From contig NC_052399.1 of NCBI RefSeq assembly GCF_009389715.1, positions 29,087,146 through 29,151,145 on the forward strand: DNA of 64,000 nt, written 5' to 3'. The notes under the pieces were generated by a model. That model did not search any database. It saw nothing but the letters and a program-made list of their open reading frames with translations, and was not told the DNA's origin. The stretch is from Phoenix dactylifera. Taxonomy: Eukaryota > Streptophyta > Magnoliopsida > Arecales > Arecaceae. Both the position numbers and the translations under genes were made by a program. Shown piece after piece: positions 1 through 64,000 of the stretch (position 1 is its first letter; the number at the start of each line of letters is the position of its first letter).

Positions 1-39
1 ACAAAAACACCCTTCGTATCAGGCCATCCTATCCTCTCC

Positions 40-365
40 ATTTTGCTCTTTATTTTCTTTTTCTCCTCGCAAATTTCAACTCATTTTTTGCTATTAAATT
101 CTAAAAGAAATCCCCATTAGATCACCCGATCTTAAATCTATCTCATAAGGACCAAAAAGATTTGATTTTGTTCATTAATTCAAAGGGAGAAGATCCCCTC
201 TTTGTTTCTCTCTTCATTCTCTCATTCTCCTCCACAATTTCAATCCATTTTTCATTATTAAATTCTAAAAGAAATCCTCATAAGATCATTTGATCCTAAA
301 TCCATCTCACAATTTTTGGTTATTAATCCGGAGAAGAGAGATCCCCCTCTCCATTTTCCTCCAAA
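40..365. repeat. Imperfect tandem duplication, ~164 bp period
   Basis: Two adjacent diverged copies are seen. The phrase ATTAAATTCTAAAAGAAATC occurs at 93 and again at 257, each followed by a related 'GATCA..TGATC/CGATC..TAAATC.ATCTCA' stretch and preceded by 'CAATTTCAA(T/C)C'. A third partial match (GGAGAAGA..GATCCCCCTCT) near 331 echoes the one near 186. The sequence is non-coding and of unknown origin. Confidence 0.6.
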
Positions 366-1040
366 AAGGTGAAGTGCACGATGTTGGGTTACAAGAGAGC
401 TATATGCATACGTTAGTCCTATTTTTCTCGTGCTTTTCTTCTTTTTTAAGGTATGTTGGTGATTGAAATGGGAGCAAGTTAAAGTTGAGAATTTGAGGGG
501 GATTTATTAGAAAAATTTAATATTTTTGTGGGTGCTATAGAATTTTAGGATTTAAGTTTGGAGCTTTTTTGATATACTAAAGAAAGGATTTATGAATTGT
601 TTGGATCTAAAAAATATTTCTTTTACATTATTATCTAATTTCTGCTTGATGGATTGGGAATATATCAAGCTTTTCATCTAAATTTGTTCTCTTTTTTTAA
701 ATCTTTTCTCCCCTTCTATTTAAAGCTTTTGGCAATGGAAGAACATTCGCCATACAACTCTAATAGCAAACTAGAGCCCGACTTTCCTTTTGATGTTGCC
801 ACAAAGAATTGAATTTAGATTTTTGGATTCCATATTTATTTGTGAGGCTTTTTGGAGGATGATTTTAAGAATTTTTCTGGTCTATATTCGATTCCGATTT
901 GGGCTTTTCTTAGAAATTTGGAAAGGATCAGATGGTTGGCGATTGCTGGATCATCATCAAGGGATAACCTGTATTTGTTTTTTCAAAAAACAAAAAGAGA
1001 GTCTTGCCATGGTTGGGGTTTCTGCTAATTAGGGTCGAGC
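366..1040. other. Non-coding stretch, no gene recognised
   Basis: AT-rich sequence with only short open frames that lack codon bias or family similarity. The pyrimidine-rich DNA at the window edge could be the leader or first intron of a gene lying to the left, but nothing proves this. Confidence 0.4.
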
Positions 1041-1300
1041 GTTGCGCCTAGCGTCGACACTGGGCATCCGCCAAGAGAGATTCACGTGGAAATCGCCGGG
1101 GGCCTACCGATGGCGATGTCTCACCCTGGGACTCTGTAGTCTGTACCCGAATGTCAGAGTCCGGTCCGCATCACGTGGCCCTCATCAGATCCATGGAGGA
1201 GACCTCGACACCACACCCGTCCGATCGATGTGCCCCCCAAAGGACAAATGCGCTCCAAACTTGGGGGGCCCCGGTCGCGGGTGGGTGCGCCGCTTCGATC
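1041..1300. other. GC-rich island with two CACGTG G-box cores
   Basis: The stretch is clearly more GC-rich than its surroundings. It contains CACGTG at about 1084 and about 1173 and ends in a (CT)n tract. The frames open here are short and mutually overlapping, and none resembles a known protein. It may be a promoter or transcription-start region of a gene that lies outside the window or has decayed. Confidence 0.3.

Positions 1301-1303
<3 letters not shown>

Positions 1304-1333
<30 letters not shown>
1304..1333. repeat. (CT)n microsatellite
   Basis: About 15 uninterrupted CT units, directly preceding the 92-bp tandem duplication. Confidence 0.95.
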
Positions 1334-1335
<2 letters not shown>

Positions 1336-1343
1336 CAACCGAC

Positions 1344-1529
1344 TCCTATAATTGACTCTCTCTGAAGAAATATTTGCAATTCGTGTTGTGATTTATTCTA
1401 ATGCCGACACGTATACATCTATACTTTATTTGTGGTCCTATAATTGACTCTCTCTGAAGAAATATTTGCAATTCGTGTTGTGATTTATTCTAATGCCGAC
1501 ACGTATACATCTATACTTTATTTGTGGTC
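1344..1529. repeat. Perfect 92-bp tandem duplication
   Basis: The 92 bases 1344-1435 are repeated without a mismatch at 1436-1527, and the next two bases (TC) start a third copy before the match ends. No transposon ends are visible. Complete identity in non-coding DNA implies either a very recent duplication or an assembly artefact. Confidence 0.97.
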
Positions 1530-2596
1530 GCTTGGACGCTTTCCGATGGGACCCAACTCGTTCCAAGTCCGAGAAAGTTGGACCCAACCCAAGCTAACAA
1601 TCTTACACGAGACATGCAGGACCTAAAATGGCAACAAAATGCGGCTTGAATTATTTACTTCAACAAAATGCAGGACCTAAGTAGCAGTGACCAAAGCTTG
1701 CACACATTTGGCATCTTATTATACCTTTGCCCCTAGGGCTGGTGGAGGAAAAGTCTTAAGCTCAAGAAGCCCTTTGGTTTTCAGGAAAAATAAAAACGAA
1801 ACGTAGTGTCGCCAATAAAAAAAAAATAGAGAAATAACTTTTGTTTAGTTAGAGTTTTTAAAGAAAAAAATAAAAATTCATGGAAGACAAGAAAAAACTA
1901 CTTTTTTTTTCTTTTCAAAATTACTTTTAAGCTATCAAAATCTATTAATATATTTTTTTTCTTTATTAAAAGTATAATAGGTATTTCATATAATTTTTTC
2001 AAAATATAAATGCTTAACTAAATATAAGCCACTCTGTAATGTGTCACTTTTTTATTATTAATCAAATATACTAAAATTATTTTTTAAGCATCATAAATTA
2101 ATTTTTTAGAAAAAATATTTTAGTGAAAAAAAAAATTTCTACCAAAAATGAGTTCTGATTTAATTGGAAAGGGTCTAGTTTAAGCCCGCTCGGTCCCATC
2201 TAATTCCACACAGGCGCTGCAATTATAATGGGAAAGTGTGATAGCACGTGAGAGAAGAGAGAATGCTCCCGATGTTGCACATGAGACCAAGTCTCCCAAA
2301 TTAGCTTAGCACGTGTAAAATATAGTAAATTATAAGTGAGGACTCCATTAAATGTTGGCTGATGTTTTTAGCAAGAAGCTTTTGTGACTGGGTTACCTGA
2401 TTCTTTTTAAGGATTTAAGGAAAATGCTTAGGTAAAGAGGGGCTATTAACTTTTTTAATCATTTATCCCATAACTCTCTTTGCAAAATTTTGCCCGGAGA
2501 ACATCCAGGTAATCGTCTCCCAAAAATTTATTCATTATTAATTTTATCACCATCACGCATGTGATGTTGATCATGAAACACCTGGTGTTATAATTC
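1530..2596. other. AT-rich intergenic DNA
   Basis: Poly(A)/poly(T)-rich with no coding signal. G-box cores (CACGTG) occur near 2245 and 2310, but no associated gene is visible. Confidence 0.4.
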
Positions 2597-2844
2597 AGAA
2601 AGAGTGAGGATGCAAATGAGTCAAATTGACCTGTGACCCGGCTTGATTAGATCCGATCCGACCCATTTTACCCATGGGGCTGGATTGGGTTCTAAAATTG
2701 GACCCATTTTATTTTCAGGGCCGGTTCTGGGTTTTTTGAATTCGAAGCCGACCCTGATATGATCCATTTGAAATTTCAGCAATTTTAGATTTCCAACCCT
2801 ATGATCCAACCCGACCTAATTTGAACCCGCTAAACCATTTAGGC

Positions 2845-2935
2845 TCCTGGGTCGCAGTGGTATAGGCCTAGCTGACGAGCTGGTGCTTAAGTCCCAGCCG
2901 AAAGTCTTAACTCTCTATTCCTAATCGTTGTTCTG
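2845..2935 (+). mobile_element. Possible tRNA-related SINE head
   Basis: The sequence GTCGCAGTGGTATAGG resembles a tRNA A box and is followed about 30 bp later by TGCTTAAGTCCC, which resembles a degenerate B box. Spacing is right for an internal Pol III promoter. No 3' tail or target duplication was identified, so this is a weak call. Confidence 0.3.
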
Positions 2936-3821
2936 AAATTGACAGTTAGTAGAAATATTGAATAATATAAGGATATCGAGCTTTATGGTGGTCTCAAACT
3001 GTGTGGTTGCATTTTTCCATGAAGGTAAGTGGCTTAGGTAGGAGATTGGTGCTCATTAGAAGTATGAATGCTTTCATTAATTACATGTAGCCGGGATGAA
3101 ACCAGAAGAAAAGAAAAAGAAAATATGTATGGAAGAATTTATTTTTTTTAAAAGAAGAAGAAGCAATAGATGCAGCAACATGTGCTAGCATTGATATTGC
3201 ATATCTAATCAACTTTAAAAAAAAACCAGTAAATGCCACTAATATCAAAAATAGGTGAAGGTCTATAAGTTTATTCTACTTATCTGGCAATGTGAACCCA
3301 ACCTTTTAGTGTCATTGGGTCGTGGCTTTGTTTGGTGTTAGATTCAATGGTAGTAAGGCTTTCGCTGGTAGCTTGAGCCTCGTGAGTTTTTGTTCTATGC
3401 AACTTGCTGCTTTGGTTTAATGAACTAATAGTGGGTCAATAAATAGCTAATAATATCTGAACTCAGTTTATACTTGAACTCAATTATGTCAGCTTGTGCT
3501 AATAATATCTCAAGCATGTTTTACGTATTAAATATGACAAATATTAACCCATTTTTAAACAAAACAAATATTTATTCATTATCTATATACAATAGCATTT
3601 GATTTCTATATCTCTATCGGTCTTATTTTGAGGATGTGAAAATTTCTTAGATACAGTTATTTGCGGTGTAAACAAAGTTATTAGAGTATTAGTTTATATC
3701 CTTACTCGGATCTGAACCAGACCTGACCTAGATCTGAATTTTTTGGGCTGGGACCGTGTTATACATGGACCCGACCCAATCCGAATGATCCATTGGGTTA
3801 AAAATTGTAGCTGTGGACCTA

Positions 3822-5063
3822 AATAGAATGATCTATATCATTTCGAAAAACACTTTTCGATCGGTTGGTCGCATTGCAAGAAAAGTCGCGCTTAAAGAAA
3901 GCTCCTACCGCGCCAGAGATGAGATCACTTTCAAGGAAAGAGATAACTTGAAAGACTTTCCAGCGCCCACCAACAACAGCAGCAGATCCAGAGGCAGTTC
4001 CAGTCCTTGTCGCAGCGCAGTAGTTAGTAGGTGATCCAACACCAGAGAGAAAAGACGCAGCAGATTCATATACTGACCTTAGTGATATAGATCCATACCT
4101 AGGTACAGAACGAGGATCAAACAAGTTTCTTGCTATAAGTTCAAGGGATTAGCTCCCCTCTTCTTGTCCAGTCACCATTCAGAGTGGGGGACTGCGAAAG
4201 TCAATTCGGGAAGGAACCTGTAAACTAGTTTCGTTCCTTGCTGACAAGCCTTGCTGACGGCAAGATCTACACACGAAATACAGAAGAAGGGTTAGGAACA
4301 ATGAACCAAGAATTTGCTCACATCCCTTGTGGAATACGTCGACTTTTTCTTCTTGCAACATCGAAAGCAGTACTCCCCCCCAAAAGGGCAGCGGATTCGG
4401 TTACCATTTAATAAGGTCGCCCCTTACTCTATTCCTTGACAGGAATAGCGGGACGGTTACCTATCGATTGAACCCTTCCTCGAAAGCGTTGCGGAATTAC
4501 CTATCTTTCGGAGCCGCTTCCCCTGTAGTTGTCAGCTCGTTCTTGACAATTAAGGGTCCTGCCCTTGGGACCTACAACAAAAAATCAAACCTTTACTTTC
4601 ATTTTTCTTCTTTTTGGAGGGTCCAACTCGATTCAAAGACGAACAACTTCCATTATCCTTTTAGGTTCTATATTCTGTCTTTCTGCAAGAAGCCCCAAAT
4701 CCTTGATTTGGCCAGGAAACAAAGCACTGCTTTGGGCCCAGGAAGCGAAGGGAATGAGCTCGGCTGCTTCTCCTCCGACCTTGTTCTATTGGGTCGCCGG
4801 GGACGGAGGCGTCTGGCGTTGAGGCATGACGGTCTGCATCATAGCCAGTATCTGTTCCATCTTGGCATTCAGATCAGCGATTTGGCGATCTTTTTCTTCC
4901 AGCTGGGCCTGCATACGTGCCAGCATACTGTCCACATCCTCCTGTCGTACAGGTGCTTCGGTTTGTTCTGGAGAGCTTCCCTGGCCTTGGCAGTGCGTCG
5001 GGTTATCGATCCTTCTTTTTCGGCGTGGGTGAAAATAGAAGCGTAGATCCCTTCCTTCTTCTG
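3822..5063. other. Probable mitochondrial DNA insert (NUMT)
   Basis: The segment is markedly more GC-rich than both flanks and has the word usage of plant mitochondrial intergenic DNA. Both borders carry a related phrase: ATTGGGTTAAA followed by GGACCTAAA(T/C)A occurs at about 3792-3822 and about 5079-5122, so the insertion may have duplicated roughly 40-50 bp of host sequence. No complete mitochondrial gene is recognisable. The 239-codon plus-strand frame inside it has no family resemblance and is probably fortuitous. A rearranged nuclear repeat is the main alternative. Confidence 0.45.
4786..5063 (-). mobile_element. Gag-like fragment of an LTR-retroelement (fossil)
   Basis: A minus-strand frame encodes a short acidic coiled-coil segment, including the run ARMQAQLEEKDRQIADLNAK, in the style of the N-terminal leader of plant Gypsy-type gag proteins. 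It is an isolated fragment with no LTR or polymerase beside it. It lies inside the organelle-like insert and may have travelled with it, since plant mitochondrial genomes carry retroelement pieces. Confidence 0.35.
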
Positions 5064-5188
5064 ACTTAACCCGATCTTTTATTGGGTTAAATCTGAGTCC
5101 CACATTAGGACCTAAACAAGAAATTAGATTGGATCGGGGTCACTCATGACCCGGTCCGACCAGACCGATTTGCACCCCTAAGAAAGAG

Positions 5189-6267
5189 AGAGAGAGAGAG
5201 TTCACAACAAACAAGATAACCCGTTACCTAATTCTAATGATTCCAAATTTAACTTTTGGATTTTAGCCCCTCTGGATCTAAACCAATGCTTCCATGGATT
5301 AATAAAGACAAATAGGTGATATTCATTTATCTTAAACTAGATTTAATATGTTTTAGCCAACCAATTGTAACTTGCTTTGGTCTAACCCATCACACATCAA
5401 TTGAGTTGCGTCTAACTAAACTTACTTTAACCCAACCTAATCAAACCTGAGCTAGCACGACTCCATCAGCTTTTTTCCTTTGTTCGGTGAGAAGAGGTCA
5501 AGTCCCATTACAAACAATTAAACAAACAATGACATACATTACCATTAGAAAGATAAATAATAAGCAAGAGAGGGAAATCAAAGAGCCAAAGTATCAGCTG
5601 CTATTAACTCACAAGGCCATAGGCTGATAGAATCTGCAATTGAAAATACTTTTTTTTTTTTTAATTACATATCTGGAAATTATTTTTTTAATAACATAAT
5701 TATAATAATATAATATAAAAAAATAAGGTGTTGTCGGAAGGGTCTTGTGAAGGTGTTCACATTTTCCTCAGACTCAGGACACGTGAGCCCCACCTGGCCT
5801 GAGAATGCGGTCCTTCTTTTGCGCTATAAGAACACGTGATCGACGTCCGCTTCCTCTTGATTACTATGTTAACGCACCCAACCAGCGCTATGACAATGAT
5901 CATGACTATTCCCCGTTCTACACGGCATGCTTATCCATCTTAACCTAAATCTGAGCCCAGACCTTCAGACCAAGTCAGCTATTCCAACAAAGACAGGGAC
6001 GCGGACCGACACTCTGCATCGAGAGGCAAACAGAGCTTCAGACTGGATTGCCTTCTTTATTGCTAGACACTCCGAAGAGTTCATTTGAACAAATGCAATA
6101 GATATACCTTCTTTCTTGTATCTTTTGCTTTCTCTTTATTTGGCTGGCTGTACCCATATTAGAGCTATATAAAATATCGTTTTTACTAGGAAAAAAAAAG
6201 ATCGACACTCTTCTTAATTGAACCCCTCCCTTCTTACATGAACTTCCATTCATGATTTTTCTAATTG
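5189..6267. other. Intergenic DNA with a paired G-box segment
   Basis: No gene is recognised. Between about 5778 and 5838 a locally GC-rich patch contains two CACGTG cores (GACACGTGAG and GAACACGTGATC) about 50 bp apart, which looks like light/ABA-type promoter sequence. No convincing reading frame follows on either strand before the tandem array. Confidence 0.35.
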
Positions 6268-7408
6268 TATTTTTATTCTGTTGGTTGTATTTATGGGTGA
6301 TATTCAGTTGTAAAGTCTATCAATTTTTCCGTCTTCGGTAGCAATGTTTGTACCAAAAAAAGCTTATGAATTTTTCATGGTCAATACATATCTCTCTTGA
6401 GAAATTATATATCATACACTGTATGCATCATATGACACCATATGCATCATATAATAGTGCACCATAGCCAATCATCTTATTTTTTTTAACATATATATGG
6501 GTTTCATTCACCATATTTATTCTGCTGCTTGTATTTACGCGTGATATCGAGCCGTAAAGTCATCAATTTTTTCCGTCTTCGGCAGCAATGTTTGTACCAA
6601 AAAAAGCTTATGAATTTTTCATCAATACGTATCTCTCTTGAGAAATTATATCATACACTATTTACATCATATGGCACCGTATGCATCATATAATGGTGCA
6701 CCATAGCCAATTATCTTGTTTTTTTAACATATATATGGGTTTTATTCACCATATTTATTCTGCTAGTTGTATTTACGGGTGATATTGAGTTGTAAAATCA
6801 TCAATTTTTTCCGTCTTCAGCAGCAATGTTTGTACCAAAAAAAGCTTATGAATTTTTCATCAATACGTATCTCTCTTGAGAAATTATATCATACACTATT
6901 TACATCATATGGCACCGTATGCATCATATAAAGGTGCACCATAGCCAATCATCTTATTTTTTTTAACATATATATGGGTTTCATTCACTATATTTATTCT
7001 GCTGGTTGTATTTACGCATGATATCGAGCCGTAAAGTCATCAATTTTTTCCATCTTCGACAGCAATGTTTGCACCAAAAAAAGCTTATGAATTTTTCATC
7101 AACACATATCTCTCTTGAGAAATTATATCATACACTATTTACATCATATGGCACCATATGCATCATATAATGGTGCACCATAGCCAATTATCTTGTTTTT
7201 TTAACATATATATGGGTTTCATTCACCATATTTATTCTGCTGGTCGTATTTACAGGTGATATTGAGTTGTAAAGTCATCAAATTTTTCATCTTCGACATT
7301 AACGTTTTTACGAAAAAAACTTATGAATTTTTCATCAATACATATCTCTCTCGAGAAATTATATCCTACACTGTATGCATCATAAGACACCGTATGCATC
7401 ATATAACG
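6268..7408. repeat. Tandem array, ~239-bp units arranged as ~477-bp A/B dimers
   Basis: Five successive units are phased on the phrase GTGATAT at 6297, 6541, 6779, 7018 and 7256 (spacings 244, 238, 239, 238). Units 1, 3 and 5 read GATATT(C/G)AGTTGTAAA, while units 2 and 4 read GATATCGAGCCGTAAAG. The T-rich spacer alternates in step (CATCTTATTTTTTTT versus TTATCTTGTTTTTTT). The array is therefore an alternating dimer, the layout of satellite higher-order repeats, in a short block. The fifth unit ends near 7408 where the flanking sequence diverges. Confidence 0.9.
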
Positions 7409-10400
7409 TACGCACGTCTCGATGAACGGCCTACATGGAAGAAGACAGAGTTGTTTGGCATGGTGCATGGTCAAGCTAGGGTACTTGTAGGCTCCATGTA
7501 TGATAAAGATGGGGGGAAAGAAAACAAAATGCATCACATGCGTATGGTTGCTCGTCAAAGCTCTCGAAATTTTGGCCACTATTAATTCCAGCACGTGCTA
7601 GAGTTCAGAAGGTTCCTGTATGGTCGCTAGTTAAATAGTCCTTATCCATTTTAACTAGCCAAACACCCTAACGTTTTGGTTGGTCAGTCGATGCCACCTA
7701 ACTTGTTAACCATGGTTAAAGATATTTTGGAGGATCACTTTTTTCTCCCCATTTTGAACCTTCTCCTCTCACCATTTTATCTTATTTATTATTATAATTT
7801 TTGTCTATGGTTAACTATCTAATTCACATCCCTCTAATTTTACCTATCCATTTTAGCCCCCTTCTTCTCTGTTTTCTTTTCGAAAGAAAAAAAAAAAAAC
7901 CCTGCCTTTATGTCCTTATAGTTCAGAGAATGGCCTTTAACCATTTAACCATATCTTTTTAACTAGACCGTATTTTTGCTATCTCAGCAAAAAGGACTAG
8001 TTAAATGAGTAGCAGCCAAAAGATATTGTCTTTATATTTTTACATAAATTGACAAATGATGGTTAAATTTGGCTGAAGTTATCAACTACCATGTAGCCTA
8101 TCTAGCAAGGGATCGAGGGCTTTTTCCTATTTTGTTGAATAATTATACTAATGACCTCTTGAACTTTTGTCTTCATTGAACATCTATCATGCCATTTATT
8201 TTGCAAAGAAACTAAATTTATAGCAAAAGCAAACATGAATATAAGAACACTAGGATAAACTTTGTTCAACTTATTGGCTACAACTATAAGCGAAGATAAT
8301 TAAAGAAAATGGTAAAGAAAGTAAATAGAGGAGAAAACCCTAATTACAAAAATTTTGAATCTCACAAGCTCTTCAAACCCCTAAATAAAAATGCACCTCA
8401 AATGCCTTGGAACACGCAATATATATATATGTGTGTGCGCGCACGCATGTGTGCTTGCTAGGGCCGATCCAATCCTTAGGCAACTTAGGCGGTCGCCTAA
8501 GGCCCCGGCCCAAAGAAGACTTTTCTGTGAGTTCTCTTTAGCCCGGCCCACTGTAGGAAGTGCCTTAAACACAAAACGGCCTTAGGCCTCCAAATATATT
8601 GGGCCGCTCCTTGTGCTTGTGTGTGTGGACATCTCAAAAAATTTCAAACCTTTGTGCCCTCCAGTAAGCCCAGCCTTCGAGTTGAGGGACTGAGTAGAGA
8701 GGCCATTATAGCAATATATCCTCTAATTAAAAAAAAACACCACAGCACCATCAAAAGCATAGTTGGAGGAGGGATAATTTCTTGCAATATCAGCTCCTAA
8801 GATTATATCTTGCATGGAAAGAGAAATGTGGAATGAAAGTTTTTGTCCAAGATAGGAATAAAAAGTCTTGCTTGCAATGAAACTACCATAATGATTTTTT
8901 TTTTTTACATCTTTCTAGTTTTTCAGCTTCTCGACTTAAAAGAGCTAAAGATACTTCAAATGATTAGTGACATTTGACCAAAAAGAGTTCATGGATTATG
9001 GGAGCAATTGTTTGATTCTTTTCAAAGCCTCTGCGGGCCTTGAGTTGCAAATCTGCAGTATTTCACTAGATGTTATCAATCATAAGTTTCGTTAATCAAG
9101 ATTGACAGATAACAATTTACGATGGTATTTTTTTTTTATAGAAAGAGATGGTAAAACAGTGAATGAAATGAAAGGACTAGTTTGCTTCTATATTTCGGGT
9201 GAAAGAAATAAGCATATTTGGCTTCGCTTTGACTGCATGCAAGGTGCACCAACTGCACTAAAGGCTTTTGATGACATTCCAACGAATTATCCACTCATTG
9301 CCGTACGCTCGCGTGGGAAAGAACACCAAAAACAAGAAAAGGGTAAAAGGAATTAAAAATATAAATAGATAAAGAAAATCCAAAGATTCTCTACACATAA
9401 AAAAAAATTATATATCTATATATATGTTAAGATTAGGAAGAATATTTTTCATCTTTTGCTCAAGGGGGCAAAAAGTGGTACTGTCCAAGCAAGCGCTTGA
9501 ATTTTTGTTACCTTTTTAAATACTCTTCTACGTCCTCTCTTCTACGGTCTACATGAAACATACTACATGACTTAACCTCAAAAATTGTCCAATTAGCAGC
9601 TAACTATTTTTTGATTCGTACTTGACCTCCCTTTCCTCCGCACAACTCCCACAATGATTTGTGGGCCAATACATAAGGTGCGCTCACTTGTAAAATTTTT
9701 GATTGAATCAAGTCGACCGCTAAGCTGGTGGATCGGTCCAATCATGAACCAATATACGCAAATACATCTATATTGCTCCATTTTTTATTTTTTATTTATT
9801 TTTATGTATGTTTGTTGATTGTTAGATTAGTCTACCGTCGAGCTAGTGGATCTGATCCAACCAATAATTTCTCCAGTCAGCCACTCATACAAGCTTTGGA
9901 TGCTGTAACAATGGTGCTACCAGCGGGGAAATACATGCTAGTAATCCATGGATGAATTACTCAATGTAGAGTGCCAGTACAATTTTGCAAAGAAAAGAAA
10001 AAGGAAGGGAAGCTTTTCCCATTTTATGGAAGAGGTAGTTATCATTTTGGGACCACAAAAGGATGAGCTCTCTGGAAGGTCAGAAGGCGCATGCTCTTGA
10101 AACTTTTCCTATCCAGACACTAGGACCTATTTTGCAACATTTCCATGGCCAAAATGAAAAGGCCTCTTCAACTGATCTGTAAAGGAATGTGTGAACTTAT
10201 AAAAATGATAATGTTGCGTAAAAGTTGGTATATAATGTTGCGAGCAGGCTGATATGCAGACTAGATGGACCAATTGGAGCATAATGAGTTGCATATCTCA
10301 TTTCATCAAGTGATTTCTTATCAGAACATCAGACTAATTGAAAATCCGACCATGTCATGTTATTTACATACTATCTCATAGCAAGGTGTACGGCAATACA

Positions 10401-11627
10401 TATTATGTTATACTGTTTTGCATCCATAAATCATGATTGATATGAAGACGTACCATGGCAGCATGCGACCGGACAATCTTGTACTATAATATTTGAAATC
10501 TTAATCAGATTAACTATAATTAATATCATTAAGTTTTAGGTAATCCAAATAAAAAGTGCCATATTTTCTTTTAAACATTAGATGAAAGAAAGATATATTC
10601 CAATATTTCTTGGTAATTCTATAGCAATTGTTCCATAGGTTATTCACATTAGGAGATGCTACATGGATAATTACCACAAATGTTATTTGTTTAATAGCTT
10701 AATTTAGATAAAGCATTTAATTGGTACATTTTCAATCTTTTAATGCCATCAGCATGAACAATGTTATTACTCTTTCAAGTACCACCTGTGGATTCCATTT
10801 CCCTAGTAAAAAGCTGCAAATTTTAAATCTGTAAACAGGGCACAGGGATTGAATCGCCATGGCAGCAATTACAACCATTGATAAAAACTGTCATAGATTC
10901 TTATAATAATCATAATAAACTATTATGAAGACAAAAAGGGTATTATGCTTCCCCGAAAACCTAATTATAGGTTCTTCTCTCCATCGGAACTATAGGACCG
11001 TTATGCTTCTTACTAAATAAAATAAGTATACCTATTCATCTTTCTACACTCTTGTTACTGCAAGGTTTTCCATGCACAACCACATAACATCTTAGAAAGG
11101 TCGAGAGATGTATTCGTTTTAAGTTTTCGATACAAAGTTCACATCATAGAGCTTGTATTTCATACTCTAGTACTGTCACATTCCAGCTGTTTAACATATA
11201 TTGCCACATTGGGCATCACACGCATACATGTCCACAACCTGATAGAGCAGCACAAAATCTGGTACACCATTAAAGTAGCTGTCATCTGAAACCATGGTAC
11301 AACGGGGTTTCTTTGCGGAGAAATTACAGATAACATGGAATAAAAGCATCTCCCCTGCTCTTCCAAATTCCAACATGCATCCAGGAAGTTCTCTCTGAGA
11401 CTATCATCTGCAAAATTAATTATTCAAGAATTTTGAGGGCAGAGAACAGAGTGCTGCAAGACCATCTATCACCTGATATTCCAAAAAAAAATATGAAAAA
11501 TTGAAAACTCGGTATGTACAAGCCAGGGGGATGAAAAAACTTGGGTACAGATCCTTGACAGAACGATCACTGCCAAAGAATAACCCAGCACTCCTCCCAT
11601 CTGGAAAATGGAGAGTGAACAAATTTT
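7409..11627. other. Intergenic DNA, no gene recognised
   Basis: AT-rich, with scattered open frames up to about 84 codons, none with recognisable similarity. A GC-richer patch at about 8460-8610 (words such as CCTTAGGC..CCCGGCCC) looks like a dispersed-repeat fragment. A related phrase, AGTC(G/T)ACCG..GCT(G/A)GTGGATC, occurs at about 9709 and 9826, suggesting a small diverged direct repeat. The last few hundred bases before 11628 are probably the 3' UTR of the polygalacturonase gene. Confidence 0.35.
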
Positions 11628-14600
11628 TCAAATATCATAGTCAATGTCCGTGCTGTTCTGTGACACTGATTGCTTCACCAGCTGCCCCTGCTCATCATAA
11701 AGGTCGAGGTTCTCACATGGTGCAGGGAAGATGGACCCTATCACACGTCCGTGAACAAAGGAACACTGGAATATGTGCTTCTTCTTGTAGGTTATACCCA
11801 CGGACATGTCACGGAAGCTGACACCCTTCACAGGGATGTCCTCACTGCCATGGATCCGAACTGGGACACGGACTCCCTCACCATGAATCCCACTGAAGGA
11901 TATGTTCTCAATGAGGGGAACAGCCTTCGGATCGAAGCCTTCATCAGGGTGCTCATTGTAGTCAGTCTTAATCACAATGCCAACACGAACAATATCAAGG
12001 GTCACATTGTGGTAGGATATGTTGCGAATGTAGCCTCCTCTCCCGGGGGCAGTCTTCATTCTAATGCCCCGCCTTGATTCCCAGACATGAAGGTTTTCCA
12101 CGGTAACATTTGAAACTCCTCCAGACATCTCGCTGCCTATTGATACTCCAGCACTGTGTCATAACAGTAGTTTAATTTAGTGTGTGAAGCCGCTGAATTC
12201 TGATGCTATTTATTCATAAGTTGAGCAGAAAAAACATCTTTGATTTCATAAAACAGCAGTTAGAAGTGCAACTCCGAATAAGATCTTGACAGCCAGACAA
12301 TTACATGAACGGCTGCTTCTTGTATGATACAATGGTTAAGGTCTTTGTGGTCCTCAGAGGTCTGCTGGAAGATGCTGGGAAAAATGCTGAAACTAACATG
12401 TTGGAAACTTGCTACCATATGGTACAGGGAGGCATCAAAATTCCGGAGGCTGGGGTAATCCGTGCCATGTAGTGTGTCTGCTTGCATTTGCAGCCATCTC
12501 TGAAGAATATTGCATTGAGATGGTAAAACATGGTGACTTGTTCAATTTTTTTTTTATCAGAATATGGCAAGAAGAAGGAGAGGGGGGGGGGGGGGGGGGG
12601 GGATGTTTCCTTTTGCTGAGTCCAGGCAGATGTCAGACGTCAGTTCCTGATTTTTGCCTATGAAAAGTGATCATGTGGCTAAACTGCTAATCAAATCATG
12701 TAATGCTGTTACGACAAGCATAGTTGCCAAGGCACGATTTACTGCATTATTTAAAGATCATAAAAAAGAAAAGTTTCCACTTTTTTTTTTTGTTTCATTT
12801 TCTTTCTTATTTGTTTTATATTGTGCTCTCTCTCACTCAAAAAGAAATATTATGAAATATCCTGTTCCTCTTTCACTTCTTAACCCAAGGTTTTAGCCAC
12901 ATCTTATCTACTAAATAAAAAAAATTATCGCATATGTAAAATCATTCTTTCAAATTCATGCTATTCCTTTTTGTGTCAGAGTCAGGAAAAATCTTGTTTT
13001 AGTTCAGAAAGTAATCTAGACTGCCTATCCACTGGAGTATTTACTATGTTTTTTTTGCTGCACGAGTATTTACTATGTTCAATTCATGTTTCACATTCAT
13101 TTGCTCATTTTGGGCATAAAATCAGAATTACTGAAATGTTCTGAAAGTGGGCACACAAGTATGACATGAATAAAACACATTAAATAGTCATCTCAAAACA
13201 TTTTAGAAACAAGTAAAAAAGCACTCTAGCATGGTTTCTTGACTAATTATTTTCTTTCTTCTGACAATTGATGCAAAAGATACAGATTTTGATGAGAAGG
13301 GAATCCTATGGATGCAGTAAACGATAAATTGAGCTAAAAGCAACATAAAAAATGGAATAAATAAAAAAATGTTCAAAAGGTGGCTTAAGCTTTACGTTGA
13401 GAATGTAAAAAGAATTACGAGATGTTTTGTCATTTTTAAAGGGAGTGGCATAACTTTCCTTGCTTTTCCTAATACGTATGGTCCACCAAACAACTTTCTT
13501 TGCTTAGGTCTATTTATGATTATGATGACAAGAATATTGTACACTATGATATGTGATACTTTATTGCTCATTTGACTTCATATAGAATCTTCATACATGC
13601 ACACACACAAACCCAAAGAGAGAGAGAGGGAGGGTTAGGCTACACTTGAGAGCATTCACCCTTTGACACTCCTAATTTTACTACTGTCAGATAAGCTTAG
13701 AGATTTGTTCAAAGTATATTTTACTTTACCTTTTTTACCAAATGTCACTTCTGCTCTTTTTAACTCCCTCTCGTGAATCATATCTAATCCACTCTGCTAT
13801 CACCCAAGCATACGCCATTGCTAGCTGCCCTCTTCCTTTGTCTCATTGTGCCCTTTACCCCTATAGGTGAATTGCCGCTCTGCCAACCCTATCTCTATCC
13901 ACCCTTTGTTAGCCGACCAACTACAGTTGTTCACTTTCGATTGTAGAGAACTACCCTGCCCCTTTCTCTTTCATTTTGCTCCTCAGGCCAACCACCACCA
14001 CCTTGGTCCCCTTCCGGCCATTGCTGTCTCATTGAGGTTGATTCCCTCCAACTTGGATATCATTGTACACATATGAGAAAGAGAATGAGATGGAGGGAGA
14101 ACGAGAGGAACTCAACCTATTCACCGTCATCTACCACTCTTGCTATCTTCTATTGTCCTGTATTCTAGAAAAGGGAGAAGTCGGATAGTAACTGAAAAGG
14201 GATATGCTGATTTTGTCGCTTGTGTGTTTCAGTGCCAGCATAGCTCCTTATATGGAAAGGTGGGGTCCTGCCTACAGGGTGGACCTAGGAATAGCAAAAG
14301 GGTGATATGCAAGAGGTAGGAGAACCCGAACAAAAGGAAAAAAAAGGTATAAATAGTATTTTGAAAACTTAAAATAAGATATGTATTGCACAAATATCCA
14401 AGCATAGCTGGTGGTAGAAAAATCAGGAGTACTAGAAGGCGAAAGCTCTTGAGCATAGCCTAGCCTCTGTGTGTGTGTGTGTGTGTCTATATGGAGAGAG
14501 ACACTCATACATAACCTTTTGTTAACTTCTGGAGTTCCAAGTCAACTTAAGGAATGTACATCTTCCTATTGTTACATACAAACACTACAAAAGCAGCAAA

Positions 14601-17600
14601 AGGCCACAAACAGATTGGATACAATGCCTGTACTGGGGGTTTACTTTCATGCTTTCTTAAATAAGTGTGGTTCTACTTGTGCCATAATTAGTGAAAATGG
14701 TGTTTTCAATATAACATAAAATATTGGTTTTTGCAGTAAAGTTGTATCATAGCATCTGGCTTGTGATGTTTGCCTACAACTGAAGGGATTATATTCTAAA
14801 TTTCATATACAAAGTGGGGTTGTCTAAGTGATAACATACGCGAGATTAGTTCTCGGTTTTACAAGATTTCAGCATCCCAAAATATAAGACTTAACCCAGA
14901 ATATATAATAAAAATGCAGCATGATGAAGGTTTATATGTAAAAACTGCAAACAGTTGCCAAAATTATCAAGAAAAAAAACTCATGTAAAGCATATTAAAG
15001 GCTGTGAATGAGAGAGTGAATGAAAACAAGACTGGCACAGGTCTCTCTATAAAGTTCAGAATATTATCTGGGTATAATGAGAGACAAACACACAAAAGAG
15101 GATCAGCATAGCATCATAACCAGCATGCAGGTTAGAGAATCATGAACTTAACGTGGATCCTTCACGCAGTCCATGGTATATTACTCTACATCCTCTTTCT
15201 TAAGGCAGTATACATCAGAACATTGCCGTTCATTAAGACATAAATACAAAGGTTGCCACCCTAATATAGTGACACTGTTTTGAATCATGTGCCAAATGCA
15301 GTTTTGATTTTACCTGTGATAAACTTTATACATCTGTGTTTTTTTATAGGATTGCAATGACAACGTCACGGTGTAGAATCATCAAGGAGCCAAGATAAGT
15401 CATGCTAGCCAATTTGCAACTGAACAGTTCATAATATGTCAAAAGTTTAATGTGCATAAAGACACCCAATAATGCAGAAAAAATGACAGGCTCACCTCAC
15501 CACAGAACGAACAGTGAGATTGCGGATTAAAATGTTAGTAGATGGACGCCCATATGCAATTCCATACTGATCCCAACCACTCTTTATGGCTATTGCGTCA
15601 TCGCCTACACATATGTAACAGTTCTCTATCACCACATCCTCACATGAATCTGCATAGACCATCAGCAGGAATAAGGATTTGAAAGACTGAGAAAAGGAAA
15701 AAGCTATCAAAGAATTCATACACTATGTAAACTAAGTTCATCAAGCAGTAGACGTATAAGTTATTGACGCAATGGCTCTACTAGAGAAGCTTACAAAGCA
15801 TGCATCAGGAAAGGAGGGTGGGGGGATTGAATAATGTTTGGTTGAACAAGAAGACAGGATTCTGGCATGCGCACATGCTGTGTCAATTTGCCAAAAACAT
15901 TAAGACCCTTCAAGAAAAATAAAGTATACAATAACATAAACTAGATGTACAAGCATATGCCTGAATTTCATAGCTTTCAAGAAATCAAATATATCCGTAC
16001 AAAGACTGTTTGCATCATGTTAAGAAAAATAAAGGTCGTAAAGCCTTAAAATGCATGCTTACCCGGATCTATTCCATCTGTGTTTGGAGCTCCAGTAACA
16101 GGAGCCAAGATGGTAACATTTGTGACAGTAACATTCTTGCAGTCAAAGGGATGAAGTGTCCAAAAAGGAGAATCACGCAAAGTTATGTTGGAAATAACTA
16201 TGTCTTTGGACCACATGATCTGCACAAGAGGCCCCCTAGTGTTGTTGAGAAGTCTTTTGCGATATTTTGTCCACCATGCTTGACCTTGTCCATTTATGGT
16301 ACCATTGTTTCCTGTTGGACAAGTGGAAGAAAACATCTAAGCAAGCAAACAACACCCATCTTGCTCGCTAGTAATTCAAAATTCCCAATCTCAAAGAATA
16401 CATCCAAAAATAGTTGGAAAGCAATGTAAACATTCAAATAGCAAGGGATTTTATAATTCTCAGACTATGACTTATAAAATAAGACCATAATTTCCAGAAA
16501 GCATGGTCTTGATAGCATTATCAAAAGACCATTGTGTTTTTTTGTTAAAAAGAAACCATTCACAGCTTAAAGACTTTGAGAAAAGTACTATGATAGATAG
16601 ACAATTTTGACAATATTAACATCTTCCAAGTCTTTATTTAAAGTTGCTTGCAGTATATTCCATGTCATCTGGAAGGCAAGCATTAAACAATAGGATATTA
16701 TTATCCTAAACCAAATGAATGGAAGAAGATTGAACTATTGCAATAATGAAAATCGGACAACTGTCAATTGTTGGCTTCTGATAAGAGGTAACTGTCTGGA
16801 ACTAGCACAGGAATTTTAATTGAGAAGGTTTATAAGCAATAATGGGATTTGGGTATGGGAAGATTTTTATTTGCTTCAACACTGAATAATTAATTCAGAT
16901 CTAGTGAACAGAAGAATATAAACTTTTCGCTGAATCTTTCCTGTGATGATACCTTATTGATAAATCTTCATATTAGAAGTCCTTAAATTAATTAATAATT
17001 ATAAATTTGAGTCTTTGGCTTGACATTCAAATGTTATCAAATAACTGGTGAGATAAATGTCAGCATTTTTTTGATAGCACTATATATGGCTGTAGTCATC
17101 TGTGAATTTCTATGTTTCGAGATCTTTGTTAAATAGTTGGGACAGAGCTTAATGATTATAGTTATGGTAGGTTATACCATGGTATTTCATTATGATAAAC
17201 TAACCTAATTCTCTCCAAGTACAACATTTGCACGTGAAGGCTTCATGTCCTGAGCAAAGTCTTTGTTTTAATCAAAATAAGGCAAAGAAACGTCATCATG
17301 TTGTTTGCTAATTGGTTTTTAGCATATTCTAACTATCAATGAAGAAACTTAAGATGTATGCAAGTTTAGGCTGATGGTTCATTGATAAGTTAGTACTTAC
17401 TAAGAAGTACTTCAAAAAAGAAGATGCAAATATGAGGCAACTTAAACAAGCATGAATTCCAAGAAGTGATAATAAGCAAGGGCGGAACTGGTCATGCTCG
17501 TTAGTTTTAGATGTGAATTCCCTTTTCCTTTTCAAATTTTCTCCTACTGATTTATATAAGTTGCTTATCAAGATCATAATACTTCAATTACTGTTATATC

Positions 17601-19827
17601 CTTGACATAGTATGTCTATGTGTCATTCATTCTTTTTAGCCTCTGATTCATCCTTCTTTCTCAATGTAATCTTGTTTTTACTTATTTAATACATTAAGAA
17701 GGAAACATTAAAGATATGAAATACAGTAAATACACTGACCTGTTATAACCAAATCCTTCAGATTCTGGCCATGGATCAGACTTCCATATCGAGGTCCCTT
17801 ATGTTCCCTCCCAAATCCATATGATGGCAATGGTGGCATTAATGGCCAATATCTCTCATCCTATTGGAACAAAAAAGGAAAACAAGCTTATATAATGATA
17901 CCCCTCCATATCAATTTGATGCAGCATGCAAGAATTTTTATAATAAACGATAATTAATGCTCTTCTAAACTTTACTATTATTATTTTTTCTTGGAGAAGT
18001 GATGCCCTTCTGAACTTGTATGATGAAAATGAGAAGCCTTAAAAAAGTGAGGCACATTTCTCACTGACTATAACATGGTACAATAAGCGGAATCGAAAAA
18101 AAATGGATTAGGGTCCACTGAGGAAAAGATAAGATCAAACAACTTATAGTAAATGCATCAACTGCAGGTTAAGTGCTATATTTTAATAATCACTTTCAGA
18201 TTCTCAAGCTTCCAAATTTTCAAGAAATATTATAGAAGATCAAACAATTAGATGCTAAGAAGATTATATTTTGTGATATGTAACTTCAGATTCCCTAGTA
18301 ATTACAATGATAAGGCAGTTACTGTTTTGAATATAAGGACAAACAAGAGCACTCACACTAAGAGATCAGGGACTTAGCTATTACAAAATAGAGATCGAGA
18401 AGTTAAAAACTTCCCAAACAACTTTATGAATTATGACAATTCATACTTTGGAATTTGTTTCATTATTGACTAAGTCATATTGTCTTCAAGTATAGCTCAT
18501 CAAATATAGAATCTTTAAATTATTTGAGAAAAGGGGGCAAGGAAAGACGGATAAGCTGATGAATATAAGACTCCGGTCTCAAAAGATATAATAATTAGGT
18601 GGCATTTGGTGACCTAAATGGGATCACCTAGGCAATCATAGATCACTGGTGATCCTTATCCCAGGATAATCTGATCCCCGATGATCTAAGATCACCGTGT
18701 TTGGTATACTATGTTCCAATCATTAAAGACTCTCAAGTATCCATGAGTAATCTGTTTGGTATTTCATGAGAATTCAAGATCACTGACCATATAATACCAA
18801 AACTACCCCTAATGTATTCTATAAAAATATATCTATTAATCATATATAATATATATAATATCAATATAATAATAATATCAATATAATATAATATATTAAT
18901 GGTACATTGATATACCCATTTTTTCCGCTAAACTGATGAATATTTTTATCCTCGAATTTCGGCCTAAGATCACTGCCCTAGGTGATCTTGAATTCCTAAC
19001 CTCAAAGATACATATCTCATCACTAAATTGGATGGTGATTTGAGAAGTGAAGATGATTTGGGATCACTGCCATATAGAAGTACCGTGATGTAACCAAATA
19101 CAGTGATCTTATGACCTACACCAACATCATCCTTGATCCTTAGATGATCACCTCATACCAAATGCCCCCTTATTGTATTTGATGTTTATCAATCAAAAAC
19201 CTTCAATTACTGGTATACACACGGTGGGAATTATTATCACATTGAGTGGAATGGGGGAAAAAACAATTGTGGCGCTATCAACTACCCATGAAAAGAAATC
19301 ATTAACTTAGGTTTTCTTTTCGGGTAAGAGCATTGATTAGGTTTTACAAAACACATACTTTCCACTAATTCAAACAAAAACAGGAGATAACAAACTAAAA
19401 CAACTAATCTCACCTCAATTCCACGAATCTCGGCACCTTCTGCAAGAAACAGAGTCATATGACTCGTGAGATTGAACGGCGCTGTCAGCCATACTCCAGG
19501 CGGCACATTGAGCTGCCCGCCGCCCCTCCGCCTGAGCCTCGCGATCTTCGCCACCGCGCGCTCAAACGCCTTAGTATTCAGTGTCACTCCATCCCCAACC
19601 CCACCAAAGTCCGTGATATTGTACGCAAACGGCCGGAGACTCGGCGCTGCCATCTCCGGCAGCGCCCGCCGGAAGAACAGGAGCCCGTCGATGGAGCTGC
19701 TCTGCCACAGGAACACCGTCGCAAACCCCACGACCCAGATCACCAAAAAGAGGGTCCTGTGGGTCGAGACAAACCCCGGCAGCCACCGCCGGTGGTTGGG
19801 GAAGGGGAACCTCCCGATCTCCACCAT
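11628..19827 (-). CDS. Membrane-anchored polygalacturonase (GH28), 5 exons
   Basis: Glycoside hydrolase family 28 enzyme acting on pectin in the cell wall. Exons on the minus strand are 19827-19414, 17860-17740, 16311-16063, 15649-15496 and 12153-11628, giving 487 residues. All introns are GT-AG and phases join cleanly (for example VITG|NNGT and GIDP|DSCED). ATG at 19827 was chosen because MVEIGRF starts a short cytosolic segment followed by a hydrophobic helix (about residues 25-41), a signal anchor typical of this plant clade. GH28 signatures are NTD (255-257) and GDD (277-279), plus an R-x-K motif (344-346). The usual GHG histidine motif is replaced by SAGVSIGS (313-320), as in a known plant subgroup, so endo-hydrolase activity should not be assumed. 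Intron 1 holds a MITE; intron 4 is 3.3 kb. Confidence 0.92.
12154..15495 (-). other. Large intron 4 of the polygalacturonase gene
   Basis: This 3.3-kb intron has no coding exon I can recognise. It contains a 21-base G run (12582-12602), a (GT)n tract (14468-14486), and a GC-richer segment near 13650-14080 that looks like a dispersed-repeat fragment of unknown class. The size is large relative to the other introns and is probably due to repeat insertion. Confidence 0.5.
12582..12602 (+). repeat. Homopolymer run of 21 G
   Basis: An uninterrupted run of guanines lies in intron 4, so the polygalacturonase transcript carries C there. It follows a GA-rich stretch. The exact length is likely unreliable because such runs are error-prone in sequencing. 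Confidence 0.9.
18598..19169. mobile_element. Tourist-like MITE (PIF/Harbinger) in polygalacturonase intron 1
   Basis: The ends are GGTGGCATTTGGT on the left and ACCAAATGCCCCC on the right, a 13-bp terminal inverted repeat with one mismatch. Both ends are bordered by TTA, the 3-bp target duplication of PIF/Harbinger elements. The 572-bp interior is AT-rich and full of GATCAC/GTGATC words and encodes nothing. A second, degenerate copy lies at about 51025-51366. Confidence 0.88.
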
Positions 19828-20017
19828 TATCCCAACCAATCCCCACCAAGCCAAACCAGAAACACAAATTAACAACAAAAAAGAACAAAACCAACCGGAT
19901 CTTCAGAAATACTCTACGAAAATAGATGAAATTAAATTTAGGTCGATAGCTAGATCTCGGAAAGAACTGGATCCGGGCGGAGGGAAAGGAGACGGATTGG
20001 GAATTGGGGGGGATAAA

Positions 20018-20075
20018 TTAGGGTTTGGCGAGCTAGGGTTTTAACCATGGCGAAAGGGGGATTTAAAAAGAGCGG
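20018..20075 (-). promoter_or_regulatory. Polygalacturonase 5' region: paired telo-box-like motifs and TATA-like box
   Basis: Read on the minus strand, two AAACCCTA motifs lie about 15 bp apart (20018-20041), about 200 bp before the ATG, with a TTTTTAAAT TATA-like element just upstream (about 20065). AAACCCTA (telo-box) sites are known in plant 5' regions of growth-related genes. The transcription start was not determined. Confidence 0.45.
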
Positions 20076-20079
20076 GACG

Positions 20080-22491
20080 TGGAGTGAGGTGAAAGGGAAG
20101 AGGAAGCAGGTCAAGATGGTTGGTGGTTTTGATCGGCGAGTAGACGACGTCGAAGAAGCGACTGGATTTTGACGTGACGAAAATGACCTTGTTGGCACAG
20201 TATATTTCCTAGATCAGGCCAGCTCTACTGCACTGTTTTCGGCTGCGGTCAAGGGATGATAGCCGTCGGATTGTGATCGAGCGGCAGATTGTTGGAAGGA
20301 TTAAGTAATTGGAAATTAGTGCATGCTTTGGTGTGATAGGAGGATTAAACGTTACAAAAATAATAGTTGGGTTTTGGATATTGAAATAGAATTTAGAATG
20401 GCTGAGTTGGCTTCAGATTGCCTCTAAATTTAATGAGACATACTTGGTTTTCCTTTAGTTATTTCAAACTTTTATACAAATTAAGAGTGGAGCGGTGGCA
20501 ATTTATGATCCGATGTGCCAACATTCTGAGTGGCTAATTTCGAGGGATTTTTGGGCTATGATCTCTTGTGGATCATTTTTTGGAGAAAAAAAAAAAAGGT
20601 GACTAGAGTCTAATGCATGCAATATGACCTGGTATGACTTGTGTCTTGCAACACTAATATTGATGTGCTAATAATTTGATATATCAGCTGATATGGTTGT
20701 AACTTTCATGAAAGTAGACAACTTGTTGGGCCCATACTTGCTTGTTTTGCCTGCTAACCCACTGAGTTTGGAATGAATTCCAGGTAAAGTATGAGGTTTT
20801 TAATATTCAATCAATAATATTTGGTGGTTTAAGTTTCTAAGATACACGCATTGAAGAAAATAGGCTAAAATGTCTTGCTTTTATTGAGGTCTAGTTTTAA
20901 ACTTTTGTGGTTGTTAAGAAGTGTGAAGTACTCTAGCAAGTTAGGTAGGATGAAGCTTTCATTAGGAGAGTGAAAAGGACCAGTGGATTCTGGTGAAACA
21001 TGCAATAATAAGGTGGTTACGTTCTTAAATAATACTGAGAAGGTTAGAATTACTTTAAGAATGTTAAATTTGAAGGTTTCTATAAGCTTGCGTGGTGGAA
21101 TTTGTCTTCAGATACACTGATACGGTGGATCCAATAAAGCTGATAACACATGGGAATGGACATAATTTTTTTCCATTGTTGGTTTTTAGAAGGACTTGGG
21201 GATTTTGAGTCACTACTAGAGGACTGTTTATTTTCATTCTTTCTTGCGAGAACAAATGGGGGTACCCATAGCTTCATTTATGAAAATAAAATGGGAGGAT
21301 ACAAGAAGTACATCCAAAAAGGTTTTAACCAGAGCTAAAACACTTAAAAAAAGAAGTCAGCATGTCTTCACAAGCAGTGTGGAAATATTAACACAATCCA
21401 AAAGACTTAGAATTATCTATGATGCGTTGTTTGGACCGTAGAATGCTATGCAGCACTTGATGGCTGTTATAAGAAGAAAAACTGCCATCAAATAACGCAT
21501 GTCATGTATAACATATAAGACTGTCGTATTTGATAGCCATAAATCTCCTGAAGGCAGCTATTAAGTGTCGCACAGTATTTTGCATTACAAATCGTGCACT
21601 GTAGAGGATCCATGCTCGATATAAAATCTTGTCTTGGCTCCATAAATAGCTCAAATATTAAGGAACTGAAAGAACGGTTGTAACCAAAAAAAGTCCTACC
21701 CTTCAAAAATCCCATATTGCAAGCTAGTTTTAAAGGGTAGAAACTAAGAGTTATGATTTGAAGAGACATTAGAAAACCATTCGTGCTACTTCTGAATTAA
21801 GACAATGAGGATGTCGGAAGCTCTTCTTAGCTTGAAAAATTCTCCTATTTCTCTCTTCTCAAATTTAACACCAGAAGGCCGTGATAATTAGGACCTAACT
21901 TTGTTTATTTTCATTTATTTTGTAATCTAGGTACTTGTTCCAAAACATATGCTGTTAAATACTTGCTATCGAGAATTAAAACAAAATTAGGAATAGACCA
22001 TCTACTAAATCTTGTTACAGCATGAAAATATGAAAAGATTAATTTAATTATATGTGAACTAAATTAGAAGGCTATGATTAGGCATTACCTAATATTCTCT
22101 CAATAGAGGAAGAAGCGAAAAAAAATCTTTCATTGCGAACTTAGTTTCGAACCTGCTCTGCCTCACAAGTTCATTTTTATTTAACAAAGTCTCTATACAT
22201 GAATATGTGCATGCTTGCATGCATACATTCATTCATACATACATATTTAGTAATGCTGCAGCGCTCCTATTGCATATACATGGAAAGTTCTTTTTGCCAC
22301 ATGGTATAGAAGGCTTTGTGTGATTCGCAAGATTTGATATGATACAAAGGGGGTGGTAGAAGTTGCTTCTATAAAGGATTTGAATTTGAGATAAAGAGGT
22401 TTGCAATGACTTAATGAATTCTTATGACGAGAGAAATGCTAATATCTTGACATTTTTCTAGAACCCATAAATGTTACTCTAAGTTACTATC

Positions 22492-22528
<37 letters not shown>

Positions 22529-22747
22529 TCGACTCTCTAGGATTTTTGGATGGTATGTTCTTGATTGTGTTTGCATGTGGATCAAATGGTGATGATTTTA
22601 GGTGTACTGATTGTCTTAAGTTCTATATAGAATTCTTTTTGTTAGATTATTCACTATGAAGGATTATTTGAAATCCTGTAGTTAAAGTTGCACTGCAATT
22701 CTTATCGTGTTGCGACTTAAGTTAGAGTAGTTGATTTGGAAGGAAGC
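20080..22747. other. Intergenic DNA, no gene recognised
   Basis: Low-complexity AT-rich sequence without supported coding regions; the open frames near 21064-21769 show no family similarity. Contains a (TA)n microsatellite at 22494-22525. Confidence 0.4.
22494..22525. repeat. (TA)n microsatellite
   Basis: About 16 consecutive TA units. Confidence 0.95.
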
Positions 22748-23130
22748 TCATTTTTTGTGCTCGGAGGATAGTTTGGAGAAAAGATGAACATCTCTAATAG
22801 ATATTATATCGGAACATCTTGTGAGCGGACTCCATGTCGGAAAACTCGACGTACATAAAGATGAGAATGTTGTGAACAAAAAAGTTGGTTTTGAAGCCAT
22901 CAATAGTGAGGATATAGGTATGGAGCTGGGCACCTATGGGGAGGGAGCGGATGACAGTGTAAACCTTGAGAAGGGTGAAGAAGGTGAAGGAGAGGGGCAA
23001 AAGGGTGGGTAACAATGGAGGAAAAGGTGGAGTGGAGGAGGAGGGCAATGCAATGAAGTTTGAGACAAGGAGGTGACTATGGGCCTCATTGAGGTGATGG
23101 GGCCTGGTGGGCGATGGTATGAAAGAGTTG
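22748..23130 (-). pseudogene. Decayed fragment of a PLS-class PPR gene
   Basis: The minus strand encodes a segment including GAQLHTYILTIDGFKTNFFV, then HNILIFMYVEFSDMESAHKMF. This is the tail of one PPR repeat and most of the next in a plant organelle RNA-editing type PPR protein. The upstream proline/serine-rich part fits the repeat linker preceding a 'FTF..LLKAC' motif. After HKMF the frame ends; similarity resumes in another frame (SIRDVHLFSKLSSEHKK) and then stops. There is no start, no transit peptide and no further repeats, so this is a relic of a once larger gene. Confidence 0.72.
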
Positions 23131-24283
23131 AGAACAAGGTTGGGGAGGAGAGGAGAAGGGAAGGAAGAAGAGAAGAAGAGAATCCTTTTTTTGTAATTAA
23201 AATACTTACTCAAGAGGTTACAACTTATCACATGGCTATTTTTAACCATAAGTCAACCTAATACTTACTCTAACTTACTATGTACCTTAAGCTGCAGCCA
23301 TTCAAATAAGCAAGATGACCTGCATTTGCAACTTGAGTTGTATGTGAGTCCATTTACAAAGACTTTAAATTGCTCCTAATAGTTAGGGATACTAGAAGGG
23401 GTCTAAGTAACAAAATGATAATTTCAACAAGCAAATTAGCTTGCCAAATCTTGGTAAGGGTTATAACATGAAATCAATTTTTTTTGCAAAAGTTGATCTA
23501 GTTAAGCATTGCCAATGAGTTGAGTCGAGCATCAGTTTATTTAGATCAAATCAAGAGGATGACTGAGCTCCATGATACTTCAGGAAAACTTGTACGGTGA
23601 CTAGGGCTACACTTATGTTTTCATGAACTAATGGCTATTTATGCTTGGCTCATTTGAAAGTCGGTCTCTAAAAAAAGATCTTGCGAGTTTGCCTCATCTT
23701 CTACTTGTACAAACTTGAAGAAGCCAATTGTTAAATCAAGCCCGAGCTCTTCATGAATAGCTCCATTTATTTGCATCCAAAAACATACACTTAGAAAGAA
23801 TAATAAAAAAGGAAAAAAAGGAAGCAAGGAATCCTAGCAGAGGTGACAATGAGTTGGGCCAGCCTAGTTCATGTCAGGTCAAGTTAGACCAATATCATTT
23901 GCAGCATTTACATGCACTTGAGGCAACTGAACATAGGATTGGGATTGGTCCACTAGTTTCTTAATATGTGGGCAATCTGGCCTTCAATGAGATGCAATGT
24001 TTAAAAATGAAGCAAGCAAGGAGTCTTTATCAACCCATGCTAAGATTCCAGTCCAATTTCATATTTGAAGATCCAAATTATCCAGAAAACAACTATTATT
24101 TAAAACTGAGCAACTGTAGCATAGATTTAGAATACCAAGTCAAGCAACAATTATAGTACTTTAATATAATGAACATATATGTGCAAATCAAAATAGGTAT
24201 AGGCTGAAATTGCCGTTTCTTAATTTGTGAGAGCCTTTTCTGCCGTAATTCCGCTTGCATAAACTAACCGCTGACAACATTTA
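23131..24283. other. Intergenic DNA upstream of the U1 gene
   Basis: No coding signal recognised. The sequence is AT-rich, and only the last 50 bases show snRNA promoter structure. Confidence 0.4.
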
Positions 24284-24332
24284 GTCCCATATCGGATGTG
24301 AACGGAGCACGAGAGGACGGGGCTCCAAATAA
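24284..24332 (+). promoter_or_regulatory. snRNA promoter: USE plus TATA-like box
   Basis: GTCCCATATCG (24284-24294) matches the plant upstream sequence element RTCCCACATCG with one difference. A TATA-like CAAATAAG lies at about 24325-24332, about 30 bp after the USE and about 28 bp before the RNA start. The wide USE-TATA spacing is the arrangement known for RNA polymerase II-transcribed plant snRNA genes rather than Pol III ones. Confidence 0.85.
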
Positions 24333-24359
24333 GTAGAGAGGCCGGGCCGCCTTGAAACC

Positions 24360-24522
24360 ATACTTACCTGGACGGGGTCAATGGGTGAACAAGAAGGCCC
24401 ATGGCCTGGGTCAGGGGCCCTCATTGCACGTGGAGGGAGCCCTGGCCTACCATCTCCCCAAGTGGGAGAGTGGACGTCATAATTTGTGGTAGAGGGGGAT
24501 TCGCGTTCGCGCGGCCCCTGCC
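24360..24522 (+). ncRNA. U1: U1 spliceosomal snRNA gene
   Basis: U1 snRNA of the spliceosomal U1 snRNP, which pairs with 5' splice sites in the nucleus. The RNA starts with ATACTTACCTGGACGGGG, containing the invariant ACTTACCTG 5'-splice-site recognition sequence. Stem-loop I follows (AAGAAGGCCCATGGCC), then the stem-loop III region (CTCCCCAAGTGGGAGAG), the Sm site ATAATTTGTGGTAG and the final hairpin GCGTTCGCGCGGCCCCTGCC. The length of about 163 nt is normal, and USE, TATA-like box and a 3'-box-like sequence are all in place. One oddity is that loop I reads GAACAAGAAG where I recall GAUCA(A/U)GAAG in plant U1, the U1-70K binding loop, so this may be a variant or a barely decayed copy. Confidence 0.95.
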
Positions 24523-24533
24523 CAAGTCCCAAG
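24522..24533 (+). promoter_or_regulatory. snRNA 3'-box-like processing signal
   Basis: CAAGTCCCAAG directly follows the U1 coding part and approximates the plant snRNA 3' end box (CA..AGTNNAA), with one extra spacer base. Confidence 0.55.
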
Positions 24534-24837
24534 CCAAAATTTTGTTCTTCTTATCTCTTCCGAGTCTATTTGTTAAAAGCCTGATAGATGAGGTAATCAC
24601 CAACTTTTAACATTCCCTGCACTCCGGGAATGTTTGTTCTTTCCCTTTTCTGAAAAAATGATGCTGAAACTCTATTATTGATTCCTCATATACATACGAA
24701 AAAAAGATGATAAGGGAGGAGCATGCAAGAATCAATTTAGTGGGTATTTGCCAATAAAACTCTCTTTTAAAGAGAGGAGGAGTATCTTTGTTCTTTCCCT
24801 TTTGCCCAGCTATACCTTCTTTATTCTTTGCTTCTTA

Positions 24838-25350
24838 ACAAAGGTAGATGGAGAGAAGAGTGAGACACAGAGGGAGAGAAAAGAGAGAGAGTTGTAGGGA
24901 AAGGATATGATCTCTTATTTCATGCTTTAAAGGAGGAGGAAAAGGTGCAGCGAGGGGTCTCGGAGGAGAGGCAGCGGGCGAGGGTGGCTCCACAATCTCG
25001 GAGGCTTTGATACTATGTTAAGGCAGAAGGAGAGGAGAGAGAGAGACATAGAAGGGAAATGATATGATCTCTTATTCCATACTTTAAGCAGTGCCATAGC
25101 CCACTTTTTATAGTTGAAGATGGCTATGCATAGTTAATCAATACAACTAATATACAGCTAACATTAACTTTCCGATTCTTTCTATTCAGCTTCCAAATGG
25201 TGAAAACCAAAATACATGGAAAAGGACAAGGGAAGTCGAGCTCCTCCATTTGCATGGGAAGCTTTAAGAGAGCTCCTATTATCACTCACCTTCTTAGTTG
25301 TTGTCTAGCTTTCTAAGAAGTTCAATCATCGTGCCTTAACTGAGAGTCCT
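24838..25350 (-). mobile_element. Remnant of a Ty1/copia-like LTR element (fossil)
   Basis: Reading the minus strand, an LTR-like end CCTTAACA at about 25017 is followed by TAGTATCAAAGCC, close to the tRNA-Met primer-binding site used by many copia elements. The 25016-25090 stretch (GA-rich block, then ATATGATCTCTTATTCCATACTTTAA) recurs at about 24837-24935, so two partial copies of the same LTR end lie about 180 bp apart. No internal coding region remains. The upper boundary is uncertain. It is heavily broken and looks old. Confidence 0.45.
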
Positions 25351-26299
25351 CCAATGTCAAAAACATGAAGGCAGTGATAGATGCGAGGGGGTTTGGGTCG
25401 TATCTTTCGCGCCAAAAGAATAATTAACATCGACTGTTGGATAGCGACCCGTATAGTATTGAAAAAAGAATAAGATTTGATAACAGCTATTATTTGACAT
25501 TTTTAGGTATTTATATAATGAACAATTTTGTGTTGCATTAATGGCTATTTTTCTTATTATCTAGGCAAACAAACCTAAAACTTATCCTAGTAAATTATGG
25601 AAAGTTTTATGTGAAATAAAGGCACAATGTTGCTATTATGACCCCCAATTTTCTATGACTAAAATTAAACAGTAATCACAACAGTCATCATTTTATTCAA
25701 GGAAAAACTTAGTAAAAGAATGGAGTGGCTTGATGGTGCATCATTTTCTTGGAAGGATTTTTTTTTTCTTGGGTGAACATGTAAGGAATATTATGTGGGA
25801 ACCATGAAAACCTAGACAAAAATATAATTAATTTTAGACTCTTAGATTTCTCATGCATGGGTTAGAAGTTTTACCGAAGTTATTAGCTAGAGATATGTCA
25901 TTTTTGCAAATATAACATCAGGATACATATAGTGCTAATCTTTGAAAAATGAAAGAAATGAATTTTCCTATCTTAGGAAGAAACGAACTCGCTGAAAAGT
26001 AGTCTCTAGATTCTTGAATGATGCTCAAAATTTTTCATACAGTTAGTTAAAATTTTCCTGCACTCAAGATACGCACAATTTGTTATCTACTCTGCATCTT
26101 AAATCAATCATCTTCCTTTCTTAGAATCCATTTCATTATTTTAATCACTTGTCATGAAGAAAATAAAATAGTATTAAAAAATAAACAGTCTAGGGCTTGA
26201 TTTCTATTATTTTGATTTGAAGCCTCTCTTGTGTAACCTTTTTACCTTCCAAGGCATTCTCTATCTCTCTCTCTCTCTCTCTTTTGCTAAAGTGGGTGT
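25351..26299. other. AT-rich intergenic DNA
   Basis: No gene or clear element ends seen. Ends in a (CT)n tract at 26265-26282 bordering the LINE fragment. Confidence 0.4.
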
Positions 26300-26770
26300 T
26301 TTATACAACACGGGCATGGACATGCCTAATAAAGTCAGAAAACAAAATGTCACAGAGTGCCTGAGGCAGCTCCCCCTCTCTGGTCCACATGATGCCACCG
26401 GAATGGATGGCTATGTAAGCAGCTACCTAATCCACAACCTCGTTTGCCTTCTTAAATACATGCTTGGCCTGGAAAGCCACCCCATTGCTACCCATTGCCT
26501 AGATGACTCGAATCAGAGGGTGATCCAACCCTAAACTGCTCGGACCTCCTAAATCCAACTAATCACTGTGGCCAAGTTACCCTCTAATATAATAAAACAG
26601 GCCTGCAGAAGATGCTGTGCATGGCGAAGGTCTACCCAAGCAGCTCGTAGCTCTATACCAGAAACCGAGATATTGAAGAGCTGACAACCACCAACTGCTA
26701 CCACCCTGGAACTCGAATTTTTGATGACAAAAATCTGCACCACCTCTCTATTCCCTCTCACATATTTACA
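26300..26770 (-). mobile_element. 5'-truncated LINE fragment: RNase H domain end (minus strand)
   Basis: The minus strand encodes the C-terminal RNase H part of a plant LINE polyprotein: SSRVVAVGGCQLF, ELRAAWVDLRHAQHLLQ, ILEGNLATVISWI, then in another frame KKANEVVD(stop)VAAYIA and FIRHVHARVV. The A-N-E-V-x-D-W motif has a TAG in place of the Trp codon, and there is a frame change between the two halves. Only the domain end survives, which is the usual outcome of 5' truncation on insertion. Confidence 0.75.
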
Positions 26771-26849
26771 ATGTTGGCCAGGTCAATCCAAGAACACACC
26801 ATTCCTATATGAACACGTGAAGGAGTATTTCAAATGAGGTTGGCGAAGC

Positions 26850-27275
26850 ATCACTGGTTTGACAGCTGTAGGGGCAGAGCTCAGGGCAACATAGGAAGGT
26901 ATCACCTATGTGAGACAGGTGCTGAGGGCAGAGCATATCCTCCTCGAGGAAGACTCAGCGACGGTGATCGACTAGATTCGGAAGGAGGGATGGAAGGGAG
27001 ATAGGAACCCTCTACTTTGCGATATCCATTGGATGGTGGGAGAAGGCTGTGCATGTGTACTGGAAGGCGAATAGAATCGCCGACTGGGTCAACGCCTATG
27101 CTGCCGAGTACTTCGGAGACGTTATTTGGACAGACCATGAGGCCGCTCCTCTATTGCTTTGTCATTTTCTTTTGCTTAATTCTGTTGGCTGCACCTACGC
27201 TAGAATGGTGTGAGCAGCGAGCTGTTGCACGATAAACATAAGATTAAAAAAATTTAAAAAAAGAAGAGAAAAAAA
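26850..27275 (+). mobile_element. Second 5'-truncated LINE fragment: RNase H domain end (plus strand)
   Basis: The plus strand encodes ITGLTAVGAELRAT(stop)EGITYVRQ, ILLEEDSATVID(stop)IRKEGWKGDRNPLL, then ANRIADWVNAYAAEYFGDVI and a terminal CTYARMV stop, followed by an A-rich tail (about 27241-27275). It is the same RNase H end as the neighbouring minus-strand fragment but clearly a different subfamily by residue differences. In-frame stops show it is dead. The tail ends about 110 bp before the TATA box of the receptor kinase gene. Confidence 0.75.
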
Positions 27276-27389
27276 GAGGAAAATTTCAAACATAAAGATG
27301 TTGGTGAAGATAATAAGGCGGATGTACGCGGTCTGGTTTCCGGTCTCTCACTGATCCGACACAATTGCCTCCGTAATCCAGACATCAAA

Positions 27390-27430
27390 TATATACGAGT
27401 CACGCCTCCCCTTTGCTTTGACTCGGTCAA
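27390..27430 (+). promoter_or_regulatory. Receptor kinase promoter: TATA box and W-box pair
   Basis: TATATA (27390-27395) lies 240 bp before the ATG. Just downstream, TTGACT (27418-27423) and GGTCAA (27425-27430, i.e. TTGACC on the other strand) form two W-box cores almost touching, and a further GTCAA follows. W-boxes are WRKY-factor sites; whether they act here is inference. Confidence 0.5.
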
Positions 27431-27629
27431 CATTGTCAACCTCAACCGGATATCTTAGCCTCTTTTCTCCCCTACTCTCTCTCTCTATCTCTTCCTCTAT
27501 ATTTCTATTCTTAGTCCATCCTCCCATCACCACCCACCCGCTCCCTCCCTCCTCCCATCAACATAGAAGAGAACAAGGAAAACCAAAGGAAAGAAAACAA
27601 CCAGCGGCCCTTAATCTCCACTCCCATCC

Positions 27630-29856
27630 ATGGCCGCTTCCCTTTCCCTTCTCCCCTTCCTCCTCCTCCTCCTCCTCCTCCTCCCACCACTGGCCTCCTC
27701 CGACTCGCAGCCGGAGCTGGCCACCCATTCCGAGGTCAATGCCCTCCTCCTCCTCAAACAATCCTTCACCAACGCCACTGCCCTCTCCTCTTGGGGCTCC
27801 GGCAATTCCTCCCACCCCTGCAAGTCCAATCCCGGGTGGGCCGGCATCATCTGCTCCCGCGAAGGCACCGTCACCAACCTCAACCTTGCTCGCATGGGCC
27901 TCTCCGGCCGCATCGACGCCGACGCCCTCTTAAGCTTGAAAAGCCTCCGCTCACTAAGCCTCGATGAGAACTCCCTGTCCGGCACCCTCCCTCCTCTCCG
28001 TCAGCTTCCCGCCCTCAGAGCCGTCTTCCTCTCCCACAACCAATTCTCCGGCTCCATCCCTGACGACTTCTTTAAAGGCATGACTCGACTCAAGAAGCTT
28101 TGGCTCCAAGGCAATGCCCTCACCGGTCCCATCCCTACCTCCCTTTCCCAGGCCACCAACCTCGAGGAGCTGCGTCTCGAGAACAACCGCTTCACCGGCC
28201 CGCTTGCGGCGATCGCCTTGTCGTCTCTCTCCTCCTTCAACGTGTCAAACAATGACCTCGAAGGGGAGATCCCGACGACCCTCTCCAAGTTCAATTCCAG
28301 CTCGTTCGATGGCAATTCGAGATTGTGCGGCGCACCGCTCGAGAACAAGCCATGCGCTGCGCCGGCTGCGATAACGGCATTAAGAACCCCGAGTGGGAAG
28401 GTGGCGGCGGCGTGCATTGTGCTGATCCTCCTTGCATGTGCAGTGGTCGTCGGCACGTCGGCGATGAAGAAGAACCCGGTGGGAGACTCGGACACCCTCG
28501 GGATCGAGCACAGCAAGGTCGAGGCGGGGGACGGCGGCGGCGGCTCGCCTCGGAAGGACTACGCAAGGGTGATGAGCCATCAACAGCGCGAGCCGGGGCA
28601 CAAGCGGAGCGAGTCCGGCGGTGGACACAGGAGGACGGGGTCGTCGACCAAGCCGGGCGCTGACGGAGGGGATGCGGGAGGGGGAGGGGGGGCGGGGGAC
28701 CTCGTGCTGGTGAACGACACGAGGGGGGTGTTCGGGCTGCCGGATTTGATGAAGGCGGCGGCGGAGGTGCTCGGTAGCGGCGGGTTAGGGTCATGTTACA
28801 AGGCGGTGATGGGGAACGGCGTGGCGGTGGTGGTGAAAAGGGTGCGTGACATGAACCGCGTGGGGAAGGAGACGTTCGACGTCGAGATGAGGCGACTGGG
28901 GAGGCTGCAGCACCCCAACGTGCTAACGCCACTGGCCTACCATTTCCGCAAGGATGAGAAGCTTCTGGCCTCTGAGTTTGTTACCAAGGGGAGCTTACTC
29001 TATCTCCTTCATGGTGAGCTTTTTCTCTTTCCCTCCTCTCTTTTTTCCCTAGCTCCTTTTTTCACATCTGTAACCATTTATTTGAAGCCATATCGGTTCT
29101 GGATTATATGAAGAATTTTGGTGAATGGCAGGTGATCGTGGCGCCGACCACGCGGCTTTGGACTGGGGGACCAGGCTGAGGATCGCCCAGGGGATCGCCC
29201 AGGGGCTGGCTTACCTCCACGCCGAGCTCAACTCGGTGGACATCCCCCACGGCAACCTCAAGTCCTCGAACGTCCTTCTCACTGCCGACTTCAAACCTGT
29301 GCTCGTCGACTACGGCTTCGTCCCCCTCGTCAACCCCTCCACCGCCTCCGTCACCCTCTTCGCGTACAAGTCCCCGGAGTCCCTCCTCCACCGCCACGTC
29401 TCCCCCAAGTCCGACGTCTACTGCCTCGGCGTCATCCTCCTCGAGCTCCTCACCGGCAAGTTCCCCTCGCAGTACCTCACCAACGCCAAAGGGGGGACCG
29501 ACGTCGTGCTCTGGGCCACGTCGGCGATCGCCGAGGGCCGGGAGGCGGAGCTGCTGGACCCTGCCATCGTGGCGGGGGCGAAGAAGTCGGTGCCGGAGAT
29601 GAAGCGGCTGCTCCGGGTCGGGGTGGAGTGCGTGGAGCCGGACCCGGACCGCCGGCCGGAGGTGAAGGAGGCGGCGTCGAAGATCGAGGAGGTGGTGGCA
29701 GCGCACGCCGCCGCGGAGGCGGAGAGGGCGCCGCAGCCATCGCACACGGCGTACGTAAGGGATGGAGTCGGGGAGCGGTCGGCCCGCCGGGTCGGGGGCG
29801 TCGGGGAGAGATCGGCGCGGCGGAACGGCGACGGTGTCTCGTTCGCCATCTCGTGA
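27630..29856 (+). CDS. PRK3: Pollen-receptor-like LRR kinase (LRR-III, PRK3-like), 2 exons
   Basis: Plasma-membrane receptor-like kinase of the group that controls pollen-tube growth through ROP-GEFs. Exons 27630-29013 and 29132-29856 join as CATG|GTGAT to give 702 residues. In order: leucine-rich signal peptide (1-24), LRR N-cap and about five LRRs (30-215), a CxxxxxxxPC cap (233-242), TM helix (258-278), a Gly-rich juxtamembrane segment, and kinase domain (366 onward). The Gly loop GSGGLG (382-387) and Lys403 are present. The catalytic HRD motif is HGN (501-503) and DFG is DYG (521-523), so phosphotransfer is probably weak or absent, as is usual in this subfamily. The C-terminus carries two GVGERSARR repeats. 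The coding region is very GC-rich. The orthology call to PRK3 is by recalled similarity only. Confidence 0.9.
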
Positions 29857-32653
29857 TGAGGCCGCCGGGACCGCGCGCGATTTGCCAGGGACGTTTTCTA
29901 TTAGACGGCGATGGTAAGTGACGTACCAAGGTTGCGTCCATCACGTTTTCCCACAAATACGCCTCTTTTTTTTTTTTTTAATCAAGAATGAAAACAAACG
30001 ACTTGAGGGACAAGAAACTAGGGTTTGCATGGTTTCATCCAGGGATCCTCACACGTCGGACTCTTTCCATATTAAAAATCTTTTGCTGTGTGACATGAGG
30101 AGATTGTATAACTCGCCAGATTTATTGCCAACACTAGAAATGATTGTCTATAGATTTGTCAAAATCAGCAACTTTGAGTCTTAAAGCATTTTTTTCAACT
30201 TTTTACCAAAATAGTATTTTTTTCCCATTTTAACATGCCCTCAATCTAGCATTATCTATTGCAACAACAATAGATATGACCTAAAATGTTTTTCTTATCT
30301 TTTTCATCTAGAATCATGGTGCAATGTAACTCTTTTCTACCAGTCAATAATATACGCTTAATCCAATCCATAAGAGTTGATTGCTTACAATAAATATGAC
30401 TAATTAATTTTTATACAGCAGTCTTTAATCAACATATATGTATCGTTGTTATGTCTTTTCAATATTGTTATCAATAAAATAAACACCATTCTCTAACTAT
30501 TAAGTCTTGAAGGGTAATCTTTAATATTGTTTTTTTTATCTCCATCCTTGCATTTCTATCCAATAATTATGCCTACCGGCCGTCTTACTAAACTTACAGC
30601 AAACGATACATAAAATAAAAATAATGAAAAGAAAATCAGCATATCAAGCACCATCACCAAAAAATTAGAAGAACCTTTAATATTGTTGTTTACACCATTT
30701 GTCTAGCTGCCAATGCTCCCATAATTCATGTTTTCATTGTCACGACATACCACTGTTATCATATTAGCAACATATTCTTTTCTTTCCAAATTATGTTCCT
30801 TTTATTATCTTCTTTAAGATTTTCTTTTATTCTTTGCAATAAAATATGCTATAGTGATTTGTAACATGAAACCAAAGCTTTGCTTTTCAATTTGCAGGAA
30901 AACATAGGCAAGCATTTTTGCGAATAGAGAAAGGCCATGGACACCCACTTATTAAAATTTAGAATGAAACGAATACCTCATCAAGTGAATGAAGAGATTA
31001 ATCTTTTCTTACATGAGAAGTGGGTGGGCTAACATCAAAAAGTTGGATCAAATTGTAAAATTACTCGTAGATGAGAGAGTTCTATATTTTGTATTTCTCT
31101 TCTGATGCAAGGATTGTGCTTTGGAGGGATTATGAAGGGAGAGATTTGTTTTATTCTTTATAATTAAATTAAATTCAAATTTTCTCTTCTTTTATGCCCT
31201 TTCTCTCTCCTCTAAATATTTCAATGACCATAAAAAAGACTGAGTGCTAGTGCATGAAACAAAAAAATTGAAGACTTTTTTGTTAATTTAAAAAAATAAT
31301 AATTGGCAAAGATACAAACAAATTCGTTATTTTAAAGGAGTTAAACTAAAAACAAATGAAATATTTAAGATCCAATGTACCCTAAACTATGCAATTCTTT
31401 CTACTCAAATTGCAAAAATAATACTAGTTTGTTCCCTAGCATAGGAATCATTTATATATTTCTTTTCGATTATATATAATCAAGAAACTACCATATTGCA
31501 TTCCTAAAGTACTTGTTTATGGAAGAGAGGCATGAATTTGGCCAAGTCCAAAAAATATAAAAAGGATTAATATATAACTTTTTTTTATATTATATGTCCA
31601 TTTAGAATGTAATTGATCTACAAACTCAACCATAATGTCTTTTATTAGAAAACCTTTTAAGACTATGAAATATCAAAATTGTTTAAGAAGCATGAAGTGT
31701 ATTCTGTAAACTTTAAGGAACAAAAAAATTTACAAAAAACTGATTTTGTTGGTTATACTCATATACGTATAGTGTGAGAAGCCAATGTACTAAAAAAAAA
31801 AAAATGGAATATTGGAGGTTGTAGCTGCAATTAACAAAAAAGAATGCATGAAACAATATACATGCAAGAATTGAAAATGATAGTTAGAAGAAGGCTCTAG
31901 TATTTGAAATCCAGAAACATAATCATAAAATAAGCAAAATAGGGTATTAGAAGCACATGAAAATATATAGAAACTAACCAAGGAATTTATTTCAAGTAGA
32001 TCCATATTGGCTTTCTCAAGTGGGTTCAATTTGATAAATGGTTACAATTTTAACTTATTTATATTTATGCAATATATAAATATATTAGTTTCTAACTTAG
32101 GGATTATTCCACCTTGATTTCGTCTATTATTCATTTATTTTGAAATATCTTTCTACTTTTTCTATAATACATGATTATTCCTCTTATTAAGTCAGATTTT
32201 TAAAGAAAAAAATATGAAAAACATTTGAGGTGCTTTTAAAATCCAACCTCATAAAAAGATGGAAAGTTTTTTTTCCAAATCAAATCAAATTCTAAGTTTC
32301 CTTTATAGAACAAATTGAAAAAAGGCACTCTCAAAAGTCTAGAAAGATTGTGTATTTCTCCCAAAAGCACAATCTAATAAAAATATGAACATATTATAAA
32401 AGTCAATTTCTATTTGTTTACTATTACATTCTAAAATTAGAATATTATTTTTATGCGTAATATTTTTCATTTTTAAATATGTAGCTTGATTTTTTTTTTT
32501 TTTCATTTTTCTTTAAACATGCATTTCATGCATCTAGTTGCTAGTTTATAATGAAGTTTGTTTTAAAATTTTTTTCATTCCTTTACCTTTTGTTCAGATT
32601 TAGAACCCTATTTTTTAAGCCATCTGAATATAAACATATCTACAAAAATAGTG
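29857..32653. other. AT-rich intergenic DNA
   Basis: The 3' UTR of the receptor kinase probably occupies the first few hundred bases. The remainder is highly AT-rich with no codon-biased frame and no transposon ends that I could pair. Confidence 0.4.
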
Positions 32654-32661
32654 CTAGTTCT

Positions 32662-33352
32662 CATTGGTGGAGCTAGGAAGCAATTGCCTCCCTAAATTTT
32701 AGGTTGTCATTAATTATGGATTGGATTTTTGAGTCCTTGGAAAGGTTGGTCCTGCTAAAATCATGCTAATTGTTATAAGTTCTGATCCTCTCCGGTCTGC
32801 GGTTGGTGTGGAGATGATCCAACTCCAAAAATGGCTCTGAATATCTCCATATTTCTCCCCTATATTCAGGGAGTTAGTTCTAAAGCTATACCCATATGCT
32901 AACATCGGAATTTTCTTCAACCAATTAGAACCATGAATGAGTATTGTTGATTGAAAAAAATTTGTAGCTAATTAAGAAAGCAAGCCTATGGCTTAAGTTG
33001 CTACCCCACCATCCCAATTTTTCCTCCTCTAAGTATTGAGTGACGGCTTCCCTAACCAAATGTTTATAGTGCGGCGATGTGGGCTTCCTTTTCCAAATAT
33101 TTTTAGCTTATCTAAATTTAGATTCAAGGCTTTAGAAGTTGAAGAAATTAAAGAAGAAGAGGAGGTGGCAACAACAGAAGAGGATAAGGAGAAAATTCCT
33201 TGAAAGATTTTATAAACAAATAAAATAAAAAATTAAAACAAATGATGAAAATTTATTAGTTTAATTTATTTTTTTCTGAAAGCAAAAAAAATACTTAGAA
33301 TATGAATTAATATTTTGGTCCTTCATGCAGCACAAACCTAGCTTTGCCACTA
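32662..33352. mobile_element. hAT-like non-autonomous element, 691 bp
   Basis: The left end CATTGGTGGAGCTAGG and the right end (reversed) TAGTGGCAAAGCTAGG form an imperfect 16-bp terminal inverted repeat. It is bordered by an 8-bp target duplication with one mismatch, CTAGTTCT (32654-32661) and CTAGTCCT (33353-33360). The interior is non-coding; a 68-codon minus frame has no recognisable similarity. Confidence 0.55.
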
Positions 33353-33720
33353 CTAGTCCTACATGTTTTTGTGGAGGAGGAATGGAGATAAGTGGAAGGA
33401 ACAAGTAGAGTGATGAATGGGCGGAGAGGGAACATGTCTACTTTGATCATTCAACATTGGTGGGGCAAATCAATCTACCAAAAAAAAAATGGTGGGACAA
33501 ATCAAACAAATGTGAGGTGGCACGAGAAAGGAATGCATTGGACATGATGAATTTATAATTGTCCAAGGACATTATAGTTCTTATCAAGAATATAAAACAT
33601 AAGTTCCAAAAGAAACTTCCATTTCCAGCTCAAATCCACCTTAAATAATAATCTTCCATAATTCATTAAGACTGGAAAAATAAATTCACATTATATACTG
33701 TTACCATATAATATAAAGTT

Positions 33721-34125
33721 GAGGCACTATGTGAGGATCCGTGCGGATGTGTATTTAGCTCTACATTGGTTATTTGCTGAATAGATCTTGGGTATTTATA
33801 CAGGATTAAAGAACCCAAATAATATCTTTTGACTAGTCTTTTTGGGTAAGATCCTGAATTGTTACAAATGATATTAGAGTAGATTCAGCTCATAACTTAT
33901 GTAAATTATGGGATACTGCAACACAGATTCATTTAGACTGATCAAAGACCAATTATAGTACTTATAATTAAATTTGAATGGATTTGAACTTTTAGTCTGA
34001 CGAGGATGTCAAGGCTTAAATATGAGAAGTATATGAGGACTCGTGCGGGTGCTGGATTAAAAAATTTAAATAACATTTTTTGGCTAGTTTTTTTTTTAAT
34101 ATGGTCCTAAATTGTTGCACATTAT
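33721..34125. repeat. Pair of diverged direct repeats, ~300 bp apart
   Basis: The phrase ATGTGAGGATCCGTGCGG..TTAAAGAACCCAAATAATAT..TTTTGACTAGTCTTTTT near 33730-33870 recurs as ATGAGGACTCGTGCGGG..TTAAAAAATTTAAATAACAT..TTTTGGCTAGTTTTTTT near 34028-34125, each followed by GGT(A)AGATCCTGAATTGTT or a close variant. Probably fragments of one dispersed-repeat family; class unknown. Confidence 0.55.
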
Positions 34126-34500
34126 GTGTTGGCTCAATTAAGTGTCAACTTGGCCAAAAAAACAAACAAAAAAGTCAACAAATCATCCTTTCTTGACCCA
34201 ACCCATCTCAAAAATGGATGCTGCCTCGCGGGGTCAGAATCTGGACCTGTCGCTAAAACAAACAAGAGTCGGGAGTGGTTCAGATTTTGGTCGGCGTGAG
34301 AAGCCTGTGCGGCCCCTGCCTTTTCCCGTCGCCGCCTCTCAGGCCTCAGCGCCACCTGCCTTCCTTCGTCCCGGGCATCGGTAGAGGGGATCGAGGCCTC
34401 CCAGTTTTAGCGGAGCATCGTACCGGCAGGAGGAGGCCCAGGGTTATCCGCGCTCCCCGCTCTCTCGCGTCGTAAGCCTCCGCTTCTTTTCCCTCTCCTT
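34126..34500. other. GC-rich island without a supported coding frame
   Basis: This CpG-rich stretch is sandwiched in AT-rich DNA and ends in a pyrimidine tract. Its composition resembles a promoter plus untranslated first exon. The overlapping frames (up to 80 codons) show no recognisable family, and no downstream coding exon was found. Options are a long non-coding RNA promoter or the head of a gene whose body has been lost. Confidence 0.3.
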
Positions 34501-37500
34501 TTCATGTATTGCTGGATTGATGTGATTGATTGCTGGTAAGTAAAAAGAATATATTTTTCTCCTGGTTTTCGACCCATTATATAATGATTTGGGAACTCAC
34601 CCATCTCGTAGTTACATCTACATTACAGCAATTAATGCCGGTGACTTTTATGGTGGTAAAAGTGGGAAATTTTGATTTGTGTTGTGAAGTTGGTGGTGAT
34701 CCTTTATGGCTTCCTCGGTCGCTATATTTATTTATTTATTGCTAGTAATTCTTGTAGTGGTGAATTATCCCATGCCATTTTTGGTGTTTTTCAATGTAAT
34801 TTTTGATTGTAACTTTGATTTCTTTTGTCTATTTTGATGCCCTCTTGTTGTGAAGGTTGTTTAGGATCCAGTGGCTGTAAAGATGTAAACGATGATGTCA
34901 TTCTGTAGGTGTATCTACCTGTTGCTTATTGTTTTATGTGCTTCAGATATATTTGTAGGGGTGTGCTGAGCTTCAATTAGCTATTTCTTATGTGCTCTGA
35001 GTATGTTATGGGGAGAATACACTTATTTGTGCTCTTAAATGTTGTTTTATTTGATATGATTGTGGGGGAACAAGTCATAAATGTCTAAAATGATGCACCA
35101 GGGGAAAAGAGGTTACTGGAAATAATTCAAGTTAAGTTTCTTTATAATTTTAAATGGATGGAAACTGCACATTTTGCTGAAGCCTGTGAAACAAGAAAGA
35201 AAGTTAGGTCTTTCATGTTCAATTGTTATAATTGCTTAACCTGAGTTATATTTGCCGATCTATATCGATAGTCAGATGCATAGTTTAAGCAATCCATATA
35301 CATAGATTAGCCTTCGTAAAGTGAAAATCTGTTCGATTAACCATGTCCTTTCAAGGTATAGAGAGAACAAAATGGACACTCGATCTTGTTTTACACATCT
35401 TAAAACACATTCAAACCAAAATTCAACTGATTTGGGTGGTTTTAAACCATAATGTAAACAAGTATGGCATCGTACAATTAGAGGTTCCTGTTTTGTATCC
35501 GCTTGATGCTTAAACTAGAGACTTGGAAAGCATATATAATTTTTTGTTTGTGGGGAACATTGACATCATAGATCATGATCAGCAGTGTTCACTTTCATTT
35601 CTAAAGAGATTCCAGAAGCATTCTAGCATTACTCTCTCTCTCTCTCTCTCTCTCCCTCTCTCTCTCTCTCTCACACACACACAACAAACACACACCCTCC
35701 AAATATTTGGATTATGGAAAATTAAGGCCATTATAGCATAAATGTTAGTTTAATTATATCATAGTTTCTTTTCAGAATATTGTTGGCAATATTATGGAAA
35801 GAGTTGGATGAATGGAAATGGTTCCTATTGAGTGTTATTTGATGATAGCATGCCAACAACACGAATATAAATTCTATAAGAATCTAGTGAGTAACAGAGT
35901 TATTGACTAGTAGCAGAATAGTGGTTGAAGCAGCAGAATTGAACAAGATAATTTGATCACATGTAGTTAGAGCCAGAGATAAGCTTGGCGAGGACGGAAT
36001 GGGTCGCACTTGAAGTCAAAATATCTAAATGGAACTGGAAACAAAGAGCTTGGAGATGCTCAGCATGGCAAAGGATATGAATTGTAGGACAAGTAATACC
36101 AATATGCTTGGAAAAAAAAAAAGAAAACCTGTGTATGTGTTTATATACATCTTCTGATGGGTTGAAATATTCTTCCATTTTGGATGGTTAGCAATCTGTG
36201 GAATAATTGCTTTCTTGCTTTATTCAATGCACAGCGTTCTAGTTATGTGAAGCTGGAAAGATTTAACCCTCAGCCACCACCACCACCACTACACTCCAAA
36301 ACACACACACAGGAAAAAAAGAAGAAAGAAAAAAAAGAAAAAACCATTTTCCCCTCCAATTTATCATTCCATGGAGATTCATGAAATGATCAAAATGGAG
36401 GGAAAAAATCATCTCAAAAGGAGGAGGAAAAAAAAGGAGAGAGGAGACAGATGCACAAGCTCAACAGAACACAAGAAAATTAGCACATAGCTAGCGGCAC
36501 TCTGAAAGAGGAAACTGAGCATCCATCAATGCCAACACCTGCAAAGCGGACCCAAACCCAGAACATCCAAACTCTGAGACAGGATGCATGAAGTAATCGA
36601 AGGTGAATTGTTACTGAACTTACTGTGGATGCTCAAGTTTCTTGGTTTTGCTAAAATATGCAAAATAATTTATGCTTGGAGACTTATTGCTCAGACAAAA
36701 TGCAAGCTATGTCAATCGACAAATTCTAAATAATGTCTTTCCAAGCACAGTTGTTACAACCCATTAACTGCTCGGTAGTTGTTGCAACCATTCTTCGCAC
36801 TATTGTACTTACCCTATATGCATGCTTGTTGCAGGACTCCCATAAGGTCATCAATCGAGGCTTCTAAGTATGTAGTTACGTACTCTCCTTTGCATAGACA
36901 TATCTATAAAAAGCTGAGAGAGGTCTACTCTCTACATGTTCCAATTCTGCTACTTAAAATGCAGTTTTTGTCACTTTGGGGGTATTTTCATGGATCTTAA
37001 AGAAATCATTTGCTTATCAGCCTGCTGCAGTACTTTTTGTAATGAAAAATCAGTTATAATGAAATTTCATTTGAGTTCAAAGATTCAATGGCACTTTCTA
37101 CAGGTTTCATGCCAGAATTCCAGGTTACAGGGATATTCTTATGTACATTGGGTTATGTTAAATATAGTGTCAGGCTAATGCTGCCGGATTTTTTTTTTTT
37201 TTTTTGCAGACTATGTATCTAGCTGAGGAGGTTGATTTGGGTAATTTAGTGCTTACTGTTTTGGATGAGATTCTTTCCTCCACTGCTTCTTCTTAAGAGT
37301 ATCAATATTCCCTATCTTGATTATCAAACACTTGGTTTGGAACCATTTAGCCTCTTTTTCTCGCATCAGTTCCTCTCCTTGATTAACAATATAACTAATG
37401 TGCTAAGTGTGTATCATCTAACTGTGTACTATGTATTGACAATATCATGTTCTAGAAATTATGTATCAATTTACCTAGATGTGTATATTAACTTGCTAAA

Positions 37501-38562
37501 TAACTAATTTGCTTGGTATATATATTACTTGGTTATGTAGTATGTATGGTTTATTTTTTTATTTTTTTAATCACAGAATCGATGATTTCGTTAGTAGAAG
37601 AATCTATAACTTTTAGATTTCTTTTTAAGATGCATACTAAAAAAATATACAAAATAGGAAGCTTGTCTATTTTTTTTCTTCTAGTGCTCGCCCCATATGA
37701 TTTTTGTTCGTTATTAAGATACGAAGTTGTCCAGAAAAGCACAATATTCTCTCTCCTTTGCATTAGTTTCTCCTGAAATTCTAAATTATTTAGCTACATA
37801 TGAATTATTCCTCGGACATTAGACACCAACATAATGAAGAGGTAATGGGGTTGATGGATCAAAAAGATAAAAGAAGAAACAAAGTGGTCTAAAATAATGG
37901 CAGCAATAAATGATCCAAAGACATTAATTTGGACATATCCAAAGACATAAATATAAATATTTAACCTTGGATGGGGAATCTGTGGGCAGCTTGAATTGTA
38001 GATCCTAGGATACAGATTTATCAACTGATAGTGTTATATCATATTTTTATTAATAAGTAAAATAAATATGGCAAACCATGAAAAGTTGGATAGCACTCTA
38101 GTATGATTCAATTTTTACCATTTTAGAATGATGTGTGCTAACAATTGTTTGTTTTTTAAGAATTTACGAAGTTCTTTGTGGTAATTATTTCATATAATCA
38201 TCAATTGCAGAATGAACTCTCTTATATATCGACTAAAATTTTGCTAGAAAATATGATTATAACTTTGTTTTCTTGTTACTGTCTTTTACCTTAGATTATT
38301 TCACAGAAGAATCATGTAATTTTTTGTAACTTTAGCCCAGACAAGTATGTTGAATGTGCCCTCTTCCACCCATCCATCTTTTATTTCTACCATCTGACAC
38401 ATCAGCTAAGAAGCTGTAGTGCTGTCCAAAGCCTGATAGCTAATCCTTGCCCCTCAAGTCGGATCATCACCCGCCTACAGTTGATCGTTCAATCTAGACC
38501 GTTCATCATATGGAAACTTTTTGTAGCGGCTAAACGGTTTCCTCGATAGTTGTTAAAATGAT
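34501..38562. other. Intergenic DNA, no gene recognised
   Basis: AT-rich with short unsupported frames. Contains the compound (CT)n(CA)n microsatellite at 35631-35682 and a long T run before a splice-acceptor-like TTTTGCAG at about 37185-37210, but no exon after it resembles a known protein. Confidence 0.4.
35631..35682. repeat. (CT)n(CA)n compound microsatellite
   Basis: About 20 CT units with one interruption, followed by about 5 CA units. Confidence 0.9.
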
Positions 38563-38992
38563 GTTTTTTTTATTAATACCCTTCTTAAAATTCAAATTTA
38601 TATAAATATTTTTTAAAAATATATATTTATTTCTATATTTTTATAAAATACTGTTTTTGCACAAATATCTCTAATACAACAGTTCTTTTAATACTATTAA
38701 TAAAAATCATATTTATTTTAATTAAAAACAAAACAAAAATTTGAAATTATTTTTTTGTCTTTCATCGCGATTGTCTTATAAATATTTTTTTTTGCACATC
38801 TACTCATTAAGGTATTTTAGTCATTTTAATTTAAAATCGTTAATTTTTTAACGACATTAGATAGTGTGGTACATAAAAAAAAAGGGGTAAAATAGTAAAA
38901 ACAAGTATTTTAAGAGCATGTATATGCAAATATCAATTTTTAAAAAATATTTATGTAAAATTTGATACGTAGAAGGATATTTTTGCAAAAAA
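38563..38992 (-). mobile_element. Long-TIR AT-rich MITE, copy 1 (upstream of NRX1)
   Basis: The ends are inverted repeats that can be followed inward for about 60-100 bp (left AATACCCTTCTTAAAATTCA; right reversed AATATCCTTCTACGTATCA, then TAAATATTTTTTAAAAAT in both). The core read on the minus strand contains TTTTAAATTAAAATGACTAA and a GACAATCGCGATG word shared with copies 2 and 3. It is non-coding and lies 390 bp before the NRX1 start codon. Confidence 0.8.
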
Positions 38993-39381
38993 TATATATT
39001 TAAATACAGGAGTATCCCGTCACCTTTTCAACTCTTCCACGCCGACCATATCCTCCATGCACGGACGAAATTACCGTGAACTCCCTACCACTTCCGTCTA
39101 GTTACGACGGGAGCCGTCGTGTCCTTTTTGTAATAAACCCCTCGAACCAAGGCCGACCCCCTTCCCCTTCGCACCGCCCTCGCTCCGGAGTCCCCAGATA
39201 CGCCTGGTGTTTTCTTAACAGCAAAGCAAAGAATAATCAGAAGAAACTTAACGGACGAACAAACGCCGAATCTCCTCCGTCAATAAAACGAAGCCCCCCC
39301 CTCCCCTGCGGCTTCTCAGCCACTCTGTCCGAAACCCAGCGAACCAGGGAGGGAGATAAAGAGTGAGTCGCCGGCAGAGAC

Positions 39382-42300
39382 ATGGCGGAAGCCGAAGGAG
39401 CCGCTAACGGCGGGAACGCGCACGATCTGAAATCGCTCCTCTCCGCCGAGGGGAGGGACTTCCTCGTCCGCAACAACGGCGATCAGGTGCCGATCTTTTC
39501 CCGACTGTCCCCGGTTTCTTTTTTATAAACCTATGACCTCTAAAACTACCTCGATTTTTGGGAAATCATCGGCGTTAGTCTTACTACTCTTAGTTAAATA
39601 ACGGTTATTATAACGGGAGAGCTCTTCCAGACACCGTACTGGTCTTTACAGCGGCGTTATATTAAAAACATATCTGTCGCTCCAATCTCTAAGTTAAATA
39701 ACAGTTCTTTTGTTTCTTTTTCCAGTTTGATTATCAAATTTCGGTTATGTTTAAATTTTTCTTTTTCTTTATTTTGTAGCTTAAATAGTATATAGTGGCT
39801 TACAGTAGCAAAGTCGTGCCATTATGAAAATTTTATATTTTAAGTAATATTATATATATATATATTGGTACATCGATATTTAAGTACAGCTCAAAAGTAT
39901 CAGACAATAAATGCATGAGAGGCAAAATAGAAGCGTGGGTCTTCCAGATGAGTTGATCAAAATTTTATTGATTTGTGATGCTTTTGTAACGCTCGTGATG
40001 CCTCACCATCATTTTTTTTTTATCAAAACGTTACAAACGGATTAGTTGGTAATGAGTCATATGTCTATGGGATATCAATAGAATCTTGCTTCTCCTTTTG
40101 ATGGAGCCTCGTAATGAAGGAAGAAAGTATTCTGATACAAAGCTAAATTGAATTAAAAATCAGTTTGACAGAAAGTTGAACTTTAATTCCTAACTATTAG
40201 CCGGGTGCAATCTTCTCCTCATCATATTGTCTGTTGTTTTATCTATTTTTTCTTGCTGGCTGTTACTTATTCTATTCCTTTTGCATTGTGCATTCCATTC
40301 TTGTCTCTCTCACATATTTAATAAATTGAGCGGCTCAGCCTCCCCTCCCTTCAAAAAAAAAAAAAAATCCTGGATGTCATTAATTGTTCTCCGCTTGTAT
40401 GCCCAGGAGAGGCTTACTGTAATGTTAGTTATTATTTTTTACAAAAAAAGCTTTATGTTTCTGATCTCCCAATATATCAACTCTCTTCATTTCAATGGTT
40501 GTTGATGGATTAAAGAACAGTGCTAGTCTGAAGAATGGATAACATCTTTAAACTTGAAACACTCCAGGTGAAGATCAGCAATTTAGATGGTAAAGTCACT
40601 GGTCTTTACTTCTCAGCCTCATGGTGTGGCCCCTGCCACCGGTTCACTCCGAAGCTGGTCGAAGCCTACAATGAGATATCATCGAGGGTCGGCGATTTTG
40701 AGGTCATCTTCATATCGGGCGATGAGGATGAAGAGTCATTTAACAACTACTTCTCTGAGATGCCATGGCTCGCCATTCCTTTCTCAGACTCTGAGACCCG
40801 AGACCGCCTCAACGAGCTGTTTGATGTTAGCGGAATACCCCACCTTGTGGTCCTTGACAAGAGTGGCAAGGTTCTCACCGATGAGGCTGTGCGGGCGGTG
40901 AGAGACTATGGCTCCGAGGGGTACCCGTTCACGCCTGAGAGGATTGCGAAGATGAAAGAGGAGGAGGAGGCTGCGAAGAAGAACCAAACTCTTCGAAGCG
41001 TGCTGGTTTCCTCCTCTCGTGACTTTGTGATATCAAACAGTGGAAATAAGGTACCTGTGGCAGAACTTGAAGGAAAGATTGTGGGTCTGTACTTCGCGCT
41101 GAGTTCTTTTGCGCCATGCATTGAGTTTACCCGAGTGCTCTCAGATATGTATGGCAAGCTGAAGGAAAAGGGGGAGAGTTTTGAGGTTGTGCTGGTATCC
41201 TTAGATGATGAAGATTCATCTTTCGAGCAAAGCTTCGCCAGCATGCCATGGCTTGCAATCCCCATCAACGACAAGAGTTCCGAAAAGCTCGCCCGCTACT
41301 TTGAGCTCGAGACCATCCCAACACTTGTTGTGATTGGCTCGGATGGGAAGACTCTGAATGCCAATGCTGCCGAACTTGTGGAGGACTATGGGGTTGAGGC
41401 ATACCCATTCTCTCCAGAGAAGTTGCAGGAGCTCGCAGAGAAGGAGAAGGCGAAGATGGAAGCACAGACGCTGGAGTCGCTTCTTGTTTCTGGGGAGCGG
41501 GATTATGTCATTGGAAAGGGCAATGTGAAGGTAAGGATTCCATCCAGTTCAGTATACTGCTTTGCTTGCTTGGTTCGTTGCGAGGATTCTGTCCATGTCT
41601 GTTTAGTGCTTGCTTAGCTTATCTTCATCTCGAGCTTATTGAGTTCATTGGCTTTTAATGCATGCTGCACCATGTAAAACCTTTACTTTTAGGCATTCTT
41701 ATTATGACACACGTTTGAGCATGATTTAAGTCCACTTATTTCAATCCAGGTATAAGACTGCCTTATGAGTTCATCAGTGGTAACAGTGTGGCATTCAATG
41801 GGAAATATTTTAGTACAAGCTTAAATCAAACTCATGCATTATAAAATAGAAATCGTTCCTTGTACCTGGAGAATGATTTTGTTTGAATTAAGTGGGTAAA
41901 AAATATATATATGCTCTGTTCAGCACATGACATTGGATTATGAAGGTGGCAGCATGGACTGTTTCCCACAAAAATATCACCTACTTTTGGTGATAGGATC
42001 TCAAAAGCATGCATATTATCTATATAATCAGCAACATGTTTAAATGTTTCTATTTACAGAGCAAACATTTCAAAAATCGAGTTCAGGCTTCTCATCAGCC
42101 TTACTTCAATGGTGGTACTTACATTACTCTTTGGGTGTCAGTGGTTAAGAAAGAAAAAGCTTGGATGCAAAACATCTCCTTGGATAGATAAGAAGGATTA
42201 AACAACAACATGAATCAACGTATGTATTTTTACCTATTCTTGTGCAGATAAATGGTTGCATGGAATCCTTAAAGCAATTTGAAGCATGGTATAGAGACAA

Positions 42301-43115
42301 GTTAATAAATGTTTATCTTTAACCGAACAATTCTCCAAATTACTCTTGGAACATGTCTCTATATATGCAGCAAGTTTACAAACTTACCTCTTGTCTCCTT
42401 CCTCTTGGATTAGGTTCCCATATCTGAACTTGTTGGGAAGAATATCCTTCTCTACTTCTCAGCGCACTGGTGCCCTCCGTGTCGTGCATTTCTGCCCAAG
42501 CTAATCGATGCATACCACAAGATCAAGGAGAAGGACAGTGCCTTCGAAGTGATCTTTGTCTCAAGTGATCAGGACCAGAGCTCCTTTGATGACTTCTTTT
42601 CTAGCATGCCATGGTTAGCCCTTCCCTTTGGAGACGAGAGGAAGAAGTCTTTGAGCCGCACGTTTAAGATCTATGGCATCCCATCCCTTGTTGCCATCGG
42701 CCCAACTGGAAAAACAATCACCAAGGAAGCAAGAGAGCTCGTGATGGTCCATGGAGCTGATGCTTACCCCTTCACCGAGGAGCGATTGAAGCAGCTTGAG
42801 ACAGAGAGTGAGGAAATGGCAAAGGGATGGCCGGAGAAAGTGAAGCATGAGCTCCATGAGGAGCACGAGCTTGTGAAGACCCGCCGTTTGGGGTATATCT
42901 GTGACCGGTGCAAGGAGGAAGGCAAAGGGTGGTCTTTCTTTTGCGAGGAGTGTGACTTTGATATGCACCCCAAGTGTGCATTGGAGGAGGAGGAGGATAA
43001 AAAGATGAATGATATCGATGAGGGTGGTTTACTTGGTGAGGACCCTCAAGACAGCCAAGGGGAGGGTGGCAAGGAGGGGTATGTGTGCGAGGGGGGTGTC
43101 TGCTATAAAGCTTGA
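39382..43115 (+). CDS. NRX1: Nucleoredoxin 1, three thioredoxin domains plus DC1 finger
   Basis: Cytosolic/nuclear thiol-disulfide oxidoreductase of the plant nucleoredoxin family. Exons 39382-39486, 40568-41530 and 42414-43115 are all phase 0 and GT-AG, giving 589 residues. Thioredoxin domain 1 has WCGPC (54-58) and domain 3 has WCPPC (375-379). The middle domain keeps the fold ([15 protein letters not shown], about 210-222) but lacks the CxxC pair. All three domains carry the PWLA(I/L)P motif. A C1/DC1-type zinc finger closes the protein ([16 protein letters not shown], about 513-545). Length and order match plant NRX1. The start is [11 protein letters not shown], the first ATG in a GC-rich leader; the family start is variable. 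A MITE sits upstream. Confidence 0.95.
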
Positions 43116-44599
43116 GGTCTTCTATCACTGGTTTTCAGACAATTATATGTTACCTTAAGTCCTAAACTGCTTCTGATAACTCATGATGCTTGTTTAGAAT
43201 TTTAAATTCCTGTCTTGTAATCTGAAATGGAAATGAATAGGCTTGTCCTCTGATTACAAATCTTATGATAGAATTCATAGAACTTCAATGGTTCCTGCTC
43301 TTTCACAGTTTTTAAGCAGTTTTAGTATATATAACTGTGGTTGTTTATCAGGCTGTTAAAAAATGATTTTGTTTACTAAACCATGTATGTCTGAGTTTGT
43401 CAAAACAGTTATATACAAGATGTTATGCTGATTGTAAAGAGTATATATTTTACCTCATAAACAAATATATAGAAGGTGCCAAATGACACCTCAAAGGACA
43501 GGATTGTGGCATAAAGGTTTTGACCAAAAAAAAAAAAAAAAAAATATTAGAAGATTTTTTTATAAAAAAAACTAATAAGGGCAACATACTGACTCTTTTT
43601 CAAATAGAAATTGGTGATTTTCCGGAATGCCTACATTGTATTGAGTGTAGATGTTCGAATACTATCTTATCTAACGAATTGAAAGAAAAATTAACTAATA
43701 GTATTTCAATTTTAATTTTCTAATTAGAGCATCATTACTTACACATGATTAGTCACCTGATAAAGAATGATGACATTTTGTTTCAAAAGCTAAGGTAGGC
43801 TAATATTTGAGACGGCAGCAAAATAGATGTTTGAGGGAGCAAATTTGCTATATCTATTTTCTTAGATACTTTGGTAAGTTGTCAAAATCCAACATGGCAT
43901 CCGAGTGGCACAACCTAGATATGGGCGGACCCATTGACTCGCTGCTAAGGTGTCCCATTGCAACGAGCAACATGGAGATCTAAATTGAAATCCCCATCAA
44001 AAGTAGGGATATTAACTCTGCAATAGAAAACAATTAGGGGTATTAACAAGGTGACATGGCTACCAAATGAGACGAAGGATGATTGATTCAAGCTTAATCT
44101 AGATGTTTTATTCAGCTAAGCTCAAGATCAGGTCGATTAATATCAAGCAGACCTCAAGCTCCCAACAAATTGCTTGTTTGAGGAATTGCAGAGACAATGA
44201 GATTTTACTAAGCTTTCACATATGTAGTCCGAGATAATCTTGCTCGGTATATTTTCTTAACAACTAGAACATTTAGCAGCATGTTTAACAATGCACCCCT
44301 TAAATTAGCATCTGATTGCCAAGAAACAATTTTATATAAAATATAATATACTTAATAAATAAATATGAAAATAATTATAATACTAATTAAAAATATTGTT
44401 TTTGCTTATATACATTCGTATACCGACTTTAACCAAGCTGAATTAAGCTAGCCAAATATCAAGCTTGGGTCATTAATTAATTGAACTAACTTGTTTGTTT
44501 TGACAATTCTAATTATAAAAAGGGTGCATTTCCTCAACTCTCCTTCTGATTTTCATGATACATTGCATCATTTTTTTTTTTTAAGACAAAGAATAAAAG
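43116..44599. other. NRX1 3' region and AT-rich intergenic DNA
   Basis: The likely NRX1 3' UTR occupies the first 200-300 bases. A long A run lies at about 43528-43545. Nothing else recognised. Confidence 0.4.
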
Positions 44600-45050
44600 A
44601 ATTTTTTTTTATATGAATACCCTCCTAAATATCAATTTTGCATAAATATTCTCTCAAAATTAATATTTACATGTATACCCTCGTAAAACACTTGTTTTGC
44701 TATTCTATCTTTTTTTATCCATGTTTTTACATATGTACCCACGCCATCTAACGTTGTTAAAAAATTAATAGTTTTAAATTAAAATGACTAAAATACTCTT
44801 AATGGATAGATATACAAAAAGAAACATTTATAAGACAATCGCGATGGAAGACAAAAAAAGTAATTTCAAAATTTTATTTTATTTTTAATTAAAATAAATA
44901 TGGTTGTTATTAATGGTGTTAGAAGAACCATTATATTAGGAGCATTTATGCAAAAATTTATGAGGTACAAAAATAAATATAAATTTTAAGAAGATATTTA
45001 TGTAAATTTAAATTTTTGGACGGGTATTTATGTAAGAATCTTTAAAAAAA
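44600..45050 (+). mobile_element. Long-TIR AT-rich MITE, copy 2 (upstream of PP1)
   Basis: The left end ATATGAATACCCTCCTAAA and reversed right end ACATAAATACCCGTCCAAA begin inverted repeats extending about 100 bp (both continue with GCATAAATAT/ACATAAATAT and then TAAAATT or close variants). The core has TTTTAAATTAAAATGACTAA and ACAATCGCGATG, as in copy 1 but in the opposite orientation. It ends 307 bp before the PP1 start codon and is followed by a (GA)n tract. Confidence 0.82.
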
Positions 45051-45356
45051 CAAAAGAGAGGAGAGAGAGGGAGAGAGAGAGAGAGAGTTGCCTTTGGGGC
45101 CCAAGTCATGCGGAGGCCATGGTCGGTAACGGGCCTCCCCTAGAAGCTGACGTGGCACCGGCGCATGAGGCGGAGAGATCCTCCCCCTTCTCCATTTCAG
45201 ACCGCTTGACCCCCTCAATCTCCGGTTTCCATTTCTCTCCGTCATTTCTCTTCTCTCCGTTAAGCGATCTCCAGTGATCTCGTGCGGATAACCATCGAAA
45301 AGTTCTCATCTTTTTCCCCCCTCTTTTGTCTTGCAATTCTTCCATAGACGAAAATA

Positions 45357-47589
45357 ATGGAAGGAAGTGCTTTGGATGATTTGATCGAGAGGTTACTCGA
45401 AGGGAAGAAGAGCAAGGGGAGTGGCAAGAAGATTCAGCTCAGCGAGGCCGAGATTCGCAATGTCTGCGTTGCTGCGAAAGAAGTCTTCCTGAGCCAACCC
45501 GTCCTCCTCGAATTGGAGGCACCCATTAATGTCTGCGGTAATGCTCGCGACCTCACGCCCCCTGCACCATACTTGGCTTAGAAGCAAGAATTGCTAAATT
45601 ATGATATGTTTAAAATTTTGGCCACCTTTAATTTTAATGATTCTTTCATGTTTTTTGCTCTTCCAAAATTGATCATGAATTGCATTCTCAAAAAAAAAAA
45701 ACAGAAAAAGAAAAAGAAAACCATGAACACATGATGATAGGTTTGAACCATAAATAAAAACAAATTCTTAGATTAAGGAGTTGAACTTAGTTTAGGACTC
45801 ACACTTGTGCTCATGCTTTTAACCCCAGTTTCTTTTCATTGTGGCTCATAGATTTTTAGGGTTAATGCCAGAATGAATTGTTTAGGTTCAATTTTTTTGT
45901 CATTTATTTGTAATCTGCCTTCTTAGATTCGTTACAAATGAATTTAAATTTGTTCCTTCTTTCAATTTGTGCATGACTTTTATGGTTTGTTTTCGTTTAA
46001 AATTTCAGAAATTCAAAAATTTAATATGTTGATGATGATTTTAAGCTAAAGCCTAGAATCATAAAATGGAAAGAAAAATCTATGAAGTAAAATAAAAGAA
46101 GGGTTCTGCGAGGCATCGTTCCCTTGCTTCAACCCTATTCGGCTCCATTGAAGAGGTTGGGTTTTGTCCCAAGACTTTTGGAAAGATTTTTTTAAAAGCA
46201 TGTCTAATCTGAAGTGCAATACAATCAGGCTTGTCAGCTTGTCTGTAGGAACAAGAAATGTACTCTAATTTCTTGTGAGTTTATAACTGATTAAAATGTG
46301 TGATTATTTGTTTTCTATGCAACATTAAAATAAGGATGTGATTGATAAAAATTCAGCTAATTCAGTAGGTCATAGTGCTAAAATTACTATTGGGTTCAAT
46401 TTTCAGCATACTAGTAGTAACTGATGGCTTCATTAATATATTATAACCTCGACTTTCATGTCATGAATATTTCTTGCCTTTTCTCTCTCAGATTACCAAG
46501 TATTACTATACAATTTTTGGTAAAATGTACTGATATGCCATTTTTTTTTTCAGGTGATATCCATGGCCAATTCTCTGATCTGCTCCGACTTTTCGAGTAT
46601 GGTGGCTTTCCTCCACACTCTAACTACCTCTTCCTCGGTGACTATGTCGACCGAGGGAAACAGAGTATTGAGACCATCTGCCTCCTCCTCTCCTACAAGA
46701 TCAAATACCCTGACAACTTCTTCCTCCTTCGAGGAAACCATGAATGTGCTTCCATCAATCGGATTTATGGCTTCTACGATGAATGCAAGCGTCGTTTCAG
46801 TGTTAGGCTTTGGAAGCTCTTTACCGATTGCTTCAACTGCCTCCCGGTGGCCGCTGTCATCGACGATAAGATATTCTGCATGCATGGTGGGCTCTCACCA
46901 GAATTGCAGCACTTGGACCAGATAAGGCAGATTGAGAGGCCAGTGGACGTGCCAGACCAAGGATTGTTGTGCGACCTACTATGGTCGGACCCCGACCGAG
47001 AAATTAAAGGATGGGGAGAGAATGATCGAGGTGTTTCATATACTTTTGGGGCTGATAAGGTGTCTGAGTTCTTAAGGAAGCATGATCTTGATCTTATTTG
47101 TCGTGCACATCAAGTAAGTATGCCTAATCTACATTTTATCAAGCATTGATGTCAATTCTAGATCATCCAATCTCTAAATTTATAAGATAGCCATTTTGGC
47201 TGCCTAAGAAAGGGTTGGATGTTGGAAGACTTGTGGTGAAGGATAAAAAAAGGAGGATTGAAATGTTGTTTATTTAATTTTAAGCAAAAAAAAAACATTG
47301 TGGTATGTTTCATTATTATTTCCAGCAAAAGTTAAATAAGATGTTGGTTTCTTAGGTTTTCGTGACCTTTTAAGGCATGATAATCTAACAAACGGATTTA
47401 ACGAAACAGGTTGTGGAAGATGGCTATGAATTCTTTGCAGATAGGCAATTGGTGACCATATTTTCAGCCCCAAACTACTGTGGGGAATTCAATAATGCTG
47501 GCGCACTGATGAGTGTAGATGCGAGCTTGCTTTGCTCTTTTCAGATCCTCAAGCCTTACAGAGGGAAGGTAGGAGGGCAGCTGGATTAA
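45357..47589 (+). CDS. PP1: Serine/threonine protein phosphatase PP1 catalytic subunit, 3 exons
   Basis: Metal-dependent PPP-family phosphatase (type one, TOPP in plants). Exons 45357-45537, 46554-47113 and 47410-47589 give 306 residues. Metal and catalytic motifs are in place: GDIHGQ (61-66), GDYVDRG (89-95), RGNHE (120-124), then [23 protein letters not shown] across the exon 2/3 junction and [19 protein letters not shown]. The end is slightly unusual: after [11 protein letters not shown] the simplest reading continues VGGQLD and stops at 47589. However GGGAAG|GTAGGA is a possible donor, and a NAGNAG acceptor at about 47718-47726 would give a very short last exon instead. ATG 45357 ([17 protein letters not shown]) matches the family start. 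Intron 1 is about 1 kb. Confidence 0.95.
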
Positions 47590-48921
47590 AAGTACCGACA
47601 ATCACAGCAGAACTAGCAAGCTTTAGGCTTAAAACACGAGAAAGTGAGGATGAAAAAGTTGGTTACATTTGTTTTGTTTTCATTTACTTTACTGAAGGAT
47701 TATTTTGCTACTCCTTTTTGCAGCAGATTAGTTAAGCTTTCTGTTGCACAATGCTTTAATTTGTATCTGTATATATATAAAAGGAAATCTATTGCATCCA
47801 TACACTGATCTAGCATGCCAATTGATTCATGTCTTTTTTATCAGAAATTCAGAACCACAAAACATTTACCAGCCTCCCGAGCACTCGCTACTTTATGTCT
47901 CAAAAAGTCATGAATGGTAGGGAAGAAAGAGTGATCCGATTTCATTTTCAATTATCCTAGCATATGGTCTGCAGACATGGTCAGATGCCATATAGCACTT
48001 AGAAACTAACACCACAGATCATTCAGACTTTGCTGAAATAAAACTATTGCATGATATGAAGATGTAGTCCTCAGATCATTAGTCCTTTAACATCAGAATG
48101 AAAACCTGGATTTCCATCAAATGAAAAAAGAGTTGGTGTGCCATCTTCAACATCCTAGTCAATGTGTTATGGGTTATCTAAAATTTGTATAATTTAAAAT
48201 ATAAAGTTTTCTTAGCACAGTGGATATTCGGTGACTTGACATTAGTGTCCTAGAATCCTATTACTTTTTGCAGCCAAATAAGAGCTAGGTCCTCTTCCTT
48301 CAAATGTCATAAACATAAGTTAGAGATGAAACGAAAGCATATAATTTGATCTCTACACCATCAGAGGCCAAGCACTAGCAAGAGAGCAAGTAGGATGATC
48401 AACTTCACAGTAATTAATCCCTTTTCTTGTATATAAATTACAATTTGCGGTTGATTTTTAGTGGTGCTTCAATCAACATTTAAGGATCAAGAGAGCACTA
48501 GGCAGTAACAATTCAGAACTAAATGGCAGATTTAATAGTTTGTATCTTTCTAAGTTGCAGATCCTTCTCCAGTCAAATGAGGAAGAGATGGGTGTACCAG
48601 GTATATCTCCAAGAATAATTCCCTCTTTGCAATGTTGAGGAAGACAAACTGCTGGCACCTTGCTACGATGTTGATACTGGTCGAGAGACACTGATCTGGA
48701 AATTCAGTAAGCACCAAGTTTCAGAGATTGCAATACATTAGCCAAGCATCTAGATTGTTTCAACTATTCTTATCCTTGTCAAGAATTATATGGCTCGTAG
48801 TGATCACTAGCCGGCCGATGACTTCATCATTTTGCTTGCACCAGAGAAACTGTAGTGGTTTTGCAGGGGCTAGTGGAATGCACTATAGAATCAATTGAAG
48901 TAAAATCATTGACAATAATAA
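47590..48921. other. Convergent 3' regions of PP1 and the PPR gene
   Basis: PP1 (plus) and the PPR gene (minus) face each other across this stretch, which should hold both 3' UTRs. No additional coding signal. Confidence 0.5.
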
Positions 48922-50682
48922 TCACAATGTACAAAACTCTAGACCTGAAAACCAGCTTCGTGCAGCCTCCTTTCTCAATCCGCTCGCATCCAATCTCTCC
49001 CTCAAATTCTCCTTTTCTTCCCACAATCTTCCTTCAGCATATATATTCGACAACAACACATACGGCCCATCCTTCTGTGGCTCCAATTTCATAACCTTCT
49101 CTGCAGACCTCTGTCCCAATTCCATCTCCCCATGAATTTCACAAGCTCCAAGAAGAGCTTCCCATGCCAACGGATCCATTTCTATCCCCATCTCCCCTAT
49201 GAACCTCTCAGCTTCTTTCAACCTCCCGGAACGACCCAACATATCAACAACACAAGCACAATGTTCCCTCTTTGGCTTAACTCTGTAATGGGTCACCATA
49301 GAGTTGAAAATTCTAATCCCATCATCCACAAGACCTCCATGGCTGCATGCAGATAGGCCTGCAAGAAAAGTAACAGCATCCGGCTTAAATCCTTTGCTCT
49401 CCATTGATCCAAAGATTTCGAGAGCCTCTCTTCCCTTCCCATGCTGACCAAGCCCAAGAATCATCACAGTCCAGGACACCACATCACGGCTCCTCATAGT
49501 TTCGAACACCACCCGAGCATCTTCCAAGCTACCGCACTTGAAATACAAATCTACTAGAGCATTCCCCACCATTACATCCGATGAGAACTCTGACTTGACA
49601 ATCCTACAATGAACCATCCTTCCATGCTCAAGGCTTGCCAGGAAACTGAATGCTGGTAATACACTAGCGAAGCAAAATTCATTCTCCATAACACCGGATG
49701 TCACCATCTCTTTGTAGAAGCTTGCTGCTTCCTCTGCCAGCCCATTCTGCACCAGCCCTGCAATCAGTGCAGTCCAAGAGATGATGTTTGGCTCCGAAAC
49801 CCTCCGAAAGGCTGCAACCATAGAATCCATCCCTCCTCCACATTTGGAATACATGGTTATGAGAGCATTCCCAATGGGAGCATCTGACACCAAGCCAACC
49901 TTCCATGCACACCCATGGAGCTGCATGCCGAACCTCAAATCTTCTCTCTCCAAGCACGTTTTTAGTACAGTTGTAAACGTGAAGGAATCGAAGCTTCCAT
50001 TTCCCTCCCTTCTCATTCGAGAAAAGATCTCCATGGCATGGCATTTGCTCCCCCTCCGAGCACACACATCAATCATGATGTTGAAAGAGACTGCATCCAA
50101 TTCAGCAATCTCCTCGAACGCACAAAGTGCTTCCTTTAGCCCTCTACACCTCTCATATCCGTTCACCATCGCACTCCCCACGAATTCATCCGAGTTGAGT
50201 CCAAATCTGATCGAGTGTGCATGGATTTGCTCCACAAAGTGAGATTCTTTCATGCCGTCAGAGGCAGCGAGCAACGAGGAGAAGGTGATGTTGTTAGGCT
50301 TCACGCCATCGGCCAGCATTTGAGAGTAGAGTCGGAGAGGCTCGAATGCGTTGCGGTTGATACGGATTTGAGCTGAGATCATGGTGTTATAAGAGACGGC
50401 GTCTCTCGTGGGCATTACGTCGAACAGCTGATGGGCTCGGCGAGCGAAGCCGCACCGGTAGTAGAGGCTGAGGAGCTTGTTCCAGAGAGAGAGGGAACGG
50501 TCGAGCGACTCGTGGAGTTTTTGGAGGCGGGCGTGCGCGGCTGCGCCGCGGCGGGCGTCCCCCGCGGCCGTGCACGAGTCCAGGAAGTAGGCTAAGCGGT
50601 GTAAATCGAAGGAAACGGCGTCGGCGGAGAGAGGTTTGAGGAGATTTAGCGGGTTGCCCATACGAAACCGATATGCTTCCAA
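48922..50682 (-). CDS. PLS-class pentatricopeptide repeat protein (E subgroup), single exon
   Basis: RNA-binding PPR protein of the plant organelle type, expected in mitochondria or plastids, where this class recognises C-to-U editing sites. The intronless frame gives 586 residues (an alternative start at 50661, MGNPLN, would give 579). Repeats of 31-36 residues run from about 65 to 480, for example LFDVMPTRDAVSYNTMI, GNALVDLYFKCGSLEDARVVF and SRDVVSWTVMILGLGQHGK. An E-type end follows (WEALLGACEIHGEMELG, GPYVLLSNIYAEGRLWEE). It stops at LRKEAARSWFSGLEFCTL, where many relatives continue with E+/DYW, so there is no DYW deaminase domain. The GC-rich N-terminal part contrasts with its AT-rich flanks. 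The exact target RNA cannot be told from sequence. Confidence 0.93.
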   Translation of the reverse strand: MEAYRFRMGNPLNLLKPLSADAVSFDLHRLAYFLDSCTAAGDARRGAAAHARLQKLHESLDRSLSLWNKLLSLYYRCGFARRAHQLFDVMPTRDAVSYNTMISAQIRINRNAFEPLRLYSQMLADGVKPNNITFSSLLAASDGMKESHFVEQIHAHSIRFGLNSDEFVGSAMVNGYERCRGLKEALCAFEEIAELDAVSFNIMIDVCARRGSKCHAMEIFSRMRREGNGSFDSFTFTTVLKTCLEREDLRFGMQLHGCAWKVGLVSDAPIGNALITMYSKCGGGMDSMVAAFRRVSEPNIISWTALIAGLVQNGLAEEAASFYKEMVTSGVMENEFCFASVLPAFSFLASLEHGRMVHCRIVKSEFSSDVMVGNALVDLYFKCGSLEDARVVFETMRSRDVVSWTVMILGLGQHGKGREALEIFGSMESKGFKPDAVTFLAGLSACSHGGLVDDGIRIFNSMVTHYRVKPKREHCACVVDMLGRSGRLKEAERFIGEMGIEMDPLAWEALLGACEIHGEMELGQRSAEKVMKLEPQKDGPYVLLSNIYAEGRLWEEKENLRERLDASGLRKEAARSWFSGLEFCTL

Positions 50683-51024
50683 GTTCTTTGCACGACTTGC
50701 GTACCAACCAAGTCAATGTGGCGGGAAATTCATGCATCCGCGCCTCTCTTCTCCATGCTTACACAGGGGTTCGGGTTGTATGAAACAATGATCGCGACGT
50801 CGTCCGTTGGATTGCGCACCACACGGCTCTCAAAGCACTTTAAACTCTCCTATTCATCTTTTGCACACATCTTAAAGCACTTTAATATTTACAAGAACTA
50901 CCTGGCTTTGGGCGAAGAAAGGTGAATCATTCTTCATACAAAAGATATAATCCCCACCCTACAAATAATGGTCCTTTCCTAGAGTTTTGCTTTAAATCTC
51001 TATATTTAAATGGTGAGCCAACTT

Positions 51025-51366
51025 TAGCATTGTGATCTAAGATCGCCGGCGTTCCTCGTTCTATGATAATATGATCTTCAATGATATCCATGATTAACCT
51101 GTTTGATTTATCATGAGAATCCAATATTATTAACCATATAATACTAAAACTATCCGTGATATATTTCATATATTCTATAAATTTTTATTGGGACTAAGGA
51201 GGTATTTTTATCTCCAAACTTCTATCCAACATCACTATTATTGGGTGATCTTGGAAACATATCCTCAATGATGGGTTCAACATCAGTGCATTGGACGATC
51301 ATTTTAGGACTAGAGGTGATTTGAGATCCCTACCTATAGAATCACTGAGGTTCAACTAAACATAGT
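51025..51366. mobile_element. Second, degenerate Tourist-like MITE copy, split by an LTR
   Basis: The sequence follows the 18598-19169 element in order: GTGATCTAAGATC, then CATGA(T/G)TAA.CTGTTTG, CATGAGAAT.CAA, CCATATAATAC.AAAACTA, TATTCTATAAA, TTTTTATC.C, and GGTGATCTTG. It breaks off at 51366; the next few bases of the family pattern (AGTGATTTAGTTC) resume at about 52106 after an inserted LTR. The TIRs have decayed. It sits about 340 bp upstream of the PPR start codon. Confidence 0.65.
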
Positions 51367-52103
51367 TATTGCTGGAAATTGGACCCGGGGCGGCCGTCGG
51401 CTGAGAGGGTGGAGCTCCGGCGAGAACTGGCGGACGGCGATCCGTCGGCGGGCGGCATCCTCCGTAGGGTCTGTAAAAAAGCCGGTGGTCGGGGTTTCCG
51501 GCGCCGGCCCTCCGATGCCTAAATCAGAGGGGGGCAAAAGCATAGGGAAAAATGTATATCCAGAGTTTCAGCGTCCAGCCCCTCTAAGATGGGAGGGTTC
51601 CCCTTTTATAGAGGGGTACTGGATTACCTGTGATATGACGGGGTGGAGTTACCGTATGATTGAGCATGTCGTATGAATTAATGCAGGATTGTGTGAATTA
51701 ATGCCTTGCCGTAGGAGATTAGGCTGGGCCAAGGAGCTGTCATGGCTGATCAGACGCAACCGAGCAGATTTGCCGTGGAGGGCTTGAGATCTGTAGATAG
51801 CAGGAGCCATGCGTATTAATTGTTGAGTAAGCCGGAAGTCTGCAGAGCCCATACGCATTAATTGTTGAGTAAGCCGGAGGTCTGCAGAGTCCATGCTCAT
51901 TAATTGTTAGCGGCGGCGGTAGGGGATGGTCTCTGGTTGAGCTGCAGAAGGATGTGACCGCGGCAGGTGGATGGTGAGGTCAGGCTTCCGAGGTCGGGAG
52001 CTCTCAGGTCGGGCGTCAGGTCGGGCGTTTGAGGTCAAATGCCTCTGATCACGTGCTAGTGACGTACTCATGTGCTTTGGGGGGACTTGTATTTCCCCCA
52101 ACA
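51367..52103 (-). mobile_element. Solo LTR, probably Ty3/gypsy type (fossil)
   Basis: A GC-rich 737-bp block interrupts the MITE remnant and is bordered by the 5-bp direct repeat ATAGT (51362-51366 and 52104-52108). It has TGTTG/CAACA-type ends. On the minus strand it shows a TATA box (CTATAAAAGG, about 51600) followed by a region ending in CTGATTTAGGCATCGGAGGG-like sequence, as in monocot Gypsy LTRs. A roughly 47-bp unit (ATTAATTGTTGAGTAAGCCGG) is repeated near 51815-51905 in the promoter part. There is no internal region or second LTR, so it is a solo LTR left by recombination. It looks moderately young because the ends are still clear. Confidence 0.7.
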
Positions 52104-52718
52104 ATAGTGATTTAGTTCGGTGTACGAATTGAAATTCTCTTCTCGGAGATGTTTAAAGCTTTTCGCATTAAAACTAGGGTTCGTGGCTACATGCACAACA
52201 ATGGGTAATGTTGACAAACTGTCTTAAGATAGCAAAGCATTGTATTTGATTCATTAAACTATTTTCTATATGCTTATTCCCTTGCACTTTGCAACAAAAA
52301 AAAGGAACTATTTTGTTATTGGCCAAAAATCATCACATGGGCATAAGATTTCTCTAAGATGCCGTACCTTATTCATATCATGTATGGATTAGCTTGCCAT
52401 CATCTCTGTTCTCTAAGGTAGACTCTTTTATAGAAGATAGTATTTTGAAGCAAAAGGTAAATGAATCTCATGTAATGCAAGATTCCTTTCACATAAACAA
52501 GGACAATAACCTAGCTAATCAGCCAAGGGATATGAGCTTATAGCTTTTAATATTTTTTTATCAAAAGACAGAAGACCAGATTTGGTAGGCTTTGGGGTCG
52601 GTGGCCCACCTTGGTTATTTAAGTTGAAAGGATTTGAATTTTAGGTAAATTTTAGAAATGAAAAAGAAACATGACCTGCGTGTATATGTCAATAGTGAAG
52701 CTATTGACATGATTTTAT
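52104..52718. other. Intergenic DNA with the tail of the split MITE
   Basis: The first 20-30 bases continue the MITE pattern. The remainder is AT-rich with nothing recognised. Confidence 0.4.
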
Positions 52719-53044
52719 GTATATATATTTTTGTTGAAAAATAGGGGGGGTAGGCGAGGACACCTCACCCGCATAGCAGCCTCCATTGGCCCCCCTCTAC
52801 CAGAAAATATTCGATGCAGGTAGAAATTTTGCACATACCCTCATCGACCCGTGGGTCCCCCACGTGTGAGTATATCACCTCAGCACCACCTCAATGCCAA
52901 CTGGACCAGATAGCGCTCCCATCGAGCGTATCTAGGTGGGAGACATCCGGCCCCCAACATTTAATCGACGCCTGCGCATTTCGAACCTGAACTACGCCGG
53001 TGGAAGCAAAGCTCCGTTCCAACTGTGCTACCACCTTGATGGCA
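52719..53044 (-). mobile_element. tRNA-derived SINE
   Basis: Read on the minus strand from about 53044, the head contains an A box (TAGCACAGTTGG, 53030-53019) and, 31 bp further, a B box (GGTTCGAAATGC, 52987-52976), the split Pol III promoter of tRNA-like SINEs. The body of about 230 bp is GC-rich, and the end is C-rich then A/T-rich. GATTTTAT occurs on both sides (52711-52718 and 53045-53052), a plausible target duplication. No SINE family name can be assigned from memory. Confidence 0.75.
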
Positions 53045-53052
53045 GATTTTAT

Positions 53053-54460
53053 ATTTGTTTAGGTCGGTTCATATCTTGGCCCAACTCAAAGTTCTAAATT
53101 CCTTGATCTACATCTATCTTCCTAAAGAATTTGCATCCTTGGTCTATGACCTATCTCCTAAAAGCTTGTATTATATGAAGCTAAAGAATCTCACCTTAGA
53201 AAGGATATTTAATCGTATTTGTTTTGTCTTCTAAAGTCTTTTTAGAGATTAATCATCAACTACTTATTGTATCACAGGTATAAATATACTTGCTAGATAT
53301 TAAGGGCAAATAAAATAAATGATCTTATATACACTCGTATTTGTTCATGCAAACAAAACTTGCTTTCCAATTGAATACAATGTAGGGTTATTCCAGTAAA
53401 GCATTGTATCAAATAAATACATACTAGATATTAGTTATAACTGTCACTTACTTTCAAGGTTCAAGTAACTTGTTTTTTTTTTTTCCATTTTCTTATGATT
53501 TATAACTTGCTTTGACAAAATTTTATACTTTTTTGCTGTCCATATTTTAAATGAGCATAACTATAGTTATTATAAGCTGTATATTAGATATTTATTTATC
53601 CTTAGCATAGAATACACTTTTGTATTATTGAATCATACTTACTCTAATAGTTAAGTATCACATTTGTAGAATTTTAATTTATCTTTTAATTGAGAGTTTA
53701 AAGCATGTATTTTCTCTTAAAATCACTTTCATCCTATCGACACTTCTTTTATAACATAATCAATATGTTACCATTTTGAATATACGTTGCAATAAAAATA
53801 ATTGGTTTAGAGGGATTTAGAATAGCAAACATAAATAGTGGAGAAAAAAAATGTTCTTTGGCTATGATTACTATTAGTTCAACAAATTTATTCTTATTTA
53901 TTTATATATGGAGACTCGGCTTTATTCAAATGAATCTCTACTTATATCCTATCAGATCTAGATCAAATAATGAAGATTCAACATTAATGATCTAAATCGT
54001 TGAATGTGATCTATTATCTCTAAATTATTTGTACATGAAATTTCATATGATTTAAAGATATTTAGATCATGCATCAAATAGTTAAAAAATTAGATAATTT
54101 GAATAATATAAAAATAATATATTATTTGACTATTAAATGTGGAATTTTCGAATGATATGATTTTTATTGTATAAGTAGTTTAGAGATAACAAATCACATC
54201 CAATATTCTGAATCATCGATATGAAACTCGTATCATCTTATTTAGACTCGATTGGATATGAGTAGAGATGTACTCAAGTATAAAAAATTAGACTCGTATC
54301 CCTCTATCTAGCACAGTTGTGCATGTTATAAGATGCTTTTTTTTTCTTGCTAATGTACACTGATCCTGTTAATCAGCAGAGAAAAAGTACCATAATCCTG
54401 TTAATCAGCATAGAAAAGTACCATGTCTCACGCGGAGTGCAACTTTAGAGCTTAGCAATT
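53053..54460. other. AT-rich intergenic DNA
   Basis: No coding frame and no paired transposon ends recognised. The short direct repeat AATCCTGTTAATCAGCA..AGAAAA occurs twice at about 54362-54417. Confidence 0.4.
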
Positions 54461-54469
54461 ATTTATCTA

Positions 54470-55060
54470 CAGGGAAACATAATTTGGTCATAAAAGGTGT
54501 CACATTCTGTGGTTCCACTAGAGTTGCCGGGGAGCATAAGAGATGGTGGAATCCTTTGGGGGTAGGGCCCACGTGTTTGACAAACGAGCGGTGCGGCTCC
54601 CTTCCCGGAAGCTGCAGGCGACGCCAGCTGAGCCTCAGCCCGCACCGTTCGAAACAAGCCCAATCCCGCGGACGGTAAGGTCCACATGCGGTCAGGCCAG
54701 TTGTTCCCTGGGGCCCACTGTCGCCGTCTACTTCCCTCTTCTCGAGACCCTTAATTGTATCCAATTATATCACGCCACGCGTCTCTGGCGCTGCCCCGCT
54801 ATCTCGCGAGTCGCGACAGAGACCGAGACCGAGACCGAGACCCGAGACCAGCCAACCAGCCCAAGACCCGACGCTCTTTTCTCGAAGATTAATTTTAGTC
54901 CCTTATTTACCCTCCACCTCATCATTAAATCTCCAAATGCCCCTCTCCATCCGACGGCTGGAATCGCCCGTCTCATCATTGTGTGATCGCTCGTCCGCCG
55001 TCTCGCCCCTCGACTTCCCATTACGCCGATCGCCAGCCCCGAACTATTAACACCGTCACG
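54470..55060 (+). promoter_or_regulatory. GC-rich distal upstream region of EXO70
   Basis: A GC-rich stretch with no supported gene. It contains CCCACGTGTTTG (a G-box core) near 54568 and a short minisatellite of GAGACC hexamers at about 54820-54848. Its composition suggests open promoter DNA, now separated from the gene by the MITE at 55078-55459. Confidence 0.35.
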
Positions 55061-55077
55061 ATGGAAATAATATTTTT

Positions 55078-55459
55078 TAGATTTTTTTCATAAATACCTA
55101 TCTAAATATCAAATTTTATGTAAATATTTTTTAAAATTAATATATATATATCCTCCTAAAATATTTATTTTGCTATTTTATTTTTTATTTTTAATTTTAC
55201 ATATATATATATATCTACACCATTTAATGTCATTAAAAAATTAACAATTTTAAATTAAAATAACTAAAATATCTTTAATGAACATATGTGCAAAAAAAAT
55301 ATTTACAAGACTATCGCAGTAAAAAATAAAAATAAATATGATTTTTATTAATAATGTTAGAAGGACCCTTATATTAAAAATATATGAGAATAAAAAATAA
55401 TATAAATTTTAAAAAATATTTATATAAATTTAAATTTTTAGAAAAATATTTGTGCAAAA
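55078..55459 (+). mobile_element. Long-TIR AT-rich MITE, copy 3 (upstream of EXO70)
   Basis: The ends TTTTTTCATAAATACCTATC and (reversed) TTTTTTGCACAAATATTTTTC are inverted repeats, and the core TTTTAAATTAAAATAACTAA matches copies 1 and 2. The element is bordered on both sides by AAATAATATTTTT (about 55065-55077 and 55460-55472). A target duplication of about 9-12 bp fits a Mutator-type origin better than PIF or hAT. It lies 519 bp before the EXO70 start codon. It is the most AT-rich and probably the most diverged of the three copies. Confidence 0.8.
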
Positions 55460-55791
55460 AAATAATATTTTTCCCCATATTATATGCACTGAATTAGAAT
55501 TTTAGTTTTAAAGTAACGTAAGAGAATTTCAAACAGCACCGTTATTTTTCACCGACAGTCAGAAGTCATCCTAACCGGTGTCCGAAATCGCCCGCCATAA
55601 AGTGGCCTGAATCTGATATCCACGGCGGAGATTCTCCAAACCAATGACCACTTCTTTATCAATCTCGCACCGGGATCAAATCCGAGAGAATCTCTATTTT
55701 ATTGTCTGAACCGGTGTCGTCATACCAACCGTCCGATCAGTAGTCCTCAAGTGAAGCTGGAACGCCTTCGTCGGAATATCGTCGCCATTTG

Positions 55792-55805
55792 AGTCAACGG
55801 TCAAA
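55792..55805 (+). promoter_or_regulatory. Paired W-boxes in the EXO70 proximal promoter
   Basis: AGTCAA and GGTCAA (TTGACT and TTGACC on the other strand) are separated by one base, about 180 bp before the ATG. Clustered W-boxes are typical of WRKY-controlled defence genes, and some EXO70 members act in immunity; any link here is inference. Confidence 0.45.
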
Positions 55806-55978
55806 CCTCACCTTCGGCTGTCTCCTCCCCACCTCGCTCTCCCGCCCCCTCTTCTCTCCTGGCCCAAAGAGAGAGAGATTGAGACGAGAGTCCACGGTTG
55901 CCTGTCAATACTATTTTGGCTTCCAACCTCTCTCTATTTATCTTCGATCACTGCCGTTGAGGACATCCTATCACTTCG

Positions 55979-57883
55979 ATGATGGACGACTACGGAGGCG
56001 TGATCGCGTCGCCGGCGGCGGAGGGGGAGCTGGAGGCGGCGGAGCGGGAGATCATGCGGTGGGACTCGGTGTCCCAGGCTGCCGAAGACCGGATGCTCTT
56101 CGACGGCGGGCACCGCTCCGACGCCGAGCGGTTCCTCCGCGCCGTCGACGAGATCCGCCGCTCCATCAAGGGCCCCATCGTCGTTGGCAGCCCCCGCCGG
56201 TCGTCGTCCTCCTCCTCCGGGTCCACGTCGGCGAACGCGATCCAGATCGCGATGGCCAAGCTGGAGGATGAGTTCAGTAATATACTGGTTTCTAGAGTCA
56301 ACGAGTTCGAGATCGAGTCGCTCGTCGATCTGAGCTCGCTGTCGATGTCGATGGAGGAGGATTCGGCCGGCGGCGATATCTCCGATGCAGAGGGCGGCGA
56401 GGACTGGAGTCTCCGGCCGTCGGGATCGGAGGGGAGCAGCCTGGGGCACAGCAGGAAGAGCAGCAGCTACCAGTCGACGAGAAGCGTCCGGGAGATCGAG
56501 CTGGTGCCGGAGGACGCGATCGCGGATCTCCGGAGCATTGCGGAGCGGATGATCGCCTCCGGCTATGGCCGGGAGTGCGTCCAGGTGTACGGCTCCGCCC
56601 GGAAGGCGGTGGTGGACTTGTGCTTCCGGCAGCTCGGCGTCGAGAAGCTTAGCATCGGCGACGTCCAGCGCCTCGAGTGGGACGCCCTCGAGGCCAAGAT
56701 CCGCCGCTGGATCCGGGCCGCCCGGGCCTGCATCCGGATCGTCTTCGCCAGCGAGCGCCGCCTCTGCGAGCGCGTCTTCGACGGCCTCGGCGGCGTCCCC
56801 GGTGGCGACGACGCCCCCTTCAACGAGACTGTCAAGGGCGCGGCCATCCAGCTCTTCGGCTTCGCCGAGGCCATCAGCATCGGCCGCCGGTCCCCGGAGA
56901 AGCTCTTCAAGATCCTCGACCTCCACGACGCCATCTCCGACCTCCTGCCGGACGTAGCCGCCCTGTTCCGCTCCCGGTCTTCCGGGTCCATCTACACCCA
57001 GGCCGCCGGCATCCTTTCCCGCCTTGCCGAGGCCGTCCGGGGTATCCTCTCCGAGTTCGAGAACGCCGTCCTCCGGGATCCCTCCAAGATCCCGGTCCCT
57101 GGCGGCACCATCCACCCGCTGACTCGCTATGTGATGAACTACATCAGCCTCATCTCTGATTACAAGCAGACTCTGGTCGAGCTCATCGTCACGTGCCCGT
57201 CGGCGAGCTCGCGGTTCGCCGGTGAGGATCCGGGTGCTGGTGGCCCGGAGATCGACTTCCCGGAGCCGGAGAACCCGTCACCACTGGCCGCCCACTTGAT
57301 CTGGATCATCGTTATACTCCAGCACAATCTTGAAAACAAGGCCAATCTCTACAAGGACAATGCCCTCTCCCATCTCTTCTTGATGAACAACGTGCACTAT
57401 ATTGTCCATAAGGTGAAGGGCTCGCCGGAGCTCCGGCAGCTGATCGGAGATGACTACTTGAGGAAGCTGACAGCGAAGTTCCGGCAGTCAGCAACTAGAT
57501 ACCAGAGGGCGACATGGGTGAGGATCCTCTACTGTTTGAGGGATGAGGGAATTCATGTGAGCGGGAGCTTCTCTTCCGGGGTTTCCAAATCGACGCTGAG
57601 GGAGAGGTTCAGGGCTTTCAATGCGGCCTTTGATGAGGTCCACCGGACTCAGGCAGCATGGTTGGTGCCGGACACTCAGCTGAGAGAGGAGCTGAGGATT
57701 TCGATATCGGAGAAGCTGTTGCCGGCCTACCGGTCCTTCCTTGGCCGGTTCCGGCATCATATAGAGAGTGGTAGGCACCCTGAGATGTATATCAAGTATT
57801 CGGTTGAGGATCTAGAGGCGGCCTTATCTGATTTCTTTGAAGGGTGCACACCTTCTCCACTCAACAGGAGAAGATCACATTGA
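55979..57883 (+). CDS. EXO70: Exocyst subunit EXO70 (D/F-type), intronless
   Basis: Subunit of the exocyst complex that tethers secretory vesicles to the plasma membrane. It is a single exon of 634 residues, normal full length for the family. The N-terminal part (MRWDSVSQAAEDRMLF) leads into a helical region. The Pfam-type EXO70 core starts at about 180 with IADLRSIAERMIASGYGREC and continues through KLSIGDVQRLEWDALEAKI, SIGRRSPEKLFKILDLHDAI, GGTIHPLTRYVMNYISLISD and, at the end, YIKYSVEDLEAALSDFFEG. These phrases fit the EXO70D or F branch rather than A1 or B; the branch call is from memory. The first of two adjacent ATGs is used. The 5' half is extremely GC-rich, declining towards the end, the gradient typical of commelinid monocots. 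Confidence 0.95.
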   Translation: MMDDYGGVIASPAAEGELEAAEREIMRWDSVSQAAEDRMLFDGGHRSDAERFLRAVDEIRRSIKGPIVVGSPRRSSSSSSGSTSANAIQIAMAKLEDEFSNILVSRVNEFEIESLVDLSSLSMSMEEDSAGGDISDAEGGEDWSLRPSGSEGSSLGHSRKSSSYQSTRSVREIELVPEDAIADLRSIAERMIASGYGRECVQVYGSARKAVVDLCFRQLGVEKLSIGDVQRLEWDALEAKIRRWIRAARACIRIVFASERRLCERVFDGLGGVPGGDDAPFNETVKGAAIQLFGFAEAISIGRRSPEKLFKILDLHDAISDLLPDVAALFRSRSSGSIYTQAAGILSRLAEAVRGILSEFENAVLRDPSKIPVPGGTIHPLTRYVMNYISLISDYKQTLVELIVTCPSASSRFAGEDPGAGGPEIDFPEPENPSPLAAHLIWIIVILQHNLENKANLYKDNALSHLFLMNNVHYIVHKVKGSPELRQLIGDDYLRKLTAKFRQSATRYQRATWVRILYCLRDEGIHVSGSFSSGVSKSTLRERFRAFNAAFDEVHRTQAAWLVPDTQLREELRISISEKLLPAYRSFLGRFRHHIESGRHPEMYIKYSVEDLEAALSDFFEGCTPSPLNRRRSH

Positions 57884-58832
57884 AGAAGCTGATGCTCTAA
57901 AGAGGTGTAGACTGATGGGTGTGTAAGCAGATATTCTTTAAATTTTTAGAGGGAAGTTAGCAGGCGATTGTTGTTAGTCAAGCGGAGCTTCGGATTTTCC
58001 AAGATCTTGTTGTAGCTGATGCAGAGATCTGCACTCCCCCATAATGTTTCTGAAGATCTTGTTGGAGCTGTTGAATACTCAAGGGCTGGTGCCTGTATAG
58101 TTTCCTTCTGTAAGCAAATTTGTTTCGATTCGTTACATGATCTAGTCTCTTTGTTTAGCATGTTCATATAAGTCCAGTCTGTTTATGTTAGCCTTCATTT
58201 GGATAATGATATAGCATTTTGCTACCTAAGTTTTATGTTTTTTTTTCAATGATATGCCTGGTTAATGAGCAGTATAAATTATTCCTGTATATTCATACTT
58301 CATACTCTTTTGTACCCTTCAGCAGTTGTTTTGGCTGTTTTGTGTTGAGGCTGAATGAAACTTTCCTGGATGGGCAGAATTATGTGATTCCATATTTTTT
58401 TCCAGAGTAGAATAAAAATTGTGAAATGGGGAAAAATTAGTAGTCAATGGTGTGCAGCAAACAAGCCTGTTTATATGCTTTATAATATTTTTTTTGTACC
58501 CTCTGTGAGTTCATCATGTTGGTTCATTGCATCATGAATCTTTGTCGACATATTAAAATGAAGAATGCCATTTCATGATGGTTATGTAATCAGAATTGTT
58601 GCAGCTAATCTTTCGTGTGGGTTCTGCAAGTCATTGTCATGCTTAAGCATAGCAGCTGAGAATGCCAAATTTTTTGAAGCATCAACTATAGATATTGACA
58701 AATGTAGCAGTCCTATGATACATCAAGCTTTTTACATCCTCGAGGCAAGGTTGTAGTTTGCTAGCTTTATGGACAGATTCTACAAGACATTATGTTACCA
58801 ATATATTACTATAATTATGGGACCATGATGTA
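57884..58832. other. EXO70 3' UTR and intergenic DNA
   Basis: No coding signal; probably the EXO70 3' UTR in the first few hundred bases. Confidence 0.45.
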
Positions 58833-59516
58833 GGACCAATCGAGGATGGCCTGAATATGCATTGAAGGTCCAATGAACAATTATCTAGCTTGCTTTTCAC
58901 TTGTCACTTACCAGAAAGAGGGCAGAAGAGAAAACTTTTGATTGTTATGGTTACACTAAAAATAAATCAACTTGCCTTGCAAATTAGAGAATCTGTAGGG
59001 GTACTAGAAATTCTAATATGAAGGTTTAATGGAAATTGGGAAGCTTTTTGCATTGGATTGCATGCACATGAAGGTTTAATGGTGATCTATAGAGAAAGAG
59101 AGAGAGAGAGAGGGGAAGAAACTAACCTTTTAAATCAAACAAGGCATGCTGATTGTTTATCCAGTCCCACAAGGCCATTTGTACTTCATGCCTTCTATAG
59201 GTAAACTAGGACTTTTCAAATTGGAAAAATAAACTTCTTCATCCTACTTGTTTAGATACTATTACAATCCCTAAAATTTGGGATCTAACCTTTATCCAAG
59301 ATATGCCAAATAGAGACTTATGGGGCCCAACTAAAACTTTGAAAAGAAAAGCTTTGGGTGCCTGTTACCATGGATGATGCTGTAGCAGTACTTAGCATGA
59401 ATACTGCTGGATGGTGCACCCCTTGTTTCAACAAAAGAAACACTTCCTAAAACATTCTTAATTGACTAGAATGTCCAAATGGCATCCAATCATAACCCTA
59501 TGGCATGTATATGGAC
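58833..59516 (+). repeat. Direct repeat copy 1 (continues at 60287-60306)
   Basis: The sequence runs parallel to 61147-61935: AGGACC, GGAAGGTCCAAT.AACA, GGGCAGAAGAG, GGTACTAGAAATTCTAATAT then GAAGGTTTAATGG, a GA-rich tract, GGTCTAA/GATCTAACCTTTATC, AAAAGAAACACTT, and AATCATA(A)CCCTAT.GCATG. The two copies are diverged, same strand, about 2.3 kb apart, and encode nothing. The copy is interrupted by a hAT-like element, after which the pattern resumes (CCCAAAGAATGCT versus CTCAAAA..AATGCT). It could be a pair of long terminal repeats of a small non-autonomous element or two copies of another repeat. Confidence 0.7.
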
Positions 59517-60286
59517 CATAGTTATGGTGCAGACTGGCTGGTCCGAACAGAAAACCAGCAAACCGAACCCCAAAATGGTCCAGTTTTCATGCAAGACCAG
59601 AAATGCGGTTGAAGTGCATGAAACCTGCTAGCCTGACCAGCTTTCTGAGAAAACTGGTGAATCAGGCAGGTGGAAAGCGGGTGAACTGGTCAGCAATCGA
59701 AAGTGACTGAATCAAGAATTGAACCCTTAACCACTTGACCATAGGCTTGTTCAAGATGCTCTCAACCACCAAGAAAACAATTTGTTATTGATAGTTTATC
59801 AAGCTACACTAACTGTATTTGTTATTCAAAAAATGTCATTTGCTCACTATTTAAATCATCAATTCTTTCTAATAAAAACAAAATAAACAATTCCTTTTCT
59901 CCATACTTCATTTTATGCATTTGAGTACTTTCACAACTTTACTACTTAAATATAAAAATATCAATAAATTTTGTATATTTTCTATATTAGATGCAACCTT
60001 ACTTTTTTTTTTAGAATTAAATAAATCATGATTTTATATCTATGCTCCAACTAAAGAGTGGTGTAGAATGTATATAATGTGTCTTTTAATGGTATTTAAT
60101 GTAAAAAAGTTATAAATAATTTTCATCAAAAAGGGAAAAATATAAATAGTTGTGTATTTTATGTTATATCTAATTTTTAAAATATTTTTAATTATAGCTT
60201 GGTCTGACCGATTGATCTGGTGGTTGGATCAATGACCCACAGGCCCTTGGCCATGTCAATCACCAGTCCAGTTTTCATTATCTATG
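59517..60286. mobile_element. hAT-like non-autonomous element, 770 bp
   Basis: The ends CATAGTTATGGTGCAGACTGG and (reversed) CATAGATAATGAAAACTGG form an imperfect inverted repeat. The element is bordered by the exact 8-bp target duplication ATATGGAC (59509-59516 and 60287-60294). Near both ends are GGTCCGAACAG/GGTCTGACCG-type words; the centre is AT-rich. It is inserted into direct repeat copy 1, whose uninterrupted counterpart at about 61910 shows the empty-site layout. Confidence 0.78.
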
Positions 60287-60306
60287 ATATGGACCCAAAG
60301 AATGCT

Positions 60307-61146
60307 CTTGTATCATTTGTTTCCATTGTGTTGATATGCATCATCTTGATGTGCCCCAAACTCTTGATCCACTAACGAGTCTCGAAGATCTGATGATGGT
60401 GCCGCATGTACAACTTTTACACCATCATATCAATGCTTGGTTGTTGTGGAGCCATCAGATTGATGGCCAACAAACTGTTAACCATCCATTTGATGGTATT
60501 CTTCGATGAATCTAGCAAATCAATGAGAAATGTATCTTCATATTGCTTGATCTCAATTATAAACTTTATCATGATCACCTGATCTTGCCATGGATGCTCC
60601 ACATGTTCGTCTTATTTTTTTGCAATTGAATGGATCATCAACTGTAGGGTTTCCAATCGACAGATTTTCAATTGCAGGCTCTTGATGTGAAGATTTGCTG
60701 CTTTTAGGATATTGAGCGGACAAATCTTAAATCACAGGATTTTTGTCAGATGAATATTTATTTGCAACACTTTTGAAATGTGATTCTTCAGATAATTGGG
60801 TCTGTGGTTGTGCCAAATGAATTTTTTAGGAAGCCCATTAACAATTGAAAGTTGGGGCCAGGAAACTATATTAATGCATTGCCTAATGCCTTGGTCTATT
60901 GGGATTGCTTAGAGCACAGCATTTATTGATGCTAGATCATTTTCTTCTATAGATGTCTTATCATCATGCATCTGCCTAAACACCTCATATTTGAGGTGCT
61001 GATGGAGAGCTTCAGTCCTGAAACTTAACTCTTTATTTGATAACATGATGATGGAGAAAAGAAAGGCGGAGAGAATAGATAGAAGATCAGGGAATAGAGG
61101 GGAAGAATGGAGCAGCATCTTTTAGCTTTACTGTCAAATTGATATA
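60307..61146. other. Segment between the two direct repeats
   Basis: Non-repetitive within the window. It holds minus-strand frames of 61 and 69 codons with no recognised family. If the flanking repeats are terminal repeats, this would be the internal part of the element. Confidence 0.4.
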
Positions 61147-61935
61147 GGACCGAGGAGAACCTTCATATTGTGTGGAAGGTCCAATAAACATATATCCTAC
61201 TTGCTGTTCAGTTGTCAGAAATAGGGCAGAAGAGGGAAGTTTTGATTTTTAAAGAGATATCAAATAAGCCTGCCCTACAAATTAGTGAGCTTATATAGGT
61301 ACTAGAAATTCTAATATGAAGGTTTAATGGTAACCATAATGATTCTGATGTTGGCTTGCAAGAAAACTTAGATGATTCAAAAGTTTATGGCAGAAATATA
61401 ATGCAAGATCAAGAAAAGTTAATGCAGTAAATCAGCAAGCACGAAGAAGATAGTAATATTAAGAGAATAGAAGAAGTGGGGGGAGAGAGAGAGAGGGGGG
61501 TGGGGGGCTGAACCTGGCCTTAAGAAATCCTTTTTCTCTTTGAAAACAAACCACGTATCAGTTCTTCATCTATTCTCCTAGAAGTAAATTATGACCCTTC
61601 AAAAGTAAACTTCTCACCCACTTATTTGACTCCAGTTAGAGTTCCTAAAAATTAGGGTCTAATCTTTATCTAAGGTATGCCAACAGGATGCTTGTTGGAC
61701 ACACCTAAAAGTCATAAGAGAAAAGTTGTGGACACTGGTCACGGTTTATGGTATTGCAGCAGTACTGTAGCGTGAAAAGTGTCAAACACCAAATCCCTTT
61801 TTAAATAAAAGAAACACTTGTTCAAATCTCTGTCAATTGATTATACATTAAATGGATTCAAAATAATGGACTTCTGTTGATATCATGACCTCCTAATCAT
61901 AGCCCTATTGCATGGATAGACTCAAAAAAAAATGC
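61147..61935 (+). repeat. Direct repeat copy 2
   Basis: The uninterrupted counterpart of 58833-59516. It contains a GA/G-rich tract at about 61480-61507 corresponding to the GA tract at about 59093-59117 in copy 1, and it ends near AATGCTACAGCA. Confidence 0.7.
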
Positions 61936-64000
61936 TACAGCATTAAGCTGTCCGAACATATAACATACACAACCAGAATCTACATTTGCTAATGCCAACA
62001 CATTCATATAGATATAGAACCTGATATTTTTATGGGATGTTTCACAGTAAACAATCTTAAAAATACAAACAAGCCATGCTTATGCACAAGAAACAGAATA
62101 TGACGAAACTGACTCAGCAACTCTGGTAATGTGGAAATTCTGGAATTTGATTGAGGCATTTGGCTCCTTCTTAATGCCAAGTTTCTGGCGGTTGACTTCA
62201 GGCAGTTTTTGAAGATTAGACAAACTTTTATCTGATGAAGCAAGTATATTGGCTCAAACTCAACGGTGCTTTCATCTCGAGATGTGACTGATGAAAATCA
62301 GTTATCTTATGGAAATTAAGAGTTGCGGGATACAAGAGTCAGTTTTCATAGATTTTGAGCTAGTACGCTTCTAGGGGCATATCTTGATTTACATGGTCAT
62401 TTTCTCAATAAGTATTCAATGCGAAATTGGCCATGCCTTTTTAAGAAATATAGATATTTTAGGATTCAGTCTTATAGCTTCTTATAGTGGCAACCACATG
62501 AACATATGTTATAGTTTTTCTATGAGAACTTCGGGCAATTTTGTACCTAACCTTTTAACTTCATGAAACCATAAGATAGACTCCTTTTCTTCATGCTTCT
62601 ATTGGCTTTACTTATGAAATTGAACCCTTGAACTTTGGTCGAGTCCCTGAATAGAGCTTGAGTTGACAAGTATTTCTCTTCAATTATATCATAAAGTGTA
62701 AGGTTCTGTTCCATATAGACTAAATCTTTGGCTCTTCATGTAATAAAGCACTCTTTAACACTCACTAGAAGTTGTGGTCAATTGTCAGTCTGATGGTGAG
62801 AAATATTTTGCAATGAATGAGAGGCTCTAGTACTTAATGATTTTTTTTTTGGAAGGAATGCACCTGCAGATCTGCTGGAATTAGATTATCAATTACTCAA
62901 TGATCAATATTTCTATTGAGTGGGAGAATGGAATGGAAGCTAGTTACACACAATCTTCATGCTAACTGCCTATTGCATGTGGAGGTTTTTTTGAATATTC
63001 ATCATTTCTTTCTTCATTTTCATTGATGTGAGTTCACTTTCATTGTTAAGGGATATCGAATATGATGGCCAAGCATATACTGAAGGTAAGCATCCATGTA
63101 TGAATGGTTCTGTTTCTGCCAAAAGTATGGAGCACAATTACATTGGGCTTTTCAAGAATCATAAGGAATGGGGTGGGAAAGATCCAGATGATTTTCTTAG
63201 TTTCCTACTTATAACAGTGCTATGAAATAAATTTAAATCCAGAAATTACGAGATTTTGCTGAAATTACTGCATAATGAAACTTTTTCATGTTCTAGGGTG
63301 AATCCTCAAGCTCCAAAAATGTTGAGAAGCAGAAAGTATAGAAGGAGATAGAGAGGTAAGCACCAGAAAATTCATTATCCTCTTCAATAATTTGAAATGG
63401 CCTTCTCCCACGTACATAGTCCATTACAACTTAAATTACAAAAGCCTAAACTTATTCTCAACCAGTAATTTAAACAAATAATTCCTAGTCCTTGGAAACT
63501 TATGACCAAAAGAAATTAATAAAAATTATGTGAATTTCATAATCCTGTCTTAACACTTTCAAGGCACGATAACTTGGTATCATTTTTGCCGCTAACACAT
63601 CCAAAGGATATGTTTCACTAAGGGACCCTGAATTTTGAAATGATTCTAAGTTCTTGGATATCTAGTTATGACCCTGAAAAAGAAAGGCTATAAGTAAATC
63701 CAGCAAACAAGTTAAACAAAGTAAAATAAAAAATCAAAATTTAATCTAACCATATCTAAAACTTACAGTTTATCAATGAATATAGAGGGAAGGACTTAAG
63801 AAAAGGAATTAATACATTAATTGCCGAAATCTTCTGCCTAGGGCAACACATCCACTTGGAAATCTTCCCAAAATCTCGAACTTGTACTCACTTCTTAAAT
63901 GCTTCCTTGCTAAAATGTCTCTAGATTATTTGCAGCCCCACCTGCTCTTCCACCCATTCTTGTTTCTGGCAACCAAGAATTATTCACTTTTCTTTACCCT
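61936..64000. other. Intergenic DNA to the window edge
   Basis: No gene recognised. A 65-codon frame at 63028-63225 (containing GKHPCMNGSVSAKSMEHNY) has fairly normal composition but no family I know and no clear splice partners. It could be a stray exon of a gene to the right. Confidence 0.35.

Follow-up and report, generated by a model that had tools for sequence, protein, structure and literature searches.

MITEs in front of genes are well known as a cause of regulatory variation. In maize, Mu elements prefer regions 5' of ATGs and carry terminal inverted repeats (TIRs) of ~215 bp (PMC2774946); MITEs near genes have been described in several plants, as has FaSt, a 358-bp Mutator MITE of apricot (PMC12595863). 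Barley, rice and maize show an enrichment of upstream mCHH islands at Mutator-type (DTM) elements (PMC8374106). The window analysed here, the whole 64-kb stretch of date palm DNA, contains three copies of a MITE, which are probably insertions of one non-autonomous, high-copy-number family of Mutator-like elements (MULEs) that landed beside genes in the ordinary way. None of the literature listed deals with the family in date palm, which is not proof of absence.

Three copies of one element in the window

A preliminary description of this DNA had proposed a single long-TIR MITE family with three copies, and the comparison of the copies with each other bears this out. The shared core 20-mer occurs twice exactly and once with one mismatch, against an expectation of 0.08 (mean of 100 dinucleotide shuffles, none of which reached three matches). 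By BLAST, copies 1 and 2 are 79% identical over 435 bp (E = 2e-98), copies 2 and 3 70% over 440 bp (E = 3e-53), and copies 1 and 3 70% over 417 bp (E = 3e-52). Each copy has inverted arms, which are 72% complementary in copy 1 (38553-38658/38898-39003), 75% in copy 2 (44620-44679/44964-45023) and 82% in copy 3 (55082-55143/55400-55461). Orientation is not conserved, as had also been proposed, with the core on the minus strand in copy 1 and on the plus strand in the other two. The earlier statement that there are no further copies holds for near-full-length ones: a search of the window with copy 2 (E ≤ 1e-10) returned no fourth, and the rest of the window gave short weak matches only, among the matches listed. 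No open reading frame (ORF) of ≥110 aa, counted stop to stop, lies inside the three copies. Copy 2 is the least diverged and copy 3 the most, the latter being AT-decayed with a GC content of 0.127.

Each copy is followed by a plus-strand gene (Table 1). Pfam domains in the nucleoredoxin-type gene are Thioredoxin_8 at 40532-41614 and Thioredoxin_8 with C1_2 at 42414-43112; its start is presumptive, because the 43-aa stretch from the ATG at 39382 had no Pfam match. The PP1-type gene carries STPPase_N in 45357-45500 and Metallophos in 46421-47146, and the EXO70 gene Exo70_N and Exo70_C in 55979-57880. The preliminary description had placed the copies just upstream of the NRX1, PP1 and EXO70 start codons; this location stands, and its distances of 390, 307 and 519 bp are replaced by ~380 bp (39382), ~315 bp (45357) and ~515 bp (55979) when the ends are set by the family termini.

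Table 1. Coordinates of the MITE copies, their parts and the downstream genes in the window
Feature	Position	Strand	Remarks
MITE copy 1	38553..39003	-	~450 bp; orientation opposite to copies 2 and 3; ends accurate to within a few bases
Shared core 20-mer, copy 1	38817..38836	-	exact
Nucleoredoxin-type gene, 3' of copy 1	39382..43112	+	start inferred, end approximate
MITE copy 2	44599..45042	+	termini via family alignment; ends accurate to within a few bases
Shared core 20-mer, copy 2	44772..44791	+	exact
PP1-type phosphatase gene, 3' of copy 2	45357..47146	+	end approximate
Left 9-bp target site duplication, copy 3	55070..55078	+	ATATTTTTT; boundary by eye
MITE copy 3	55079..55464	+	termini set by eye
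Shared core 20-mer, copy 3	55248..55267	+	1 mismatch
Right 9-bp target site duplication, copy 3	55465..55473	+	ATATTTTTC
EXO70 gene, 3' of copy 3	55979..57883	+	stop at 57883

The family across the genome and its distance from genes

The core was found at 208 exact places in the 773-Mb genome, some of them within one array, compared with 0 for a reversed-pattern control. Out of 3,116 first-look candidates, scoring covered 40 family matches: window copy 2 itself and another 39, which match at 84-89% and with few exceptions extend over almost the entire query. The element is ~440 bp long (442 positions in the majority sequence), has the termini GGG-TTTTTT-GCATGAATACCC and is scattered over many contigs. 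It combines the features of a MITE: it is shorter than 800 bp and of near-uniform length, ends in inverted repeats, is present in high copy number and, in the window copies, contains no transposase ORF.

Within the window, every copy is followed by an ATG at a distance of no more than ~520 bp; for three random hits of this kind the probability is 7e-5 to 5e-4 if 5-10 genes per 64 kb are assumed, a value that applies to a pattern chosen after being seen. Such an arrangement could reflect promoter targeting, in which a Mu-like transposase favours open chromatin at gene 5' ends and the family is concentrated upstream of ATGs, in keeping with the preference described for Mu (PMC2774946) and the gene-adjoining MITEs of several plants (PMC12595863). 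We compared 37 genomic copies with 40 random places (106,660 and 120,000 bases, respectively). The copy sample is non-random: it consists of the 29 copies closest to window copy 2, which was itself left out (L009), and the first 8 exact cores (7 on C1, 1 on C2). Two pairs, L026/L034 and L031/L032, have common flanks, and the 37 copies therefore represent 35 independent sites; 10 of the 37 are on small unplaced contigs, whereas the random places are all on ten large contigs. ORFs were picked for Pfam by codon usage, with a score derived from six ORFs of the window; this score also served as a side proxy and is weak alone, since a true PP1 exon scores -17. The ORFs kept numbered 157 + 59 around copies and 187 + 81 at random places, the first set reaching 34/37 and 37/40 loci, and the Pfam test extended ~1.2-1.5 kb around each copy.

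Host-protein domains were matched by 5 of 216 ORFs around the copies, at no more than 5 loci, versus ~14 of 268 ORFs, or ~11 kinds, at the random loci, the last two values being sums over unlike families, with 25 of 28 families among the matches listed and two of the remainder PPR-related. The matches assigned to a locus were L001 (RRM), L041 (cyclin), L055 (PPR) and L078 (SNO) only; among 20 copy-locus ORFs scanned singly, L001 alone matched, and the Sgf11 (5e-4) and Pex24p (1.5e-4) matches were weak. If counted as loci, 5/37 versus 11/40 gives an odds ratio of 0.41 (p = 0.17) and, if all five matches are on placed copies, 5/27 versus 11/40 gives 0.60 (p = 0.56). The one-sided 95% upper bounds, 26% on 5/37 and 35% on 5/27, are near the random level of ~28%. 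The same Pfam assay detected a gene domain at two of the three window copies. GC peaks of ≥0.55, used as a proxy for genes, accompanied 14/37 copies and 10/40 random places (p = 0.32), or 11/27 versus 10/40 on placed contigs only (odds ratio 2.1, p = 0.19), a difference that leans gene-ward and is non-significant. The codon-score proxy, at 13/37 copies (10/27 placed) and 9/40 random places, leans weakly in the same direction.

Because Pfam matches are not enriched and the GC peaks lean gene-ward, a strong gene-side bias is not seen in this sample and a modest, about two-fold one is compatible with it. The earlier suggestion that insertion is promoter-biased or that copies near genes are retained gains no support as a family rule from the Pfam comparison of 37 copies with 40 loci, and we regard promoter targeting as unlikely. 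The most likely reason why the three copies stand within ~520 bp of ATGs is ordinary insertion beside genes in a window rich in them, any preference of the family being modest at most. A family-wide promoter bias, if true, would matter as a source of regulatory variation, any regulatory role of the copies being putative; the decay spectrum could matter more than promoter position.

Decay of the copies and a possible record of methylation

The copies decay chiefly by C>T/G>A changes. Transitions affect 24.9% of CG, 25.3% of CHG and 21.8% of CHH consensus C:G sites, compared with 2.5% of A:T sites. At equal transversion divergence, the CHH/CG loss ratio is 0.85 (0.69-1.06) in the MITE versus 0.28 (0.18-0.47) in a copia fragment, a control of one fragment and 12 sequences that was taken because no other repeat with ≥4 loci was present among those listed. 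Within this comparison CHG loss (0.41) exceeds CG loss (0.30) in the MITE, so that its decay is CHH-heavy and not simply flat. Flanks of segmental duplicates were rejected as a mutation control, being too few and partly misaligned.

This CHH-heavy spectrum hints at methylation of the RdDM type. As RNA, copy 2 folds at -93.2 kcal/mol versus -65.5 ± 4.5 kcal/mol (z = -6.1), a near-palindromic hairpin. This folding and the CHH-heavy decay lend indirect support to the earlier idea that the elements could supply small RNAs. A MULE transposase would move the elements in trans, RNA of the near-palindromic element would feed siRNAs, these would keep the element methylated in all contexts, and the methylated element would then decay by C>T. 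On C11, snoR114 units and the MITE have been amplified together in an array of ~105 kb. It is conceivable, though we hold it only tentatively, that persistent methylation in all contexts, CHH included, has left a heritable footprint on this family, unlike on copia, and that the element was also captured by a tRNA-like/snoR114 cassette and amplified jointly with it. The tRNA-like/snoR114/MITE array is a natural example of a MITE hitch-hiking on the amplification of a small-RNA gene cluster. If the footprint reading is true, MITE decay could be read as a record of RdDM kept in the germline of a long-lived woody monocot, and the three gene-side copies as RdDM-marked promoter insertions. More generally, should a CHH-heavy C>T spectrum be the mark of RdDM targets, small-RNA-silenced transposon families could be ranked over evolutionary time from sequence alone.

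The same spectrum, together with the strong hairpin of copy 2 and the enrichment of mCHH islands at DTM elements in the three grasses (PMC8374106), would also suit selective retention or domestication, whereby promoter-side copies are kept for their regulatory DNA or for an siRNA-directed, mCHH-island-like methylation that aids the neighbouring gene. The window copies, however, look unconserved, because 43% (copy 1), 26% (copy 2) and 61% (copy 3) of consensus C/G sites have been lost by transition, the value for copy 3 being the highest of 39 copies compared in a sample that favours close relatives of copy 2. We consider such retention very improbable.

Target site duplications and related Mutator-like elements

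Insertion of a MULE MITE agrees with the element's boundaries. L003 and L008, which match over only ~230 bp, were left out of the family alignment, and a script read both ends in 34 of 39 copies (all except window copies 2 and 3, L005, L036 and L045). A duplication score of ≥7 was reached by 16 of these 34 copies but by just 6.7% of end pairs after shuffling, and the commonest terminus offset was 3 nt on either side, corresponding to GGG/CCC. Among the 20 best-scoring duplications, 12 are 9 bp long and the other eight 7, 8, 10 or 12 bp. At L080, where one copy is nested in another, the outer copy is flanked by the perfect 9-bp duplication TATAATATA (at 448 and 1349) and the inner by AAATTTATA (at 514 and 958), also perfect. 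The duplication of window copy 3 is identical at 8 of 9 positions; copy 1 shows no clear one, its best candidate having 2/9 mismatches, and none was clear by eye in copy 2.

MULEs are characterized by target duplications of 9 bp (8-11) and by long TIRs. The former are represented here by the mode of 9, the L080 pair and copy 3, and the latter by the 60-106-nt arms (72-82%) of the window copies. Because of the termini, the inverted arms, the modal 9-bp duplication and the nested pair, we assign the family with good confidence to the non-autonomous MULE MITEs of high copy number. Another superfamily, for example hAT with its 8-bp duplication, might explain the eight duplications of other lengths but is highly improbable given that 12 duplications measure 9 bp, with a terminus of 3 nt, that L080 has two perfect 9-mers and that the long TIRs suit a MULE better.

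A profile search detected at least 150 MULE transposase domains above the cut-off in the date palm genome. One common MULE family of 394 aa was rejected as the partner, since the two copies compared (L082 and L083) had no significant match to the MITE, and a look by eye through some of the MULE matches listed gave no autonomous partner either.

In short size, inverted ends, 9-bp duplication and high copy number, the date palm family resembles plant non-autonomous MULE MITEs such as FaSt. The 9-bp duplication and long TIRs are features that it has in common with maize Mu; the palm arms, at 60-106 nt, are however shorter than the ~215-bp Mu TIRs, and the small sample examined here shows no significant preference for gene fronts. 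The TIR elements of grass RdDM and mCHH islands offer a further parallel: gene-side Mutator-type elements are enriched for such islands (PMC8374106), and in the palm MITE decay at CHH is nearly as fast as that at CG, its methylation being deduced from the mutation spectrum alone.

Window copies and nearness to genes

The MITE is a ~440-bp non-autonomous element, and the 20-mer core common to its three window copies was recovered twice exactly and once with a single mismatch, against a mean of 0.08 occurrences in 100 shuffles, none of which contained three. Long inverted ends are present on each copy, the three whole copies align pairwise at 70-79% across 417-440 bp, and no fourth match to copy 2 was found within the window at E ≤ 1e-10, confirming the preliminary description of three related elements with a shared core (one base off in one of them) and inverted ends, and no further copies in the window. 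Their placement upstream of three genes also held, with nucleoredoxin, PP1 and EXO70 types downstream. Finding three of three copies upstream of start codons has an a priori probability of 7e-5 to 5e-4 if 5-10 genes are assumed, for a pattern picked after being seen.

The core occurs exactly 208 times in the genome (773,078,369 bases in 2,391 contigs), with part of these occurrences in one cluster on contig 11. In a DNA search with copy 2, the best 40 of 3,116 first-look candidates were scored; these were copy 2 itself and 39 others, matching at 84-89% and, in nearly all cases, almost end to end.

From the window, it had been proposed that the elements insert preferentially into promoters or are retained there. 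This was compared with random expectation by proxies. For 37 genomic copies, the flanking 1.2-1.5 kb in each direction was taken (106,660 bases in all), and for comparison 40 stretches of 3 kb were drawn at random from ten long contigs (120,000 bases); open reading frames (ORFs) were picked by one rule for both sets and scanned against Pfam. Around the copies, host-protein families were matched in 5 of 216 ORFs (RRM 2, AMP-binding 2, Sgf11 1), along with two retroelement families. Host matches were more frequent at the random places, with ~14 among 268 ORFs, of ~11 kinds (PPR, cyclin, PsbP, RRM, Pex24p, Myb, ion channel, subtilase, RPE65, SNO and DnaJ), and retroelement domains were numerous there. 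Under the identical rule, two of the three window copies had a gene domain. Assuming one kind per locus, 5/37 copies against 11/40 random places gives an odds ratio of 0.41 (P = 0.17); if all five matches fell in the 27 copies on placed contigs, 5/27 against 11/40 gives 0.60 (P = 0.56).

The GC and codon proxies lean the opposite way, towards genes, without significance where tested. GC of at least 0.55 over 300 bases within 1 kb was found at 14/37 copies and 10/40 random places (P = 0.32), and GC of at least 0.50 at 21/37 and 20/40 (P = 0.65). On placed contigs only, the counts were 11/27 against 10/40 at 0.55 (odds ratio 2.1, P = 0.19) and 15/27 against 14/40 at 0.52 (P = 0.13). Codon scores of at least 20 occurred at 13/37 copies and 9/40 random loci, and of at least 30 at 8 of 37 and 8 of 40. 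Of the 37 copies, 10 are on small contigs, a class without random places; this mismatch makes promoter bias slightly more probable, and the window pattern and the placed-contig GC counts also favour it. Set against the scarcer Pfam host matches around the copies, they leave promoter bias of the family unlikely. As a family rule, the proposal is not shown by this sample: a strong bias is not seen, and the data are compatible with one of about two-fold.

Termini, target duplications and transposase

The family terminus reads GGG-TTTTTT-GCATGAATACCC. Among 39 copies examined, both ends were readable in 34, and 16 of these had a target duplication scoring at least 7, compared with 6.7% of shuffled end pairs; the duplication was 9 bp long in 12 of the 20 best-scoring copies. 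Copies 1 and 2 have no clear target duplication; in copy 3, a by-eye reading gives two duplicates that still agree at 8 of 9 bases. The strongest individual example comes from locus L080, where one MITE is nested in another in inverted orientation and each is flanked by its own perfect 9-bp duplication.

Positions of MITE copies, target duplications and arrays
Feature	Sequence	Position	Strand
Copy 1	window	~38553-39003	-
Copy 2	window	~44599-45042	+
Copy 3	window	55079-55464	+
Copy 3 duplication	window	55070-55078 / 55465-55473	
L080, nested copies	G000:C8	27911100-27912900	
Outer-copy duplication, TATAATATA	L080	448 and 1349	
Inner-copy duplication, AAATTTATA	L080	514 and 958	
Array-unit marker (25 exact)	contig 11	24,218,784-24,323,193	both
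L039, part of the snoR114 array	G000:C11	24217500-24223500	
L081, MITE-derived array	G000:C289	227700-230700	

Because 9-base duplications and long inverted ends are combined with the lack of a long ORF in the window copies, we assign the MITE to the Mutator-like elements (MULEs), as a real, well-defined and abundant family, ordinary in kind. Membership of another superfamily is highly improbable given the perfect nested duplications of L080. Overall, MULE-type insertion with at most a modest gene preference is the best explanation, and a quite probable one.

Judging from the termini and duplications, a MULE transposase would move the MITE in trans. Domains of this type of transposase are plentiful in the genome, with at least 150 of 452 candidates exceeding the cut-off. 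One common MULE family was rejected as partner, as two of its copies (L082 and L083) do not match the MITE. Members of this family carry a 394-aa open frame and turn up at numerous sites with identical score; the family probably moved recently, since two copies are 99.5% alike over 6.2 kb.

Arrays and duplicated loci

The array-unit marker on contig 11 recurs over ~105 kb and has no exact occurrence elsewhere in the genome. A 6-kb part of this region (L039) contains six snoR114 C/D-box snoRNA matches above the Rfam gathering score and one tRNA match at the borderline (29.2 bits, threshold 29), a decayed stretch whose type ARAGORN left open and which is Met-like by our reading. The units, 726-974 bases from marker to marker, combine a tRNA-like stretch, snoR114 and a MITE copy, and MITE matches, partial ones included, extend along the entire 6 kb. 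From this spacing and recurrence, the tRNA-like/snoR114 cassette seems to have captured the MITE, the two then being amplified together. L081, with six MITE-internal units in tandem ~386 bases apart, is a small satellite-like array derived from the MITE. In two locus pairs on C54 and C4 (L026/L034 and L031/L032), the MITE and its flanks are common to both members, representing either local duplications or uncollapsed haplotypes.

Hairpin, decay spectrum and published elements

The element is nearly palindromic, and copy 2 folds as RNA at -93.2 kcal/mol, compared with -65.5 ± 4.5 for shuffles; given this predicted fold, a MITE transcript could feed small-RNA production. The most interesting lead is the CHH-heavy decay. 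Measured against the majority sequence built from 39 copies, transitions affect 24.9% of CG, 25.3% of CHG and 21.8% of CHH consensus C:G sites, whereas at consensus A:T sites transitions reach 2.5% and transversions 1.9%. Transitions have removed 26% of C/G sites in copy 2, 43% in copy 1 and 61% in copy 3, with 3-6% of A:T sites differing. The control was a coding fragment of one copia family (12 sequences, few CG comparisons, 307), for which pairwise estimates of loss were 0.48 CG, 0.28 CHG and 0.13 CHH at a transversion divergence of 0.044. At equal divergence, the MITE lost 0.30 CG, 0.41 CHG and 0.26 CHH, CHG loss thus exceeding CG loss. In the MITE, where CG sites lost early may go uncounted, the CHH/CG ratio comes to 0.85 (bootstrap 0.69-1.06), against 0.28 (0.18-0.47) in copia; the 29 closest MITE copies, at lower divergence, give 0.68 (0.55-0.85). 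Dense methylation in all contexts, as from RdDM, followed by deamination would be the simplest reading of this spectrum. Among contexts, CTA, which is favoured by CMT2, has the lowest MITE rate (0.115), and CAA is middling (0.216).

MITEs are described near genes in several plants (PMC12595863), and the same paper describes 24-nt siRNAs arising from MuDR-type MITE inverted repeats in Arabidopsis. A preference of maize Mu for the 5' ends of genes is described in PMC2774946, and an enrichment of upstream mCHH islands at Mutator-type elements in barley, rice and maize in PMC8374106. The date palm MITE differs from the published gene nearness of MITEs and Mu in that promoter bias is not shown by our sample; otherwise, it is another member of the published MITE/Mutator picture.
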